A program made the position numbers and the translations under genes. Below are positions 1 through 39,653 of a DNA stretch of 39,653 bases, one piece after another. Source of the stretch: a virus. The notes beneath the pieces were generated by a model that was given only the letters and a program-made list of their open reading frames with translations, was not told the DNA's origin and did no database searches. The stretch covers positions 1 to 39,653 of IMG/VR virus record IMGVR_UViG_3300023179_000238, one strand, 5' to 3'. Each line of letters starts with the position of its first letter. Position 1 is the first letter of the stretch.

Positions 1-430
1 CAATAACATCATTTACTAAATATGCTTGCATTTTTCCCTCAAAAACATACTTAACCCCTTTTTTTATTGCCTTTTTACAATTAATCTCAAATAAAACACT
101 GTTTAAACTATTTTCATATATTTCTTGCACGTTTTTAACTCCGTTTTGAATAGTGTCTTCAATAATATCTTCAGAAATGAATTTATCTTCATACCACTTT
201 TTGATATAATCGTCACCTTCACTTAGTTCCATACCAAATAAAATTAATATATCGTTAAAGTGTTTATAGTTATACCATAAAGTTTTTTGTTTTGTAAATT
301 CAACAACCCACTTTCTTTCTTCTGTGAAAATTAACCACATGGTACCATCATGATTATAGATGTCGGTTCCTCTAATTGAATCATCAAACTCTTGAAAGAT
401 TAATTTTGTTAGGTTTTCATTTATTTCCAT
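1..430 (-). CDS. Hypothetical protein, 3' end outside window
   Basis: Open frame of 143 codons from an ATG at 430 running off the left edge without a stop, so the C-terminus is missing. The start reads MEINENLTKLIFQEFDDS. The protein is acidic, with many Trp, Tyr and Phe residues. I recognise no domain. It is divergent from the gene at 484, with only 53 bases between them. Confidence 0.75.
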   Translation of the reverse strand, partial: MEINENLTKLIFQEFDDSIRGTDIYNHDGTMWLIFTEERKWVVEFTKQKTLWYNYKHFNDILILFGMELSEGDDYIKKWYEDKFISEDIIEDTIQNGVKNVQEIYENSLNSVLFEINCKKAIKKGVKYVFEGKMQAYLVNDVI

Positions 431-483
431 GATATAAATTTATAATTTTTGTTTTAAAATATCAAACTATTTATATTATTATC

Positions 484-951
484 GTGAAACAACTAATTAG
501 AAAAATATTAAAAGAAGAGTCATTAAAGCAAACTTTAATTAATTCAATTGAAGAATATGGTTATTTGGACACCGCAGAAATGGTTGGTGGTCCTGAAAAT
601 CTTATCAATATTATTGGTGAAGATAGTATTATGGATATGTTAATGTCTTGTTTTAAAAATTTATATGTTCAAAAACGTGGTGGTGATACGTATTTAATGG
701 ATCACGGTCTTCCAATATTGGAAAAAAAATCATCGTTTTGGGGATTGTCTTTAATAGCATATCATGGTTATATTACTAGTAGAATAAATCAATATTTAGA
801 TTATGATACGGTGTCTGGATTGTATAAAAAAGACGTTAGAAGAAATTTTATTAGAGAATTAGTAAAAAGATTTCCTGAGTTATATGTAGAAGATGTTGAT
901 GTTTATTTGGACACTGGGTTATACAACAAAATTGATAGTTTTAGTTTATAA
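484..951 (+). CDS. Leader-bearing hypothetical protein, paralogue A
   Basis: 155 residues from a GTG start, preceded by a CTATTTATA box 11 bases upstream of the start. The N-terminus MKQLIRKILKEESLKQ is basic and amphipathic with an LKE at residues 9-11, so it belongs loosely to the leader group seen further right. Residues 17-37 (TLINSIEEYGYLDTAEMVGG) are almost identical to the next gene, so the two are tandem paralogues that diverge towards the C-terminus. No catalytic motif is visible. Function unknown; packaging into the virion is inferred only from the leader. Confidence 0.8.
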   Translation: MKQLIRKILKEESLKQTLINSIEEYGYLDTAEMVGGPENLINIIGEDSIMDMLMSCFKNLYVQKRGGDTYLMDHGLPILEKKSSFWGLSLIAYHGYITSRINQYLDYDTVSGLYKKDVRRNFIRELVKRFPELYVEDVDVYLDTGLYNKIDSFSL

Positions 952-952
952 T

Positions 953-1360
953 ATGAAAAATATAATTAGAAAAATATTAAAAGAAGAATCATTAAAACAA
1001 TCTTTAATTAATTCAATTGAAGAATATGGTTATTTGGATACCGCAGAAATGGTTGGTGGATTAGAAAACCTATTTAATATCATTGGTGAAGAAAAGTCGG
1101 TTGATTTACTTATGTCTTGTTTTACAGATCTGCATTTAACAAAAAGAAACGATAGTATTACATTATATGATTGGCATCTTCCAATGATTATAAAATATAA
1201 AAATTCTCGTGAGGTGAATAACTCATCTATTGCTCTTAGAATTTTAACAAGATTAGGTGATGATGGTGTTGGCCTTTATAAAAAATATAAAGATGACTTT
1301 ATTAATGAACTAATTTCAAGATTTCCAGAGTTAAGATTATATAGTGATAAATATATTTGA
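953..1360 (+). CDS. Leader-bearing hypothetical protein, paralogue B
   Basis: 135 residues. I take the ATG one base after the stop of the preceding gene, because from there MKNIIRKILKEESLKQ aligns with the start of its paralogue; the longer in-frame version would lie inside that gene. The first 40 residues are close to identical between the two, the middle differs, and both end with a motif like ISRFPEL or VKRFPEL. The genes form a short plus-strand operon with the next gene. Function unknown. Confidence 0.8.
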   Translation: MKNIIRKILKEESLKQSLINSIEEYGYLDTAEMVGGLENLFNIIGEEKSVDLLMSCFTDLHLTKRNDSITLYDWHLPMIIKYKNSREVNNSSIALRILTRLGDDGVGLYKKYKDDFINELISRFPELRLYSDKYI

Positions 1361-1364
1361 TAAT

Positions 1365-2339
1365 ATGAAAATAGTAATAACAGAAGAACAATATAAAAGT
1401 TTAATAAATGAAAACTTATTTAAGGACACATTAAAAGACCTTAAAATAAACACAGGCTTATTATTTACCTTCGGAACAGGAATGGGTGCGTTTATGGGTC
1501 CTGTTGAAAGATTGCTTACAGGATCTGGTTTTTCATTTAGTTCAATAGAAATTTCCCTTTTAATTATCACGGCAATTGCAATTTTAATAAATGACACAAA
1601 TAAAGAATCGTTATTAAATAAATTAAAAGAATTCAATTTAACAAAGGCGCTTGATGGTGTAAAAGATTTAATTAAAAATTCAACGGATATTATAAGATCA
1701 ACCGTTAAAGGAATTATGGGTGTTTCATATTCATTAACCGAGATACTAGGTTTTGCATTTATATTAAATCCTGTAATGAAAATTATAAATTCAATTATAA
1801 ATGATAGAGGTATTACTATAGACAACGTTCAAGTATTATTGAGTGGTGTTGTTTTAGGTGGAATTGTATTTTTTATTAAAAACTTATTAAAAAAATCAAA
1901 AGATAACTTAGATGAAAGTTATATTAGATTATCTGAAGATAATACTGACAATTTACTTGGTTATTTATATGAGATGGGTTTTGATAATGATGATGCATTA
2001 TACGAATTAAACAGCATTACAGATTTTTACGATAACTTACCCGAAACATTAATACTATATAGAGTTGTGTTTGCCGGAAGTAAAGATGAAATCGATACTC
2101 AATATCCCGGTTCACACTATGCAATGGACAAGAAAGATTTATTAGATAGTCATTACACTTCTTTAAGAGATAGTAGTTATGGCGATAAGTGTTATGTAAT
2201 AAAAGTTAAAGCACAAAAACAACTTATTGATAGTTACGAATCAATAAAGAACAATATTCTTTATCCAAACGAACAAGAAATCACATTAAAGAATAAAGGT
2301 TTTGGTGTTGACGTAATAGAAATAATGCAGGTCGATTAA
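1365..2339 (+). CDS. Membrane protein with ADP-ribosyltransferase-like C-terminus
   Basis: 324 residues from the ATG at 1365, four bases after the preceding stop; it starts MKIVITEEQYKSLINE, a short leader ending in I-N-E at 14-16. Hydrophobic segments lie near residues 31-45, 61-76, 122-143 and 156-171. The C-terminal part resembles an R-S-E type mono-ADP-ribosyltransferase: LYRVV with Arg233, a strand GSHYAMDKKDLL near 249-260, and NEQEITL with the E-x-E pair at Glu303 and Glu305. In that family the Arg and Ser hold NAD and the ExE glutamate is catalytic. T4 Alt is a packaged phage enzyme of this class. The membrane segments and weak Ser motif leave room for doubt. It converges with the next gene, overlapping by four bases. 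Confidence 0.5.
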   Translation: MKIVITEEQYKSLINENLFKDTLKDLKINTGLLFTFGTGMGAFMGPVERLLTGSGFSFSSIEISLLIITAIAILINDTNKESLLNKLKEFNLTKALDGVKDLIKNSTDIIRSTVKGIMGVSYSLTEILGFAFILNPVMKIINSIINDRGITIDNVQVLLSGVVLGGIVFFIKNLLKKSKDNLDESYIRLSEDNTDNLLGYLYEMGFDNDDALYELNSITDFYDNLPETLILYRVVFAGSKDEIDTQYPGSHYAMDKKDLLDSHYTSLRDSSYGDKCYVIKVKAQKQLIDSYESIKNNILYPNEQEITLKNKGFGVDVIEIMQVD

Positions 2340-3040
2340 CCTGCATTATCAACAAATTCTAATTCATTTGTTTTTGGATCCCAATCAACAGTCAATGGTT
2401 TGTTTTGGAATTCATATCTTTCATTTAAAACTGCCGCGTTTATAAAATGGGTGTCACCATCAAAAACATAACCATAACCACTATGGATGTGCCCACACAA
2501 GTGAATTTTTGGTTTGATTTCTTGTATTTTAGATAACAAATCTTCACAACCAACATTTTTCCCATCATACGGAACATAATCCAATTTACCAAAGGCAGGT
2601 CCGTGAGTTACAAGTATGTCAACATCTTTTGGTATTAGGTTCCATTTCTCCATGATTTTTTCACCACGAGGTAAATTGAATGCCCAATTATGAAATTCAG
2701 GTTGCCATGGGCTACCCCATATTTTAACCATGTTATCTATGTCTTCACCAGCACCCATCCAATCATCTTGAAGATAATCTATGGTTTTGTAACCAGTTAA
2801 TAAACCTTTAACTTTTTCGTAGTCGTCTTGAAACCCAAAGTCGTGATTACCACATATAAAAGCCTTATAGTCATAGTTATCTATTTTATCATACCACTTA
2901 GCAAAATTTTCTATTTCGTGGATATAACCTCTACTAGTTAAATCACCAGCATGTAATAACAAATCACCACCAGGTAAAAAACCATTAAGTTTTTCGTGTT
3001 TAGTGTGAGTATCTGATATGAATGTTATTCTCATTTTCAT
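2336..3040 (-). CDS. Calcineurin-like metallophosphoesterase
   Basis: 234 residues with all signature motifs of the two-metal phosphoesterase fold in order: SDTH near residue 9, HAGDL near 31, CGNHD near 63, VTHGP near 147 and CGHIHSGYG near 184. These residues bind the metals and the phosphate. Substrate cannot be read from sequence; relatives act on phosphoproteins, nucleotides or cyclic nucleotides. Length and absence of a signal peptide suggest a cytoplasmic single-domain enzyme. It follows the thioesterase gene on the same strand with a short gap containing TATATTTG, a possible -7 box. Confidence 0.9.
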   Translation of the reverse strand: MKMRITFISDTHTKHEKLNGFLPGGDLLLHAGDLTSRGYIHEIENFAKWYDKIDNYDYKAFICGNHDFGFQDDYEKVKGLLTGYKTIDYLQDDWMGAGEDIDNMVKIWGSPWQPEFHNWAFNLPRGEKIMEKWNLIPKDVDILVTHGPAFGKLDYVPYDGKNVGCEDLLSKIQEIKPKIHLCGHIHSGYGYVFDGDTHFINAAVLNERYEFQNKPLTVDWDPKTNELEFVDNAG

Positions 3041-3057
3041 AATACAAATATAATAAA

Positions 3058-3465
3058 TTATTTTGGATTGGCATCAATTAATGCTTGAATTCTTTTTTTT
3101 CCTTTTTCTCCGATTGGAATTGGGTTTCCTTCCTCGTCAATATGAACAAATTTAATGTGTGTTTTTAAAACCAAAACTTGTTTTCCTGTATAAACATTAT
3201 GTGCCCTTGCTTCCATGTATAACATTACTGAACTATTACCGACTGCGGTTGGGTAACCGTATATTTTTAATAACTGTCCTTCTCTTGCCGGCTTTTCAAA
3301 ATTACATTTATCAATTGATACTGTAACCATTCTTGGGGTATCACAAAGTTGCATAGAATACCCAGCAGCTGCTCCATCCAAGATTGATAGTAATTTTCCA
3401 CCAAATAGATTCCCGTGAAACCCTAAGTCTGATTTTTTAATAGGGTGTGTTGATATTAGTTCCAT
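3058..3465 (-). CDS. Hotdog-fold acyl-CoA thioesterase (YciA/BACH-like)
   Basis: 135 residues starting MELISTHPIKKSDLGFHGNLFGGKLLSILDG. The stretch FHGNLFGGKLLSILDGAA matches the active-site helix of acyl-CoA thioesterases, where N and D of 'GNxFGG..L..MD' are catalytic, and FEKPAREGQLLKIYG is the typical following strand. Relatives are hexameric or trimeric and hydrolyse acyl-CoA to free fatty acid and CoA. This is an unusual cargo for a phage and could alter host lipid or CoA pools. The stop abuts the next gene upstream by one base, so the genes are probably co-transcribed. Confidence 0.85.
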   Translation of the reverse strand: MELISTHPIKKSDLGFHGNLFGGKLLSILDGAAAGYSMQLCDTPRMVTVSIDKCNFEKPAREGQLLKIYGYPTAVGNSSVMLYMEARAHNVYTGKQVLVLKTHIKFVHIDEEGNPIPIGEKGKKRIQALIDANPK

Positions 3466-3786
3466 TTAATATTTATCAATTTGTTTTTTAATCTTTTCTA
3501 ATAATTCATTGGATATGTTCTCAGACTCACGTACTTCTTCCAATAATGTTTTTATTTCTTTTTTGGATCTTTCTTTTGATTTGCGTCTGGTTTTTAATTC
3601 AACTTGATATAAATGATATGAAACCTCATCGACATTTTTAAGTTTTTGTAAATACTTTTCGATTCTTTGGTCTAACACTCGACTACTATAAACATCAATT
3701 AAGATGTCAATTGATTTAAATAGTTCATCCAATCTACCTTTAAGATATTGTATTTCACCGTATTTTAATATTTCTTTATCTGTCAT
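3466..3786 (-). CDS. Hypothetical charged helical protein
   Basis: 106 residues, highly charged and probably all helical with coiled-coil potential between residues 10 and 100. No Cys, no membrane segment and no motif I recognise. Its stop codon touches the start of the thioesterase gene, so the two are likely translated from one mRNA. Confidence 0.75.
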   Translation of the reverse strand: MTDKEILKYGEIQYLKGRLDELFKSIDILIDVYSSRVLDQRIEKYLQKLKNVDEVSYHLYQVELKTRRKSKERSKKEIKTLLEEVRESENISNELLEKIKKQIDKY

Positions 3787-3847
3787 AATTTTTTGTATAA
3801 TGAAATATATAAAAATTATAAAAAAATATCAATTAAGGAAAATTAAA

Positions 3848-4123
3848 TTATTTTTGATTTTCGTAATAATCTTTGTCATACATCCAAATATCATCTTCAG
3901 GAATTAATGTTAGTTTGGATATGAATTTATTGTCTTCAGCGTCGTAAATCTTAACCCAATAACCTATACCTGAATCGGTTGGTCTATATCTGGGTAGATT
4001 ATTAATTCCAACAACAATACCTTTAGATTCTGTCGGTATATCTTCTCCTTTAACATACCACACAATTATCCTATCTTTATCTTTAAGTTTTGGATTTGGT
4101 TCATTTAGGTTTCTTTCTTCCAT
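3848..4123 (-). CDS. Hypothetical beta-rich protein
   Basis: 91 residues. The middle (DRIIVWYVKGEDIPTESKGI followed by VVGINNLPRY) looks like a small SH3-like barrel as found in many phage accessory proteins, but I cannot name a family. An ATATTTATA box lies about nine bases upstream of the ATG on the coding strand, and the gene is divergent from the one at 4138. Confidence 0.75.
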   Translation of the reverse strand: MEERNLNEPNPKLKDKDRIIVWYVKGEDIPTESKGIVVGINNLPRYRPTDSGIGYWVKIYDAEDNKFISKLTLIPEDDIWMYDKDYYENQK

Positions 4124-4137
4124 ATAGTTATAAATAT

Positions 4138-4353
4138 ATGATTAAATTTTTAAAATATCTACTTGTTGAAATAATGAATAAGTATGGTTCTTTTATGTGG
4201 TTTGGTACTCACGTATCTATGACACAAACCGATTGGCATTGGGTACTTGAAACTTTTTTTTGTGTTTTAGTGAACTTTTTAATGATTTTTTCCGTATATT
4301 TGCAATACAGAGAAAAACAAAATGAAGACTTACGAAAAACTGACAATACCTGA
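4138..4353 (+). CDS. Small single-pass membrane protein
   Basis: 71 residues from the ATG at 4138 (a start further upstream would run into the divergent gene). It begins MIKFLKYLLVEIMNKYG and has one strong membrane helix, LETFFCVLVNFLMIFSVYLQ, near residues 38-57, followed by a charged tail. The 3' end overlaps the next gene in another frame by 32 bases. Function unknown. Confidence 0.6.
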   Translation: MIKFLKYLLVEIMNKYGSFMWFGTHVSMTQTDWHWVLETFFCVLVNFLMIFSVYLQYREKQNEDLRKTDNT

Positions 4354-4912
4354 AGATTCTGCTTGGAACAGAAAAGGAGTTTCTGCATGGATATGGCGAA
4401 AAACACACTGGAAAATAAGATACTTTATCGGAGGTATAAAAAATATCTTTAGATGGATGCCAACTTTATATCAAGATAAAGATTGGGATGATTGGTATAT
4501 CTTAACAATTCTACAAAAGAAAATAGAATTTCAAAGAAAAGAAATAATTTACGCAAATCGTCACATAGATGTTGATAGAGATAATCGTGATATGACAATA
4601 GTTTTAAACCTTATTGAAAGAGTTAAAGACAAATTCTATAATACTGAATATCTTGATTACGAAGAAAGTGATTTCAGGTTCGATCCTGTTGATGACAATG
4701 AAGATCTTTACTCAATGGAAGTTGATGTATTATCTGAAAGATATGATGAGTTTTTAAAAAAATATAAATCAAGTGCTCGTAAAGTATTAAAACAAAAACC
4801 TAATTTAAATAAAAAAGATTTATGTTTTTATGTTTCAAAACATAATCAAGAAAAGGCACATAATTTATTGTTTAAAATTTTAAAAGAAAGAATGAGATGG
4901 TGGTGGGATTAA
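4322..4912 (+). CDS. Hypothetical protein rich in Trp, Arg and Lys
   Basis: 196 residues. The N-terminal 60 residues are unusually rich in Trp (SAWNRKGVSAWIWRKTHWK, then RWMPTLYQDKDWDDWYIL), followed by a helical region. I recall similar proteins in phages without an assigned role. The gene starts inside the preceding one and its last 16 bases overlap the next, so the three are co-translated. Confidence 0.75.
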   Translation: MKTYEKLTIPEDSAWNRKGVSAWIWRKTHWKIRYFIGGIKNIFRWMPTLYQDKDWDDWYILTILQKKIEFQRKEIIYANRHIDVDRDNRDMTIVLNLIERVKDKFYNTEYLDYEESDFRFDPVDDNEDLYSMEVDVLSERYDEFLKKYKSSARKVLKQKPNLNKKDLCFYVSKHNQEKAHNLLFKILKERMRWWWD

Positions 4913-5076
4913 AAGTATTTAAGGTAAAAGATAAAGAAACGTATAATCATTTAAATACCGTTTTATCTGGTTGGTGTTTTTTTAGAAATGAAGGTGATGA
5001 ATATTACGTTAAAGCACCTTTAAATAGAACAATAGAAAGTTTGATTGAAATGGGTATGATAACTGAAGTTATCTAA
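4897..5076 (+). CDS. Small hypothetical protein
   Basis: 59 residues, MVVGLKVFKVKDKETYNHL onward, starting inside the preceding frame and ending with TAA at 5074-5076. The composition is that of a small folded alpha/beta protein with a central WCFFRNEGDEYYVKAP strand pair. It converges with the secreted protein gene and overlaps its 3' end by eight bases. Confidence 0.6.
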   Translation: MVVGLKVFKVKDKETYNHLNTVLSGWCFFRNEGDEYYVKAPLNRTIESLIEMGMITEVI

Positions 5077-7300
5077 TAATTGTTAAATGTCCTTGTATTC
5101 GTTTTCTTTCGTCGGTCCCCTCAATACCAAAAGTAATTACCCAAAAATACACTCCGTCTTGACATTTTTTATTATTGTATGTTCCATCCCATGTTGCTGA
5201 TGGATTATGACTTTCCCATATTGTGTTACCCCATCGGTTAAAAATTAAAAGTTCAAATCTATAAGGATCATAACCTGAAGTGAACACCGGACCCCATTCA
5301 TTATTAACTTCATTACCATCAGGAGTAAATGTGTTAGGGATAAAAATTAATTCTTCAGGACATTTATCAATACTTATTGTTGTTTGTTGTGGTTGCGAAA
5401 CACAACCATCGTCAGATGTTTGAGTAACGGTTATAACATATAATCCTTCTTGTAACCAAGTATAATTAATAGGGTTACCTTCAATAGTATCTGACATTAT
5501 AATCCAATTAAATAAACCTGGTAAGTTTGAACTTGTGGTATAAATCTTAGGTAGAGAATCTCCTTCACAAAGTTCAAAAAATTCATTAGAGGGGGTTATT
5601 GGTAAGATGATTGGTTGCGGATTTACTGTAACATTAATTGTTGTGTCAAAAACACAACTAGATTGGGTGTAAGTGTATGTTACGTTGTTTGAAATATTAT
5701 TTACTGAGGGACAGAATTGTCCATTTAGTACGTTATCCCCACTAAAAACACCACCTAAAGGTAAACCACTTAAACTAACACAATTATTATAAGAACAAAA
5801 AGGACCAATAGGTGTTATGGTAGGATTTATATTAAATATAAAAGTATTAAAATACGATGTATCACTATAACAACCATTTTGATTTGTAGAATAAACACTT
5901 ACTGAGTTTTGATAAATTCCTGAAGGTAGTTGTGACCAATCGGTTGTTATATTTTCAGTTCCCTGACCGTTAGTTATAATTGAATTTGATGTCCATACAT
6001 AATTAAAACCATTACCCATTGTTGGTACTGAAAATTGTTCAGAACTTGATAAAAAACAAATAGTGTCTTCACCCATTATCGGTGTCATAAAAATTTGTGG
6101 TGGATCTGTTAATAAAACATTTGAGGAAACAGTACAACCGGCAGCATCTGTTATTGTAAAAGAATAGTTACCTGAACAAAGTGATGTTTGATTAAACTGT
6201 GGTGGTTGAGATCCATTCCAAGATATTGTTTGAATACCATTTCCTCCTTGTGGTATAATATTTATAGTTCCATCACAATATGAATTACAAGTTGGGTTTG
6301 TAATATTAATTACTGGTTGTGGTAAATTTGGTGGTCCAGGTAAAACAAATACGGTATCGGGACCTAACCCTCCATTAATATTACAGGCAGCCCATCCTGC
6401 ATTACAAGAAGGGTAAACAAAATGACAAGTATAGTTCGCACCTTGTTGTGGTGGAGTTACAGTAATTGTCGGTCCTGTACCAATAGGATTGGGATTACCA
6501 ACTTGATACCAAGTAACTAGTGGAGTTACTACAGGTCCTGATGGTGTGAATCTAATCCCCTCATTTTGTGTTGACCATTGATTATTGTTTCTAATTGATG
6601 TAGATACGGGTGGTTGAACTAAAACCGCCTGTGTCCCTGTGTTATTATGAAGTCCGTGAACAGCATTACCCGAATTCCAAGTACCACAAATAGGTTTATT
6701 TAAAATATGAGTTTCTATTACGTTTGTGGTTTCATAAATTTTTATTTGACTACTATATAATTGGTTTGTACAAGAAAACATAGGTATTTGATAATAAGAG
6801 ATTACCAATCTCCTACAAGGAGCAGTACCGTATACCGCATATTTTATTGTACCACCAATCCCTGGATTTATATCTTGCCAAGGACCCATTATACAATTCA
6901 TTGGTGCTGAACCTGTACTATTAGGTATTGGTGTGGTTATCCATGTAGATGTTTGCCCTGCGGAAAACCCAATCCAATTATTAGAACCAATATAAAATGA
7001 ATTATATGTTTGCCCGAAAAAACAAAAATTAAACCCAATAGGGATTACATTTGATATGGCATCATCATTTAAAAAAACTTGGGTTCCGTTAGTGTATGAA
7101 TCGGGTGAATATGGTACATTCGTAACACCATAATTAGTTGTTTGATTTGGGTTAGAGCCAGCACCACATTGACTTAAATCTGCCGTTAATGTTGTTGAGT
7201 TTACACCGCAAGGTAGTAATTGGTCGGACCCTAAATATGGACAGTATTGTGCATTACTATAAAACGTAATAAACAAAAATAGATATTTAAATAATTTCAT
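5069..7300 (-). CDS. Secreted protein with type IX (type B) C-terminal sorting domain
   Basis: 743 residues; ATG at 7300 preferred over the TTG two codons earlier, because MKLFKYLFLFITFYSNAQ is a clean signal peptide cleaved after Ala. Residues ~20-250 form the Cys-rich region that flavobacterial surface proteins place before their repeats (for instance IPIGFNFCFFGQTYNSFYIG). The middle holds Ig/PKD- and SprB-like repeats (ITDAAGCTVSSNVLL). The last ~90 residues (FIPNTFTPDGNEVNNEW, IFNRWGNTIWES, WDGTYNNKKCQDGVYFW) are the CHU_C / TIGR04131 type B sorting domain that the type IX machinery recognises. A phage thus appears to export an adhesin-like protein through host secretion. An ATATTTAT box precedes the start. 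Confidence 0.9.
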   Translation of the reverse strand: MKLFKYLFLFITFYSNAQYCPYLGSDQLLPCGVNSTTLTADLSQCGAGSNPNQTTNYGVTNVPYSPDSYTNGTQVFLNDDAISNVIPIGFNFCFFGQTYNSFYIGSNNWIGFSAGQTSTWITTPIPNSTGSAPMNCIMGPWQDINPGIGGTIKYAVYGTAPCRRLVISYYQIPMFSCTNQLYSSQIKIYETTNVIETHILNKPICGTWNSGNAVHGLHNNTGTQAVLVQPPVSTSIRNNNQWSTQNEGIRFTPSGPVVTPLVTWYQVGNPNPIGTGPTITVTPPQQGANYTCHFVYPSCNAGWAACNINGGLGPDTVFVLPGPPNLPQPVINITNPTCNSYCDGTINIIPQGGNGIQTISWNGSQPPQFNQTSLCSGNYSFTITDAAGCTVSSNVLLTDPPQIFMTPIMGEDTICFLSSSEQFSVPTMGNGFNYVWTSNSIITNGQGTENITTDWSQLPSGIYQNSVSVYSTNQNGCYSDTSYFNTFIFNINPTITPIGPFCSYNNCVSLSGLPLGGVFSGDNVLNGQFCPSVNNISNNVTYTYTQSSCVFDTTINVTVNPQPIILPITPSNEFFELCEGDSLPKIYTTSSNLPGLFNWIIMSDTIEGNPINYTWLQEGLYVITVTQTSDDGCVSQPQQTTISIDKCPEELIFIPNTFTPDGNEVNNEWGPVFTSGYDPYRFELLIFNRWGNTIWESHNPSATWDGTYNNKKCQDGVYFWVITFGIEGTDERKRIQGHLTIIR

Positions 7301-7306
7301 ATACAA

Positions 7307-7315
7307 AATAAATAT
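7307..7315 (-). promoter_or_regulatory. ATATTTATT box of secreted type IX protein
   Basis: Coding strand ATATTTATT six bases before the ATG at 7300. Confidence 0.45.
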
Positions 7316-7387
7316 ATTTTATTTTTAATAAATGTTCTTAAAAATTAAAGATCTGAACATCTATTACTTTTGAGTTAGCAAAATATA

Positions 7388-7777
7388 CTAAATCTTAACC
7401 CATTTATTATCGTGATTATATTTAAAAGATCCTATATATTCTTTTTTCCATTCGTGTGGTTCAACTAATGATAAAAAAACATTTCTGTTTTCTGAATAAT
7501 ATAGATGGTAAACATTCCCAATTACCGGTTCAAAAGTAAACCTTGCGTTATAAACCAAATCATTCCACTTGTATTCCTCCACCAATTTATCATACTCTTT
7601 TTTTAACTCAACAAATCTGTCCTCAAAATGTTTGTTAACTTTTTCAACTCTTGTGTTTTTCCATCCTTGTATGTTTTCAATTCTAATGGCAGGTGCACCA
7701 ACATTTGATCCATAAGGTAATATGTTTGGTGAGTCAGAAACGTTGTCAGGTTTTTTATTAGTAGTTTCCTCTCCCAC
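7388..7777 (-). CDS. DUF2452 family protein
   Basis: 129 residues from a GTG start. The pattern ILPYGSNVGAPAIRIENI followed by a coiled linker and YNARFTFEPVIGNVYHLY, then LSLVEPHEW, is characteristic of DUF2452, a small family in Bacteroidota and some phages with no known activity. It is the last gene of the long minus-strand operon and overlaps a 27-codon leader frame that ends just after its start, suggesting translational coupling. Confidence 0.8.
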   Translation of the reverse strand: MGEETTNKKPDNVSDSPNILPYGSNVGAPAIRIENIQGWKNTRVEKVNKHFEDRFVELKKEYDKLVEEYKWNDLVYNARFTFEPVIGNVYHLYYSENRNVFLSLVEPHEWKKEYIGSFKYNHDNKWVKI

Positions 7778-7841
7778 AATAAATCATCTCTTTAATTCTT
7801 TCTTGCTCTAACCAAGCAAGGTATTTAAATAATCTTATCAT
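7758..7841 (-). CDS. Possible 27-codon leader peptide
   Basis: Reads MIRLFKYLAWLEQERIKEM and ends with TAA 17 bases inside the DUF2452 gene, which begins in another frame at a GTG. A short frame overlapping a weak downstream start is a common way to couple translation. Only spacing and the plausible start support it. Confidence 0.4.
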   Translation of the reverse strand: MIRLFKYLAWLEQERIKEMIYCGRGNY

Positions 7842-7844
7842 ATC

Positions 7845-8267
7845 TTAATTTATTACGTCCACTAAATATTGACCAGAACCAAGTTTTACTTTTTCACAAC
7901 CTTCTTGACTGTCCATCTCATCCATCCAATTATCCCAATTTTTATTCAATAAGTCAACAAACGCATCGTTGTTTCCTCTATCTTTATATCTTTGGATATA
8001 CTCATCTTTGATGTCTCTTTGTGGGTATAGTAAAACATACGGTATTCCTTTTTTAAGGAGTGCGTCTCTAACGTCTTTGTGTGATGATACAAGGATCATA
8101 TCAACCTTTGGGTCCTGAATGTTTCTTTCAATATGTTCAATATAGTTTGCAGGAAATAGTTTCTTATCAAACTTTGAACTATCACTGTCCAATACGTTTT
8201 TATCTGTGGTGTTAAAATAAGTTGTTTTCCCTACACCAGGAAATGCTGAATATACTTTTGTTTTCAT
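7845..8267 (-). CDS. P-loop NTPase, kinase-like
   Basis: 140 residues with a Walker A motif near the N-terminus, AFPGVGKTTYF (Gly11 to Thr16), followed by LDSDSSKF, which in small phage kinases provides the acceptor-site Asp. No Walker B or lid typical of thymidylate or adenylate kinase stands out, though YPQRDIKDEYIQRYKDRG resembles a lid helix with Arg residues. It probably phosphorylates a nucleotide or polynucleotide end. Located in the operon with a 2H phosphoesterase and thymidylate synthase. Confidence 0.7.
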   Translation of the reverse strand: MKTKVYSAFPGVGKTTYFNTTDKNVLDSDSSKFDKKLFPANYIEHIERNIQDPKVDMILVSSHKDVRDALLKKGIPYVLLYPQRDIKDEYIQRYKDRGNNDAFVDLLNKNWDNWMDEMDSQEGCEKVKLGSGQYLVDVIN

Positions 8268-8269
8268 AA

Positions 8270-8518
8270 TTATATTTTTTCGTAAGTCATTTCAAAAATG
8301 TCAGGCTTGCATGGATAGAATTCACCCTTAACTCCTTTGATTATGTAGTCACCCCAACACATTTCCATTTTACCTTCCAATGTGTTAATGAAATGTTTTA
8401 CCTCATCTTCATCTGTATTTATTATTAGATTATCACCTAACATTTCATAAACTTGTTCAATGTTATCAGATACCCATTGTATCGCATCAATTTCTACTGG
8501 TTTTTTTCTGTATTTCAT
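8270..8518 (-). CDS. Conserved small phage protein (MKYRKKPVEIDAIQW type)
   Basis: 82 residues. The start MKYRKKPVEIDAIQW and the end GDYIIKGVKGEFYPCKPDIF are the hallmark of a small protein very common in phages of Gram-positive and Gram-negative hosts, without a proven role. The stop is two bases from the kinase-like gene and the start overlaps the 2H phosphoesterase gene by four bases (ATGA). Confidence 0.8.
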   Translation of the reverse strand: MKYRKKPVEIDAIQWVSDNIEQVYEMLGDNLIINTDEDEVKHFINTLEGKMEMCWGDYIIKGVKGEFYPCKPDIFEMTYEKI

Positions 8519-9021
8519 AAGTCATAATTTATTTTATCCCCATTTGCCATAGAATAAACAACGTGGGTTGGTTCCAATTTGAATTGAATACCTTTTAGTT
8601 TATTTGCATATTTCTTACCCATACCAGGTTTTAAATACCCGATTGTTAAATGGGGATGATAGTCAGGAAAAGATGTTGTGTGTGGATAATTTGATAACTC
8701 TTTATTTGTTTCATGTAAGTTTGGTCCACTTGTATCAAATTTCAATACATCATAGTTTTCATTTTCAAATAAAGATGGATTTGTAATTCTACAAGTTCCA
8801 TAATCAAAGTTGTTTATCACATCTGCAACATCACCTTCAGTAACATCATCATGCAATCCATAAAGTAATGTGGTGTGTGGTTCATCTTCTAAACCAAAAC
8901 TTCTATCACCATCTTCGGTGTAGATGTCATTTTCATCAATTAGTGAATGTAGGTTTTTGATCTCAGGGAAATCAAAATATAACATTACACATCCGTAGTC
9001 GTATGTTTGTTTATCACTCAT
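8515..9021 (-). CDS. 2H phosphoesterase (LigT / 2'-5' RNA ligase-like)
   Basis: 168 residues with the two H-x-T motifs that define the 2H fold: PHTTLLYG with His49 and Thr51, and HPHLTIGYL with His124 and Thr126. The spacing (75 residues) suits a two-lobed single-domain enzyme. Family members cleave 2',3'- or 2',5'-phosphodiesters and cyclic nucleotides. Phage anti-CBASS protein Acb1 of T4 has the same fold and degrades cyclic-oligonucleotide signals, so an anti-defence role is possible, as is tRNA or RNA end processing beside the P-loop kinase. Substrate cannot be read from sequence. Confidence 0.75.
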   Translation of the reverse strand: MSDKQTYDYGCVMLYFDFPEIKNLHSLIDENDIYTEDGDRSFGLEDEPHTTLLYGLHDDVTEGDVADVINNFDYGTCRITNPSLFENENYDVLKFDTSGPNLHETNKELSNYPHTTSFPDYHPHLTIGYLKPGMGKKYANKLKGIQFKLEPTHVVYSMANGDKINYDL

Positions 9022-9022
9022 T

Positions 9023-9259
9023 TTAATAAATTTTTATTGTCGGATATTCTTTTATTGTGACAAATCTTTTGTCTATTTCATAATAATTTTCTAATACTTC
9101 TGAAAGTAAATCATCTTTAGTTTTTTTAGCATAGTTATAAGAAACTGCTCCATACCCCATGTCTATTGTGTAATAGATGTTTTTCCATCCAAACCACCCT
9201 TTTCTTTGTAATGTATATGAGTCTTTATGTTTTATAAACCTAATTTTAATTGTTTTCAT
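9023..9259 (-). CDS. Hypothetical basic protein
   Basis: 78 residues rich in Tyr and Lys (KIRFIKHKDSYTLQRKGWFG), with a predicted beta-hairpin then a helix. No known family recognised. Its ATG overlaps the TGA of the preceding gene, so translation is coupled. Confidence 0.7.
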   Translation of the reverse strand: MKTIKIRFIKHKDSYTLQRKGWFGWKNIYYTIDMGYGAVSYNYAKKTKDDLLSEVLENYYEIDKRFVTIKEYPTIKIY

Positions 9260-9432
9260 ATATTTTCTATTATCTTTTCACCCATTTTATCTAAAATCCT
9301 TTCAATTTCCTTAACAATTTCAATTGATTTTTTTTCTCTATCCCAATACTTTGTGTCTAACTTATGGTATTTACCCTCAAAGTATTTTTTAAGGGCAATT
9401 AATTCAGTTGGTGGTAAGTTTTTTATGTCCAT
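9256..9432 (-). CDS. Small helical protein, 58 residues
   Basis: Starts MDIKNLPPTELIALKKYFEG and ends ILDKMGEKIIENI. It looks like a two-helix coiled protein. Its stop overlaps the next start as ATGA, which supports it being real despite its length. Confidence 0.65.
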   Translation of the reverse strand: MDIKNLPPTELIALKKYFEGKYHKLDTKYWDREKKSIEIVKEIERILDKMGEKIIENI

Positions 9433-9490
9433 AACTTTAATTACTTTTTACAATTTTATCTGTTTTTGTCAAAACTATTTTACATCATTA

Positions 9491-10081
9491 TCAAACCAAA
9501 TAGTTTGGTTCAAACTTTCTATCATCTTTAACAACTTCAAAAATACCTCTCATCATAATATGTCTTGTTCCTTTCATTCTATATTCTTCCGGATTATCTA
9601 ATACATCATCCAATAACTTGTGAATATCATTTCTTAATGTTGTTTCATCTTTATTTACAGATAAGTCCTGTGTCATTTCTGGTGACCAAGTAAGTAAAAT
9701 ATGTTTTGTAGGTTCAAATGTCATTGGGTTATAAATTGCTGGTGATATTGCTGCGCCATTTTTAACCGGTTCTAACATCTTTGAAGGGTCATACAATTCA
9801 GGTGTTAAACTTATTGAATACAAATAACACTTACCTTTGTATTTAATTCCTTCTGAATACTTGTATGTCTGTGTTATTAATACTTTATCTTCACCCGCTT
9901 TAAATGGTCCTGGAAAATGTACTATTTCCAAATCATCACATTCTGAAAACGCATCAAATTTTAATAGTTCGTCTTTTACTTCTTCAAGGACTTTTGAATT
10001 TAAGATTGGTCCAAAAGACGGTGTCATACCTAATTCTGGTCTTTCTTCATAAATTTTTGTTACAAATTCTTCTAATTTCAT
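9491..10081 (-). CDS. Hypothetical protein
   Basis: 196 residues, mixed alpha/beta, starting MKLEEFVTKIYEERPELGM. The region KYKGKCYLYSISLTPELYDP suggests a central sheet. No catalytic motif or transmembrane segment is visible, and I do not recognise the family. Confidence 0.75.
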   Translation of the reverse strand: MKLEEFVTKIYEERPELGMTPSFGPILNSKVLEEVKDELLKFDAFSECDDLEIVHFPGPFKAGEDKVLITQTYKYSEGIKYKGKCYLYSISLTPELYDPSKMLEPVKNGAAISPAIYNPMTFEPTKHILLTWSPEMTQDLSVNKDETTLRNDIHKLLDDVLDNPEEYRMKGTRHIMMRGIFEVVKDDRKFEPNYLV

Positions 10082-10092
10082 TTTTTTTATTT

Positions 10093-10344
10093 TTAATTGT
10101 TTATTTCATATTTTAAACCCCAATTTTCACTTACCTCTTTAAACTTTTCTTCAACCATTTCTTTTTTGATCCCATTTAAAGATGTGAAATCATTTTCAAA
10201 GTTTTGTCCGTGTTCTTTGTTGGCATCACTTATTTTTTGTTTAAGTGTTAAAAGTTCATTTGAAGTGTAAAATTCGGTCCCGTGTTCAACAACTTTTAGT
10301 TCCACAAGAATTTTATTGGTTGAGGTTTTTATTTGGTGTATCAT
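10093..10344 (-). CDS. Hypothetical protein
   Basis: 83 residues with a short N-terminal strand region (MIHQIKTSTNKILVELKVVE) and a helical, charged rest. Overlaps the upstream gene by four bases (ATGA). No known domain. Confidence 0.7.
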   Translation of the reverse strand: MIHQIKTSTNKILVELKVVEHGTEFYTSNELLTLKQKISDANKEHGQNFENDFTSLNGIKKEMVEEKFKEVSENWGLKYEINN

Positions 10345-10547
10345 TTTTTTAATCTTTTTATCACTAAATTACTATAACCTTCCAATAACATAATCTTTCT
10401 TCTAATGGTAATATTTTCCATATCGGCCAACATTCTCAAATAATCATTAAACTCTTCCAGTTGTGTTTGTGGTTCAACTTCCTTTTGAATTTCCAAATCA
10501 AGATCCGGAAATGTGTTTTTAATTGCGTTTAGTTTGTGTGTACTCAT
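10341..10547 (-). CDS. Small helical protein
   Basis: 68 residues, starting MSTHKLNAIKNTFPDLDLEI and helical throughout. Both ends overlap neighbours by four bases in ATGA junctions, tying it to the thymidylate synthase gene immediately upstream. Function unknown. Confidence 0.7.
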   Translation of the reverse strand: MSTHKLNAIKNTFPDLDLEIQKEVEPQTQLEEFNDYLRMLADMENITIRRKIMLLEGYSNLVIKRLKK

Positions 10548-11377
10548 ATTGCCATTTCTAATTGTGAATTTATTTTCATTATTTTACTCACATTGTGTAT
10601 TTTGAAATCATCTATAGTATAATCGTAGAAGTTTTTATTTTCCATTAACTCAATATATGGTAAATCACTTTCTAATGGTGTCCTATCTAATAATTCACTA
10701 ACACCATCAAAATGTCTATCGTATATGTGAAGATTTTGTACTAGATGACAAAACTTACCAACTTTATAACCACAGTGTCCGGCAATCATCATTTGTAATC
10801 CTAAATATTGTATCTTGTTGATATATCCAGCAATCAAATAATCGTTTGATCTTTGGATTAATGTCATATCCAACACTTTGTCTTCATCTTCTTTTCTAAC
10901 CGACCAAATGGTTTCATAAGCACAAGGATAAAGTCCTGGTGTTTCTTGTAAATCAGAATATTGATACATATTTATAATGTGTCTCCTACCAAATGGGTCC
11001 TTAACCAGACCAACAAGTAGTTTATTCATTAAATCATATCTTTTGATTGTTGCACCATATCTTTGACCGATACTTCCATCACCGATATCCCATTCATCCC
11101 ACCAGTTAATACCCATCTCACGAGCAACCTCAAGTGATGAACTTTGTTTTTGGTATATCCAAAGTATTTCTTTAATTCCGGTTTTAATCGCAGTATTTCT
11201 TAATGTGGTGATTGGAAACTCTCCTTTTGAAATATCATATTCCTCAAATACCTGTGTTATGAATCTAGAATAGGCTGGTGTTCCATCAGCGTATTTTGGT
11301 CTAGGATTTTCATCCCAAGAACCTTCTGACATAATCTTTGATAGGTTTTGAATATAATATTTGTCGGCTTTATTCAT
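10544..11377 (-). CDS. thyA: Thymidylate synthase (ThyA, B. subtilis/phi3T type)
   Basis: 277 residues from MNKADKYYIQNL; I prefer this ATG to an in-frame ATG 35 codons earlier because the earlier stretch lies inside the next gene and lacks family similarity. Visible motifs: DGTPAYS, GIKEILWIYQ, GQRYG, the dUMP-phosphate loop DPFGRRHIINMY, the catalytic site LYPCAYETIW with Cys152, QRSNDYLIAGYIN with Arg176 and Asn187, and HIYDRH. The PCAYE rather than PCHAF context is typical of the ThyA of B. subtilis and phage phi3T. The Asn at the base-discriminating position argues for dUMP rather than dCMP. It makes dTMP from dUMP with methylene-tetrahydrofolate, supplying phage DNA synthesis. Confidence 0.92.
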   Translation of the reverse strand: MNKADKYYIQNLSKIMSEGSWDENPRPKYADGTPAYSRFITQVFEEYDISKGEFPITTLRNTAIKTGIKEILWIYQKQSSSLEVAREMGINWWDEWDIGDGSIGQRYGATIKRYDLMNKLLVGLVKDPFGRRHIINMYQYSDLQETPGLYPCAYETIWSVRKEDEDKVLDMTLIQRSNDYLIAGYINKIQYLGLQMMIAGHCGYKVGKFCHLVQNLHIYDRHFDGVSELLDRTPLESDLPYIELMENKNFYDYTIDDFKIHNVSKIMKINSQLEMAI

Positions 11378-11561
11378 TGTCGTTATAATGTTCAAGTTGA
11401 TCTTCATTGAAGATGTGTAATAATCCATATTTGTCCATTTCACCAACCACTCGGATATCTCCTTTAATTGTTTCAAACACACCTACAATGGTGCAAGGAA
11501 ATTTATATCCCTTTGTTTTGTGAGCCTTGTCGCCCACCTTAAATTTTGTTTCTTTCTTCAT
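11370..11561 (-). CDS. Small SH3-like phage protein
   Basis: 63 residues, FKVGDKAHKTKGYKFPCTIV and GLLHIFNEDQLE, a pattern I recognise from small phage proteins with a likely SH3/Tudor-like barrel. Its last eight bases overlap the start of thyA. Role unknown. Confidence 0.75.
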   Translation of the reverse strand: MKKETKFKVGDKAHKTKGYKFPCTIVGVFETIKGDIRVVGEMDKYGLLHIFNEDQLEHYNDNE

Positions 11562-11640
11562 CTTTTAAAATATGATTTAAATTTCATCCACACTATTTCA
11601 GGATAGTTCCATAACCACCAAAAAAATATATAAATTTTTT

Positions 11641-11928
11641 TCATAAATCAATCATTTTATATGTTGTTGTTTTGACTTTGTTTGCTTCTTCTATTATGTC
11701 CTTATTTTTATAATCTTCAATAACTTTTAAGGCAGACTCTTCGGTAGCATATCCCACGGTTATTGTTTCAGATAAACCAAATGTATTACCGTGAGCGTGA
11801 ACTACAGTATACCAAACAATTTCTTGTCTCTTTATCCATAGTCCAGAAATTTTTAATTTACCCACTTGTGGTGTGTAAGTTTTTTGTCCATTATTTTTTT
11901 CTTGTATTTTGATTCTATAGTACGACAT
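11641..11928 (-). CDS. Hypothetical protein
   Basis: 95 residues from MSYYRIKIQEKNNGQ; this ATG sits two bases beyond the preceding TGA, which decides it over a start 12 codons earlier. Predicted beta-rich with an AHGNTFGLSETITVGYATEE segment and a C-terminal helix. No family recognised. Confidence 0.65.
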   Translation of the reverse strand: MSYYRIKIQEKNNGQKTYTPQVGKLKISGLWIKRQEIVWYTVVHAHGNTFGLSETITVGYATEESALKVIEDYKNKDIIEEANKVKTTTYKMIDL

Positions 11929-11929
11929 A

Positions 11930-12112
11930 TCATTTAGAGTTTTTCCATTCTTTCCAAGTATCAAAATCTTTAAGTAACTCCATTCTTTTCACATCCATAA
12001 TATATGCTTGTTCTATAATATCATAAAACCTGTCCCAATGAATATCTTGGAAATGTGTATCTGAATCAAGTTCAACTTGTTCTTTAATAAATTCAATCGG
12101 TGTCTGTTCCAT
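11930..12112 (-). CDS. Small helical protein
   Basis: 60 residues from MEQTPIEFIKEQVELDSD; the ATG lies one base after the preceding TAA. Rich in acidic and aromatic residues. Function unknown. Confidence 0.65.
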   Translation of the reverse strand: MEQTPIEFIKEQVELDSDTHFQDIHWDRFYDIIEQAYIMDVKRMELLKDFDTWKEWKNSK

Positions 12113-12113
12113 G

Positions 12114-12374
12114 TTATAATCTTTCAAATTCTTCTTTAACTAAATCTATTTCTTCGTTCAACCTATCAAGTTCTTTGGTTATCATTTCTTTAATAAGATC
12201 CCTATTATTGAGAAATACCTCTTGTTTACTCGGAAAATGACCTCCCCTTGAATATTCAATTTTTACACCTAAACCACAACATTTAAGTGCGGATTCCAAT
12301 TTATACTTTTGTATTTCCAACCTATCAAGGTCTCCTTTAATTTTTTTTGCCTGTTCAAATTTTTCTATTTCCAT
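12114..12374 (-). CDS. Coiled-coil protein
   Basis: 86 residues. Heptad-like helices at residues 1-30 and 58-86 flank a short region with CCGLGVKIEYSRGGHFPSKQ. Possibly an oligomeric accessory protein; no known family. Confidence 0.65.
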   Translation of the reverse strand: MEIEKFEQAKKIKGDLDRLEIQKYKLESALKCCGLGVKIEYSRGGHFPSKQEVFLNNRDLIKEMITKELDRLNEEIDLVKEEFERL

Positions 12375-12380
12375 ATAAAA

Positions 12381-12476
12381 TTAATTTTGGCCGAACATTA
12401 ACCAACCAATCGCAATACCTGCAAATATTCCAACTAAGGTACCTATAATATACCATTTTTCATTAAAATCTTTCAT
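12381..12476 (-). CDS. 31-residue membrane peptide
   Basis: MKDFNEKWYIIGTLVGIFAG then IAIGWLMFGQN: a single membrane helix with small-residue (Gly, Ala) packing faces. It is one base from the next gene upstream and fits the tight operon spacing, so I accept it despite its size. Confidence 0.55.
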   Translation of the reverse strand: MKDFNEKWYIIGTLVGIFAGIAIGWLMFGQN

Positions 12477-12477
12477 A

Positions 12478-12744
12478 CTATTTAAACATTTCTTGAAACT
12501 TTGGGTTTATATCCCACTCATTAACAAACTCTTCTAAAGTCATTACTCTAACTTTATTTTGATTTGGGTCATCAATAAGAAACTCATAATCAGGTTCTTC
12601 AAGTTTATTTGTGTAGAATAAGTAATTATCGTAATAGTTTACTAAATTTTCTACCGACTCTGAATTTTCAGGTATTTTAATCTTAACGGGTTCAGGAAAA
12701 AACATATTCATCCCAACACCTAAATTAACTTCTATTGTTTTCAT
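12478..12744 (-). CDS. Hypothetical protein
   Basis: 88 residues, starting MKTIEVNLGVGMNMFFPEP. Mostly beta in the first half, ending in an acidic helix. Overlaps the upstream small gene in an ATGA junction. Function unknown. Confidence 0.7.
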   Translation of the reverse strand: MKTIEVNLGVGMNMFFPEPVKIKIPENSESVENLVNYYDNYLFYTNKLEEPDYEFLIDDPNQNKVRVMTLEEFVNEWDINPKFQEMFK

Positions 12745-12908
12745 TTTATAATCCCTAATTCTTTTCTGTATTTATTTATCAATTTTCTTTCTTCACTAAA
12801 CTTGTCATTATTAGAAGCCATATGTCCTTTTATAACTTCTCTAGTTATTTTTAATTCAGTTTTTAAAATATAACTTAACTTTTCAGAATCTGTCAAATCA
12901 TTTTCCAT
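12741..12908 (-). CDS. Small basic helical protein, 55 residues
   Basis: MENDLTDSEKLSYILKTELK onward, ending KYRKELGIIK. It overlaps the 3' end of the glutamine synthetase gene by 11 bases and the next start by an ATGA, which supports translation in this operon. Confidence 0.6.
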   Translation of the reverse strand: MENDLTDSEKLSYILKTELKITREVIKGHMASNNDKFSEERKLINKYRKELGIIK

Positions 12909-14112
12909 TCAAATTAAATTTAATTTCTTCAGATGGTATATTAGATCCGACCATAGTTTCTTTATCAATTTCATAGTCATCATCATTTTTATATTCATTT
13001 AATAATTCATCATTTGATAATGTTTTAAAATCTGTTGTTAAATTATTAATATCAAGTTTATAGTTAATTTTATGTTTAATATCTTCTATTGCTGTTGCAT
13101 TTTCAATTGACTTATCTATTTGATATATAATTTTATATGGATCTGCGTTTGAGCCCGGTCTTCTATCTTCAACATAACCTTTCCAATTTTCTGCAGTTTG
13201 TTGTGGTACTCTGATTGACGCACCTCTATCAGAAATACCCCAACTAAATTTATCAATTGATTGTGTTTCGTAATTTCCTGTTAACCTTAATTCATTTGAC
13301 GATCCGTATTCTTTGATGTGTTCCCAATGTCTTGCATTAAAACTCGCAAACAATGATTCAAAATATTCTTTCCCTCCATCTTCTCTCATTTTGTGGTTTG
13401 AAAAATTTGTATGTAATCCTGAACCATTCCATTGTCCGTGTGTTAATGGTTTTGGGTGTAATTCAATGTGATAACCAAACTCTTCGGAAATTTTATATAA
13501 AAAGTATCTACTTATCCACAAATCATCCCCACCTTTAAGTTTCCCTTTTGAAAATACTTGATACTCCCACTGACCTAACGCAACTTCAGCATTTGTTCCT
13601 GTAATATCAATACCATAATCTAAACACATATCAAGATGTTTTTCAACTAAGTCTCTTCCTATTACATTATGCCCAACACCACAATAATATTCACCTTGCC
13701 CTTTTAAGATATTTCTTTTATGTCCAAGTATATTTCCATTTATTTCTTCTCTGATAAAATATTCTTGTTCGAAACCTAACCACAAATCTTCTTGTTCTTC
13801 ACCAATTTTTGATCTCATATTAGATTCATGTGGAGTACCATCAGGATTCATTACTTCACACAAAACATATATTGTTTTATTTTCAGAAGGAAAATTATAA
13901 TGTTTGTACATAGCAACCGGATTTAATATTCTATCTGAATTTCCAGTGTCTGCTTGATTTGTTGAGGACCCATCAAAATTCCATTTTGGTAATTTATTAA
14001 CATCACCAATATATCTTGTAATATCTGTGTATTCTACAATTTTAACTTTGCTTCTCAAGTTTGGTTCGGGTTTATAACCATCTAACCATACGTACTCTAA
14101 TTTAACTTTCAT
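12898..14112 (-). CDS. glnA: Type II glutamine synthetase
   Basis: 404 residues. Type II (eukaryote-like) signatures appear in order: KWNFDGSSTNQAD near 43-55, FEQEYFI near 114-120 (metal-binding Glu), GEYYCGVG near 140, GTNAEVALGQWEYQV near 172-186, LHPKPLTHGQWNGSG with its ATP-binding loop, and FSWGISDRGASIRVP. These residues carry ATP, metal and glutamate sites, so the enzyme should make glutamine from glutamate, ammonia and ATP. GSII is usually 340-370 residues; the last ~45 here are an acidic tail (NDELLNEYKNDDDYEIDKET) unlike the family. Rare in phages; it may raise glutamine for nucleotide synthesis. The gene lies in the same operon as thyA. Confidence 0.9.
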   Translation of the reverse strand: MKVKLEYVWLDGYKPEPNLRSKVKIVEYTDITRYIGDVNKLPKWNFDGSSTNQADTGNSDRILNPVAMYKHYNFPSENKTIYVLCEVMNPDGTPHESNMRSKIGEEQEDLWLGFEQEYFIREEINGNILGHKRNILKGQGEYYCGVGHNVIGRDLVEKHLDMCLDYGIDITGTNAEVALGQWEYQVFSKGKLKGGDDLWISRYFLYKISEEFGYHIELHPKPLTHGQWNGSGLHTNFSNHKMREDGGKEYFESLFASFNARHWEHIKEYGSSNELRLTGNYETQSIDKFSWGISDRGASIRVPQQTAENWKGYVEDRRPGSNADPYKIIYQIDKSIENATAIEDIKHKINYKLDINNLTTDFKTLSNDELLNEYKNDDDYEIDKETMVGSNIPSEEIKFNLNGK

Positions 14113-14219
14113 TTTTTATATTTATTTTTTAAGTATTTATTCCATTGTTCTTGTTTTCTTCTGTTGATGAAGAACCAACCTAAGTTTAGTTCAAACCATC
14201 TGTTTAATTTTTTCAACAT
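14109..14219 (-). CDS. 36-residue basic peptide
   Basis: MLKKLNRWFELNLGWFFINR onward, ending KNKYKK. It overlaps the upstream gene by seven bases and the glnA start by ATGA, so coupling of glnA translation to this frame is likely. Confidence 0.55.
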   Translation of the reverse strand: MLKKLNRWFELNLGWFFINRRKQEQWNKYLKNKYKK

Positions 14220-14449
14220 ATTTTTTCAAATCTTGGTGTTGGGTATTCTAATCCTGTCTTTTTAGTTCCAATAAGTTCAATCCACTCTTTTAATGGTCTT
14301 GCATAGATACTACCAAATGATAGTGATTTATAAATCACCAATCCCTCATTATTATCTGTATGATTTGCCAAACAAATCACCTCATATCTACCACCTTTAT
14401 AGTGTTGGTATTTTTCTCCCGGTAAAGGGTAATTAATGTATTCTATCAT
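14213..14449 (-). CDS. DUF1653 family protein
   Basis: 78 residues. PGEKYQHYKGGRYEVICLA, the LVIYKSL strand and YARPLKEWIE match the DUF1653 pattern (P.G.Y.HYKGG.Y.V). The family is small, beta-rich and widespread in bacteria and phages with unknown activity. Confidence 0.8.
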   Translation of the reverse strand: MIEYINYPLPGEKYQHYKGGRYEVICLANHTDNNEGLVIYKSLSFGSIYARPLKEWIELIGTKKTGLEYPTPRFEKIC

Positions 14450-14450
14450 A

Positions 14451-14555
14451 TTATTTTTTATTTATATATTCATCATAAAGGTATTGTCCAATCCAATATA
14501 AGAAAAGTAAAAGGACAAAGAACCAACAAACAACTAAAAACTTAATCAGTAACAT
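14451..14555 (-). CDS. 34-residue membrane peptide
   Basis: MLLIKFLVVCWFFVLLLFLY then WIGQYLYDEYINKK: one strong membrane helix followed by a short polar tail. It fits between neighbours with one-base spacing. Confidence 0.55.
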   Translation of the reverse strand: MLLIKFLVVCWFFVLLLFLYWIGQYLYDEYINKK

Positions 14556-14556
14556 A

Positions 14557-14742
14557 TCAAAAAATTAAACCAACTAATAAGCCTATACTAAAACCAAATA
14601 AGAAAAAACCAAGCCCTGCAAAAATAATCAGTCTTTTAATTAGTTTCATATCAATTAATGGTTTAGATGTAATATCACCAAAACCTTTCATTACATTTTC
14701 AAGGTTTTTAAACATGTTTGGGTCAAATGGATTTTTATTCAT
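14557..14742 (-). CDS. Small tail-anchored membrane protein
   Basis: 61 residues with a polar N-terminal half and a hydrophobic C-terminal helix (LIIFAGLGFFLFGFSIGLLV) that should anchor it in the membrane with the N-terminus in the cytoplasm. Function unknown. Confidence 0.65.
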   Translation of the reverse strand: MNKNPFDPNMFKNLENVMKGFGDITSKPLIDMKLIKRLIIFAGLGFFLFGFSIGLLVGLIF

Positions 14743-14745
14743 TTC

Positions 14746-14973
14746 TTAATTTTTTATTAAAGTGTTATTTTCTACTAGTTTTCTTTTTTGTAAATCTATT
14801 TTGTATTTTAAATCAACAATGTATGGAGTCGCCAACATTTTATCGTAATCTTCTTTTACTAATTGTATTTCAAAGTTATTAATTAATCTTTCACAACTAG
14901 AAACCTGATTCCAAGTATTGCAAGATTTTATAACATTCTCAATCCACTTTTTTATCTGATACTTTTCTTTCAT
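14746..14973 (-). CDS. Hypothetical helical protein
   Basis: 75 residues, MKEKYQIKKWIENVIKSCN onward. Two Cys residues (18, 27) and a basic C-terminus. No family recognised. Confidence 0.65.
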   Translation of the reverse strand: MKEKYQIKKWIENVIKSCNTWNQVSSCERLINNFEIQLVKEDYDKMLATPYIVDLKYKIDLQKRKLVENNTLIKN

Positions 14974-14976
14974 AAT

Positions 14977-15348
14977 CTAATCTAATAAAAAAATACAATC
15001 ATTAAAATCATACAAATGATTACCCCTTGTTGATCTAACTTGTAAGTAATATTTATACCCATAGATTTCAACTGGTTTTTGTTCTTCACCATCCTTCAAT
15101 AATTTAATTGGAAGTGTAATATTTGTTTCAATTCCGTGAATTACCTCAATGTTTTTAACAACATCAGTCCAAGTTGAAAGTCCGAATTTTCCTTTATACA
15201 TAAATTTTTTTCCTACCAAACTTTTCATATCAAATGTTGGTATTATAACTTCTTCTTCAGGTAATAATGGATTTTTCTCACCAGTTAGTTCTTCGTAATA
15301 TGGATTCAATTCTCCTGTTTGTGGATCGTGTGTTGGTATTTTAGTCAT
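14977..15348 (-). CDS. Hypothetical protein
   Basis: 123 residues. A Pro-rich N-terminal region (PTHDPQTGELNPYYEELTGE) precedes a beta-rich domain (KFMYKGKFGLSTWTDVVKNI). Overlaps the next gene upstream by eight bases. Function unknown. Confidence 0.7.
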   Translation of the reverse strand: MTKIPTHDPQTGELNPYYEELTGEKNPLLPEEEVIIPTFDMKSLVGKKFMYKGKFGLSTWTDVVKNIEVIHGIETNITLPIKLLKDGEEQKPVEIYGYKYYLQVRSTRGNHLYDFNDCIFLLD

Positions 15349-15526
15349 TGTATAATATGTACAGTCTTTGTGCTACTAATTTTAAATCCGCCTCTAATTT
15401 AGATATTTTTTTCTTATCTTCTTCAGTTAATTCAAACTTTTCTGCCTTTATGTCAGCAATCTCGTTTACAATTCTTCTGTGTTGCTCCATTAACGCTCCT
15501 TGCAACAATCTTTTGTCTTCTTTCAT
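15341..15526 (-). CDS. Small coiled-coil protein
   Basis: 61 residues with heptads across nearly the whole length (HRRIVNEIADIKAEKFEL, ISKLEADLKLVAQRL). Probably dimeric; role unknown. Confidence 0.65.
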   Translation of the reverse strand: MKEDKRLLQGALMEQHRRIVNEIADIKAEKFELTEEDKKKISKLEADLKLVAQRLYILYND

Positions 15527-15534
15527 TTTTTATA

Positions 15535-15642
15535 TTATTTTATTTTTATTATTTCAAATATAGAATAAACTCCACAAAAAAACATAATCAAACCACCAAC
15601 ACCAAACAATAAAAACATTCTAAAAATCTTATATAAAATCAT
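15535..15642 (-). CDS. 35-residue membrane peptide
   Basis: MILYKIFRMFLLFGVGGLIM then FFCGVYSIFEIIKIK: an almost entirely hydrophobic peptide, starting inside the 3' end of the next gene upstream (ATG at 15642, that gene's stop at 15639). The overlap supports coupled translation. Confidence 0.55.
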   Translation of the reverse strand: MILYKIFRMFLLFGVGGLIMFFCGVYSIFEIIKIK

Positions 15643-15887
15643 TTTACAATAGCCTTTGTTAATGTGTTTATTAATACTTGAACTTCCCCAAATTCATGGA
15701 ACCTTACCAATGGGTCTGTATTAAAAAAATCAACATACCATTTACCCTCTTTAATTTCTTCATTGGTTGGTGTTATTAAAGTGAGTCCATCAACAATGTC
15801 TAAAACATAGTAATATGATTCGTCCTCATCGTATTCTTTTATTTCTTCACTTTTAAAACCTAAAAGTATTAATTCTCTTTCTGTCAT
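15639..15887 (-). CDS. Hypothetical phage protein
   Basis: 82 residues, starting MTERELILLGFKSEEI. Acidic, with YYYVLDIVDGLTLITP as a likely beta sheet core. I associate similar short proteins with phages of Bacteroidota but know no function. Confidence 0.7.
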   Translation of the reverse strand: MTERELILLGFKSEEIKEYDEDESYYYVLDIVDGLTLITPTNEEIKEGKWYVDFFNTDPLVRFHEFGEVQVLINTLTKAIVK

Positions 15888-16141
15888 TTTATAAGTTTTA
15901 CTTTGGTTACTTTTCCTTTTTTATCTGTTTTATATTTAATTCTAAATGTATCTTCAATAGTGTATTCACCTTCTTCCATGTTCAAACAATACCATTCACA
16001 TGTGTCGTGATGATATAAATGAACGTGTATTTTTTCAAGTTCTTCACAACGTTGATATTCAATATCTTTATACATCCAATTTGAACAACTTGATAATGCT
16101 ACTAATAATGTAAAAATAAAAATTTTATTTAACATAATCAA
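15884..16141 (-). CDS. Small lipoprotein A
   Basis: 85 residues. A signal of about 17 hydrophobic residues (LNKIFIFTLLVALSSC) ends in a lipobox, with Cys19 as the lipidated residue; the second Met (MLNKIF) could also start it. The mature part carries two more Cys (CEWYC) and ends in a Lys-rich strand. It should sit on the inner or outer membrane. Adjacent, overlapping partner of the next lipoprotein gene. Confidence 0.75.
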   Translation of the reverse strand: MIMLNKIFIFTLLVALSSCSNWMYKDIEYQRCEELEKIHVHLYHHDTCEWYCLNMEEGEYTIEDTFRIKYKTDKKGKVTKVKLIK

Positions 16142-16365
16142 TCAAGGTGTTTAATTGTAAATGGTGGATAAATTCTAACTTCACTTCCATCACTATTAAA
16201 ATAGTATGCAGTGTCACCGTCAAAACTTATTGTATCAGTATACCAAACAGCATCGTGCATGGAAGTTGTTCCGTTAGAAGGAATATATACTTTCCCTCTG
16301 ATTTCATACTTGTAATCAATATTTGAGCAAGATGAAATTAATAAAATAAATAATAATTTTTTCAT
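16138..16365 (-). CDS. Small lipoprotein B
   Basis: 75 residues with a very short signal, MKKLLFILLISSC, giving lipidation at Cys13. The mature part is beta-rich (YKYEIRGKVYIPSNG). Two tiny lipoproteins in tandem in a phage operon suggest a surface role, for example superinfection exclusion, but this is inference only. Confidence 0.75.
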   Translation of the reverse strand: MKKLLFILLISSCSNIDYKYEIRGKVYIPSNGTTSMHDAVWYTDTISFDGDTAYYFNSDGSEVRIYPPFTIKHLD

Positions 16366-16628
16366 AGATTTCTTGATGTTAATTCGTCTAATATTTCTTG
16401 TACTTTTATTTCTGAGTTTTTAATTTTTTTACGGTGAAAAAGATATAACCCCATACAAACTAACCACATTGGTCCGTAAAAATATATTGATATAATATCT
16501 AATATAAGAAAAGTTCCTTGGATAAGTATTAAAATGGTTATTATTGTTTGTAAAATCAAATGTTTATCACCTATTTTTATTTGGTTGTAGGCCAATTCAA
16601 ATAATTCATTATCTGTCAATTCTTTCAT
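16362..16628 (-). CDS. Two-helix membrane protein
   Basis: 88 residues with hydrophobic segments near 25-48 (LQTIITILILIQGTFLILDI) and 50-65 (YFYGPMWLVCMGLYLF), then a basic tail. ATGA overlaps at both ends. Function unknown. Confidence 0.65.
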   Translation of the reverse strand: MKELTDNELFELAYNQIKIGDKHLILQTIITILILIQGTFLILDIISIYFYGPMWLVCMGLYLFHRKKIKNSEIKVQEILDELTSRNL

Positions 16629-16780
16629 AACATTTTTATAAATTTAATAGAAATAATACCTTTTGTTTTTTCATCAATTTCATATGTTACTTTTGATCCA
16701 CCGCAAAAATTTTTGTCTTCTTCTAAAATACCTTCAATAGTTTTCCCGTCAACTATTACTTTGACTTTCTTGTAATTCAT
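16625..16780 (-). CDS. 51-residue hypothetical protein
   Basis: Starts MNYKKVKVIVDGKTIEGI and ends IKFIKML. The pattern suggests a small beta barrel. It starts 32 bases inside the upstream gene and its stop overlaps the next start, typical of this operon. Confidence 0.55.
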   Translation of the reverse strand: MNYKKVKVIVDGKTIEGILEEDKNFCGGSKVTYEIDEKTKGIISIKFIKML

Positions 16781-16970
16781 CTTTTAAAATTTCGTTACTA
16801 AATATGTTGTTAGAAGGATCGTGCTTTCCTAAATTATATGTGGTAAAAGTTCCATCCAAATTATCTATTCTTAACATTAAAAAACCTAATTCAGATATAT
16901 AAACTTTCTCAACTTCACCCAAACCTTTTGGTGTGTCAATTATTGGTAGATTGTTTATCGATTTTTTCAT
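16749..16970 (-). CDS. Hypothetical protein
   Basis: 73 residues with a beta-rich middle (GEVEKVYISELGFLMLRIDN) and a polar tail. It overlaps the upstream gene by 35 bases. No family recognised. Confidence 0.65.
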   Translation of the reverse strand: MKKSINNLPIIDTPKGLGEVEKVYISELGFLMLRIDNLDGTFTTYNLGKHDPSNNIFSNEILKDELQESQSNS

Positions 16971-17376
16971 AAATTGAATGTAGTGTGTTTGATATTTGCG
17001 ATTTGATTTGTTCTTCGTAATCGGCTCTTTGTGTTTCCACTTTTTGATCGTAGTGTTTTACTAATTTTTCAACATCTCTTTGACCTAATGTGGTGACATA
17101 ATGGTAAACGTGATTTGTTAACTCTACCTTACTGTCTTCCATAATAACAAATATATCCAAAGTCTTATTTACAATATATCTTTTACCAGACAGTGGTGCT
17201 ATTGTGAATTTAGAATCTTTATGATTAATCATTTGTCTAACTATCGCACAAGTTATTTTTTCGTAACCCGTGATTTCATTTGGTGGTTTGAACCATTGGT
17301 GGTGTCTTCCCCAAACGTGTAATTTTACTTTAAGTCTTTTGTATTGTCTTTTGATCCAATGTTCTAATAGTTTCAT
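16936..17376 (-). CDS. Hypothetical protein with basic N-terminus
   Basis: 146 residues. The first 35 residues are strongly basic (KRQYKRLKVKLHVWGRHHQ), and the C-terminal 45 form a coiled helix. This may be the first gene of the long operon ending at 7388, as a 50-base gap without coding separates it from the gene upstream. Function unknown. Confidence 0.7.
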   Translation of the reverse strand: MKLLEHWIKRQYKRLKVKLHVWGRHHQWFKPPNEITGYEKITCAIVRQMINHKDSKFTIAPLSGKRYIVNKTLDIFVIMEDSKVELTNHVYHYVTTLGQRDVEKLVKHYDQKVETQRADYEEQIKSQISNTLHSIYEKIDKQSTNN

Positions 17377-17426
17377 AAATTTATTTTAGACAAAACTAAA
17401 CATTTTTTTTAAATTAATAAAATAAT

Positions 17427-18080
17427 TTACTTGAATTTTTTTATTTTTTTTAGTGAACTCATTTTTTTTGCGTAATCCATCCATATCTCTTTGACTATTG
17501 GCCACTCGTTTTCTGGATCTGTGAACTTTCTAAAATTTTCTGAAAACCATTCTTCCATAGCTTGATCTAATGTTATTTTTTTTACTTTTGATCTTTTTAT
17601 TAAACCTCTAACATAAGCAGGAACTTCAGTATTTGATGTCAAGTAAACAAAGTTTTCATCTGATTCTAGTTCTTCTTCCTCATCATCATATGTTTCCATG
17701 TCTTCAAAATTTTGTTGCTCAATGTGTTCTAATTCATGTTCAATAGTTTCCCTTACTTCAGCAACTAATTGATTCGTACTTTTTGGAAAATATTCAGGAT
17801 TATATGTTATTTCAATTTCAAGTTCTTGCATATCAGCTTCAGCGTGAATTGAAAAATTATCTTCCATTTCATAATCTTCAATAAATGTACATTTGAAATC
17901 AAATGATGCGTATTCGTCTCCTCTTTCAAAGTATATACCCTCAAATTCAAAATTTTCTTTTTTTTTGAATTTGTTTATTACCAATCTCGATAATTTTAAA
18001 GATAAATCGTCTGACTTTCTTTCGTTGACTAATCTTTTTTTTACTCTTGTTATTAAATTTTCAATTAATTGTTTTCTCAT
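17427..18080 (-). CDS. HExxH metallopeptidase-like protein with leader-like N-terminus
   Basis: 217 residues. ETIEHELEHIEQQ contains HELEH (His115, Glu116, His119), the zinc-binding and catalytic motif of gluzincin and related peptidases; a third ligand is not obvious. The N-terminus MRKQLIENLITRVKKRLVNE resembles the leader family (amphipathic, ending in N-E at residue 20), so it may be packaged. The rest is very acidic (YDDEEEELESDENF). It overlaps the GAF protein gene by four bases. The activity is uncertain because HExxH occurs by chance. Confidence 0.55.
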   Translation of the reverse strand: MRKQLIENLITRVKKRLVNERKSDDLSLKLSRLVINKFKKKENFEFEGIYFERGDEYASFDFKCTFIEDYEMEDNFSIHAEADMQELEIEITYNPEYFPKSTNQLVAEVRETIEHELEHIEQQNFEDMETYDDEEEELESDENFVYLTSNTEVPAYVRGLIKRSKVKKITLDQAMEEWFSENFRKFTDPENEWPIVKEIWMDYAKKMSSLKKIKKFK

Positions 18081-18688
18081 TTTTCTAAGTGTGTCATTAA
18101 TACACCTCCGATTGAAGTGGCATGTACCATTAAGTGATTGATTGACTCCATTTCTAATTTAGTTTTTCTTTTTGTGTAATCAAGTCCTAAAGTTCCGATA
18201 AATTTGTCATCAATAGTTTTAATAGAAAATAAATAACCTGACTTACAACCTGATTCTTCAGCAATATATTTTAAACCATAAGTTGCAATTTTTTCATCTT
18301 TATAATCATGAATTTCAATTACATCATTTTGTAATAATTGATTAATTGACTTTGAAAATAGATTAACGGGAATATTGCTAAAATTACCTTGAACGGATGA
18401 AACTCCAGTATTAACTGTTTCATACATTATTGAAAACTTTGCCATTGATTTACCTGTTGGATAAAAATTTCCTCCATTGTGGAACTGAGTAACCCAAACT
18501 CTATCAGCGTTAAATTCCTCTCTTATGTGTTCAATTTTTTGATTTATTAACTCACTGACGTGTAATGTTTCTTTAACCATATCAGGTTTTTTCTTTCTCC
18601 CCTCCAATAGGTTTTTAACATAAATTACAGTTGTTGGTCCTATAACACCTGTAATAAAAGCAATTATTATTCCTACGTATTGTTCCAT
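18077..18688 (-). CDS. Membrane-anchored GAF-like sensor protein
   Basis: 203 residues: one N-terminal membrane helix (VGIIIAFITGVIGPTTVIYV), a basic linker, then a domain with the outline of a GAF fold. INQKIEHIREEFNADRVWVT begins it, FHNGGNFYPTG is a loop, and GCKSGYLFSIKTIDDKFIGT closes it. GAF domains bind small ligands. There is no output domain, so it may modulate a partner such as the histidine kinase encoded downstream in the map, which also has a GAF domain. Ligand unknown. Confidence 0.65.
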   Translation of the reverse strand: MEQYVGIIIAFITGVIGPTTVIYVKNLLEGRKKKPDMVKETLHVSELINQKIEHIREEFNADRVWVTQFHNGGNFYPTGKSMAKFSIMYETVNTGVSSVQGNFSNIPVNLFSKSINQLLQNDVIEIHDYKDEKIATYGLKYIAEESGCKSGYLFSIKTIDDKFIGTLGLDYTKRKTKLEMESINHLMVHATSIGGVLMTHLEK

Positions 18689-18689
18689 A

Positions 18690-18914
18690 TCATTTTTTTA
18701 AAACTATTATATTATTAAATTCAATATCATCAAAAACATCTCTAATTTCAGTCATTCTATGTCCTTCTTGAAAAACTATATTTACACTAGAAAGATCGAT
18801 GTCTTCACTTTCTAGATCTTCCAAAAAATTTAATAAGTCTTCAGCGGTTAAAAAATCCTTACCTCCAAATAAATTTTTACCGTATTCATCTCTATTCCCA
18901 ATATTAAAATCCAT
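18690..18914 (-). CDS. Acidic hypothetical protein
   Basis: 74 residues, pI clearly acidic (LLNFLEDLESEDIDLSSVN). Preceded by an ATATTTATA-type box and followed by one base before the GAF gene. No family recognised. Confidence 0.65.
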   Translation of the reverse strand: MDFNIGNRDEYGKNLFGGKDFLTAEDLLNFLEDLESEDIDLSSVNIVFQEGHRMTEIRDVFDDIEFNNIIVLKK

Positions 18915-18953
18915 ATAAATATTTTTACTTAATAAATATATTGATAAATAAAA

Positions 18954-18976
18954 AACCCCACCTTTTGAGTGGGGTT
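18954..18976 (-). terminator. Rho-independent terminator after holin-like gene
   Basis: Minus strand AACCCCAC-TCAAAAG-GTGGGGTT followed by TTTTATTTAT, 24 bases beyond the holin-like stop. Confidence 0.88.
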
Positions 18977-18999
18977 GATCTAAAAATTATCAGTAAAAA

Positions 19000-19170
19000 T
19001 TATTTGTTTTTATCAATAACTGACCAAATAGTACCTGTAAGTGTCATAACACCACCGATGATTTCAGTAACTGTAGCCTCATCAACAAGACCTTTCATTA
19101 CAACAATACCACCGACAAACGTCAAAGTGTGTCTAACAATACCTAATACTTGTTCTTTAGTTAATTTCAT
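19000..19170 (-). CDS. Two-helix holin-like membrane protein
   Basis: 56 residues starting MKLTKEQVLGIVRHTLTFVG. Two hydrophobic stretches (residues 13-27 and 37-50) with a short acidic turn (LVDEATVTEI) and a charged C-terminus give the profile of a small class II holin. It lies directly after the endolysin gene and before a strong terminator. I infer that it makes the membrane lesion for lysis. No specific holin family is recognised, so another small membrane role is possible. Confidence 0.55.
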   Translation of the reverse strand: MKLTKEQVLGIVRHTLTFVGGIVVMKGLVDEATVTEIIGGVMTLTGTIWSVIDKNK

Positions 19171-19197
19171 AATAACATTTTTAAAAGTTTATTTAAT

Positions 19198-19206
19198 TAT
19201 AAATAT
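19198..19206 (-). promoter_or_regulatory. ATATTTATA box before holin-like gene
   Basis: Coding strand ATATTTATA 27 bases before the holin-like ATG, so holin may have its own promoter apart from endolysin. Confidence 0.45.
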
Positions 19207-20042
19207 CACTTCAATAAGTTATAATACTCTTTGAAGTGTTTTATTCTGTCTGAAAGTCCTATTGTCCCTCCATTTACTCTTTTTGTTACTGCGGTAACTG
19301 TTGCGTCATCAGCTCCTTTATCACATATAGACCATAACTTATTTGAGTCAAAGAAAAATGCAGCAGACGCTAAAGGATATTTTGTAGCAACTAAGTCAGG
19401 ATTAGAAACACAATCTTCACCTATGAACTGTGTAAATTTAGTGTAATTTGCTTTTCCTGTTAATTGAATATATCCTCTACCTCTAAATTTAAACCCTTCT
19501 TTTGATGCTTCATCTCCATTACCCATTCTTCCACCATACACTCTTGATGCAATTTTTTCAGGTTGTTTTGCATAAGATTCTGCTAAGTCACCAGGGAAAT
19601 ATTTACCAAAAACTTTTTTTAACCCATCTTTAGAATAATTTAAGTTTTCAGAAACGGCTTTAAATCCGCCTGACTCGTGACCACATTGTGCTAAGAAATG
19701 TGCAAGTCTAAGATTAGTTGTAATGTTGAATTTTTTTGCAGTATCCGGTATCTGAGCAATAACCACATCAGGAATATGTCCTTTTAATTTTTGTATGTTT
19801 AATCCACCTGTTGGTTGAATAACAACAACAACATCTTCTTCTTTGATAACTGTTGTTCCGAACATTAGTTCCCAACTTTTATTTGCTGATGTGATTGTGC
19901 CATCCGCAGTTAAACCATTTTTGGATAACCAAGCATTTACCGCTGCTTCGGTTTTAGGTCCAAATGAACTATCAGCAGTTAATCCTAATTTTTCTTGTAG
20001 TAATTTAACGTCATTACCTTTAGATCCTACTTTTAATAACAT
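19206..20042 (-). CDS. Endolysin: PG-binding domain plus GH19 lysozyme/chitinase-like domain
   Basis: 278 residues. Residues 1-60 (LKVGSKGNDVKLLQEKLG, FGPKTEAAVNAW) form a PG_binding_1 repeat that docks on peptidoglycan. After a linker, residues ~90-275 match the GH19 family: HFLAQCGHESGGF with catalytic Glu123, SENLNYS, YGGRMGNGDEASKEGFKFRG, the signature FRGRGYIQLTGKANY, and AAFFFDSNKLWSICD. Phage GH19 proteins cleave the glycan strand of peptidoglycan. No signal peptide is seen, so it should need a holin. Confidence 0.92.
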   Translation of the reverse strand: MLLKVGSKGNDVKLLQEKLGLTADSSFGPKTEAAVNAWLSKNGLTADGTITSANKSWELMFGTTVIKEEDVVVVIQPTGGLNIQKLKGHIPDVVIAQIPDTAKKFNITTNLRLAHFLAQCGHESGGFKAVSENLNYSKDGLKKVFGKYFPGDLAESYAKQPEKIASRVYGGRMGNGDEASKEGFKFRGRGYIQLTGKANYTKFTQFIGEDCVSNPDLVATKYPLASAAFFFDSNKLWSICDKGADDATVTAVTKRVNGGTIGLSDRIKHFKEYYNLLK

Positions 20043-20053
20043 TGTTTTTTTAT

Positions 20054-20731
20054 TTATTGTTTATTTTCTGTTGCGTATTTTATACCCATAATAGTCCCTA
20101 CAATTGAAAACGCATTTGTTAGAAGTATTCCAAATATATTTGACCAAGCGGCACTTATAACTTGAGTATCTTTTCCAACAAATAAAGTTAAAACATAAAC
20201 ACCTGTTGTTATAAACCCAACACCCATTATAACCCACAAAGCAACTCTTACAATTGTTGATATTAATTCGTTTTGTGTTTTCTTTTGTAGTATATCTAAA
20301 TCATTTTCTGCATTTTGTTTTGCGGCTTCAGCATCTATTCTTGCTTTTTCAACGTTAATCATTTCTGTTTGGAGCCTTTCGGTAAGTTGGATATTTTCTT
20401 TTTTCCATTCTTCAAGTTCTCTGTTTTGAACTTCAAAAGTTAATTTTGAATCTTCAATTTCTGTAATTTTGTTTTGAAGATCGTCCATCATTTTTTTATT
20501 TTCTTCATTTAGATTTGATAGTCTTATATTTTGTTCTTGAACTTGTTTGTTTACAACCATCCTTTTTTTTATGGATTCTTTGTTTTTTGTTCCGCAATAC
20601 TCTAAATATTCGTCAAATTCTTTGTCATTATTTACCTTAAATAATTTTAATATATTCCCCTCTAAACAAAGATCTTTTTGTTTTTGTATATCAATTAATT
20701 GTCTTCTTGTTTCTTTATCGGGTGTGATCAT
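20054..20731 (-). CDS. Coiled-coil protein with two C-terminal membrane helices
   Basis: 225 residues: a long coiled coil from about 60 to 155 (rich in Glu, Lys and Gln), then membrane helices near 162-186 (STIVRVALWVIMGVGFITTG) and 194-217 (AAWSNIFGILLTNAFSIVGT). It overlaps the receiver gene by four bases and lies 11 bases from the endolysin gene. The order kinase, receiver, this protein, endolysin, holin suggests it links signalling to lysis, for example as a spanin-like or pore-control protein. That is inference; no family is recognised. Confidence 0.7.
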   Translation of the reverse strand: MITPDKETRRQLIDIQKQKDLCLEGNILKLFKVNNDKEFDEYLEYCGTKNKESIKKRMVVNKQVQEQNIRLSNLNEENKKMMDDLQNKITEIEDSKLTFEVQNRELEEWKKENIQLTERLQTEMINVEKARIDAEAAKQNAENDLDILQKKTQNELISTIVRVALWVIMGVGFITTGVYVLTLFVGKDTQVISAAWSNIFGILLTNAFSIVGTIMGIKYATENKQ

Positions 20732-21165
20732 TTGTAAATCTTAAATGGTGCCGTTCTTTCTTTATAACCATCGTAATCTTTTTTAAATTCTTCTAATCTT
20801 GGTTCAATCTCGTCAGATTTAATAATCCAAAATTGAGCACCAGCCTGTAAAGCCTTTGCTTGTTCTTCAGATTCGTTAGAAGAAGAAATAATACCAATAA
20901 CTACATGGTTACCATATTCAAAATTAATTTTTCTAATCAATTCTATTCCGTCGAATGAACTTCCTATTATGTTTAAATCAACAAAAACACACTCAGGTCT
21001 ATACTCAGGTGTTTTGTCGTCAAACCATTTTTTAAACATCGCAGCCGCTTCATCCGCACTACTTACAGATTTTAATGATAGACTTATATCTAAAAGAGAA
21101 CATGCATCCTCAAATACCAAATGGAATAAATCCTCATCATCAACCAATAAAATAGAATCAATCAT
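20728..21165 (-). CDS. CheY-like response-regulator receiver protein
   Basis: 145 residues forming a stand-alone receiver domain: acidic pocket DDED (Asp9, Asp10), phosphoacceptor Asp63 in VFVDLN, Ser in GIISSS near 94, and Lys116 in WIIKSD. No DNA-binding output domain follows, so it acts like CheY or Spo0F through protein contacts. The ATG lies three bases after the stop of the histidine kinase, making a cognate pair likely. Confidence 0.9.
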   Translation of the reverse strand: MIDSILLVDDEDLFHLVFEDACSLLDISLSLKSVSSADEAAAMFKKWFDDKTPEYRPECVFVDLNIIGSSFDGIELIRKINFEYGNHVVIGIISSSNESEEQAKALQAGAQFWIIKSDEIEPRLEEFKKDYDGYKERTAPFKIYK

Positions 21166-21168
21166 CTT

Positions 21169-22929
21169 TTAATTTTTAAATTTTATTTTCATTTTAGTTC
21201 CAATTTCATTTTTTTCACAGGAAATTGAAAACCCGTGTTCTTGTAATATTGCAATACAAATATTTAATCCTAATCCTGTACCACTTTCTTTTTGCCCTTC
21301 TTTTCTTGTATAAGGCATTGATAACCTATTAAAATCCTCTTGTGTAAGTCCTCTACCGTTATCTTGTATGATTAAATTTTCATCTTCAATAAATATCTTA
21401 ACAAATTTAGTTTGACTATCATTATATTTTAACCCATTTCTAATTAGGTTATCAATTGCGGTCGAGAAAAGTGATTCATTAACTTCACAAGACCCTAACT
21501 CATCAATTATTACCTGGCCTTTATATGAAGTTAATGAAAGATAATTATCTAAAATTTCTTTTAAGTTATGTGTTTCTTTTTCTAATACGGCATCTTTTTT
21601 TACTAAGTTGGTAAACTCATAGACACCTTTATAAACCTTTTGGGTATGTTTTAACCCTTCTTTTAACATTTTAAGTGGTGATTCTAATTTTAAAGTTTCA
21701 ATAACATTCTCATCAAGTCTTCTCTCAAGTGACTTAATTCCTCTTGGAATATATGTATTTATTCCTGAATGCATGTCGTGTCTGATTATTTTAGCGGCAT
21801 GTTCCAAATATGTATTTTTCTTTTCTATTTCTTCAGTTTTTTTCATCAATTCAGTTACATCATATCTTATTGACATAAATCCTTTTAATTCATCATTATC
21901 GTCAAATTCTGCAATTATATACGAATCAACCCAATACAGTTCTCCTTTTTTTGATTTATTTATAACAACATCATTCCAAATCTTTTTTTCTTTAACTGTT
22001 TTTTTATACATCTTTGCCCAATAATCCTTTGGGTGTTTTCCTGAATTAACAATATTATGATCCTTACCAATGGCTTCTTTTAGTTTCCAACCTGATACTT
22101 CTTCAAATTTTTTATTTACGTATGTTATTTTTCCGTTTTTATCAGCCTTAGACACCAATACAGAATAATCCACAAAGTTTTCAATATCATTTACTGTCTT
22201 GTTTGCGATATTTGTTTCTTTAACTGAATAAGCAAACGAATATAAAGAAGATAACATTTGAGCAAAATCAACCTCAACTTTATTCCATTTTCTTTTTATC
22301 AAACTTTCAATACATATTACACCAATGGTTTCACCTTTATGTATGATTGGAACATCTAACATTGATTTAATACCTAATGGTTTTAAATAACCTTCAGTAA
22401 AACAAGAAGTCGCTTCGTGTGTTTCTGCGTCATCAGCAACAATTATAGGGTTTAAAAGTAATGCAAAAAAATAGGGTTGAAAATCTTTTTTAAATAACTC
22501 AATATCTTGATACCAAGTATCTTCTGATTTTATATATAGTTGTTGACAAACAATTGATGTTCTATCTTTATTGTATAACCATATAGAACACCTATCGGAG
22601 TTTATTGAATCAACAACTTCTTTAGTTAGTGCTTTAGCACCTTCGCTAACATTCCCTTCATAAAATAATGGGTTTTGTGATTGAGATATTATAGTTTGGT
22701 TTAGTTCTTTAACATATTCGGAATGTTCTTTTCCTTTTTTATTTCTTTTTATATATTCAAAAATTATTACAATAAAAAAAGGAATGAAGGACAAAAAAAC
22801 TGCGTATGTAAAATAACTACCCCTATTTATGTATTCTATAAAATTAAAAACTAAATGTGATTGAGTTCCAAAAAAAAGTAACATTAACCCTATTGATGTT
22901 ATTAGTGCAATTTTTGATATTTTTGTCAT
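21169..22929 (-). CDS. Membrane sensor histidine kinase (GAF-PAS-HisKA-HATPase)
   Basis: 586 residues from MTKISKIALITSIG at 22929; the ATATTTAT box just upstream of this ATG decides it over a start six codons earlier. Two membrane helices lie near 7-23 and 40-60. A GAF domain spans ~86-235 (CSIWLYNKDRTSIVC, LDVPIIHKGETIGVICIE) and a PAS domain ~250-360 (VNKKFEEVSGWKLKEAIGKD). The phosphorylation site is IIRHDMHSG with His384. The ATPase has N-box IDNLIRNGLKYN (Asn494, Asn498), G1 QDNGRGL and G2 GTGLGLNI. All catalytic boxes look intact. Phage-encoded histidine kinases are very rare. It forms a pair with the next receiver gene. Confidence 0.92.
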   Translation of the reverse strand: MTKISKIALITSIGLMLLFFGTQSHLVFNFIEYINRGSYFTYAVFLSFIPFFIVIIFEYIKRNKKGKEHSEYVKELNQTIISQSQNPLFYEGNVSEGAKALTKEVVDSINSDRCSIWLYNKDRTSIVCQQLYIKSEDTWYQDIELFKKDFQPYFFALLLNPIIVADDAETHEATSCFTEGYLKPLGIKSMLDVPIIHKGETIGVICIESLIKRKWNKVEVDFAQMLSSLYSFAYSVKETNIANKTVNDIENFVDYSVLVSKADKNGKITYVNKKFEEVSGWKLKEAIGKDHNIVNSGKHPKDYWAKMYKKTVKEKKIWNDVVINKSKKGELYWVDSYIIAEFDDNDELKGFMSIRYDVTELMKKTEEIEKKNTYLEHAAKIIRHDMHSGINTYIPRGIKSLERRLDENVIETLKLESPLKMLKEGLKHTQKVYKGVYEFTNLVKKDAVLEKETHNLKEILDNYLSLTSYKGQVIIDELGSCEVNESLFSTAIDNLIRNGLKYNDSQTKFVKIFIEDENLIIQDNGRGLTQEDFNRLSMPYTRKEGQKESGTGLGLNICIAILQEHGFSISCEKNEIGTKMKIKFKN

Positions 22930-22932
22930 ATC

Positions 22933-22941
22933 AATAAATAT
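22933..22941 (-). promoter_or_regulatory. ATATTTATT box of histidine kinase
   Basis: Coding strand ATATTTATT three bases before the chosen ATG at 22929. Confidence 0.45.
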
Positions 22942-22971
22942 CACCATACTCTTTACTTTTCAAAATAATAT

Positions 22972-22980
22972 ATATTTATA
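22972..22980 (+). promoter_or_regulatory. ATATTTATA box of transpeptidase-like gene
   Basis: Coding strand ATATTTATA 15 bases before the ATG at 22996, back to back with the box of the kinase gene. Confidence 0.5.
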
Positions 22981-22995
22981 GTAAAAATCATAATT

Positions 22996-23601
22996 ATGTA
23001 TACAAGAGAACAAATTGAGAAGGCAGTTGTATCAAAGGGATACAAATGGTTTGCGGACGATGCAAACAAAAGTTACGATGTTAATATCGTAGGTGTAAGA
23101 AATAACGCACCATCAGTTGCAAAAAAAGTTACTAACGTTTTTGATGATCACCTTACATTATCTTTTAAAGATGAGAAAGGTGCTTGGCAATTTTACTGTT
23201 GGATGGCGACTTGTGATCCGGGTAAAAAAGGTGTAATGGAATTCCATAATAAAAATGGTGTTGCAAGATTAGTACCAGGACAATACAGAGGTGTTTGGAA
23301 AATTGATTTGCATCAAGGTAAATACGAAGCCCTTTGTCAAAGAAATGGTAATGTTACTGTTTGGAGAGACGCAAATAAAGACCTAATTTTTGAAGAAACA
23401 AAAACAGACACAGGAATGTTTGGTATTAACATCCACAAAGCAGGACAAGACTCACAGTGGGTTGAAAACTGGTCTGAAGGTTGTCAAGTTTTTAAAAGAG
23501 TAAAAGACTTTGACGTATTTATGTCTTTATGTAAAAAGGCTTCCAAAATTCACGGAAACAAGTTTTCTTATACTCTATTAGAGTCGACAGACATTAAATA
23601 A
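22996..23601 (+). CDS. L,D-transpeptidase (YkuD)-like protein
   Basis: 201 residues. The C-terminal part has MFGINIHKAG (His147) and ENWSEGCQVF (Ser160, Gly162, Cys163), the H...SxGC arrangement of YkuD-fold L,D-transpeptidases with catalytic Cys163. No signal peptide. In phages such proteins may modify or cleave peptidoglycan cross-links, fitting the lysis block, although it is transcribed divergently. An ATATTTATA box sits 15 bases upstream of the ATG and a clear terminator follows. Confidence 0.7.
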   Translation: MYTREQIEKAVVSKGYKWFADDANKSYDVNIVGVRNNAPSVAKKVTNVFDDHLTLSFKDEKGAWQFYCWMATCDPGKKGVMEFHNKNGVARLVPGQYRGVWKIDLHQGKYEALCQRNGNVTVWRDANKDLIFEETKTDTGMFGINIHKAGQDSQWVENWSEGCQVFKRVKDFDVFMSLCKKASKIHGNKFSYTLLESTDIK

Positions 23602-23606
23602 AAAAT

Positions 23607-23626
23607 AAGGGACTTCAAGGTCCCTT
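23607..23626 (+). terminator. Rho-independent terminator
   Basis: AAGGGAC-TTCAAG-GTCCCTT with a following T run, six bases after the transpeptidase-like stop. Confidence 0.88.
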
Positions 23627-23629
23627 TTT

Positions 23630-23713
23630 TTATCTCTTTTTGTATGTCAAATAAGACACCAAAACAATTCCACAAATAACGATTGGAACCATAATACCGA
23701 TAATAATTTCCAT
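23630..23713 (-). CDS. 27-residue membrane peptide
   Basis: MEIIIGIMVPIVICGIVLVS then YLTYKKR: a single membrane helix with a basic C-terminus. The frame is convergent with the transpeptidase gene. Only composition and a clean start and stop support it. Confidence 0.45.
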   Translation of the reverse strand: MEIIIGIMVPIVICGIVLVSYLTYKKR

Positions 23714-23768
23714 AGTGTTTTTTTTTAATAAATAATAAATAAAATAACCAAAACTATACCAAATGAGC

Positions 23769-23796
23769 GGGGGTTGATTATTAATTATCAACCCCC
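23769..23796. terminator. Inverted repeat, probable terminator of the zinc-motif gene
   Basis: GGGGGTTGAT/ATCAACCCCC with an eight-base loop, 13 bases after the stop at 23809 on the minus strand. The T-rich run follows on the plus strand, so it may act in both directions. Confidence 0.6.
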
Positions 23797-23808
23797 ACTT
23801 TTATTTTA

Positions 23809-24540
23809 TTAAAACATCTGTAATAAGATGTCATTCTCACCTTCCCACTTTTCAATTTTAGATTTTGGAACCCAAAATTCCATCTCACCAATCTCTTCAA
23901 CTTTTTTCAAATACTCCTCACGAAAACGGTCAGCTTGACTTTTATCTGTGATATACTCAACACCCATGTGTTTAGCACAAGTCTTACCCATTTTAGTTAA
24001 CATAGAAAACTCATCAGTCAAAGTCTTTGCACAACACACACAAATATCACCACGTTTTACAGTCATCTTACCTGAGAATTTAACGGCCTTAGGTGATACC
24101 GCCAATACCTTAGTGATGTCCAAGATTGTTGGGTTGAATTTTAAACCGTAAGTATCTTTTAATTTTTGACCAACCATACGACCAACTTTAATTGAGTCAC
24201 CCTCAACAGGGATGTTCATGTGAACGGTCGCTTTTTGGTTTTTTTCTTTTTGGATTTGGTTCAAACCTGCTTGGATTTGTTTTTCAGACAACTTACCGTA
24301 AAGGTTAAGTTTTGACTTCAAGTCATTAACAAAAGAAGATGGTCCATCATAAGAAAGGATCTCTTTCATCTCAGGAGTAAACTCAACTTTTTTTACTTCC
24401 TCGATGTTTTTGAAGATTCTTTCAACTGCAGATTTTTGATTAACAGTTAAGGAACCGTATTTAGAAATAGCATCTTTCATTTTTAAAACGAAAGAGTTAG
24501 AACCTTTGTAATTTTTTACTTGTGAAGTGATATCTGTCAT
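23809..24540 (-). CDS. Hypothetical protein with Cys4-type zinc motif
   Basis: 243 residues. GDICVCCAKTLTDEFSMLTK then MGKTCAKHMGVEY gives a Cys-x-Cys-Cys...Cys...His cluster near 165-195, probably a zinc site. The N-terminal half has two similar helical segments (FVLKMKDAISKYGSLTVNQK and FVNDLKSKLNLYGKLSEKQI), so it may be an internal duplication. Codon use is a little richer in C and G than the neighbours. It has its own host-type promoter and an inverted repeat after the stop, so it is expressed alone. I recognise this only as a phage protein. Confidence 0.75.
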   Translation of the reverse strand: MTDITSQVKNYKGSNSFVLKMKDAISKYGSLTVNQKSAVERIFKNIEEVKKVEFTPEMKEILSYDGPSSFVNDLKSKLNLYGKLSEKQIQAGLNQIQKEKNQKATVHMNIPVEGDSIKVGRMVGQKLKDTYGLKFNPTILDITKVLAVSPKAVKFSGKMTVKRGDICVCCAKTLTDEFSMLTKMGKTCAKHMGVEYITDKSQADRFREEYLKKVEEIGEMEFWVPKSKIEKWEGENDILLQMF

Positions 24541-24565
24541 TGTAATTTGTTTTAAGATTAGATTA

Positions 24566-24596
24566 CAAAGATATAGTAAAGATTTGAATTGGCAAA
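24566..24596 (-). promoter_or_regulatory. Bacteroidota-type promoter
   Basis: On the minus strand TTTG, then 19 bases, then TATCTTTG matches the -33/-7 consensus TTTG-N19-TAnnTTTG. The start of the zinc-motif gene lies 26 bases further. Confidence 0.8.
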
Positions 24597-24624
24597 ATTA
24601 TTACCAAAATATTTTTAAAAAAAG

Positions 24625-24695
24625 AGGTCAGTAAAGGATTCGAACCAATGACACGTCCATAAATGGATTGCTCTAACCAACTGAGCTAACTGACC
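24625..24695 (-). tRNA. tRNA-like gene with anticodon apparently deleted
   Basis: Acceptor GGTCAGT/ACTGACC pairs fully, the D-arm is canonical (GCTC AGTTGGTTA GAGC), and the T-loop is TTCGAAT. The anticodon arm reads TCCA-TTTA-TGGA, a four-base loop instead of seven, so three bases are missing exactly where the anticodon should be. The T-stem also has two mismatches. It probably cannot decode, so it is a decayed tRNA or a non-decoding tRNA-like RNA. Confidence 0.6.
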
Positions 24696-24702
24696 TACCT
24701 GA

Positions 24703-24817
24703 TGTCAGGGTGGGATTCGAACCCACAATGAGTGACCTTACGACTCCATAAAACCCACAAGTGTCTGGGTCTATTGGTCTTGGGGACTCGGCACCATGCC
24801 TCATTACACTCCTGACA
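24703..24817 (-). ncRNA. 115-nt tRNA-like RNA without canonical cloverleaf
   Basis: A 7-bp acceptor (TGTCAGG/CCTGACA) and a perfect T-arm (GTGGG-TTCGAAT-CCCAC) enclose about 80 bases that do not form D and anticodon arms. Instead AATGAG near the 5' end can pair with CTCATT just before the T-arm, with inner hairpins GGCA-TGG-TGCC and ACCCA-N8-TGGGT. Overall it looks like the tRNA-like domain of tmRNA stacked on one long helix, but without any tag frame. No CCA is encoded. Confidence 0.5.
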
Positions 24818-24827
24818 AACAACGACT

Positions 24828-24901
24828 CTTCAGCCTTCTACTCCCAGCTCCGAGGAATTGTATATAACTTAGCCCGTCTCACCGCTGTGTGGGAACTGAA
24901 G
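24828..24901 (-). ncRNA. Structured RNA of unknown type
   Basis: Stem CTTCAG/CTGAAG encloses a second stem TTCCCA/TGGGAG with an inner GC-rich segment (GAGACGGGCTAAG). It contrasts with the AT-rich spacers nearby and abuts the preceding tRNA-like RNA, with which it may form one molecule. I cannot match it to a known RNA family. Confidence 0.35.
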
Positions 24902-24985
24902 TTTATCGTCTTTTTCTTATGACAAACATAAACAATATAAATGATATTAACAATAGTGGTGTCATAATTTTTTTAATTTAAAAAA

Positions 24986-25052
24986 GGTGGAGATTTGAAT
25001 CCAACGCATGATCACCCATACGCTTCGTTTCTTTTGTCTTTGGTACTCCACC
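24986..25052 (-). ncRNA. Degenerate tRNA-like element
   Basis: Acceptor-like pairing GGTGGAG/CTCCACC and a T-loop-like TTCAAAT lie at the right distance (67 nt), but there is no separate T-stem and the middle folds into one 7-bp hairpin (GCGTATG/CATGCGT). Either a decayed tRNA or a minimal tRNA mimic. Confidence 0.3.
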
Positions 25053-25150
25053 ATTGTAAGTTTCCCTTTTATATCTTACACCACCATTCGCGAGACATCC
25101 CGAATTCTCCAATGGTTGTTACTCTACTACCAGGAATCAAGTAACCGGTG
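25053..25150 (-). ncRNA. Possible three-way-junction RNA
   Basis: Between two tRNA-like genes, CACC/GGTG can close a junction holding the helices GTTACT/AGTAAC and CCATT/AATGG, the latter with an inner CGGGA-TGT-CTCG hairpin. The region has no ORF. This fold was found by eye and was not computed. Confidence 0.3.
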
Positions 25151-25247
25151 TAGTCAGGACAGGATTCGAACCTGTATGATAGTACCTTTTCAAACTTCTT
25201 TGTTACCATCTTAAAGTTGTTAGCGTCTACCATCCCGCCACCTGACT
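25151..25247 (-). tRNA. Leu-type tRNA with abnormal anticodon region
   Basis: 97 nt. Acceptor AGTCAGG/CCTGACT, Leu-like D-arm (GGCGGGATGGTAGACGC) and T-arm ACAGG-TTCGAAT-CCTGT are all good. A loop candidate TTTAAGA (anticodon TAA) lacks flanking 5-bp stems, while AACTT/AAGTT with a 16-base loop, or GATGGTA/TACTATC, can pair instead. It is ~10 nt longer than a normal tRNA-Leu, so it may carry an insertion. Confidence 0.55.
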
Positions 25248-25264
25248 ATTTTAATTTCGTTTAA

Positions 25265-25296
25265 CAAAGATATGTAATCTATTTCAATCTGCCAAA
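25265..25296 (-). promoter_or_regulatory. Bacteroidota-type promoter before tRNA genes
   Basis: Minus-strand TTTG-N20-TATCTTTG, lying across the 3' end of the HNH gene and 18 bases ahead of the Leu-type tRNA. Confidence 0.75.
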
Positions 25297-25961
25297 TGGT
25301 TTTCATAAAATTTTTTCCACTTTCTAATTGAATTATCACTCACCCCATATTTTGTTCCGGTACCTTTATATCCAAGTGTTTCAATTTCTTCAAGAAGTGT
25401 TAAATAATTAGGTCTTTGAACTTTTCTTTGTTTAATTTGGGAGCAAGTTGGACAAACCTTGTTGTTGCCATAAGTTTCTTTACCACACTCACAATTATTT
25501 TTTATTTTTTCAACGTATTTAACATTTCTACCTCCGTGAGTCGGTAAAGTCGCATTACAATTTGGGCAAACAATTCTTAGATTTTCAATTCTATTATCGT
25601 TACTAACACCGTTGATGTGATCTAATATTAAACTTAATTTTTTTCCTTTCCATTCTTCCCCTTGGTTACATATTTCACAAGTCCTTTTTTTCAATCCAAC
25701 AGAGTATAACCGTTCTTTTAGGTTTGTGGTATGAATATAAGTGGAATTCTCAACTAAGATATCTTCTAAATCTAATTTTTTTCTATTACCTCCGCCAGCA
25801 GCTAACCTGAAGTGTTTAGTGTCAATATTAAATAAATTAATATATTTTTTTACGGTTTGTCTATTACCGTAAAATGTTTTAAGCCCAAGTTTTCTTGTGA
25901 CTTCTGAAAAATTATTAGATGAATTAACAACTTTTTCCAAAATTTCTTTAGAGTATTTCAT
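25284..25961 (-). CDS. HNH homing-type endonuclease with C-terminal HTH
   Basis: 225 residues. An N-terminal helix-turn-helix-like region (FSEVTRKLGLKTFYGNRQTV) precedes an HNH nuclease with a zinc knuckle: RTCEICNQGEEW, LSLILDHINGVSNDNRIENL and RIVCPNCNAT. A second Cys pair (CECG, CPTC) follows and the tail YKGTGTKYGVSDNSIRKW is a DNA-binding HTH. The same architecture and tail occur in the gene at 27794-28465, so they are paralogues. Free-standing HNH enzymes of this kind move between phage genomes, and tRNA arrays are a favoured site. An ATATTTATA box lies just upstream. Confidence 0.85.
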   Translation of the reverse strand: MKYSKEILEKVVNSSNNFSEVTRKLGLKTFYGNRQTVKKYINLFNIDTKHFRLAAGGGNRKKLDLEDILVENSTYIHTTNLKERLYSVGLKKRTCEICNQGEEWKGKKLSLILDHINGVSNDNRIENLRIVCPNCNATLPTHGGRNVKYVEKIKNNCECGKETYGNNKVCPTCSQIKQRKVQRPNYLTLLEEIETLGYKGTGTKYGVSDNSIRKWKKFYENHLAD

Positions 25962-25974
25962 AATATGTCTTTAT

Positions 25975-25983
25975 TATAAATAT
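25975..25983 (-). promoter_or_regulatory. ATATTTATA box of HNH gene
   Basis: Coding-strand ATATTTATA 13 bases before the ATG, the same element found before many genes in the window. Confidence 0.5.
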
Positions 25984-26028
25984 CTCGAACACTCAAAAAG
26001 TGACAGAAATTTGTAAAATTTTTTTTGA

Positions 26029-26099
26029 CGGTCCATCCCGGTTACGCTCCGAGGGCTTGTCCGTGACAGGGACAAATGTTACTATTACACCAATGGACC
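26029..26099 (-). tRNA. tRNA-Asp(GTC) with atypical T-loop
   Basis: Acceptor GGTCCAT/ATGGACC; anticodon arm TGTCC-CTGTCAC-GGACA gives GTC. The T-arm is CTCGG-AGCGTAA-CCGGG, so the conserved TTC of the loop is replaced by AGC. Confidence 0.8.
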
Positions 26100-26159
26100 A
26101 AAATTCACACTTTAAAACCGTAGAGGTACAACTTGTGTGTTGTGTTGTTCATCTTATTG

Positions 26160-26231
26160 TAGTCCATACGGGAATCGAACCCGTGACTTCGCCGTGAAAG
26201 GGCGACGACTTAACCGCTTGTCGAATGGACC
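26160..26231 (-). tRNA. tRNA-Glu(TTC)
   Basis: Anticodon arm TCGCC-CTTTCAC-GGCGA, T-arm ACGGG-TTCGATT-CCCGT, acceptor GGTCCAT/ATGGACT. Canonical cloverleaf; no encoded CCA. Confidence 0.92.
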
Positions 26232-26235
26232 GTTT

Positions 26236-26448
26236 TTACATTTTTTTTATCAATTTCATAATTTCATCAACAGTTTCTGTTACTGAAAATCCACCATTAT
26301 TGTGAGTGGTAACACCAAGTTTAGTATGTGCTTTCTCAGTAACTCTTCCGTATTCCACTTTTTCATCAACAGGGTAAAGGTGTCCTATGTGTGCCACGTT
26401 TACAACTATTTGGTTTCCTTTTGTGTTTGTCAATTTGATAAATCTCAT
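26236..26448 (-). CDS. Conserved small phage protein
   Basis: 70 residues: MRFIKLTNTKGNQIVVNVAH, then TKLGVTTHNNGGFSVTETVD and a final helix. I recognise this FlbD-like small beta protein from Bacteroidota phages and prophages; the function is unknown. It has its own host-type promoter and sits inside the tRNA array. Confidence 0.75.
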   Translation of the reverse strand: MRFIKLTNTKGNQIVVNVAHIGHLYPVDEKVEYGRVTEKAHTKLGVTTHNNGGFSVTETVDEIMKLIKKM

Positions 26449-26467
26449 ATTTTTCTTATTTGTCTTA

Positions 26468-26499
26468 CAAAGATAGGTATTTTATTTCAATCTACCAAA
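26468..26499 (-). promoter_or_regulatory. Bacteroidota-type promoter
   Basis: Minus-strand TTTG-N20-TATCTTTG, 20 bases before the start of the 70-residue protein at 26448. Confidence 0.8.
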
Positions 26500-26518
26500 T
26501 CTTTTTTAAATTTTTTTG

Positions 26519-26592
26519 TGGACACTGTGGGAATCGAACCCAAACGATCTGATTGCAAATCAGTCGACCTGCCGTCGGCATCAGGCCCAACT
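26519..26592 (-). tRNA. tRNA, probably Ala(TGC), with unpaired acceptor
   Basis: T-loop TTCGATT with TTGGG/CCCAC stem and an anticodon arm CTGA-TTTGCAA-TCAG giving TGC are clear, and CCTG/CAGG forms a D-stem. The 3' acceptor strand AGTGTCC has no partner upstream, where the sequence runs straight into the 3' end of tRNA-Gly. The 5' boundary is therefore approximate. Possibly a pseudogene. Confidence 0.5.
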
Positions 26593-26667
26593 TGGAGCAG
26601 GTACCCGGAATCGAACCGAGATCTTCTGATTGGAAGTCAGAAGTAATAACCGTTATACGATACCTGC
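26593..26667 (-). tRNA. tRNA-Gly(TCC), CCA encoded
   Basis: Acceptor GCAGGTA/TACCTGC, discriminator T, then CCA in the DNA. Anticodon arm TCTGA-CTTCCAA-TCAGA, T-arm CTCGG-TTCGATT-CCGGG. The only gene of the array that seems to encode CCA. Confidence 0.88.
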
Positions 26668-26673
26668 TTATTG

Positions 26674-26754
26674 TACTGACGGAGGGATTCGAACCCACGT
26701 TTTAAACTTACCGCTACAGGCATAGATGATATAAGCATCCACTGGTACGTCAGC
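26674..26754 (-). tRNA. Unusual tRNA-like gene, possible anticodon TAT (Ile)
   Basis: Acceptor GCTGACG/CGTCAGT and T-arm GTGGG-TTCGAAT-CCCTC are present. A 5-bp arm GGATG-CTTATAT-CATCT would give anticodon TAT, but only seven bases (TACCAGT) precede it where the D-arm should be, and 25 bases follow it, including GGTA that can pair with TACC. So either a D-arm-less tRNA or a non-decoding RNA. Confidence 0.5.
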
Positions 26755-26763
26755 ATTTTTTAG

Positions 26764-26836
26764 TAGCGGGAGCAGGACTCGAACCTGCGATCCTAGCTTA
26801 TGAGACTAGGCGGATAACCAACTTCCACATCCCGCG
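26764..26836 (-). tRNA. tRNA-Met(CAT), possibly initiator
   Basis: CGCGGGA/TCCCGCT with a 1:72 mismatch (C and T), as in initiator tRNA. Anticodon arm CTAGT-CTCATAA-GCTAG gives CAT; D-arm and T-arm GCAGG-TTCGAGT-CCTGC are canonical. The three G-C pairs expected in the initiator anticodon stem are absent. Confidence 0.85.
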
Positions 26837-26843
26837 ATATTTG

Positions 26844-26917
26844 TGGTTAGGGGTGGAATCGAACCACCGGCACAAGACGTTTCAAACCTTTGCTCTACCT
26901 ACTGAGCTACCTGAACC
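26844..26917 (-). tRNA. tRNA-Phe(GAA), first copy
   Basis: D-arm GCTC-AGTAGGTA-GAGC; anticodon arm AAGGT-TTGAAAC-GTCTT (two wobbles) gives GAA; T-arm GGTGG-TTCGATT-CCACC. The acceptor GGTTCAG/CCTAACC has two mismatches. Confidence 0.75.
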
Positions 26918-26935
26918 AAATTTTGTAGTTTAGTA

Positions 26936-26992
26936 GTTAAATCAAACTCTCGTTTCACTATCTTGATTTAACAGGTTGATACACTTTACGAG
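26936..26992 (-). ncRNA. Pseudoknotted RNA candidate
   Basis: A perfect 10-bp helix GTTAAATCAA/TTGATTTAAC at 26936-26945 and 26963-26972 has a 17-base loop. In it CTCGT (26949-26953) is complementary to ACGAG at 26988-26992 outside the helix, giving an H-type pseudoknot. No ORF; between tRNA-Phe and a strong hairpin. Confidence 0.4.
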
Positions 26993-27051
26993 TTTCCCGT
27001 TTCTTACAACCACAATATTTTAATATTTCAAAGAACTTTTTACTTCTATGT

Positions 27052-27086
27052 CGGGGGTAGACACCCTTACTACTTTTCTACCCCCG
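27052..27086. terminator. Strong hairpin, likely terminator
   Basis: Nine-base inverted repeat CGGGGGTAG/CTACCCCCG with a 17-base loop. It has no perfect T run on either side, so it may be a terminator or processing site just downstream of the promoter at 27099-27130. Confidence 0.4.
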
Positions 27087-27098
27087 TTGTTTGTCTTA

Positions 27099-27130
27099 CA
27101 AAGATATGTACTTTATTTTAATCTGCCAAA
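27099..27130 (-). promoter_or_regulatory. Bacteroidota-type promoter
   Basis: Minus-strand TTTG-N20-TATCTTTG reading towards tRNA-Phe, tRNA-Met and the following tRNA genes. Confidence 0.75.
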
Positions 27131-27150
27131 TCTTTTTCAAACTTTTTTTG

Positions 27151-27233
27151 TAGTCCGAGAGGGACTTGAACCCTCACACCCAATGGGTAACAGATTTTAA
27201 GTCTGTCTTGTATACCAATTCCAACATCGGACC
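27151..27233 (-). tRNA. tRNA-Leu(TAA)
   Basis: Class II cloverleaf: anticodon arm ACAGA-CTTAAAA-TCTGT, variable arm ACCCATTGGGT, T-arm GAGGG-TTCAAGT-CCCTC, acceptor GGTCCGA/TCGGACT. Confidence 0.92.
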
Positions 27234-27243
27234 ATTATTTACA

Positions 27244-27260
27244 CCAATATGTCAAAGAAC
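27244..27260 (-). promoter_or_regulatory. boxA-like antitermination element, copy 1
   Basis: Minus strand reads GTTCTTTGACATATTGG just upstream of tRNA-Leu. It resembles boxA of rRNA leaders (E. coli TGCTCTTTAACA) and is repeated exactly before tRNA-Ser at 32039-32055. Confidence 0.5.
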
Positions 27261-27264
27261 AAAA

Positions 27265-27289
27265 AACCCCTCTTGGTTAGAGAGGGGTT
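27265..27289 (-). terminator. Rho-independent terminator
   Basis: Minus strand AACCCCTCT-CTAACCA-AGAGGGGTT followed by a run of six T. It ends the short unit with the 22-codon ORF. Confidence 0.85.
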
Positions 27290-27313
27290 CCTTAATTTTA
27301 TATGTATAAAATA

Positions 27314-27382
27314 TTACACCCTCTCCTTGAAAGTTGCCTCAGCTAAATCGCCTCCTATCAATGATATGTGTAAATTTTTCAT
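27314..27382 (-). CDS. 22-codon ORF before a terminator
   Basis: MKNLHISLIGGDLAEATFKE and two more residues. An ATATTTATA box lies about 20 bases upstream and a strong terminator 25 bases downstream, so this is an independent small transcript or a leader peptide controlling read-through into the tRNA-Leu gene. Coding status is unproven. Confidence 0.4.
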   Translation of the reverse strand: MKNLHISLIGGDLAEATFKERV

Positions 27383-27440
27383 TTGCGTTTATTAATTTTG
27401 ATATAAATATATAACACTTTTCAAAAGTGTCAAGTTTTAT

Positions 27441-27773
27441 TTAAAAATCTTTTTTTCTCGAGTATTGAAACTTACCTTGTCTTTCACTATAAGTGTTATA
27501 CATATTTTTACCCATAGAATCAATACCAAAAATACGTTTTCTTATGTCTTCGGGTATGTCTTCAAAGTTTTCAACTTCAGTGTATGGATCAAAATCAAAA
27601 TCGTAATAACCTGTGTTTTCTAAATCAGGATCAAAATCTACAAAATTTCCGTTTTCATCAGTCCAATAATTATCTTTTTGGTCTTTGAATTTTACTCTGT
27701 ATCCACTTTCTTTAATCACTCTTTTAACAATACGAGTAAGATCAGATTCAGTTAGTCTTATAATCTTTTTCAT
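27441..27773 (-). CDS. Leader-bearing hypothetical protein (LTES family)
   Basis: 110 residues. It opens with MKKIIRLTESDLTRIVKR followed by VIKE, the model form of the leader; I-K-E at 20-22 is a candidate prohead-protease site. The remainder is acidic and Tyr/Asp-rich (DFDPYTEVENFEDIPEDI), without a known domain. An ATATTTAT box lies only six bases from the ATG, so the mRNA may be nearly leaderless. It is placed inside the tRNA array away from its relatives. Confidence 0.8.
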   Translation of the reverse strand: MKKIIRLTESDLTRIVKRVIKESGYRVKFKDQKDNYWTDENGNFVDFDPDLENTGYYDFDFDPYTEVENFEDIPEDIRKRIFGIDSMGKNMYNTYSERQGKFQYSRKKDF

Positions 27774-27776
27774 AAT

Positions 27777-27785
27777 AATAAATAT
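27777..27785 (-). promoter_or_regulatory. ATATTTATT box of leader gene
   Basis: Coding strand ATATTTATT ends three bases before the ATG, an extreme case of the recurring box. Confidence 0.45.
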
Positions 27786-27793
27786 ATTATCAT

Positions 27794-28465
27794 TTAGAAA
27801 TCTTTTTCAACGGTACTTAACCACTTTCTTATTGTGTTATCACTAACACCATATTTTCTACCTACACCGGAATAACCCATTTCTCTTACTTCACTAAGTA
27901 ATTGGTTAAATGGGGGTCTTTCAACCCTTCTATTTTTTATACTCCAACACTTTTCACACATCGTTGATTTTAAATTAATTTGTGAACCACACTGACAAGT
28001 CTTCATTTCTTTTATAATATTTGATTTATTTTTTTTCTTAGTGTTTGAGTAATTGTGTTCTTGCATATGACAATTAGAACAAAGGATTTTTAAATTTTCT
28101 AATTTATTATTAAATCTATTTTCATCTATGTGGTGGAGTTCTAAAGGTATTGGTTTACCCATCCATTCTTCTAAACCACAACACTCACATTTTTTTTCTT
28201 TGATATTATCTCTAATTAGTAGTTTTCGTAATTTAGATGCGGACACAACATCTTTTTTAATATAATCAAAAACACTAATCCTATTTGGTGATATTTTTTT
28301 ATTTTTTAATCCTTTATTACCTGAATATTCAATATTAAGTTTATTTAAATACGAGTTTAAAGTTTCTGGTTTACAATTCAAAAATTTACAAATGTTTGCC
28401 TTAGATTCGTTGTTCTCAACCATCAAAAGTATGTCTTCTTTCTTTTCAATTATATCATTTCTCAT
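27794..28465 (-). CDS. HNH homing-type endonuclease, second copy
   Basis: 223 residues. KKCECCGLEEWMGKPIPLEL, HHIDENRFNNKLENLKIL and CSNCHMQ form an HNH domain with zinc-binding Cys pairs; here the first His-His is intact (LELHHID), unlike the copy at 25284 (ILDHI). A second Cys cluster (CQCG, CEKC) and the C-terminal HTH YSGVGRKYGVSDNTIRKW match the paralogue. The N-terminal 60 residues contain an HTH. It may promote its own spread in the tRNA region. Confidence 0.88.
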   Translation of the reverse strand: MRNDIIEKKEDILLMVENNESKANICKFLNCKPETLNSYLNKLNIEYSGNKGLKNKKISPNRISVFDYIKKDVVSASKLRKLLIRDNIKEKKCECCGLEEWMGKPIPLELHHIDENRFNNKLENLKILCSNCHMQEHNYSNTKKKNKSNIIKEMKTCQCGSQINLKSTMCEKCWSIKNRRVERPPFNQLLSEVREMGYSGVGRKYGVSDNTIRKWLSTVEKDF

Positions 28466-28478
28466 AGTGTGTTTTATT

Positions 28479-28487
28479 AATAAATAT
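28479..28487 (-). promoter_or_regulatory. ATATTTATT box of second HNH gene
   Basis: Coding strand ATATTTATT 13 bases before the ATG. Confidence 0.5.
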
Positions 28488-28533
28488 CATACACACTATG
28501 AAAAGTATAATAGTTCGTATACTATTTTTTTTG

Positions 28534-28615
28534 TACCTTCGGAGAGACTCGAACTCTCACTCCTTTAACGGAATCCGGGCCTAAACCGGATGTGTCTGCA
28601 TTCCACCACGAAGGC
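28534..28615 (-). tRNA. tRNA-Leu(TAG)
   Basis: Anticodon arm TCCGG-TTTAGGC-CCGGA, class II variable arm, T-arm GAGAG-TTCGAGT-CTCTC, acceptor GCCTTCG/CGAAGGT. Confidence 0.92.
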
Positions 28616-28623
28616 ATTTTGTT

Positions 28624-28696
28624 GAGCTCAGGGAGGGATTTGAACCCCCGTACTCGGTTTTGCAGACCGGTGCCTAACCCCTCGGCCACCTGAGCT
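28624..28696 (-). tRNA. tRNA-Cys(GCA)
   Basis: Acceptor AGCTCAG/CTGAGCT, anticodon arm CGGT-CTGCAAA-ACCG giving GCA, T-arm with TTCAAAT. Canonical. Confidence 0.9.
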
Positions 28697-28700
28697 TATA

Positions 28701-29156
28701 TTAGCGGCAGTGGTGATCTGCCGCTCTTGTTGCAATTTGGTTATGGGGTTTTATGTTTGTCTTGTACCCCAATGACATCGCCCAACCAACAGCAGGTTGA
28801 ACTAATTTTGAACTGAAGTGTTTTTCATCGCTGTTATAATCTAAATCTATTTCCACCTTTACATTAACCTTTTGTGTCAACCACTCTGCAACTTCAATTG
28901 AATAATCGGCCTCACTCCATAATCTTGTCCATTTGTCTTTTACTTTTTTCACTTTTTGTTTGTGGTAAATATAGTGGACACCTCTATTACCATACCTGTA
29001 GGCAATTGCAGTAACATAAACAGTTGATCTTCTATGATTCTGAGAGTCAGTACCTATATGAACCTCAACCCAGGGACAATCTTTTAGAATGTCAATTGTA
29101 TGTTTTACAATGTCAGATACAGGTTCACCAGTTACTTTTCTGAATACTCTGTTCAT
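28701..29156 (-). CDS. RNase H-like YkuK/DUF458 family protein
   Basis: 151 residues. VEVHIGTDSQNHRRSTVYVT and VEIDLDYNSDEKHFSSKL, then LVQPAVGWAMSLGY, match the YkuK (DUF458, PF04308) pattern, an RNase H-fold with Asp residues at both strands (IGTDSQ and DLDYN). The biochemical role is not established. It fits between tRNA genes in the same orientation and could act on RNA; that is inference. Confidence 0.8.
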   Translation of the reverse strand: MNRVFRKVTGEPVSDIVKHTIDILKDCPWVEVHIGTDSQNHRRSTVYVTAIAYRYGNRGVHYIYHKQKVKKVKDKWTRLWSEADYSIEVAEWLTQKVNVKVEIDLDYNSDEKHFSSKLVQPAVGWAMSLGYKTNIKPHNQIATRAADHHCR

Positions 29157-29171
29157 AGTTTATAATTTTTG

Positions 29172-29247
29172 TGGAACCATACGGAGTCGAACCGTAACCT
29201 CTGGATTTTCAGTCCAGCGTGACACACCACACTTACACCATAGTTCC
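29172..29247 (-). tRNA. tRNA-Phe(GAA), second copy
   Basis: Anticodon arm CTGGA-CTGAAAA-TCCAG, T-arm TACGG-TTCGACT-CCGTA, acceptor GGAACTA/TGGTTCC. The 3' end of the peptidase-like gene abuts it. Confidence 0.88.
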
Positions 29248-29748
29248 TTATTTAATTTGAAATGCTGATCTCATAGGTCGTTTTGTTTTAATAGCATCTT
29301 CAGGGTTTCCAATAACAACACCATCTTTAATTGTAAACGCATGTCTTCTAACCAATACGAAGAATGTGCCTTTAGGATTTTTCTTTACAAACGTACCAAC
29401 AGTCATTTGTCTTTTAACTTTTTCACCTTTCACTTTTACTTCGTATGAAAGTGAATATGGATATGCCACACTATTACTTTTTGTACCAATAGGTATTATT
29501 TTTTTACTATTAACTTTTAGCTCACCTTCAGACAGTTTAGTCATTTTAGATGCGGTATAGTAAGTCCCTTTTCTTGGTTTTCTACCAAACTCTTCAGCGA
29601 CATACTTATGAGCATAATCATAAGTTACATCAAACGCCGAAGCAAATGCCCTGACAACACAATCATTTGTTTCTCTTCTTGCGGTTACAGAATCACTATA
29701 ACCTTTAATCGCACTTCCTGTAGATTCGTATGGTAATTGGTTTTTCAT
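29248..29748 (-). CDS. Papain/C39-like cysteine peptidase fold protein
   Basis: 166 residues from MKNQLPYESTG (five codons after an in-frame ATG). RRETNDCVVRAFASAFDVTY carries Cys30, followed near the C-terminus by LVRRHAFTIKDGVVIGN with His136 and Asn148: the Cys-His-Asn order of papain-like folds. I recall similar proteins in phages of Bacteroidota, usually annotated as hypothetical. Cleavage target unknown. A host-type promoter overlaps its start region. Confidence 0.6.
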   Translation of the reverse strand: MKNQLPYESTGSAIKGYSDSVTARRETNDCVVRAFASAFDVTYDYAHKYVAEEFGRKPRKGTYYTASKMTKLSEGELKVNSKKIIPIGTKSNSVAYPYSLSYEVKVKGEKVKRQMTVGTFVKKNPKGTFFVLVRRHAFTIKDGVVIGNPEDAIKTKRPMRSAFQIK

Positions 29749-29752
29749 ACTA

Positions 29753-29783
29753 CAAAGATACAAAAAGTTTTTTAATTGGCAAA
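29753..29783 (-). promoter_or_regulatory. Bacteroidota-type promoter
   Basis: Minus-strand TTTG-N19-TATCTTTG five bases from the ATG of the peptidase-like gene, implying a very short leader. Confidence 0.8.
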
Positions 29784-29796
29784 ATTAAAAAATTAG

Positions 29797-29868
29797 CGCG
29801 TCCTCAAGAATTCGAATCCTGACCGATGGGTTTGGAATCCATCATGCTAACCATTACACCAAAGACGC
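29797..29868 (-). tRNA. tRNA-Trp(CCA)
   Basis: Acceptor GCGTCTT/AGGACGC; anticodon loop TTCCAAA gives CCA, with an A-C mismatch at the base of the loop; T-arm CAGGA-TTCGAAT-TCTTG. Confidence 0.88.
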
Positions 29869-29877
29869 TCATTAAAG

Positions 29878-29949
29878 TACCCCTCGAGAGATTCGAACTC
29901 CCACCTTAAGCCTTAGAAGAGCTTTGTACTTCCATTATACGAAAGGGGC
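29878..29949 (-). tRNA. tRNA-Arg(TCT)
   Basis: Acceptor GCCCCTT/GAGGGGT; anticodon arm AAGCT-CTTCTAA-GGCTT; T-arm GGGAG-TTCGAAT-CTCTC. Confidence 0.9.
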
Positions 29950-29953
29950 AAAT

Positions 29954-30118
29954 AAAAGATGATGAACAACTTTATCAGGAATCCCGTCCTCAGACTTCAC
30001 ACACCATTAGAGAGTTGGGTTGTTACAACAATACAATTAAGATTGAATACCTATCCTTAGTGTGTACCCTTACGAACACCTCTCCGTGTCCGTTGTTCTA
30101 CGTTTCCTATCATCTTTT
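29954..30118 (-). ncRNA. 165-nt structured RNA between tRNA genes
   Basis: Ends pair in a 10-bp helix (AAAAGATGAT/ATCATCTTTT), followed inside by a second helix GAACAAC/GTTGTTC. Further in, ACACAC/GTGTGT and GGAGAG/CTCTC could pair in a crossing order, that is, a pseudoknot. No significant ORF, no T-loop. The closed architecture and the position inside a tRNA operon suggest a processed functional RNA. Not matched to any family I know. Confidence 0.45.
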
Positions 30119-30119
30119 G

Positions 30120-30192
30120 TACCTTCGGCGAGATTCAAACTCACATCTTGTGGTCCGTAGCCACAGGTTCTATTCTGTTGAACTACGAAGGT
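30120..30192 (-). tRNA. tRNA-Arg(ACG)
   Basis: Acceptor ACCTTCG/CGAAGGT; anticodon arm TGTGG-CTACGGA-CCACA; T-arm GTGAG-TTTGAAT-CTCGC. ACG normally needs A-to-I editing by TadA. Confidence 0.9.
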
Positions 30193-30198
30193 ATGTTG

Positions 30199-30271
30199 TG
30201 TGTATGATGGGTCACGATCCCATGGCCTCCACTTTCACAGAGTGGCACTCTACCAACTGAGCTACATACAC
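30199..30271 (-). tRNA. tRNA-His(GTG)
   Basis: Acceptor GTGTATG/CATACAC; anticodon arm CCACT-CTGTGAA-AGTGG. The T-loop is ATCGTGA, starting with A instead of T. Confidence 0.9.
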
Positions 30272-30278
30272 CATGTTG

Positions 30279-30348
30279 TCCCGTATGTTGGGTTCGAACC
30301 AACCTAAAATCGGATATGAGCCAATTTTGTTCACCTAGAACCTACGGG
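30279..30348 (-). tRNA. tRNA with CAT anticodon (Met or Ile2)
   Basis: Anticodon arm ATTGG-CTCATAT-CCGAT, T-arm GTTGG-TTCGAAC-CCAAC, acceptor CCCGTAG/ATACGGG. The D-loop is only five bases (TAGGT), giving a 70-nt gene. CAT could also be lysidine-modified to read AUA. Confidence 0.82.
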
Positions 30349-30353
30349 AGTTG

Positions 30354-30437
30354 CGGAAGACATTGGAATCGAACCAAATACCCGAAGGCACATCTCGCTT
30401 AGCAGGCGGACCCTATCGCCATCAAGGTTTATCTTCC
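30354..30437 (-). tRNA. tRNA-Ser(GCT)
   Basis: Class II; acceptor GGAAGAT/GTCTTCC, anticodon loop CTGCTAA with stem CGC/GCG, variable arm TGCCTTCGGGTA, T-arm TTTGG-TTCGATT-CCAAT. Confidence 0.86.
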
Positions 30438-30441
30438 GTAG

Positions 30442-30514
30442 TGTTCACGACGGGTTACGATCCCATTACCTTTTGCGTATCAGACAAACGCTCTACCAAT
30501 TGAGCTACGTGAAC
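30442..30514 (-). tRNA. tRNA-Ile(GAT)
   Basis: Acceptor GTTCACG/CGTGAAC; anticodon arm TTTGT-CTGATAC-GCAAA; T-loop ATCGTAA (A in place of T54). Confidence 0.9.
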
Positions 30515-30520
30515 TTGTTG

Positions 30521-30593
30521 CGGACAAGGAAGGGTACGATCCTACAACCTATCGGTTAACAGCCGATTGCTCTACCAATTGAGCTACTTGTCC
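30521..30593 (-). tRNA. tRNA-Asn(GTT)
   Basis: Acceptor GGACAAG/CTTGTCC; anticodon arm ATCGG-CTGTTAA-CCGAT; T-loop ATCGTAC. Confidence 0.9.
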
Positions 30594-30601
30594 ATTTGTT
30601 G

Positions 30602-30685
30602 TGGGAGAGGAGGGACTCGAACCCCCAGTCTCAAATGAGAGCGGTTTTACAGACCGCGCGGCTACCAATTACCGGTTACTCTCCC
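30602..30685 (-). tRNA. tRNA-Tyr(GTA)
   Basis: Class II; anticodon arm GCGGT-CTGTAAA-ACCGC, variable arm TCTCATTTGAGA, T-arm GGGGG-TTCGAGT-CCCTC, acceptor GGGAGAG/CTCTCCC. Confidence 0.92.
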
Positions 30686-30691
30686 TTATTG

Positions 30692-30765
30692 TACACCCTA
30701 TAGGAATCGAACCTATGACCTGTTGTATGTAAAACAACCGCTACTACCTGCTGAGCTAAGAGTGT
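30692..30765 (-). tRNA. tRNA-Val(TAC)
   Basis: Acceptor ACACTCT/AGGGTGT; anticodon arm GTTGT-TTTACAT-ACAAC; T-arm ATAGG-TTCGATT-CCTAT. Confidence 0.9.
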
Positions 30766-30766
30766 G

Positions 30767-30797
30767 TAAAGATAATACTTTTTTTTTAATTACCAAA
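30767..30797 (-). promoter_or_regulatory. Bacteroidota-type promoter of the main tRNA run
   Basis: Minus-strand TTTG-N19-TATCTTTA immediately ahead of tRNA-Val; the tRNA genes from Val to Arg follow without another promoter. Confidence 0.7.
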
Positions 30798-30805
30798 TTT
30801 TTTTG

Positions 30806-30880
30806 TGTCCCCGGTTGGATTCGAACCAACGGTCTTCCCGTTAAAAGCGGGAGGCTTGAACCAGACTCAGCTACGAGGAC
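30806..30880 (-). tRNA. tRNA-Lys(TTT)
   Basis: Acceptor GTCCTCG/CGGGGAC; anticodon arm TCCCG-CTTTTAA-CGGGA; T-arm GTTGG-TTCGAAT-CCAAC. Confidence 0.92.
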
Positions 30881-30920
30881 TTTTGTTTGTCATACTTGTC
30901 ACTTTCCATAACACTTGTTT

Positions 30921-31697
30921 TTATTTTTTTATTATTTCATTTAATTGGTTAATTAAATAATTAACATCACCAAAAATTATTTTACATTTTTTTGATACGA
31001 CTTCCATTTTTTCTTTATCTAATACCAAACAATGTGGGTTTTTAGGATCCAAAAATAAATCATATTTAGGTAGATAAAAGTCTGGATAATATAATTTATT
31101 TTTACCATTACTATTCACCCACTTTAATGGTTTAGGTCTAACCCAATCTACATTTTTTTCATCAAGATACATCGCAACCTCTAACTCCCAAGTAGATTCT
31201 AAAGTCACATCTTTGTATTTTATAGTTTTTCTACTACCATTTCTGTATTTTCTACTTGTTGATGCTTCAATTCTACAATGTTCGGAACAAGTAACTTTAT
31301 TACTATAATTTCTTTGTGTGAATAGCTTATTACAAATTTTACAATTAGTATATTTTATTTTACAAGTTCCAAATTTTACAGTTTTAGATAATGATAATAA
31401 AATTTTATCTCTTGTTTCTTGTGATAAAGACCTACCTACCAATGTTTTTGATATTTTATCTTTTGTTTCTTCATTACGTCCTCCTCTTTTTATGTTATTA
31501 TATGTTGCCGCACAAGAATTGCCACAAAATTTGTTTCTTTTTTTGTAGAAATCTAAATCACAATCACATTGTAAACATTTATTTGGGTTTTTATAATATT
31601 CATCTCTTATAAGTTTTTTATTATTCTTAATAACTTCTACCGCAATTTTTTGTGCTTTTAATGCGTTTTCATAATGTCCAACGTATAGTTCTTTCAT
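30921..31697 (-). CDS. Homing-type nuclease with zinc fingers and PD-(D/E)XK core
   Basis: 258 residues. Two zinc-finger units (CLQCDCDLDFYKKRNKFCGN and CKICNKLFTQRNYSNKVTCS with SEHC) flank a NUMOD3-like helix (SKTLVGRSLSQETRDKI). The C-terminal domain reads TLESTWELEVAMYLDEKNVD, YYPDFYLPKYDLFLDPK: Glu, then P-D and D-x-K-like positions of a PD-(D/E)XK or Vsr-type core. Such free-standing endonucleases insert next to conserved phage genes. An ATATTTATA box precedes the ATG by 13 bases. Confidence 0.75.
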   Translation of the reverse strand: MKELYVGHYENALKAQKIAVEVIKNNKKLIRDEYYKNPNKCLQCDCDLDFYKKRNKFCGNSCAATYNNIKRGGRNEETKDKISKTLVGRSLSQETRDKILLSLSKTVKFGTCKIKYTNCKICNKLFTQRNYSNKVTCSEHCRIEASTSRKYRNGSRKTIKYKDVTLESTWELEVAMYLDEKNVDWVRPKPLKWVNSNGKNKLYYPDFYLPKYDLFLDPKNPHCLVLDKEKMEVVSKKCKIIFGDVNYLINQLNEIIKK

Positions 31698-31710
31698 AAT
31701 CTACTTTCTA

Positions 31711-31719
31711 TATAAATAT
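31711..31719 (-). promoter_or_regulatory. ATATTTATA box of nuclease gene
   Basis: Coding strand ATATTTATA, 13 bases before the ATG, the same spacing as at the HNH gene ending at 25961. Confidence 0.5.
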
Positions 31720-31763
31720 CTCAAAAGTCAAAAAAAGTTAGTCGAACCTATAAATTATTTATC

Positions 31764-31839
31764 GTTGCAAGTGCCGGATTCGAACCGTTCTTGAATGTCC
31801 CAAACATCCCGTGCTCACCTGTTTACACCACACTCGCAA
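31764..31839 (-). tRNA. tRNA-Pro(TGG)
   Basis: Acceptor TTGCGAG/CTTGCAA; anticodon arm GGATG-TTTGGGA-CATTC with G37; T-arm with TTCGAAT. Confidence 0.87.
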
Positions 31840-31845
31840 TATTTG

Positions 31846-31928
31846 TTGTGGAAGTAGGACTCGAACCTACACTGAGAAATTTCTCCCTGATTCAAAGTCA
31901 GGAGGCCTGCCAATTAGCCGATTCCACA
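31846..31928 (-). tRNA. tRNA-Gln(TTG) with class II variable arm
   Basis: Acceptor TGTGGAA/TTCCACA; anticodon arm CCTGA-CTTTGAA-TCAGG gives TTG. The variable region contains the hairpin GAGAAATTTCTC (about 15 nt), a feature normally limited to Leu, Ser and bacterial Tyr tRNAs. Confidence 0.85.
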
Positions 31929-31942
31929 TTATTTTTTTACAG

Positions 31943-32028
31943 AGGAAAGAGCGGGATTCGAACCCGCGGATCCGTTAAGATCTCCGGTTTTCAAGACCGG
32001 TGCAATAAACCAACTCTACCACCTTTCC
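31943..32028 (-). tRNA. tRNA-Ser(TGA)
   Basis: Class II; anticodon arm CCGGT-CTTGAAA-ACCGG, variable arm GATCTTAACGGATC, T-arm GCGGG-TTCGAAT-CCCGC, acceptor GGAAAGG/TCTTTCC. Confidence 0.9.
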
Positions 32029-32038
32029 TTTTATAAGG

Positions 32039-32055
32039 CCAATATGTCAAAGAAC
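32039..32055 (-). promoter_or_regulatory. boxA-like antitermination element, copy 2
   Basis: Identical minus-strand GTTCTTTGACATATTGG, between tRNA-Thr and tRNA-Ser, as before tRNA-Leu at 27244-27260. Confidence 0.5.
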
Positions 32056-32065
32056 TTTTCTTTTG

Positions 32066-32138
32066 AGGTTTCTATCGGGTTCGAACCGATGACTCCGGGT
32101 TACAAAGCCGGGATATTACCAAACTATACTAAGAAACC
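32066..32138 (-). tRNA. tRNA-Thr(TGT)
   Basis: Acceptor GGTTTCT/AGAAACC; anticodon loop TTTGTAA with CCGG/CCGG stem plus a C-C mismatch; T-arm ATCGG-TTCGAAC-CCGAT. Confidence 0.88.
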
Positions 32139-32153
32139 AATATAAAACAAAAA

Positions 32154-32176
32154 ACCCGAGATTTTATGTCTCGGGT
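32154..32176 (-). terminator. Rho-independent terminator
   Basis: Minus strand ACCCGAGA-CATAAAA-TCTCGGGT followed by TTTTTTG, directly upstream of tRNA-Thr and downstream of the 35-codon ORF. Confidence 0.85.
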
Positions 32177-32209
32177 CTTATATTCCTTTATTATGTATGT
32201 TAATCGTTA

Positions 32210-32317
32210 TTAACTCATAAATGAAAATGCCCTAGACGGTCTAAGCGTGTTATAGCAGAACGACCACTGATTACTCGGCTGTTTGCTAATGACCATATGT
32301 CTAAGATTTGTTTTCAT
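32210..32317 (-). CDS. 35-codon ORF before a terminator
   Basis: MKTNLRHMVISKQPSNQWSF onward. An ATATTTATA box and a host-type promoter lie upstream, and a strong terminator lies between it and tRNA-Thr. The layout repeats that of the 22-codon ORF at 27314. The region could equally be a structured RNA (TTAGAC-CG-TCTAG hairpin). Function unknown. Confidence 0.4.
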   Translation of the reverse strand: MKTNLRHMVISKQPSNQWSFCYNTLRPSRAFSFMS

Positions 32318-32364
32318 TTTTGTTATAAATATATCGTTATTTATAAAAGTTTTAATTTACTCTA

Positions 32365-32395
32365 CAAAGATAGGTATTTTTTTCTAATAAACAAG
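32365..32395 (-). promoter_or_regulatory. Bacteroidota-type promoter, weak -33
   Basis: Minus-strand CTTG-N19-TATCTTTG reading into the 35-codon ORF and, past the terminator, the tRNA genes. Confidence 0.6.
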
Positions 32396-32411
32396 TGTTT
32401 TTATTAATTTT

Positions 32412-32858
32412 TTAATCTCTTTTTATGTGTGATGGTCTATATTCTTCAGGAAACCCACCATCTTTTTTCTTAGTTTTTCTATTCAAAAATGAAATGACAT
32501 GATCAATTCCTGATTCAAGAGTATCTTCAAAGGATCCACTATGTCTTTGGGGTGTTTTTAACAAAACTCTATCATCTTCATTTCTAGCACTTCTTGGTTG
32601 TACAATGTATTGGCCATTATCGTTTACTGTTACTTGTAAATCTTCTTCGTTAGGTAAAGATATTTTAATGAAATCTAAATTAATTCCTGAAAGTTTTGAA
32701 TCGTATCCTTTTTTACTTATCTCTCTTTCTAACTTTCTTAAAGGATTTTTTGGCATATCATTACCATAATATGCTTTAAATTTTTCTTTATCTTCTTGTA
32801 TCACTCTTTTAACAATTCTTGTTAAATCTGATTCTGTAAGTCTAATTATTTTTTTCAT
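32412..32858 (-). CDS. Leader-bearing hypothetical protein (LTES family)
   Basis: 148 residues; ATG at 32858 chosen because MKKIIRLTESDLTRIVKR then VIQE restores the family leader and lies one base after the preceding stop. Candidate cleavage after I-Q-E at residue 22. The mature part is basic and includes DVLLKT-like and VTVNDNGQYIVQP beta strands. Second member of a tandem of three leader genes. Confidence 0.8.
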   Translation of the reverse strand: MKKIIRLTESDLTRIVKRVIQEDKEKFKAYYGNDMPKNPLRKLEREISKKGYDSKLSGINLDFIKISLPNEEDLQVTVNDNGQYIVQPRSARNEDDRVLLKTPQRHSGSFEDTLESGIDHVISFLNRKTKKKDGGFPEEYRPSHIKRD

Positions 32859-32859
32859 A

Positions 32860-33561
32860 TTATACAAATTCTTCGTCATTAAAGTAATCGTTATCTTCAA
32901 CATCGTCATCACGATGTCTCCAACCTCTTTCATTACCCATATCGGTCAGATCTTCATACTCGTCAAACGGGTCTTCTTGTCTTCTTGATAATTTTGTTCC
33001 TTCAGGGTCTATTCTTCGTCCTATGTTCTTTCTAAAAAAGTCTTTAGGTATGCTTATATATTTTTCAGGTTTATAGTCTTCAGGGTGTCTTCTTTTTTGT
33101 GTAAAATCATCCCAACCTTCACCTAATTCTTCTTCTTCTTCTTCTTCCTCATAATCTTCTTCTTCCTCACCATTATAAAAACCTTCAAAGTCTAATAATT
33201 TATCAATTTCTTCTGCTAACTCAACATTTCCTTCATCAAATAATGCTTCAACAATATCGTCTTCGCTCATTAAATTTATATCATGTAAATCATAACCACA
33301 TTCGTTTTCCAAAAAGTCTCTTGCCTCTTCAATTAAATCTTGTAGTTCTTCTTCACCTCTGTCAGTTTCTCCCCACTCTTCATCTTCTTCCTCATCGTCA
33401 AAAAATCTACCTCTCATGGTTCCATAATCTTCTTCTTTTTCTTCTCTATCTCTCCAATTTCTATCCGCATCTCTCATGAATTCTTCATCTTCCATTTCGT
33501 TGATGGTTCTTTTAACAATTCTTGCTAAATCTGATTCTGTAAGTCTTATAATTTTTTTCAT
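32860..33561 (-). CDS. Leader-bearing, extremely acidic protein (LTES family)
   Basis: 233 residues. Leader MKKIIRLTESDLARIVKR then TINE (I-N-E at 20-22). The rest has long acidic runs (FDDEEEDEEWGETDRGEEEL and EEEEDYEEEEEEEELGEGWD) and little hydrophobic core. A protein this acidic could mimic DNA or serve as a scaffold inside the head. No domain recognised. Confidence 0.8.
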   Translation of the reverse strand: MKKIIRLTESDLARIVKRTINEMEDEEFMRDADRNWRDREEKEEDYGTMRGRFFDDEEEDEEWGETDRGEEELQDLIEEARDFLENECGYDLHDINLMSEDDIVEALFDEGNVELAEEIDKLLDFEGFYNGEEEEDYEEEEEEEELGEGWDDFTQKRRHPEDYKPEKYISIPKDFFRKNIGRRIDPEGTKLSRRQEDPFDEYEDLTDMGNERGWRHRDDDVEDNDYFNDEEFV

Positions 33562-33568
33562 TATTTTT

Positions 33569-34003
33569 TTAATAGTCTTTATTTTTATTTTTTGGTCTTA
33601 CGCTATCTATAAATTTTTTTGAAAAAATACCAGTTAAAAATGCGGTGGACACTAAAGTTTGTATTATATCAACTATGCTCATTCCAAATTTATAAGATAA
33701 TCCAACTATTATTGGGAACGCAAAACCAAGACCAAATGACTTTAATTTTTTATTCCAATATTCTTCTTCAGAATCTTCTTCATTTTCATATAATTCATTT
33801 TTTTCTTCTTCCAAATCATTTTTTAAATCCATTGCAATTTCAGGGTTCTTTTTTAATATCATTACCAATTTTTTAAAGTTTGGGTCGCTTTCTATGTTTT
33901 CTGAATTAAAATCATTTTCTATATCTAACTTACTTTCTTCTTTAATAACACGTTTTACAATACGTGCTAAATCTGATTCTGTAAGTCTTATAATTTTTTT
34001 CAT
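33569..34003 (-). CDS. Leader-bearing membrane protein (LTES family)
   Basis: 144 residues. Leader MKKIIRLTESDLARIVKR then VIKE. After a charged region, a hydrophobic hairpin near 91-132 (FGLGFAFPIIVGLSYKFGM, VDIIQTLVSTAFLTGIF) may span the membrane twice. If packaged and ejected, it could insert in the host membrane during infection. Preceded by a TATTTATA box. Confidence 0.8.
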   Translation of the reverse strand: MKKIIRLTESDLARIVKRVIKEESKLDIENDFNSENIESDPNFKKLVMILKKNPEIAMDLKNDLEEEKNELYENEEDSEEEYWNKKLKSFGLGFAFPIIVGLSYKFGMSIVDIIQTLVSTAFLTGIFSKKFIDSVRPKNKNKDY

Positions 34004-34016
34004 TATTATTTTTATT

Positions 34017-34025
34017 TATAAATAC
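34017..34025 (-). promoter_or_regulatory. TATTTATA box of the three-gene leader operon
   Basis: Coding strand GTATTTATA, 13 bases before the ATG of the leader-bearing membrane protein; the two other leader genes follow within eight bases of each other. Confidence 0.45.
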
Positions 34026-34034
34026 TTCTTTATT

Positions 34035-34994
34035 TTAAAACTTTATTTCGTATGGATAATTTTCTAACTTGTAAGCCTCAAGTATTTCAACAAAGTCATC
34101 ATCTAATCCAACGGCCATTTGTCTATCTTCTTTTGTTATATCATCATCACTATAGTATCTTTTGTTTACTGAAAAACCAAATGGTACTTTGTCGTTGTCT
34201 CCATCTATCTCTTCAAAATCACTTAATAACATTGGTTGGTCCTCAAATTCTGATAATTTATTTCCAAGTGTTATATATGTCATTCTTGTAATATAATACT
34301 TGTATTCGCCACTATCTTCTTCACCATAACCATCACAATATCCACAAGTGTATTCTCCGTATCCAGCACAATTATCGCAACTATTGTGACCGCGTCCATC
34401 ACATTCTGAACATTCATAATCACCTGTCCCACCGCAACTGATACAATCTTCTTTTCCTGAACCATCACAAGAAGTACAAGGTACTTCAACTTCTACCTCT
34501 TCACCTTCATCATCTTCTTCTGTATCGGTTTCTGTTCCTTTTCCATCACACCATCTACATTCTTCAGTTCCTTCACCATCACATTCATTACATTCAATTT
34601 TTCCATCACCATCACAATATCTACAATCTTCATTTCCTGTACCATCACATCTATCACAATGTTCATCACCAGTACCTTCACAATGACTACACTCTTGTTT
34701 TATTTCTTCTGATTCGTCATAAAAATCAATTATGTATAGATAAAGGTTTGTCGATAAACCAATAATAGTTTCTTTTTTATATCTACCTGAAATAATAAGA
34801 TAGGCCATGAAAACAAGTTTTACCTTTTCTGCCGGTGTGGATAATTTTGATAATAAGAGTAATGCAAAATGATTAGTTTTACAAATATTAAGAATTTTAC
34901 TAAAAGATATGAACGCTCTTTCTCCGTATTCGTCTTTTGCTATTTCTGCTAATGATAGTGCAATATTATATAGTTTGTTTGGATCTAATGACAT
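34035..34994 (-). CDS. Protein with ten DnaJ-type CxxCxGxG zinc motifs
   Basis: 319 residues from MSLDPNKLYNIALSLAEIAK; the ATATTTATT box sits before this ATG and inside a longer in-frame version, so I reject the latter. Residues ~100-220 hold ten CxxCxGxG-type motifs with an 11-residue period (for example CSHCEGTGDEH, CDRCDGTGNED, CDNCAGYGEYT), interrupted once by an acidic insert. DnaJ has four such motifs binding two zinc ions, so ten could bind five. The N-terminal 100 residues are helical. No J domain is present. Possibly an unusual chaperone-like or redox protein. Confidence 0.75.
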   Translation of the reverse strand: MSLDPNKLYNIALSLAEIAKDEYGERAFISFSKILNICKTNHFALLLLSKLSTPAEKVKLVFMAYLIISGRYKKETIIGLSTNLYLYIIDFYDESEEIKQECSHCEGTGDEHCDRCDGTGNEDCRYCDGDGKIECNECDGEGTEECRWCDGKGTETDTEEDDEGEEVEVEVPCTSCDGSGKEDCISCGGTGDYECSECDGRGHNSCDNCAGYGEYTCGYCDGYGEEDSGEYKYYITRMTYITLGNKLSEFEDQPMLLSDFEEIDGDNDKVPFGFSVNKRYYSDDDITKEDRQMAVGLDDDFVEILEAYKLENYPYEIKF

Positions 34995-34998
34995 ATTA

Positions 34999-35007
34999 AA
35001 TAAATAT
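34999..35007 (-). promoter_or_regulatory. ATATTTATT box of zinc-motif protein
   Basis: Coding strand ATATTTATT four bases before the chosen ATG at 34994. Confidence 0.45.
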
Positions 35008-35031
35008 TTGGTTGAGAATAAAATTTTCAAT

Positions 35032-35040
35032 ATATTTATT
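35032..35040 (+). promoter_or_regulatory. ATATTTATT box of the 407-residue protein
   Basis: Coding strand ATATTTATT, 11 bases before the ATG at 35052; divergent from the box at 34999-35007. Confidence 0.45.
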
Positions 35041-35051
35041 AATAAAAAAAT

Positions 35052-36275
35052 ATGAATTTAAAAAAAATTTTAATCGATGAATCGGAAAGGATTTCAATAA
35101 TGAGGCAGCATGGTATAATAGCTGAAGCAAATGTTGCCCCAACTACAAGTTTAGATGTCGCAAAATCAGTAAAATTTAAAGGTGGATATTACTCAATTGC
35201 TAATGCGGATGCCACTTTAAAGAAAGAACTTGACGAAGAAATGGAAAAAATAAAAAATTTTTTAAATAAATCAACAGGTAAAGTTAATTTAGTATCCGTT
35301 CAAATAACTTCAAGTGAATCCCAAATACCTAACACAGATAGAGAATTAGGTGGAAAGGAGGTCTCACCTAAATATTTAGCTAAAAAAAGAAGTGATACAA
35401 TTCAAAAATATATAACAGAACAATTAAAATCATTTGAGAATAAATTAATATCAATACCTGTTTTTGATATAAAAGAACCCGTAATAGGTAGAACTAGTTG
35501 GGTTGGCCAACCTTTTTGTCCTAAATCTCAACTAAAGGCAGACGATCCTGAAGGTAGGGCTTGTGCTGGTAAAACCTTTGCACCTAAAGACTCTTCAGGT
35601 AAACAAATACAAAATTATTTACAAGGAAGAGACAGTACTTACGGGACACAGAAAGAAGCTTATGAAACTGAACAAAATATGTCTGTTAAATTAAAACTTA
35701 TGGATGTTGCAAATGTTCAAAAATGTTTAACAAACATGGAAATTCAAGTTAACTATACACAAGTAGGTAAAGGACATACTTGTAATAGTGCGGTTTTTAA
35801 AATTTCAGTAAATGGTGTAACTTTAAAAAGAAACGATGGTGCAGAGTATGCTAGTCTTAATAATGGTAGTGATAAATATGACAATAATCCAAATTCTTGT
35901 GCGAGATTAAATCAAGTTAAAAATGATATAAAATCAGCAACACCTATTTTAATTGCTAGTTCAAGTAACGACAGGGCATGTGCTAGATATAACAAATTTA
36001 TTCTTGGTTCTGACCTTGCTAATGAAATATTAGGTAAAAGTGCCTTTAATGTAACATCTACAGGAGTACCAAAAATGAATTTACAAGCAACTTGTTTGAG
36101 TGATGATTTCTATGATAAACCTAATAATAAATGGGGTGGTTGTCATACTGGTGTTGGTGATATTGTAATAACAAACGGTTTAGGTAAAAAATTTGAGTAC
36201 CAAGGGGCAACTCCTAGAAATTTTAATCAGACCGTAGTTTTAGCAACTCTTGATGCCTGTGGAGCAAAAATATAA
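35052..36275 (+). CDS. Leader-bearing hypothetical protein with OmpA-like segment
   Basis: 407 residues. The start MNLKKILIDESERISIMR then QHGIIAEA is a second leader type, with I-A-E followed by Ala at 23-26, the same junction as T4 internal proteins. Residues ~75-130 (VNLVSVQITSSESQIPNT, LAKKRSDTIQKYITEQL) have the outline of an OmpA-like peptidoglycan-binding fold. The C-terminal half has several Cys residues (FCPKS, RACAG, NSCAR, DRACARYN, GGCHTG). A structural or ejected virion protein is the best guess. Confidence 0.75.
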   Translation: MNLKKILIDESERISIMRQHGIIAEANVAPTTSLDVAKSVKFKGGYYSIANADATLKKELDEEMEKIKNFLNKSTGKVNLVSVQITSSESQIPNTDRELGGKEVSPKYLAKKRSDTIQKYITEQLKSFENKLISIPVFDIKEPVIGRTSWVGQPFCPKSQLKADDPEGRACAGKTFAPKDSSGKQIQNYLQGRDSTYGTQKEAYETEQNMSVKLKLMDVANVQKCLTNMEIQVNYTQVGKGHTCNSAVFKISVNGVTLKRNDGAEYASLNNGSDKYDNNPNSCARLNQVKNDIKSATPILIASSSNDRACARYNKFILGSDLANEILGKSAFNVTSTGVPKMNLQATCLSDDFYDKPNNKWGGCHTGVGDIVITNGLGKKFEYQGATPRNFNQTVVLATLDACGAKI

Positions 36276-36282
36276 GAAAAAG

Positions 36283-36343
36283 AAACCGTGATGGGAGTCA
36301 AACCCACACCAATTTTTATGCTAACCAATTACACCACACGGAT
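36283..36343 (-). pseudogene. tRNA remnant lacking the anticodon arm
   Basis: Acceptor ATCCGTG/CACGGTT, D-arm TGGTGTAATTGGTTAGCAT and T-arm GTGGG-TTTGACT-CCCAT are recognisable, but only about ten bases (AAAAATTGGT) remain where the anticodon and variable arms should be. Total 61 nt. Decayed tRNA, or an armless tRNA mimic. Confidence 0.6.
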
Positions 36344-36363
36344 TTCTTTGTTGTTCTCAACTA

Positions 36364-36424
36364 CCGAGTTAATTTTTCTTTATTGCTTTTACGGCCGAGT
36401 ATTAGACAATAGGGTAAAATTAAC
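36364..36424 (-). ncRNA. Possible structured RNA
   Basis: A 9-bp helix GTTAATTTT/AAAATTAAC encloses a loop with CTCGGCCGT, in which a CTCGG motif repeats the sequence next to the helix. It lies directly beyond the truncated tRNA. No ORF. Confidence 0.3.
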
Positions 36425-36442
36425 AAAATCCCTGAGAGGTTA

Positions 36443-36757
36443 TTAATAAATATTCACAGGATCCAATTCTTGAACTTGGATCATAACCCAATCAACTTCA
36501 CCTTCTGTAAGGTGACCAATAACATCATCTGTTATGTGTGTATTATATGAAATTTCCCAATTCATTTTATCTCCGTGAATAACGGCAACTTCCCATTCAC
36601 TATCGTTTGATGTGTAAGATGAGAACCCACCATTAGGTGTATACGACGACTTGTATCTAACAACAGATACACCATAACCATTTTCAAAAAAGATTAATCC
36701 GTGTAGTCCTTCACCAAAACTGTGTGGTTTAAATTTTATGTCTTTAAATGATTTCAT
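36443..36757 (-). CDS. Conserved small phage protein
   Basis: 104 residues, beta-rich: FGEGLHGLIFFENGYGVSVV, then a segment with WEVAVIHGDKMNWEISYNT and EGEVDWVMIQVQEL. I recall this type in phages with unknown function. Its start codon shares a base with the stop of the next gene upstream. Confidence 0.75.
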   Translation of the reverse strand: MKSFKDIKFKPHSFGEGLHGLIFFENGYGVSVVRYKSSYTPNGGFSSYTSNDSEWEVAVIHGDKMNWEISYNTHITDDVIGHLTEGEVDWVMIQVQELDPVNIY

Positions 36758-37056
36758 TAATTATTTAACATTATGTATTGGTCTTCTTCTAATCCTTTTA
36801 CTCCAAGTTTATTAAGTGCAATTTTTAATACGTGTAGTTGTCTTGCCACATTATACTTATTAACTAATAGATTACCTAAAGTAATACCTGTTTCTTTATG
36901 AAACTTATTAAAGTCATTGAAACGGCATTCCATTCTTAATCTCAACTCACACCCACCGATGTAAAGATCTAATAATTGTTTTTTATTGAACACATCAATT
37001 AGTTCATCTGCTTCGTGTTCCATTGAGAAAAATAGGGTGACAAGTTCTTTGTTCAT
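36757..37056 (-). CDS. Hypothetical helical protein
   Basis: 99 residues with two Cys, mostly helical (MEHEADELIDVFNKKQLLDL). Own host-type promoter at 37071-37103. Function unknown. Confidence 0.7.
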   Translation of the reverse strand: MNKELVTLFFSMEHEADELIDVFNKKQLLDLYIGGCELRLRMECRFNDFNKFHKETGITLGNLLVNKYNVARQLHVLKIALNKLGVKGLEEDQYIMLNN

Positions 37057-37067
37057 ATGTTTTATTT

Positions 37068-37175
37068 TTACAAAGATACATATTTTTTTGAATACTCGTC
37101 AAGTTCTTTAAGATATTTTATAAACTCTTCACTGTTTATAAATTCTTCATGTATCAATTGGTGTATGTGTTCCAT
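37068..37175 (-). CDS. 35-residue acidic peptide
   Basis: MEHIHQLIHEEFINSEEF onward, ending SKKYVSL. Its last codons contain the TATCTTTG promoter element of the next gene. Short but with a good start and stop. Confidence 0.45.
   Translation of the reverse strand: MEHIHQLIHEEFINSEEFIKYLKELDEYSKKYVSL
37071..37103 (-). promoter_or_regulatory. Bacteroidota-type promoter, weak -33
   Basis: Minus-strand CTTG-N21-TATCTTTG, 15 bases before the ATG at 37056. Confidence 0.6.
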
Positions 37176-37188
37176 GTTATTTTATTTG

Positions 37189-37291
37189 TGATCCCGGATG
37201 GATTCGAACCATCGACCTACTGCTTCTCCATAGAACGTCTATGAGGTACTATCGAGAAGGCAGTTACTCTAATCCGCTGAGTTACGGGACC
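37189..37291 (-). tRNA. tRNA with 29-nt expansion in the anticodon loop, Arg(TCT)-like
   Basis: Acceptor GGTCCCG/CGGGATC, D-arm ACTC-AGCGGATTA-GAGT, T-arm GATGG-TTCGAAT-CCATC and anticodon stem ACTGC/GCAGT are intact. The loop has 36 instead of 7 bases: CTTCT...AA flank an insert that folds back (TTCTC/GAGAA and CATAGA-CGT-TCTATG). Removing the insert would give CTTCTAA, anticodon TCT. Intron, or an expanded arm that prevents decoding. Confidence 0.65.
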
Positions 37292-37296
37292 AAATG

Positions 37297-37476
37297 TTAA
37301 ATCTTTCTAACTTCGTATTTGTGACCTGAATCCGAATTCAATTCAAAAACCTCCCTCATTTTTTCCGCTTCTTCTTCTGTATCAAATTCCCAAATTTCAC
37401 CATGTCCATCTAATAAAATTACAGGAACTCTTGTTTTGTTTTCCTGCATTTTGATTTGTTTAATAATTACGTACAT
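37297..37476 (-). CDS. 59-residue hypothetical protein
   Basis: MYVIIKQIKMQENKTRVPVI, then LLDGHGEIWEFDTEEEAEKM: a beta-beta-alpha pattern common in small phage proteins whose names I do not know. Good start and stop, no overlap. Confidence 0.65.
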   Translation of the reverse strand: MYVIIKQIKMQENKTRVPVILLDGHGEIWEFDTEEEAEKMREVFELNSDSGHKYEVRKI

Positions 37477-37507
37477 TCTTTTTTTTAATAATTATACAAA
37501 ATAAAAA

Positions 37508-37531
37508 TCCCCCAGTCAATTAACTGAGGGA
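37508..37531 (-). terminator. Rho-independent terminator
   Basis: Minus strand TCCCTCAGT-TAATTG-ACTGGGGGA followed by TTTTTATTTT, 20 bases after the stop at 37551, closing the leader-gene cluster transcribed from 39.4 kb. Confidence 0.85.
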
Positions 37532-37550
37532 TCACTTATATAAAAATTAT

Positions 37551-37850
37551 TTATTTTCCAATTACCAAATTGTCCAAATCAATTCCACCACCACTTTTCA
37601 TTCTATCTTCAACTTCATCGTACATAAAAGATTTAACAACGGATGTGATTGATTGTTCTGATTGTGCAATTTTTGTTTCCATCCAATCTTCTAATTGGTC
37701 ACCTTCTTCCATCATTTCCCACATTTTATAAGCTAATGTAGCTATAGTAAAAAGTTGTTGTTTTGCCATGTAAGAACCATCATCATGATTTTCTTTGATG
37801 TGCCTTACCATGTTTTCTAATTGTTTTTCTGTTATAATAATTTTACTCAT
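37551..37850 (-). CDS. Leader-bearing hypothetical protein
   Basis: 99 residues. Leader MSKIIITEKQLENMVRHIKE, a shorter variant ending I-K-E at residue 20. The mature part is helical (LFTIATLAYKMWEMMEEGDQ) with a Gly-rich end. Last of four tandem leader genes. Confidence 0.78.
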   Translation of the reverse strand: MSKIIITEKQLENMVRHIKENHDDGSYMAKQQLFTIATLAYKMWEMMEEGDQLEDWMETKIAQSEQSITSVVKSFMYDEVEDRMKSGGGIDLDNLVIGK

Positions 37851-37853
37851 ATC

Positions 37854-38249
37854 TTACCACGTTCTACATGCCCAATATCTTGGTTTCCATCTTGGTCCAG
37901 GATTATCACAATTATGTCTTGCTCTAAACGATCTTCTTCTTTCAGGATTGTTTTTCTTTATAACCATTCGTTTACCTTTAGCTGACTTACCACCAAAACC
38001 AAAATTTACTTTAACAACTTTTCCTTTGTCATTTTTTACATAGACTTTGAACTTCTTAATATCTCCTTGCATTATTTTACCAAGTTGGACTTTTCTTCCT
38101 TGGTATTCTGCTTCGTTTAAAAAATCAGTTTCTTCAAAGTTTGTATTTTCAACAGAACCATATATGTCTTCATGTATTGTATTATTAGGCCCTTTAATTA
38201 CTGACTTAATAATTTTAATTAATTCTGATTCTGTTAGTTGTATTTTCAT
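37854..38249 (-). CDS. Leader-bearing protein with RARHNCD-type C-terminus
   Basis: 131 residues. Leader MKIQLTESELIKIIKSVI, with I-H-E at 25-27. The C-terminal domain (GRKVQLGKIMQGDIKKFKVY, ERRRSFRARHNCDNPGPRWK, RYWACRTW) is a motif I have seen in phage structural and capsid-associated proteins, where Cys residues and basic residues are conserved. This supports a virion location for the leader family. Precise role unknown. Confidence 0.75.
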   Translation of the reverse strand: MKIQLTESELIKIIKSVIKGPNNTIHEDIYGSVENTNFEETDFLNEAEYQGRKVQLGKIMQGDIKKFKVYVKNDKGKVVKVNFGFGGKSAKGKRMVIKKNNPERRRSFRARHNCDNPGPRWKPRYWACRTW

Positions 38250-38331
38250 TTTTTTATTTCAAAATTCTTCTGGTTAATCTTCTCATGTCAGATTCAGTCA
38301 ATGTGTTTCTACTTCTTCTGTATGATTCATT
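38220..38331. repeat. Direct repeat, copy 1 (about 112 bp)
   Basis: Covers the 5' end of the gene ending at 38249 and the 3' end of the gene at 38254-38838. It recurs at 38808-38919, 588 bases on, with very few mismatches (e.g. CAGATTC against CAAATTC). Confidence 0.75.
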
Positions 38332-38838
38332 TGTTGTGTTACCTAAATATTCTACTCGTTTAGAATCATATGGTAATGCATCACCAATTTTTGCTGTTGC
38401 CGTTTGTATCTGATTTAATAAATCTATAGGATTTACTCCAACAAAACCACCAATTTTTGTACCGTCAGTTTTAATATTTTTTAATCTTCCTATCATAAAT
38501 TCTTTTCTTAGCTTTGGGTCGTTTACGTCAGTTACTGTATAACCTTTTTCTCCCGATTCTAAAGTTATTAGATTTAATTTGTTAATATCCGGATTATATT
38601 GAGCAATATAAACTCTTTTATTTGGTTCATCTATTTTAATATAAGTTGTAAAAGAAGAGTCTATTTTTGATTTCCATGTTGGAACTTGAGCAATACTAAT
38701 TGGTGTACCAGGTCCCTCAACAATGTAATTTTCAAATTCGATGGTTTCGAAATCTTTAAAACCTTCAGGTAACTTACCTTCACTTATTATTCTACTTATT
38801 AAAGTTATTAATTCTGATTCTGTTAGTTGTATTTTCAT
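38254..38838 (-). CDS. Leader-bearing protein with C-terminal leader-like motif, copy 1
   Basis: 194 residues. N-terminal MKIQLTESELITLISRIISE with I-S-E at 18-20, then about 145 unique residues, and a C-terminal tail NESYRRSRNTLTESDMRRL followed by TRRILK. The tail again contains LTES and a basic helix, so the leader motif occurs at both ends. The tail and the DNA coding for it are nearly identical to the next gene. Confidence 0.8.
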   Translation of the reverse strand: MKIQLTESELITLISRIISEGKLPEGFKDFETIEFENYIVEGPGTPISIAQVPTWKSKIDSSFTTYIKIDEPNKRVYIAQYNPDINKLNLITLESGEKGYTVTDVNDPKLRKEFMIGRLKNIKTDGTKIGGFVGVNPIDLLNQIQTATAKIGDALPYDSKRVEYLGNTTNESYRRSRNTLTESDMRRLTRRILK

Positions 38839-38919
38839 TTTTTTATTTCAAAATTCTTCTGGTTAATCTTCTCATGTCAAATTCAGTCAATGTGTTTCTA
38901 CTTCTTCTGTATGATTCAT
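38808..38919. repeat. Direct repeat, copy 2
   Basis: Second copy of the 112-bp repeat, again spanning one gene start and the next gene's end. The arrangement suggests duplication of a gene junction, kept similar by recombination. Confidence 0.75.
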
Positions 38920-39418
38920 TTTGTGCTGTTAGTTGAACGCCACGTTTTCTTAATGTCTCAATAAAATCTAAAACTAACTTTTTATCGGATTCTGAATTTT
39001 TTTTAGGACCATAAATTTCATCACCCATTTTATCACCAGATGTTGGGTTAAAAATGATTACTTTTAATCTCCTTGTATCATAATCCCAACCAACATATAT
39101 TTCGTCTTTCATAGGATTTTTATCACCATAACCAACATCAACCATACGTTCTCTAAAAGCATAAAGTGTTGGGAAATCTTGAACTTCTCTAGGGTCAATT
39201 TTAAAATTATATTCATCAGCAACATTTTGATTCATTTGTCTTTTTGACCATCCATTAGTATTTAACGTATTGTTAATTTCTTTAAAAAAATCGTATTCTT
39301 TATTATATTGATCCTCAATGTCTTTAGCTGCTGACATCATTTCGTTACCTTGTTCGTTAATTAATCTATTAATAAAATTAATCAATTCCGATTCTGTTAA
39401 ACGTATTTTATTTCTCAT
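38843..39418 (-). CDS. Leader-bearing protein with C-terminal leader-like motif, copy 2
   Basis: 191 residues. N-terminal MRNKIRLTESELINFINR followed by LINE (I-N-E at 20-22); C-terminal tail NESYRRSRNTLTEFDMRRL plus TRRILK as in the preceding protein. The middle parts of the two proteins share a strand pattern (YIAQYNPDINKL here KVIIFNPTSGDKM), so they are probably distant paralogues. First gene of the cluster, with ATATTTATTTATA upstream. Confidence 0.8.
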   Translation of the reverse strand: MRNKIRLTESELINFINRLINEQGNEMMSAAKDIEDQYNKEYDFFKEINNTLNTNGWSKRQMNQNVADEYNFKIDPREVQDFPTLYAFRERMVDVGYGDKNPMKDEIYVGWDYDTRRLKVIIFNPTSGDKMGDEIYGPKKNSESDKKLVLDFIETLRKRGVQLTAQNESYRRSRNTLTEFDMRRLTRRILK

Positions 39419-39441
39419 TTTGTAATAATTATTTTTTTATT

Positions 39442-39456
39442 TATAAATAAATATAT
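39442..39456 (-). promoter_or_regulatory. Double ATATTTAT/ATTTATA box
   Basis: Minus strand ATATATTTATTTATA about 23 bases before the ATG of the first gene in the leader cluster. Confidence 0.45.
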
Positions 39457-39469
39457 CAATAAATAAAAA

Positions 39470-39489
39470 AGGTGAGTATTACCTCACCT
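39470..39489 (-). terminator. Rho-independent terminator
   Basis: Minus strand AGGTGAG-GTAATA-CTCACCT followed by TTTTTTATTT, ending transcription from the gene at the right edge. Confidence 0.8.
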
Positions 39490-39554
39490 ATTTTCGGGTC
39501 GACACAAGATGTGTTCGAACTGCCACAACTTTGTTTTAAAGATTAACAAAGAAA

Positions 39555-39653
39555 CTACCCCTCCAATTTAGATTTTGCAAGAACTACCTCGGCAATTGAT
39601 ACTTCTTTTGCCTTACCAATAATTAAAGATTCTTTTAGTATTGAACTCGGTAT
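39555..39653 (-). CDS. Partial protein, C-terminal 32 residues only
   Basis: Open frame from the right edge to TAG at 39555: IPSSILKESLIIGKAKEVSI, then AEVVLAKSKLEG. The 5' part lies beyond the window. Composition is that of a soluble helical end; no identification possible. Confidence 0.6.
   Translation of the reverse strand: MPSSILKESLIIGKAKEVSIAEVVLAKSKLEG

Follow-up and report, generated by a model that had tools for sequence, protein, structure and literature searches.

The virus sequence analysed here carries genes for a sensor histidine kinase (HK), a stand-alone receiver (RR) and a coiled-coil membrane protein (CC), followed directly by endolysin and holin genes. The three genes almost certainly form a selected, functional signalling module. 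We propose that this module is a redox-responsive two-component system of the phage that acts through CC on the timing of lysis, a reading to which we assign a probability of about 0.5. The window, by which we mean the whole stretch of 39,653 nucleotides (IMG/VR virus record IMGVR_UViG_3300023179_000238), contains the following features at this locus.

22996-23601, plus strand: U1, divergent putative lysin-like protein (PHROG endolysin family phrog_33083, 3.5e-10; synteny)
21169-22947, minus strand: HK, sensor histidine kinase, 592 aa (Pfam, alignment, PDB profile matches, AF2, Foldseek)
20728-21165, minus strand: RR, stand-alone receiver, 145 aa (Pfam Response_reg, alignment)
20054-20731, minus strand: CC, coiled-coil membrane protein, 225 aa (alignment, AF2)
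19206-20042, minus strand: GH19 endolysin with peptidoglycan-binding domain (Pfam Glyco_hydro_19, 2.9e-10; PG_binding_1, 2.5e-05; PHROG endolysin, 4e-69)
19000-19170, minus strand: small holin of the Pam3 gp28 family, 56 aa (Pfam Phage_holin_10, 6.1e-18)
18954-18976, minus strand: intrinsic terminator-like hairpin past the holin gene (9-bp stem with 5 GC pairs, T-rich tail)

The minus-strand order is HK, RR, CC, GH19 endolysin, holin and terminator. HK and RR are separated by 3 bp, RR and CC overlap by 4 bp, and gaps of 11 bp and 35 bp follow between CC and the endolysin gene and between the endolysin and holin genes. The sequence-only reading had described a run of genes on one strand from the kinase, receiver and coiled-coil genes into the endolysin and holin genes, with overlaps of a few bases; the run and the single strand were confirmed, and the RR-CC junction was the sole true overlap. 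Its coordinates were also correct, and the HK start that it gave, 22929, is an internal ATG (MTKIS...) in a frame that extends to 22947. Position 22929 is possibly the start of HK, and relatives such as L062 and L055 begin there. Because the hairpin at 18976-18954 is the first clear terminator of the run and lies past the holin gene, HK, RR, CC, endolysin and holin are possibly expressed as one transcript. A promoter scan gave scores no better than those of shuffled sequence. An E2-family protein, possibly with a GAF-like domain and with an N-terminal transmembrane (TM) helix in relatives, is encoded at 18077-18688 on the minus strand, and its gene stays 3' of the lysis genes both in the window and in close relatives. 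In another branch of relatives, synteny placed a U1 homologue directly 3' of CC. In addition, the GH19 endolysin showed about 72% DNA identity to the huge-phage records LR756500.1 and LR745206.1, in a collection where RR and CC had no match.

HK consists of two N-terminal TM helices, a GAF domain (residues 104-237; Pfam 5.5e-16), a PAS domain (260-370; 8.6e-09), a DHp domain (365-447) and a CA ATPase domain (HATPase_c, 2.3e-13). Pfam HisKA did not match HK, and the AF2 model (pLDDT 90) showed the DHp hairpin at 365-410/422-447. The H box (His390), the N box around 499 (N500/N504), the G1 box at 529 (D529/G531/G533) and the G2 box at 556 (G558/G560) were intact, and these residues were invariant in an alignment of 43 HKs. 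HK therefore has the phospho-acceptor His and the N, G1 and G2 boxes that define a sensor histidine kinase, and its kinase parts are of the ordinary bacterial type. Among the relatives, the sensors varied on this constant kinase core: GAF with PAS, PAS alone, a periplasmic segment, or GAF with PAS of a second type. In 16 loci, where a single receiver lies beside two kinases, at least two kinase matches were found. The DHp domains of such tandem kinases were 69-78% identical within a locus, in contrast to 52-65% for the ATPase domains; this greater likeness of the receiver-docking domain is consistent with two kinases serving one receiver. An additional signal-peptide protein was often encoded between both kinases. 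One such family (f14, in L046, L053, L130, L205 and others; for example, L131:3545-4159) comprises periplasmic coiled-coil proteins of about 200 aa with a signal peptide, which may feed the periplasmic-sensor kinase or may be spanin-like.

The PAS domain suggests what the kinase senses. The best PDB matches of the HK profile were MmoS (3ewk, 7e-25), Aer (8dik, 2e-14) and NifL (9qq6 and 2gj3), and NCBIfam gave a NifL match over the HK PAS domain, which was 41% identical to MmoS PAS-A over 102 columns and 36% identical to Aer. The flavin contacts of Aer and MmoS are His53, Asn85 and Arg115 (Aer numbering), of which the His and Arg contacts are reported to be rare in PAS domains that bind flavin (PMC9668731). 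The equivalents in HK are H297, N330 and R361, and this triad was retained in 72 of the 74 distinct HKs whose PAS domain is of the Aer/MmoS/NifL type; the PAS triad of some kinases is incomplete ("HRA"), or a periplasmic sensor takes the place of PAS. The HK PAS domain thus combines the sequence clade and the flavin-contact residues of the Aer/MmoS-type FAD redox PAS domains. Because both features are kept, redox or energy state is our best-supported guess for the input, and HK is predicted to bind flavin. HK resembles the FAD-PAS sensors Aer (E. coli aerotaxis), MmoS (Methylococcus) and NifL (Azotobacter) in its PAS domain and H-N-R triad. Unlike them, it is phage-borne, its PAS domain is fused to a GAF domain and a kinase core, and its partners, encoded close to lysis genes, are a single-domain receiver and a membrane protein.

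RR matched Pfam Response_reg (PF00072) over the cut-off (7e-10) and is a single-domain protein without a DNA-binding or enzymatic output domain. Residues D9, D10, D63, S94/S95 and K116, which correspond to the acidic pair, phospho-Asp, Thr/Ser and Lys of receivers, were invariant among 39 representatives sharing 77-97% identity. RR was the most conserved member of the module, with pN/pS values of 0.03-0.18 and nearly saturated synonymous sites, and the module is under purifying selection. The sole match in a PDB profile search with RR was a designed TIM barrel, which was rejected as spurious. The module shares catalytic boxes, the phospho-acceptor Asp, the Lys and the lack of an output domain with CheY/Spo0F-like single-domain-receiver systems. 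It differs from them in having a dedicated, essentially virus-only partner, the two-TM coiled-coil protein CC, and in that two kinases can adjoin one receiver.

CC has an N-terminal head with a LEGNI motif, a coiled-coil stalk and two C-terminal TM helices (TM1, about 157-182; TM2, 195-219). TM2 is polar and near-invariant (TNAFSIVGTIMG), with a mean top-residue frequency of 0.92 and 16 of 25 positions invariant. The LEGNI motif and TM2 were retained in more distant members, where CC identity falls to about 40-50%, and the stalk varied in length between members. In the AF2 model (pLDDT 85), a small head is followed by a helix of about 149 residues that runs into TM1, and TM2 leads back to the cytoplasm; the model thus predicts a two-TM hairpin with both ends cytoplasmic. 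When the CC model was compared with viral models by Foldseek, the single genuine match was to an uncharacterised protein of Caudovirales with 48% identity. Assignment to a known fold was rejected, as the model is a long helix with a TM hairpin, and so was assignment to a PHROG family (phrog_1544 and others), for which the matches were weak coiled-coil matches found with few CC members. CC matched none of the holin families in Pfam, PHROG and NCBIfam; permeabilisation by CC is hypothetical, and CC is therefore not filed as a holin. Altogether, the membrane kinase with GAF and PAS domains and all catalytic boxes, the stand-alone receiver with intact Asp63 and Lys116, and the coiled-coil membrane protein beside them, all named in the sequence-only reading, were verified.

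RR and CC are inseparable. Among 103 loci with a distinct CC, RR abutted CC in all 97 that could be tested, and a kinase was upstream in 84 of 87; in three loci, RR and CC occurred without a nearby HK. Because RR has no output domain and stays with CC even in these three loci, CC is the likely target of the receiver.

The timing of lysis in tailed phages is usually put down to intrinsic holin clocks, with a few signal inputs. In T4 lysis inhibition (RI/T), as in holin-antiholin timing, the phage sets lysis time by a condition; RI senses superinfection in the periplasm, and T4 is not known to have a phosphorelay. Here, we propose that the membrane-anchored kinase would read the redox or respiratory state of the host through its putative flavin-binding PAS domain (Aer/MmoS/NifL type) and its GAF domain. 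HK is predicted from its conserved residues to autophosphorylate on His390 and to pass the phosphate to Asp63 of RR. The receiver would then bind CC, the partner that always accompanies it, probably at the cytoplasmic head or coiled coil, and binding would shift the state of the two-helix membrane hairpin with its almost invariant TM2. This change may advance or delay membrane permeabilisation by the adjacent holin and endolysin, so that the energy state of the host would decide whether the phage lyses the cell or waits.

In addition to the locus in the window, the lysis-gene neighbourhood was investigated in relatives. In 59 loci, the sequence reached at least 4.5 kb on either side of the module; a wall enzyme lay within 4.5 kb in 42 of them, and no recognised wall enzyme was found within this distance in 17. 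These enzymes belong to three unrelated types (GH19, U1 and GH24, the T4-type lysozyme) in differing arrangements, and Phage_holin_4_1 and other small membrane proteins were likewise found near the module or CC. Each long contig has a single GH19 gene, which was no more than 3 kb from the module in 10 of 13 distinct contigs, compared with 0.5 expected; the module positions in three of the contigs were taken from the IMG/VR scans for HK, RR and CC. Random placement would give this proximity with P of about 3e-12, a value made optimistic by the shared ancestry of the loci. The endolysin gene is on the opposite strand in many relatives, and therefore co-transcription with the module is not conserved. 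The variable order and strand of the lysins suggest repeated re-association, with the reservation that related phages are not independent. The position next to lysis genes noted earlier for the window thus held for most relatives, whereas in others the module lies amid replication or other genes; the enrichment near lysis genes is strong but not universal.

Other genes were also found near the module. A patatin-like phospholipase gene, possibly a membrane-damaging output, lies between HK and RR in one branch (L002, L004, L018, L019 and L020; for example, L019:9773-10765, Pfam 3.6e-21), and a gene for a YceI-like lipid-binding protein lies directly upstream of the kinase in one branch (L095:5204-5728, family f38, Pfam 7.3e-42). 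Small proteins of family f86 (L205:10151-10600 and L119:11478-11927), with LDDxRxP...SLDHDLG motifs, are cREC-like by eye. A gene for a CHU_C-type secreted protein is directly upstream of the kinase in relatives. At 5069-7306 on the minus strand of the window and at L153:1082-3304 are genes for large secreted proteins whose C-terminus carries a CHU_C signal for type IX secretion (Pfam 3.7e-16 and 4.4e-14); such cargo in a phage points to a Bacteroidota host.

A real phage two-component system could also have an output other than lysis, with CC serving superinfection exclusion, control of the host membrane or transport, or a pseudolysogeny-like switch between persisting and proceeding; the module would then lie near lysis genes since late membrane-active genes cluster. 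The loci that lack a nearby wall enzyme, the patatin, YceI and type IX-secreted proteins among the neighbours, and the absence of a holin-family match for CC fit this explanation. However, the recurrent pairing with three unrelated wall-enzyme types in varied arrangements argues against it, and we regard it as rather unlikely. Less probable still is that CC is itself the main holin, gated directly by RR phosphorylation, with the 56-aa gene as an accessory or antiholin. CC has a two-TM hairpin with a near-invariant polar TM2, is always retained, and is followed directly by a lysin in many loci. In contrast, the window has its own Phage_holin_10 gene, other holin-like genes lie near CC in relatives, the long cytoplasmic coiled coil is atypical of holins, and CC is found far from lysins too. 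The preferred reading has evidence against it too: with a separate holin in the window, CC need not be the lysis trigger, and the loci without a recognised wall enzyme, the endolysin genes on the opposite strand, the three loci without a nearby HK and the kinases without the complete PAS triad also count against it.

The distribution of the module bears on its origin. IMG/VR scans gave 43 loci with HK relatives, at least 589 stretches with RR and at least 484 with CC. Long contigs bearing the module measured 126-304 kb; a terminase match was found in 7 of 14, and the terminase was T4-like in the one long contig compared against known phages. No HATPase_c genes beyond the module kinases were found in these contigs. 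Against 50,697 INPHARED phage records, RR and CC gave no match, and the only HK matches were to Aer-like PAS domains in records from enterobacteria, several of them P1-like, and to one freshwater record, MW462191. The latter (MW462191.1, L208), labelled a freshwater bacteriophage, has two kinase genes alongside ccm, glnE and htrA and resembles a bacterial contig. A scan of 84,980 bacterial and archaeal species, keyed on two conserved peptides and therefore open to escape by divergent relatives, found the CC family in a single contig of 16.8 kb; when 198 other genomes from the phylum of that contig were searched with the RR profile, no strong match appeared. The window also has an array of 23 tRNA genes (26027-32138) and a gene for a divergent glutamine-synthetase-like protein with a partial catalytic domain (12898-14112, minus strand; Gln-synt_C, 2e-15).

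The system could be recent host cargo that rewires host expression through host response regulators and has no dedicated phage role, as the ordinary bacterial type of the kinase parts might suggest. However, the CC family is essentially phage-only, which makes recent capture unlikely; the near absence of CC from the prokaryote species searched, the lack of a strong RR match in the 198 genomes of one phylum, the receiver without a DNA-binding output and the gene order kept across distant loci leave this explanation very improbable. Contaminating or misclassified bacterial DNA was rejected with near certainty, for although HK, thymidylate synthase and glutamine-synthetase-like genes occur in bacteria too, the window carries tRNA, endolysin and holin genes, and the module recurs in the long phage contigs, half with a terminase match and none with another HATPase gene. 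A complete phage-encoded two-component system, as first proposed, is therefore strongly supported by a three-gene unit conserved under purifying selection in hundreds of viral contigs, and the module is not a one-off capture. The rarity ascribed to phage histidine kinases applies to isolates; in this uncultivated lineage, they are not rare.

Phage histidine kinases are already on record and are also present among the PHROG families. The Clostridioides difficile phage phiCDHM1 encodes AgrBDC, with the histidine kinase AgrC, but no response regulator, and is believed to influence quorum sensing of its host (PMC3901668); in the present module, the phage supplies the kinase, the receiver and the membrane partner. 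The cREC domains of jumbo phages have a receiver-like fold and are described as never found with histidine kinases (PMC7824862); in contrast, RR is a conventional receiver adjoining a kinase. Searches of the open-access literature found no account of a kinase and receiver encoded together by a phage, nor of such a pair with a membrane partner of its own.

Tentatively, at somewhat below even odds, these viruses represent an undescribed, widespread lineage of large phages infecting Bacteroidota, in which a phage-owned phosphorelay would control lysis through a dedicated membrane effector. Fed by a flavin redox sensor, and in some members by two kinases of which one has its sensor in the periplasm, it would serve as an energy-state-dependent lysis clock. 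The module is common in uncultivated viruses, and the prediction is precise: a flavin-dependent kinase, a single receiver and a membrane effector. This reading would give a role to protein families whose sole annotation to date is "unknown". If it is true, viruses would have a direct read-out of the energy state of the host and a new route to timing its killing.
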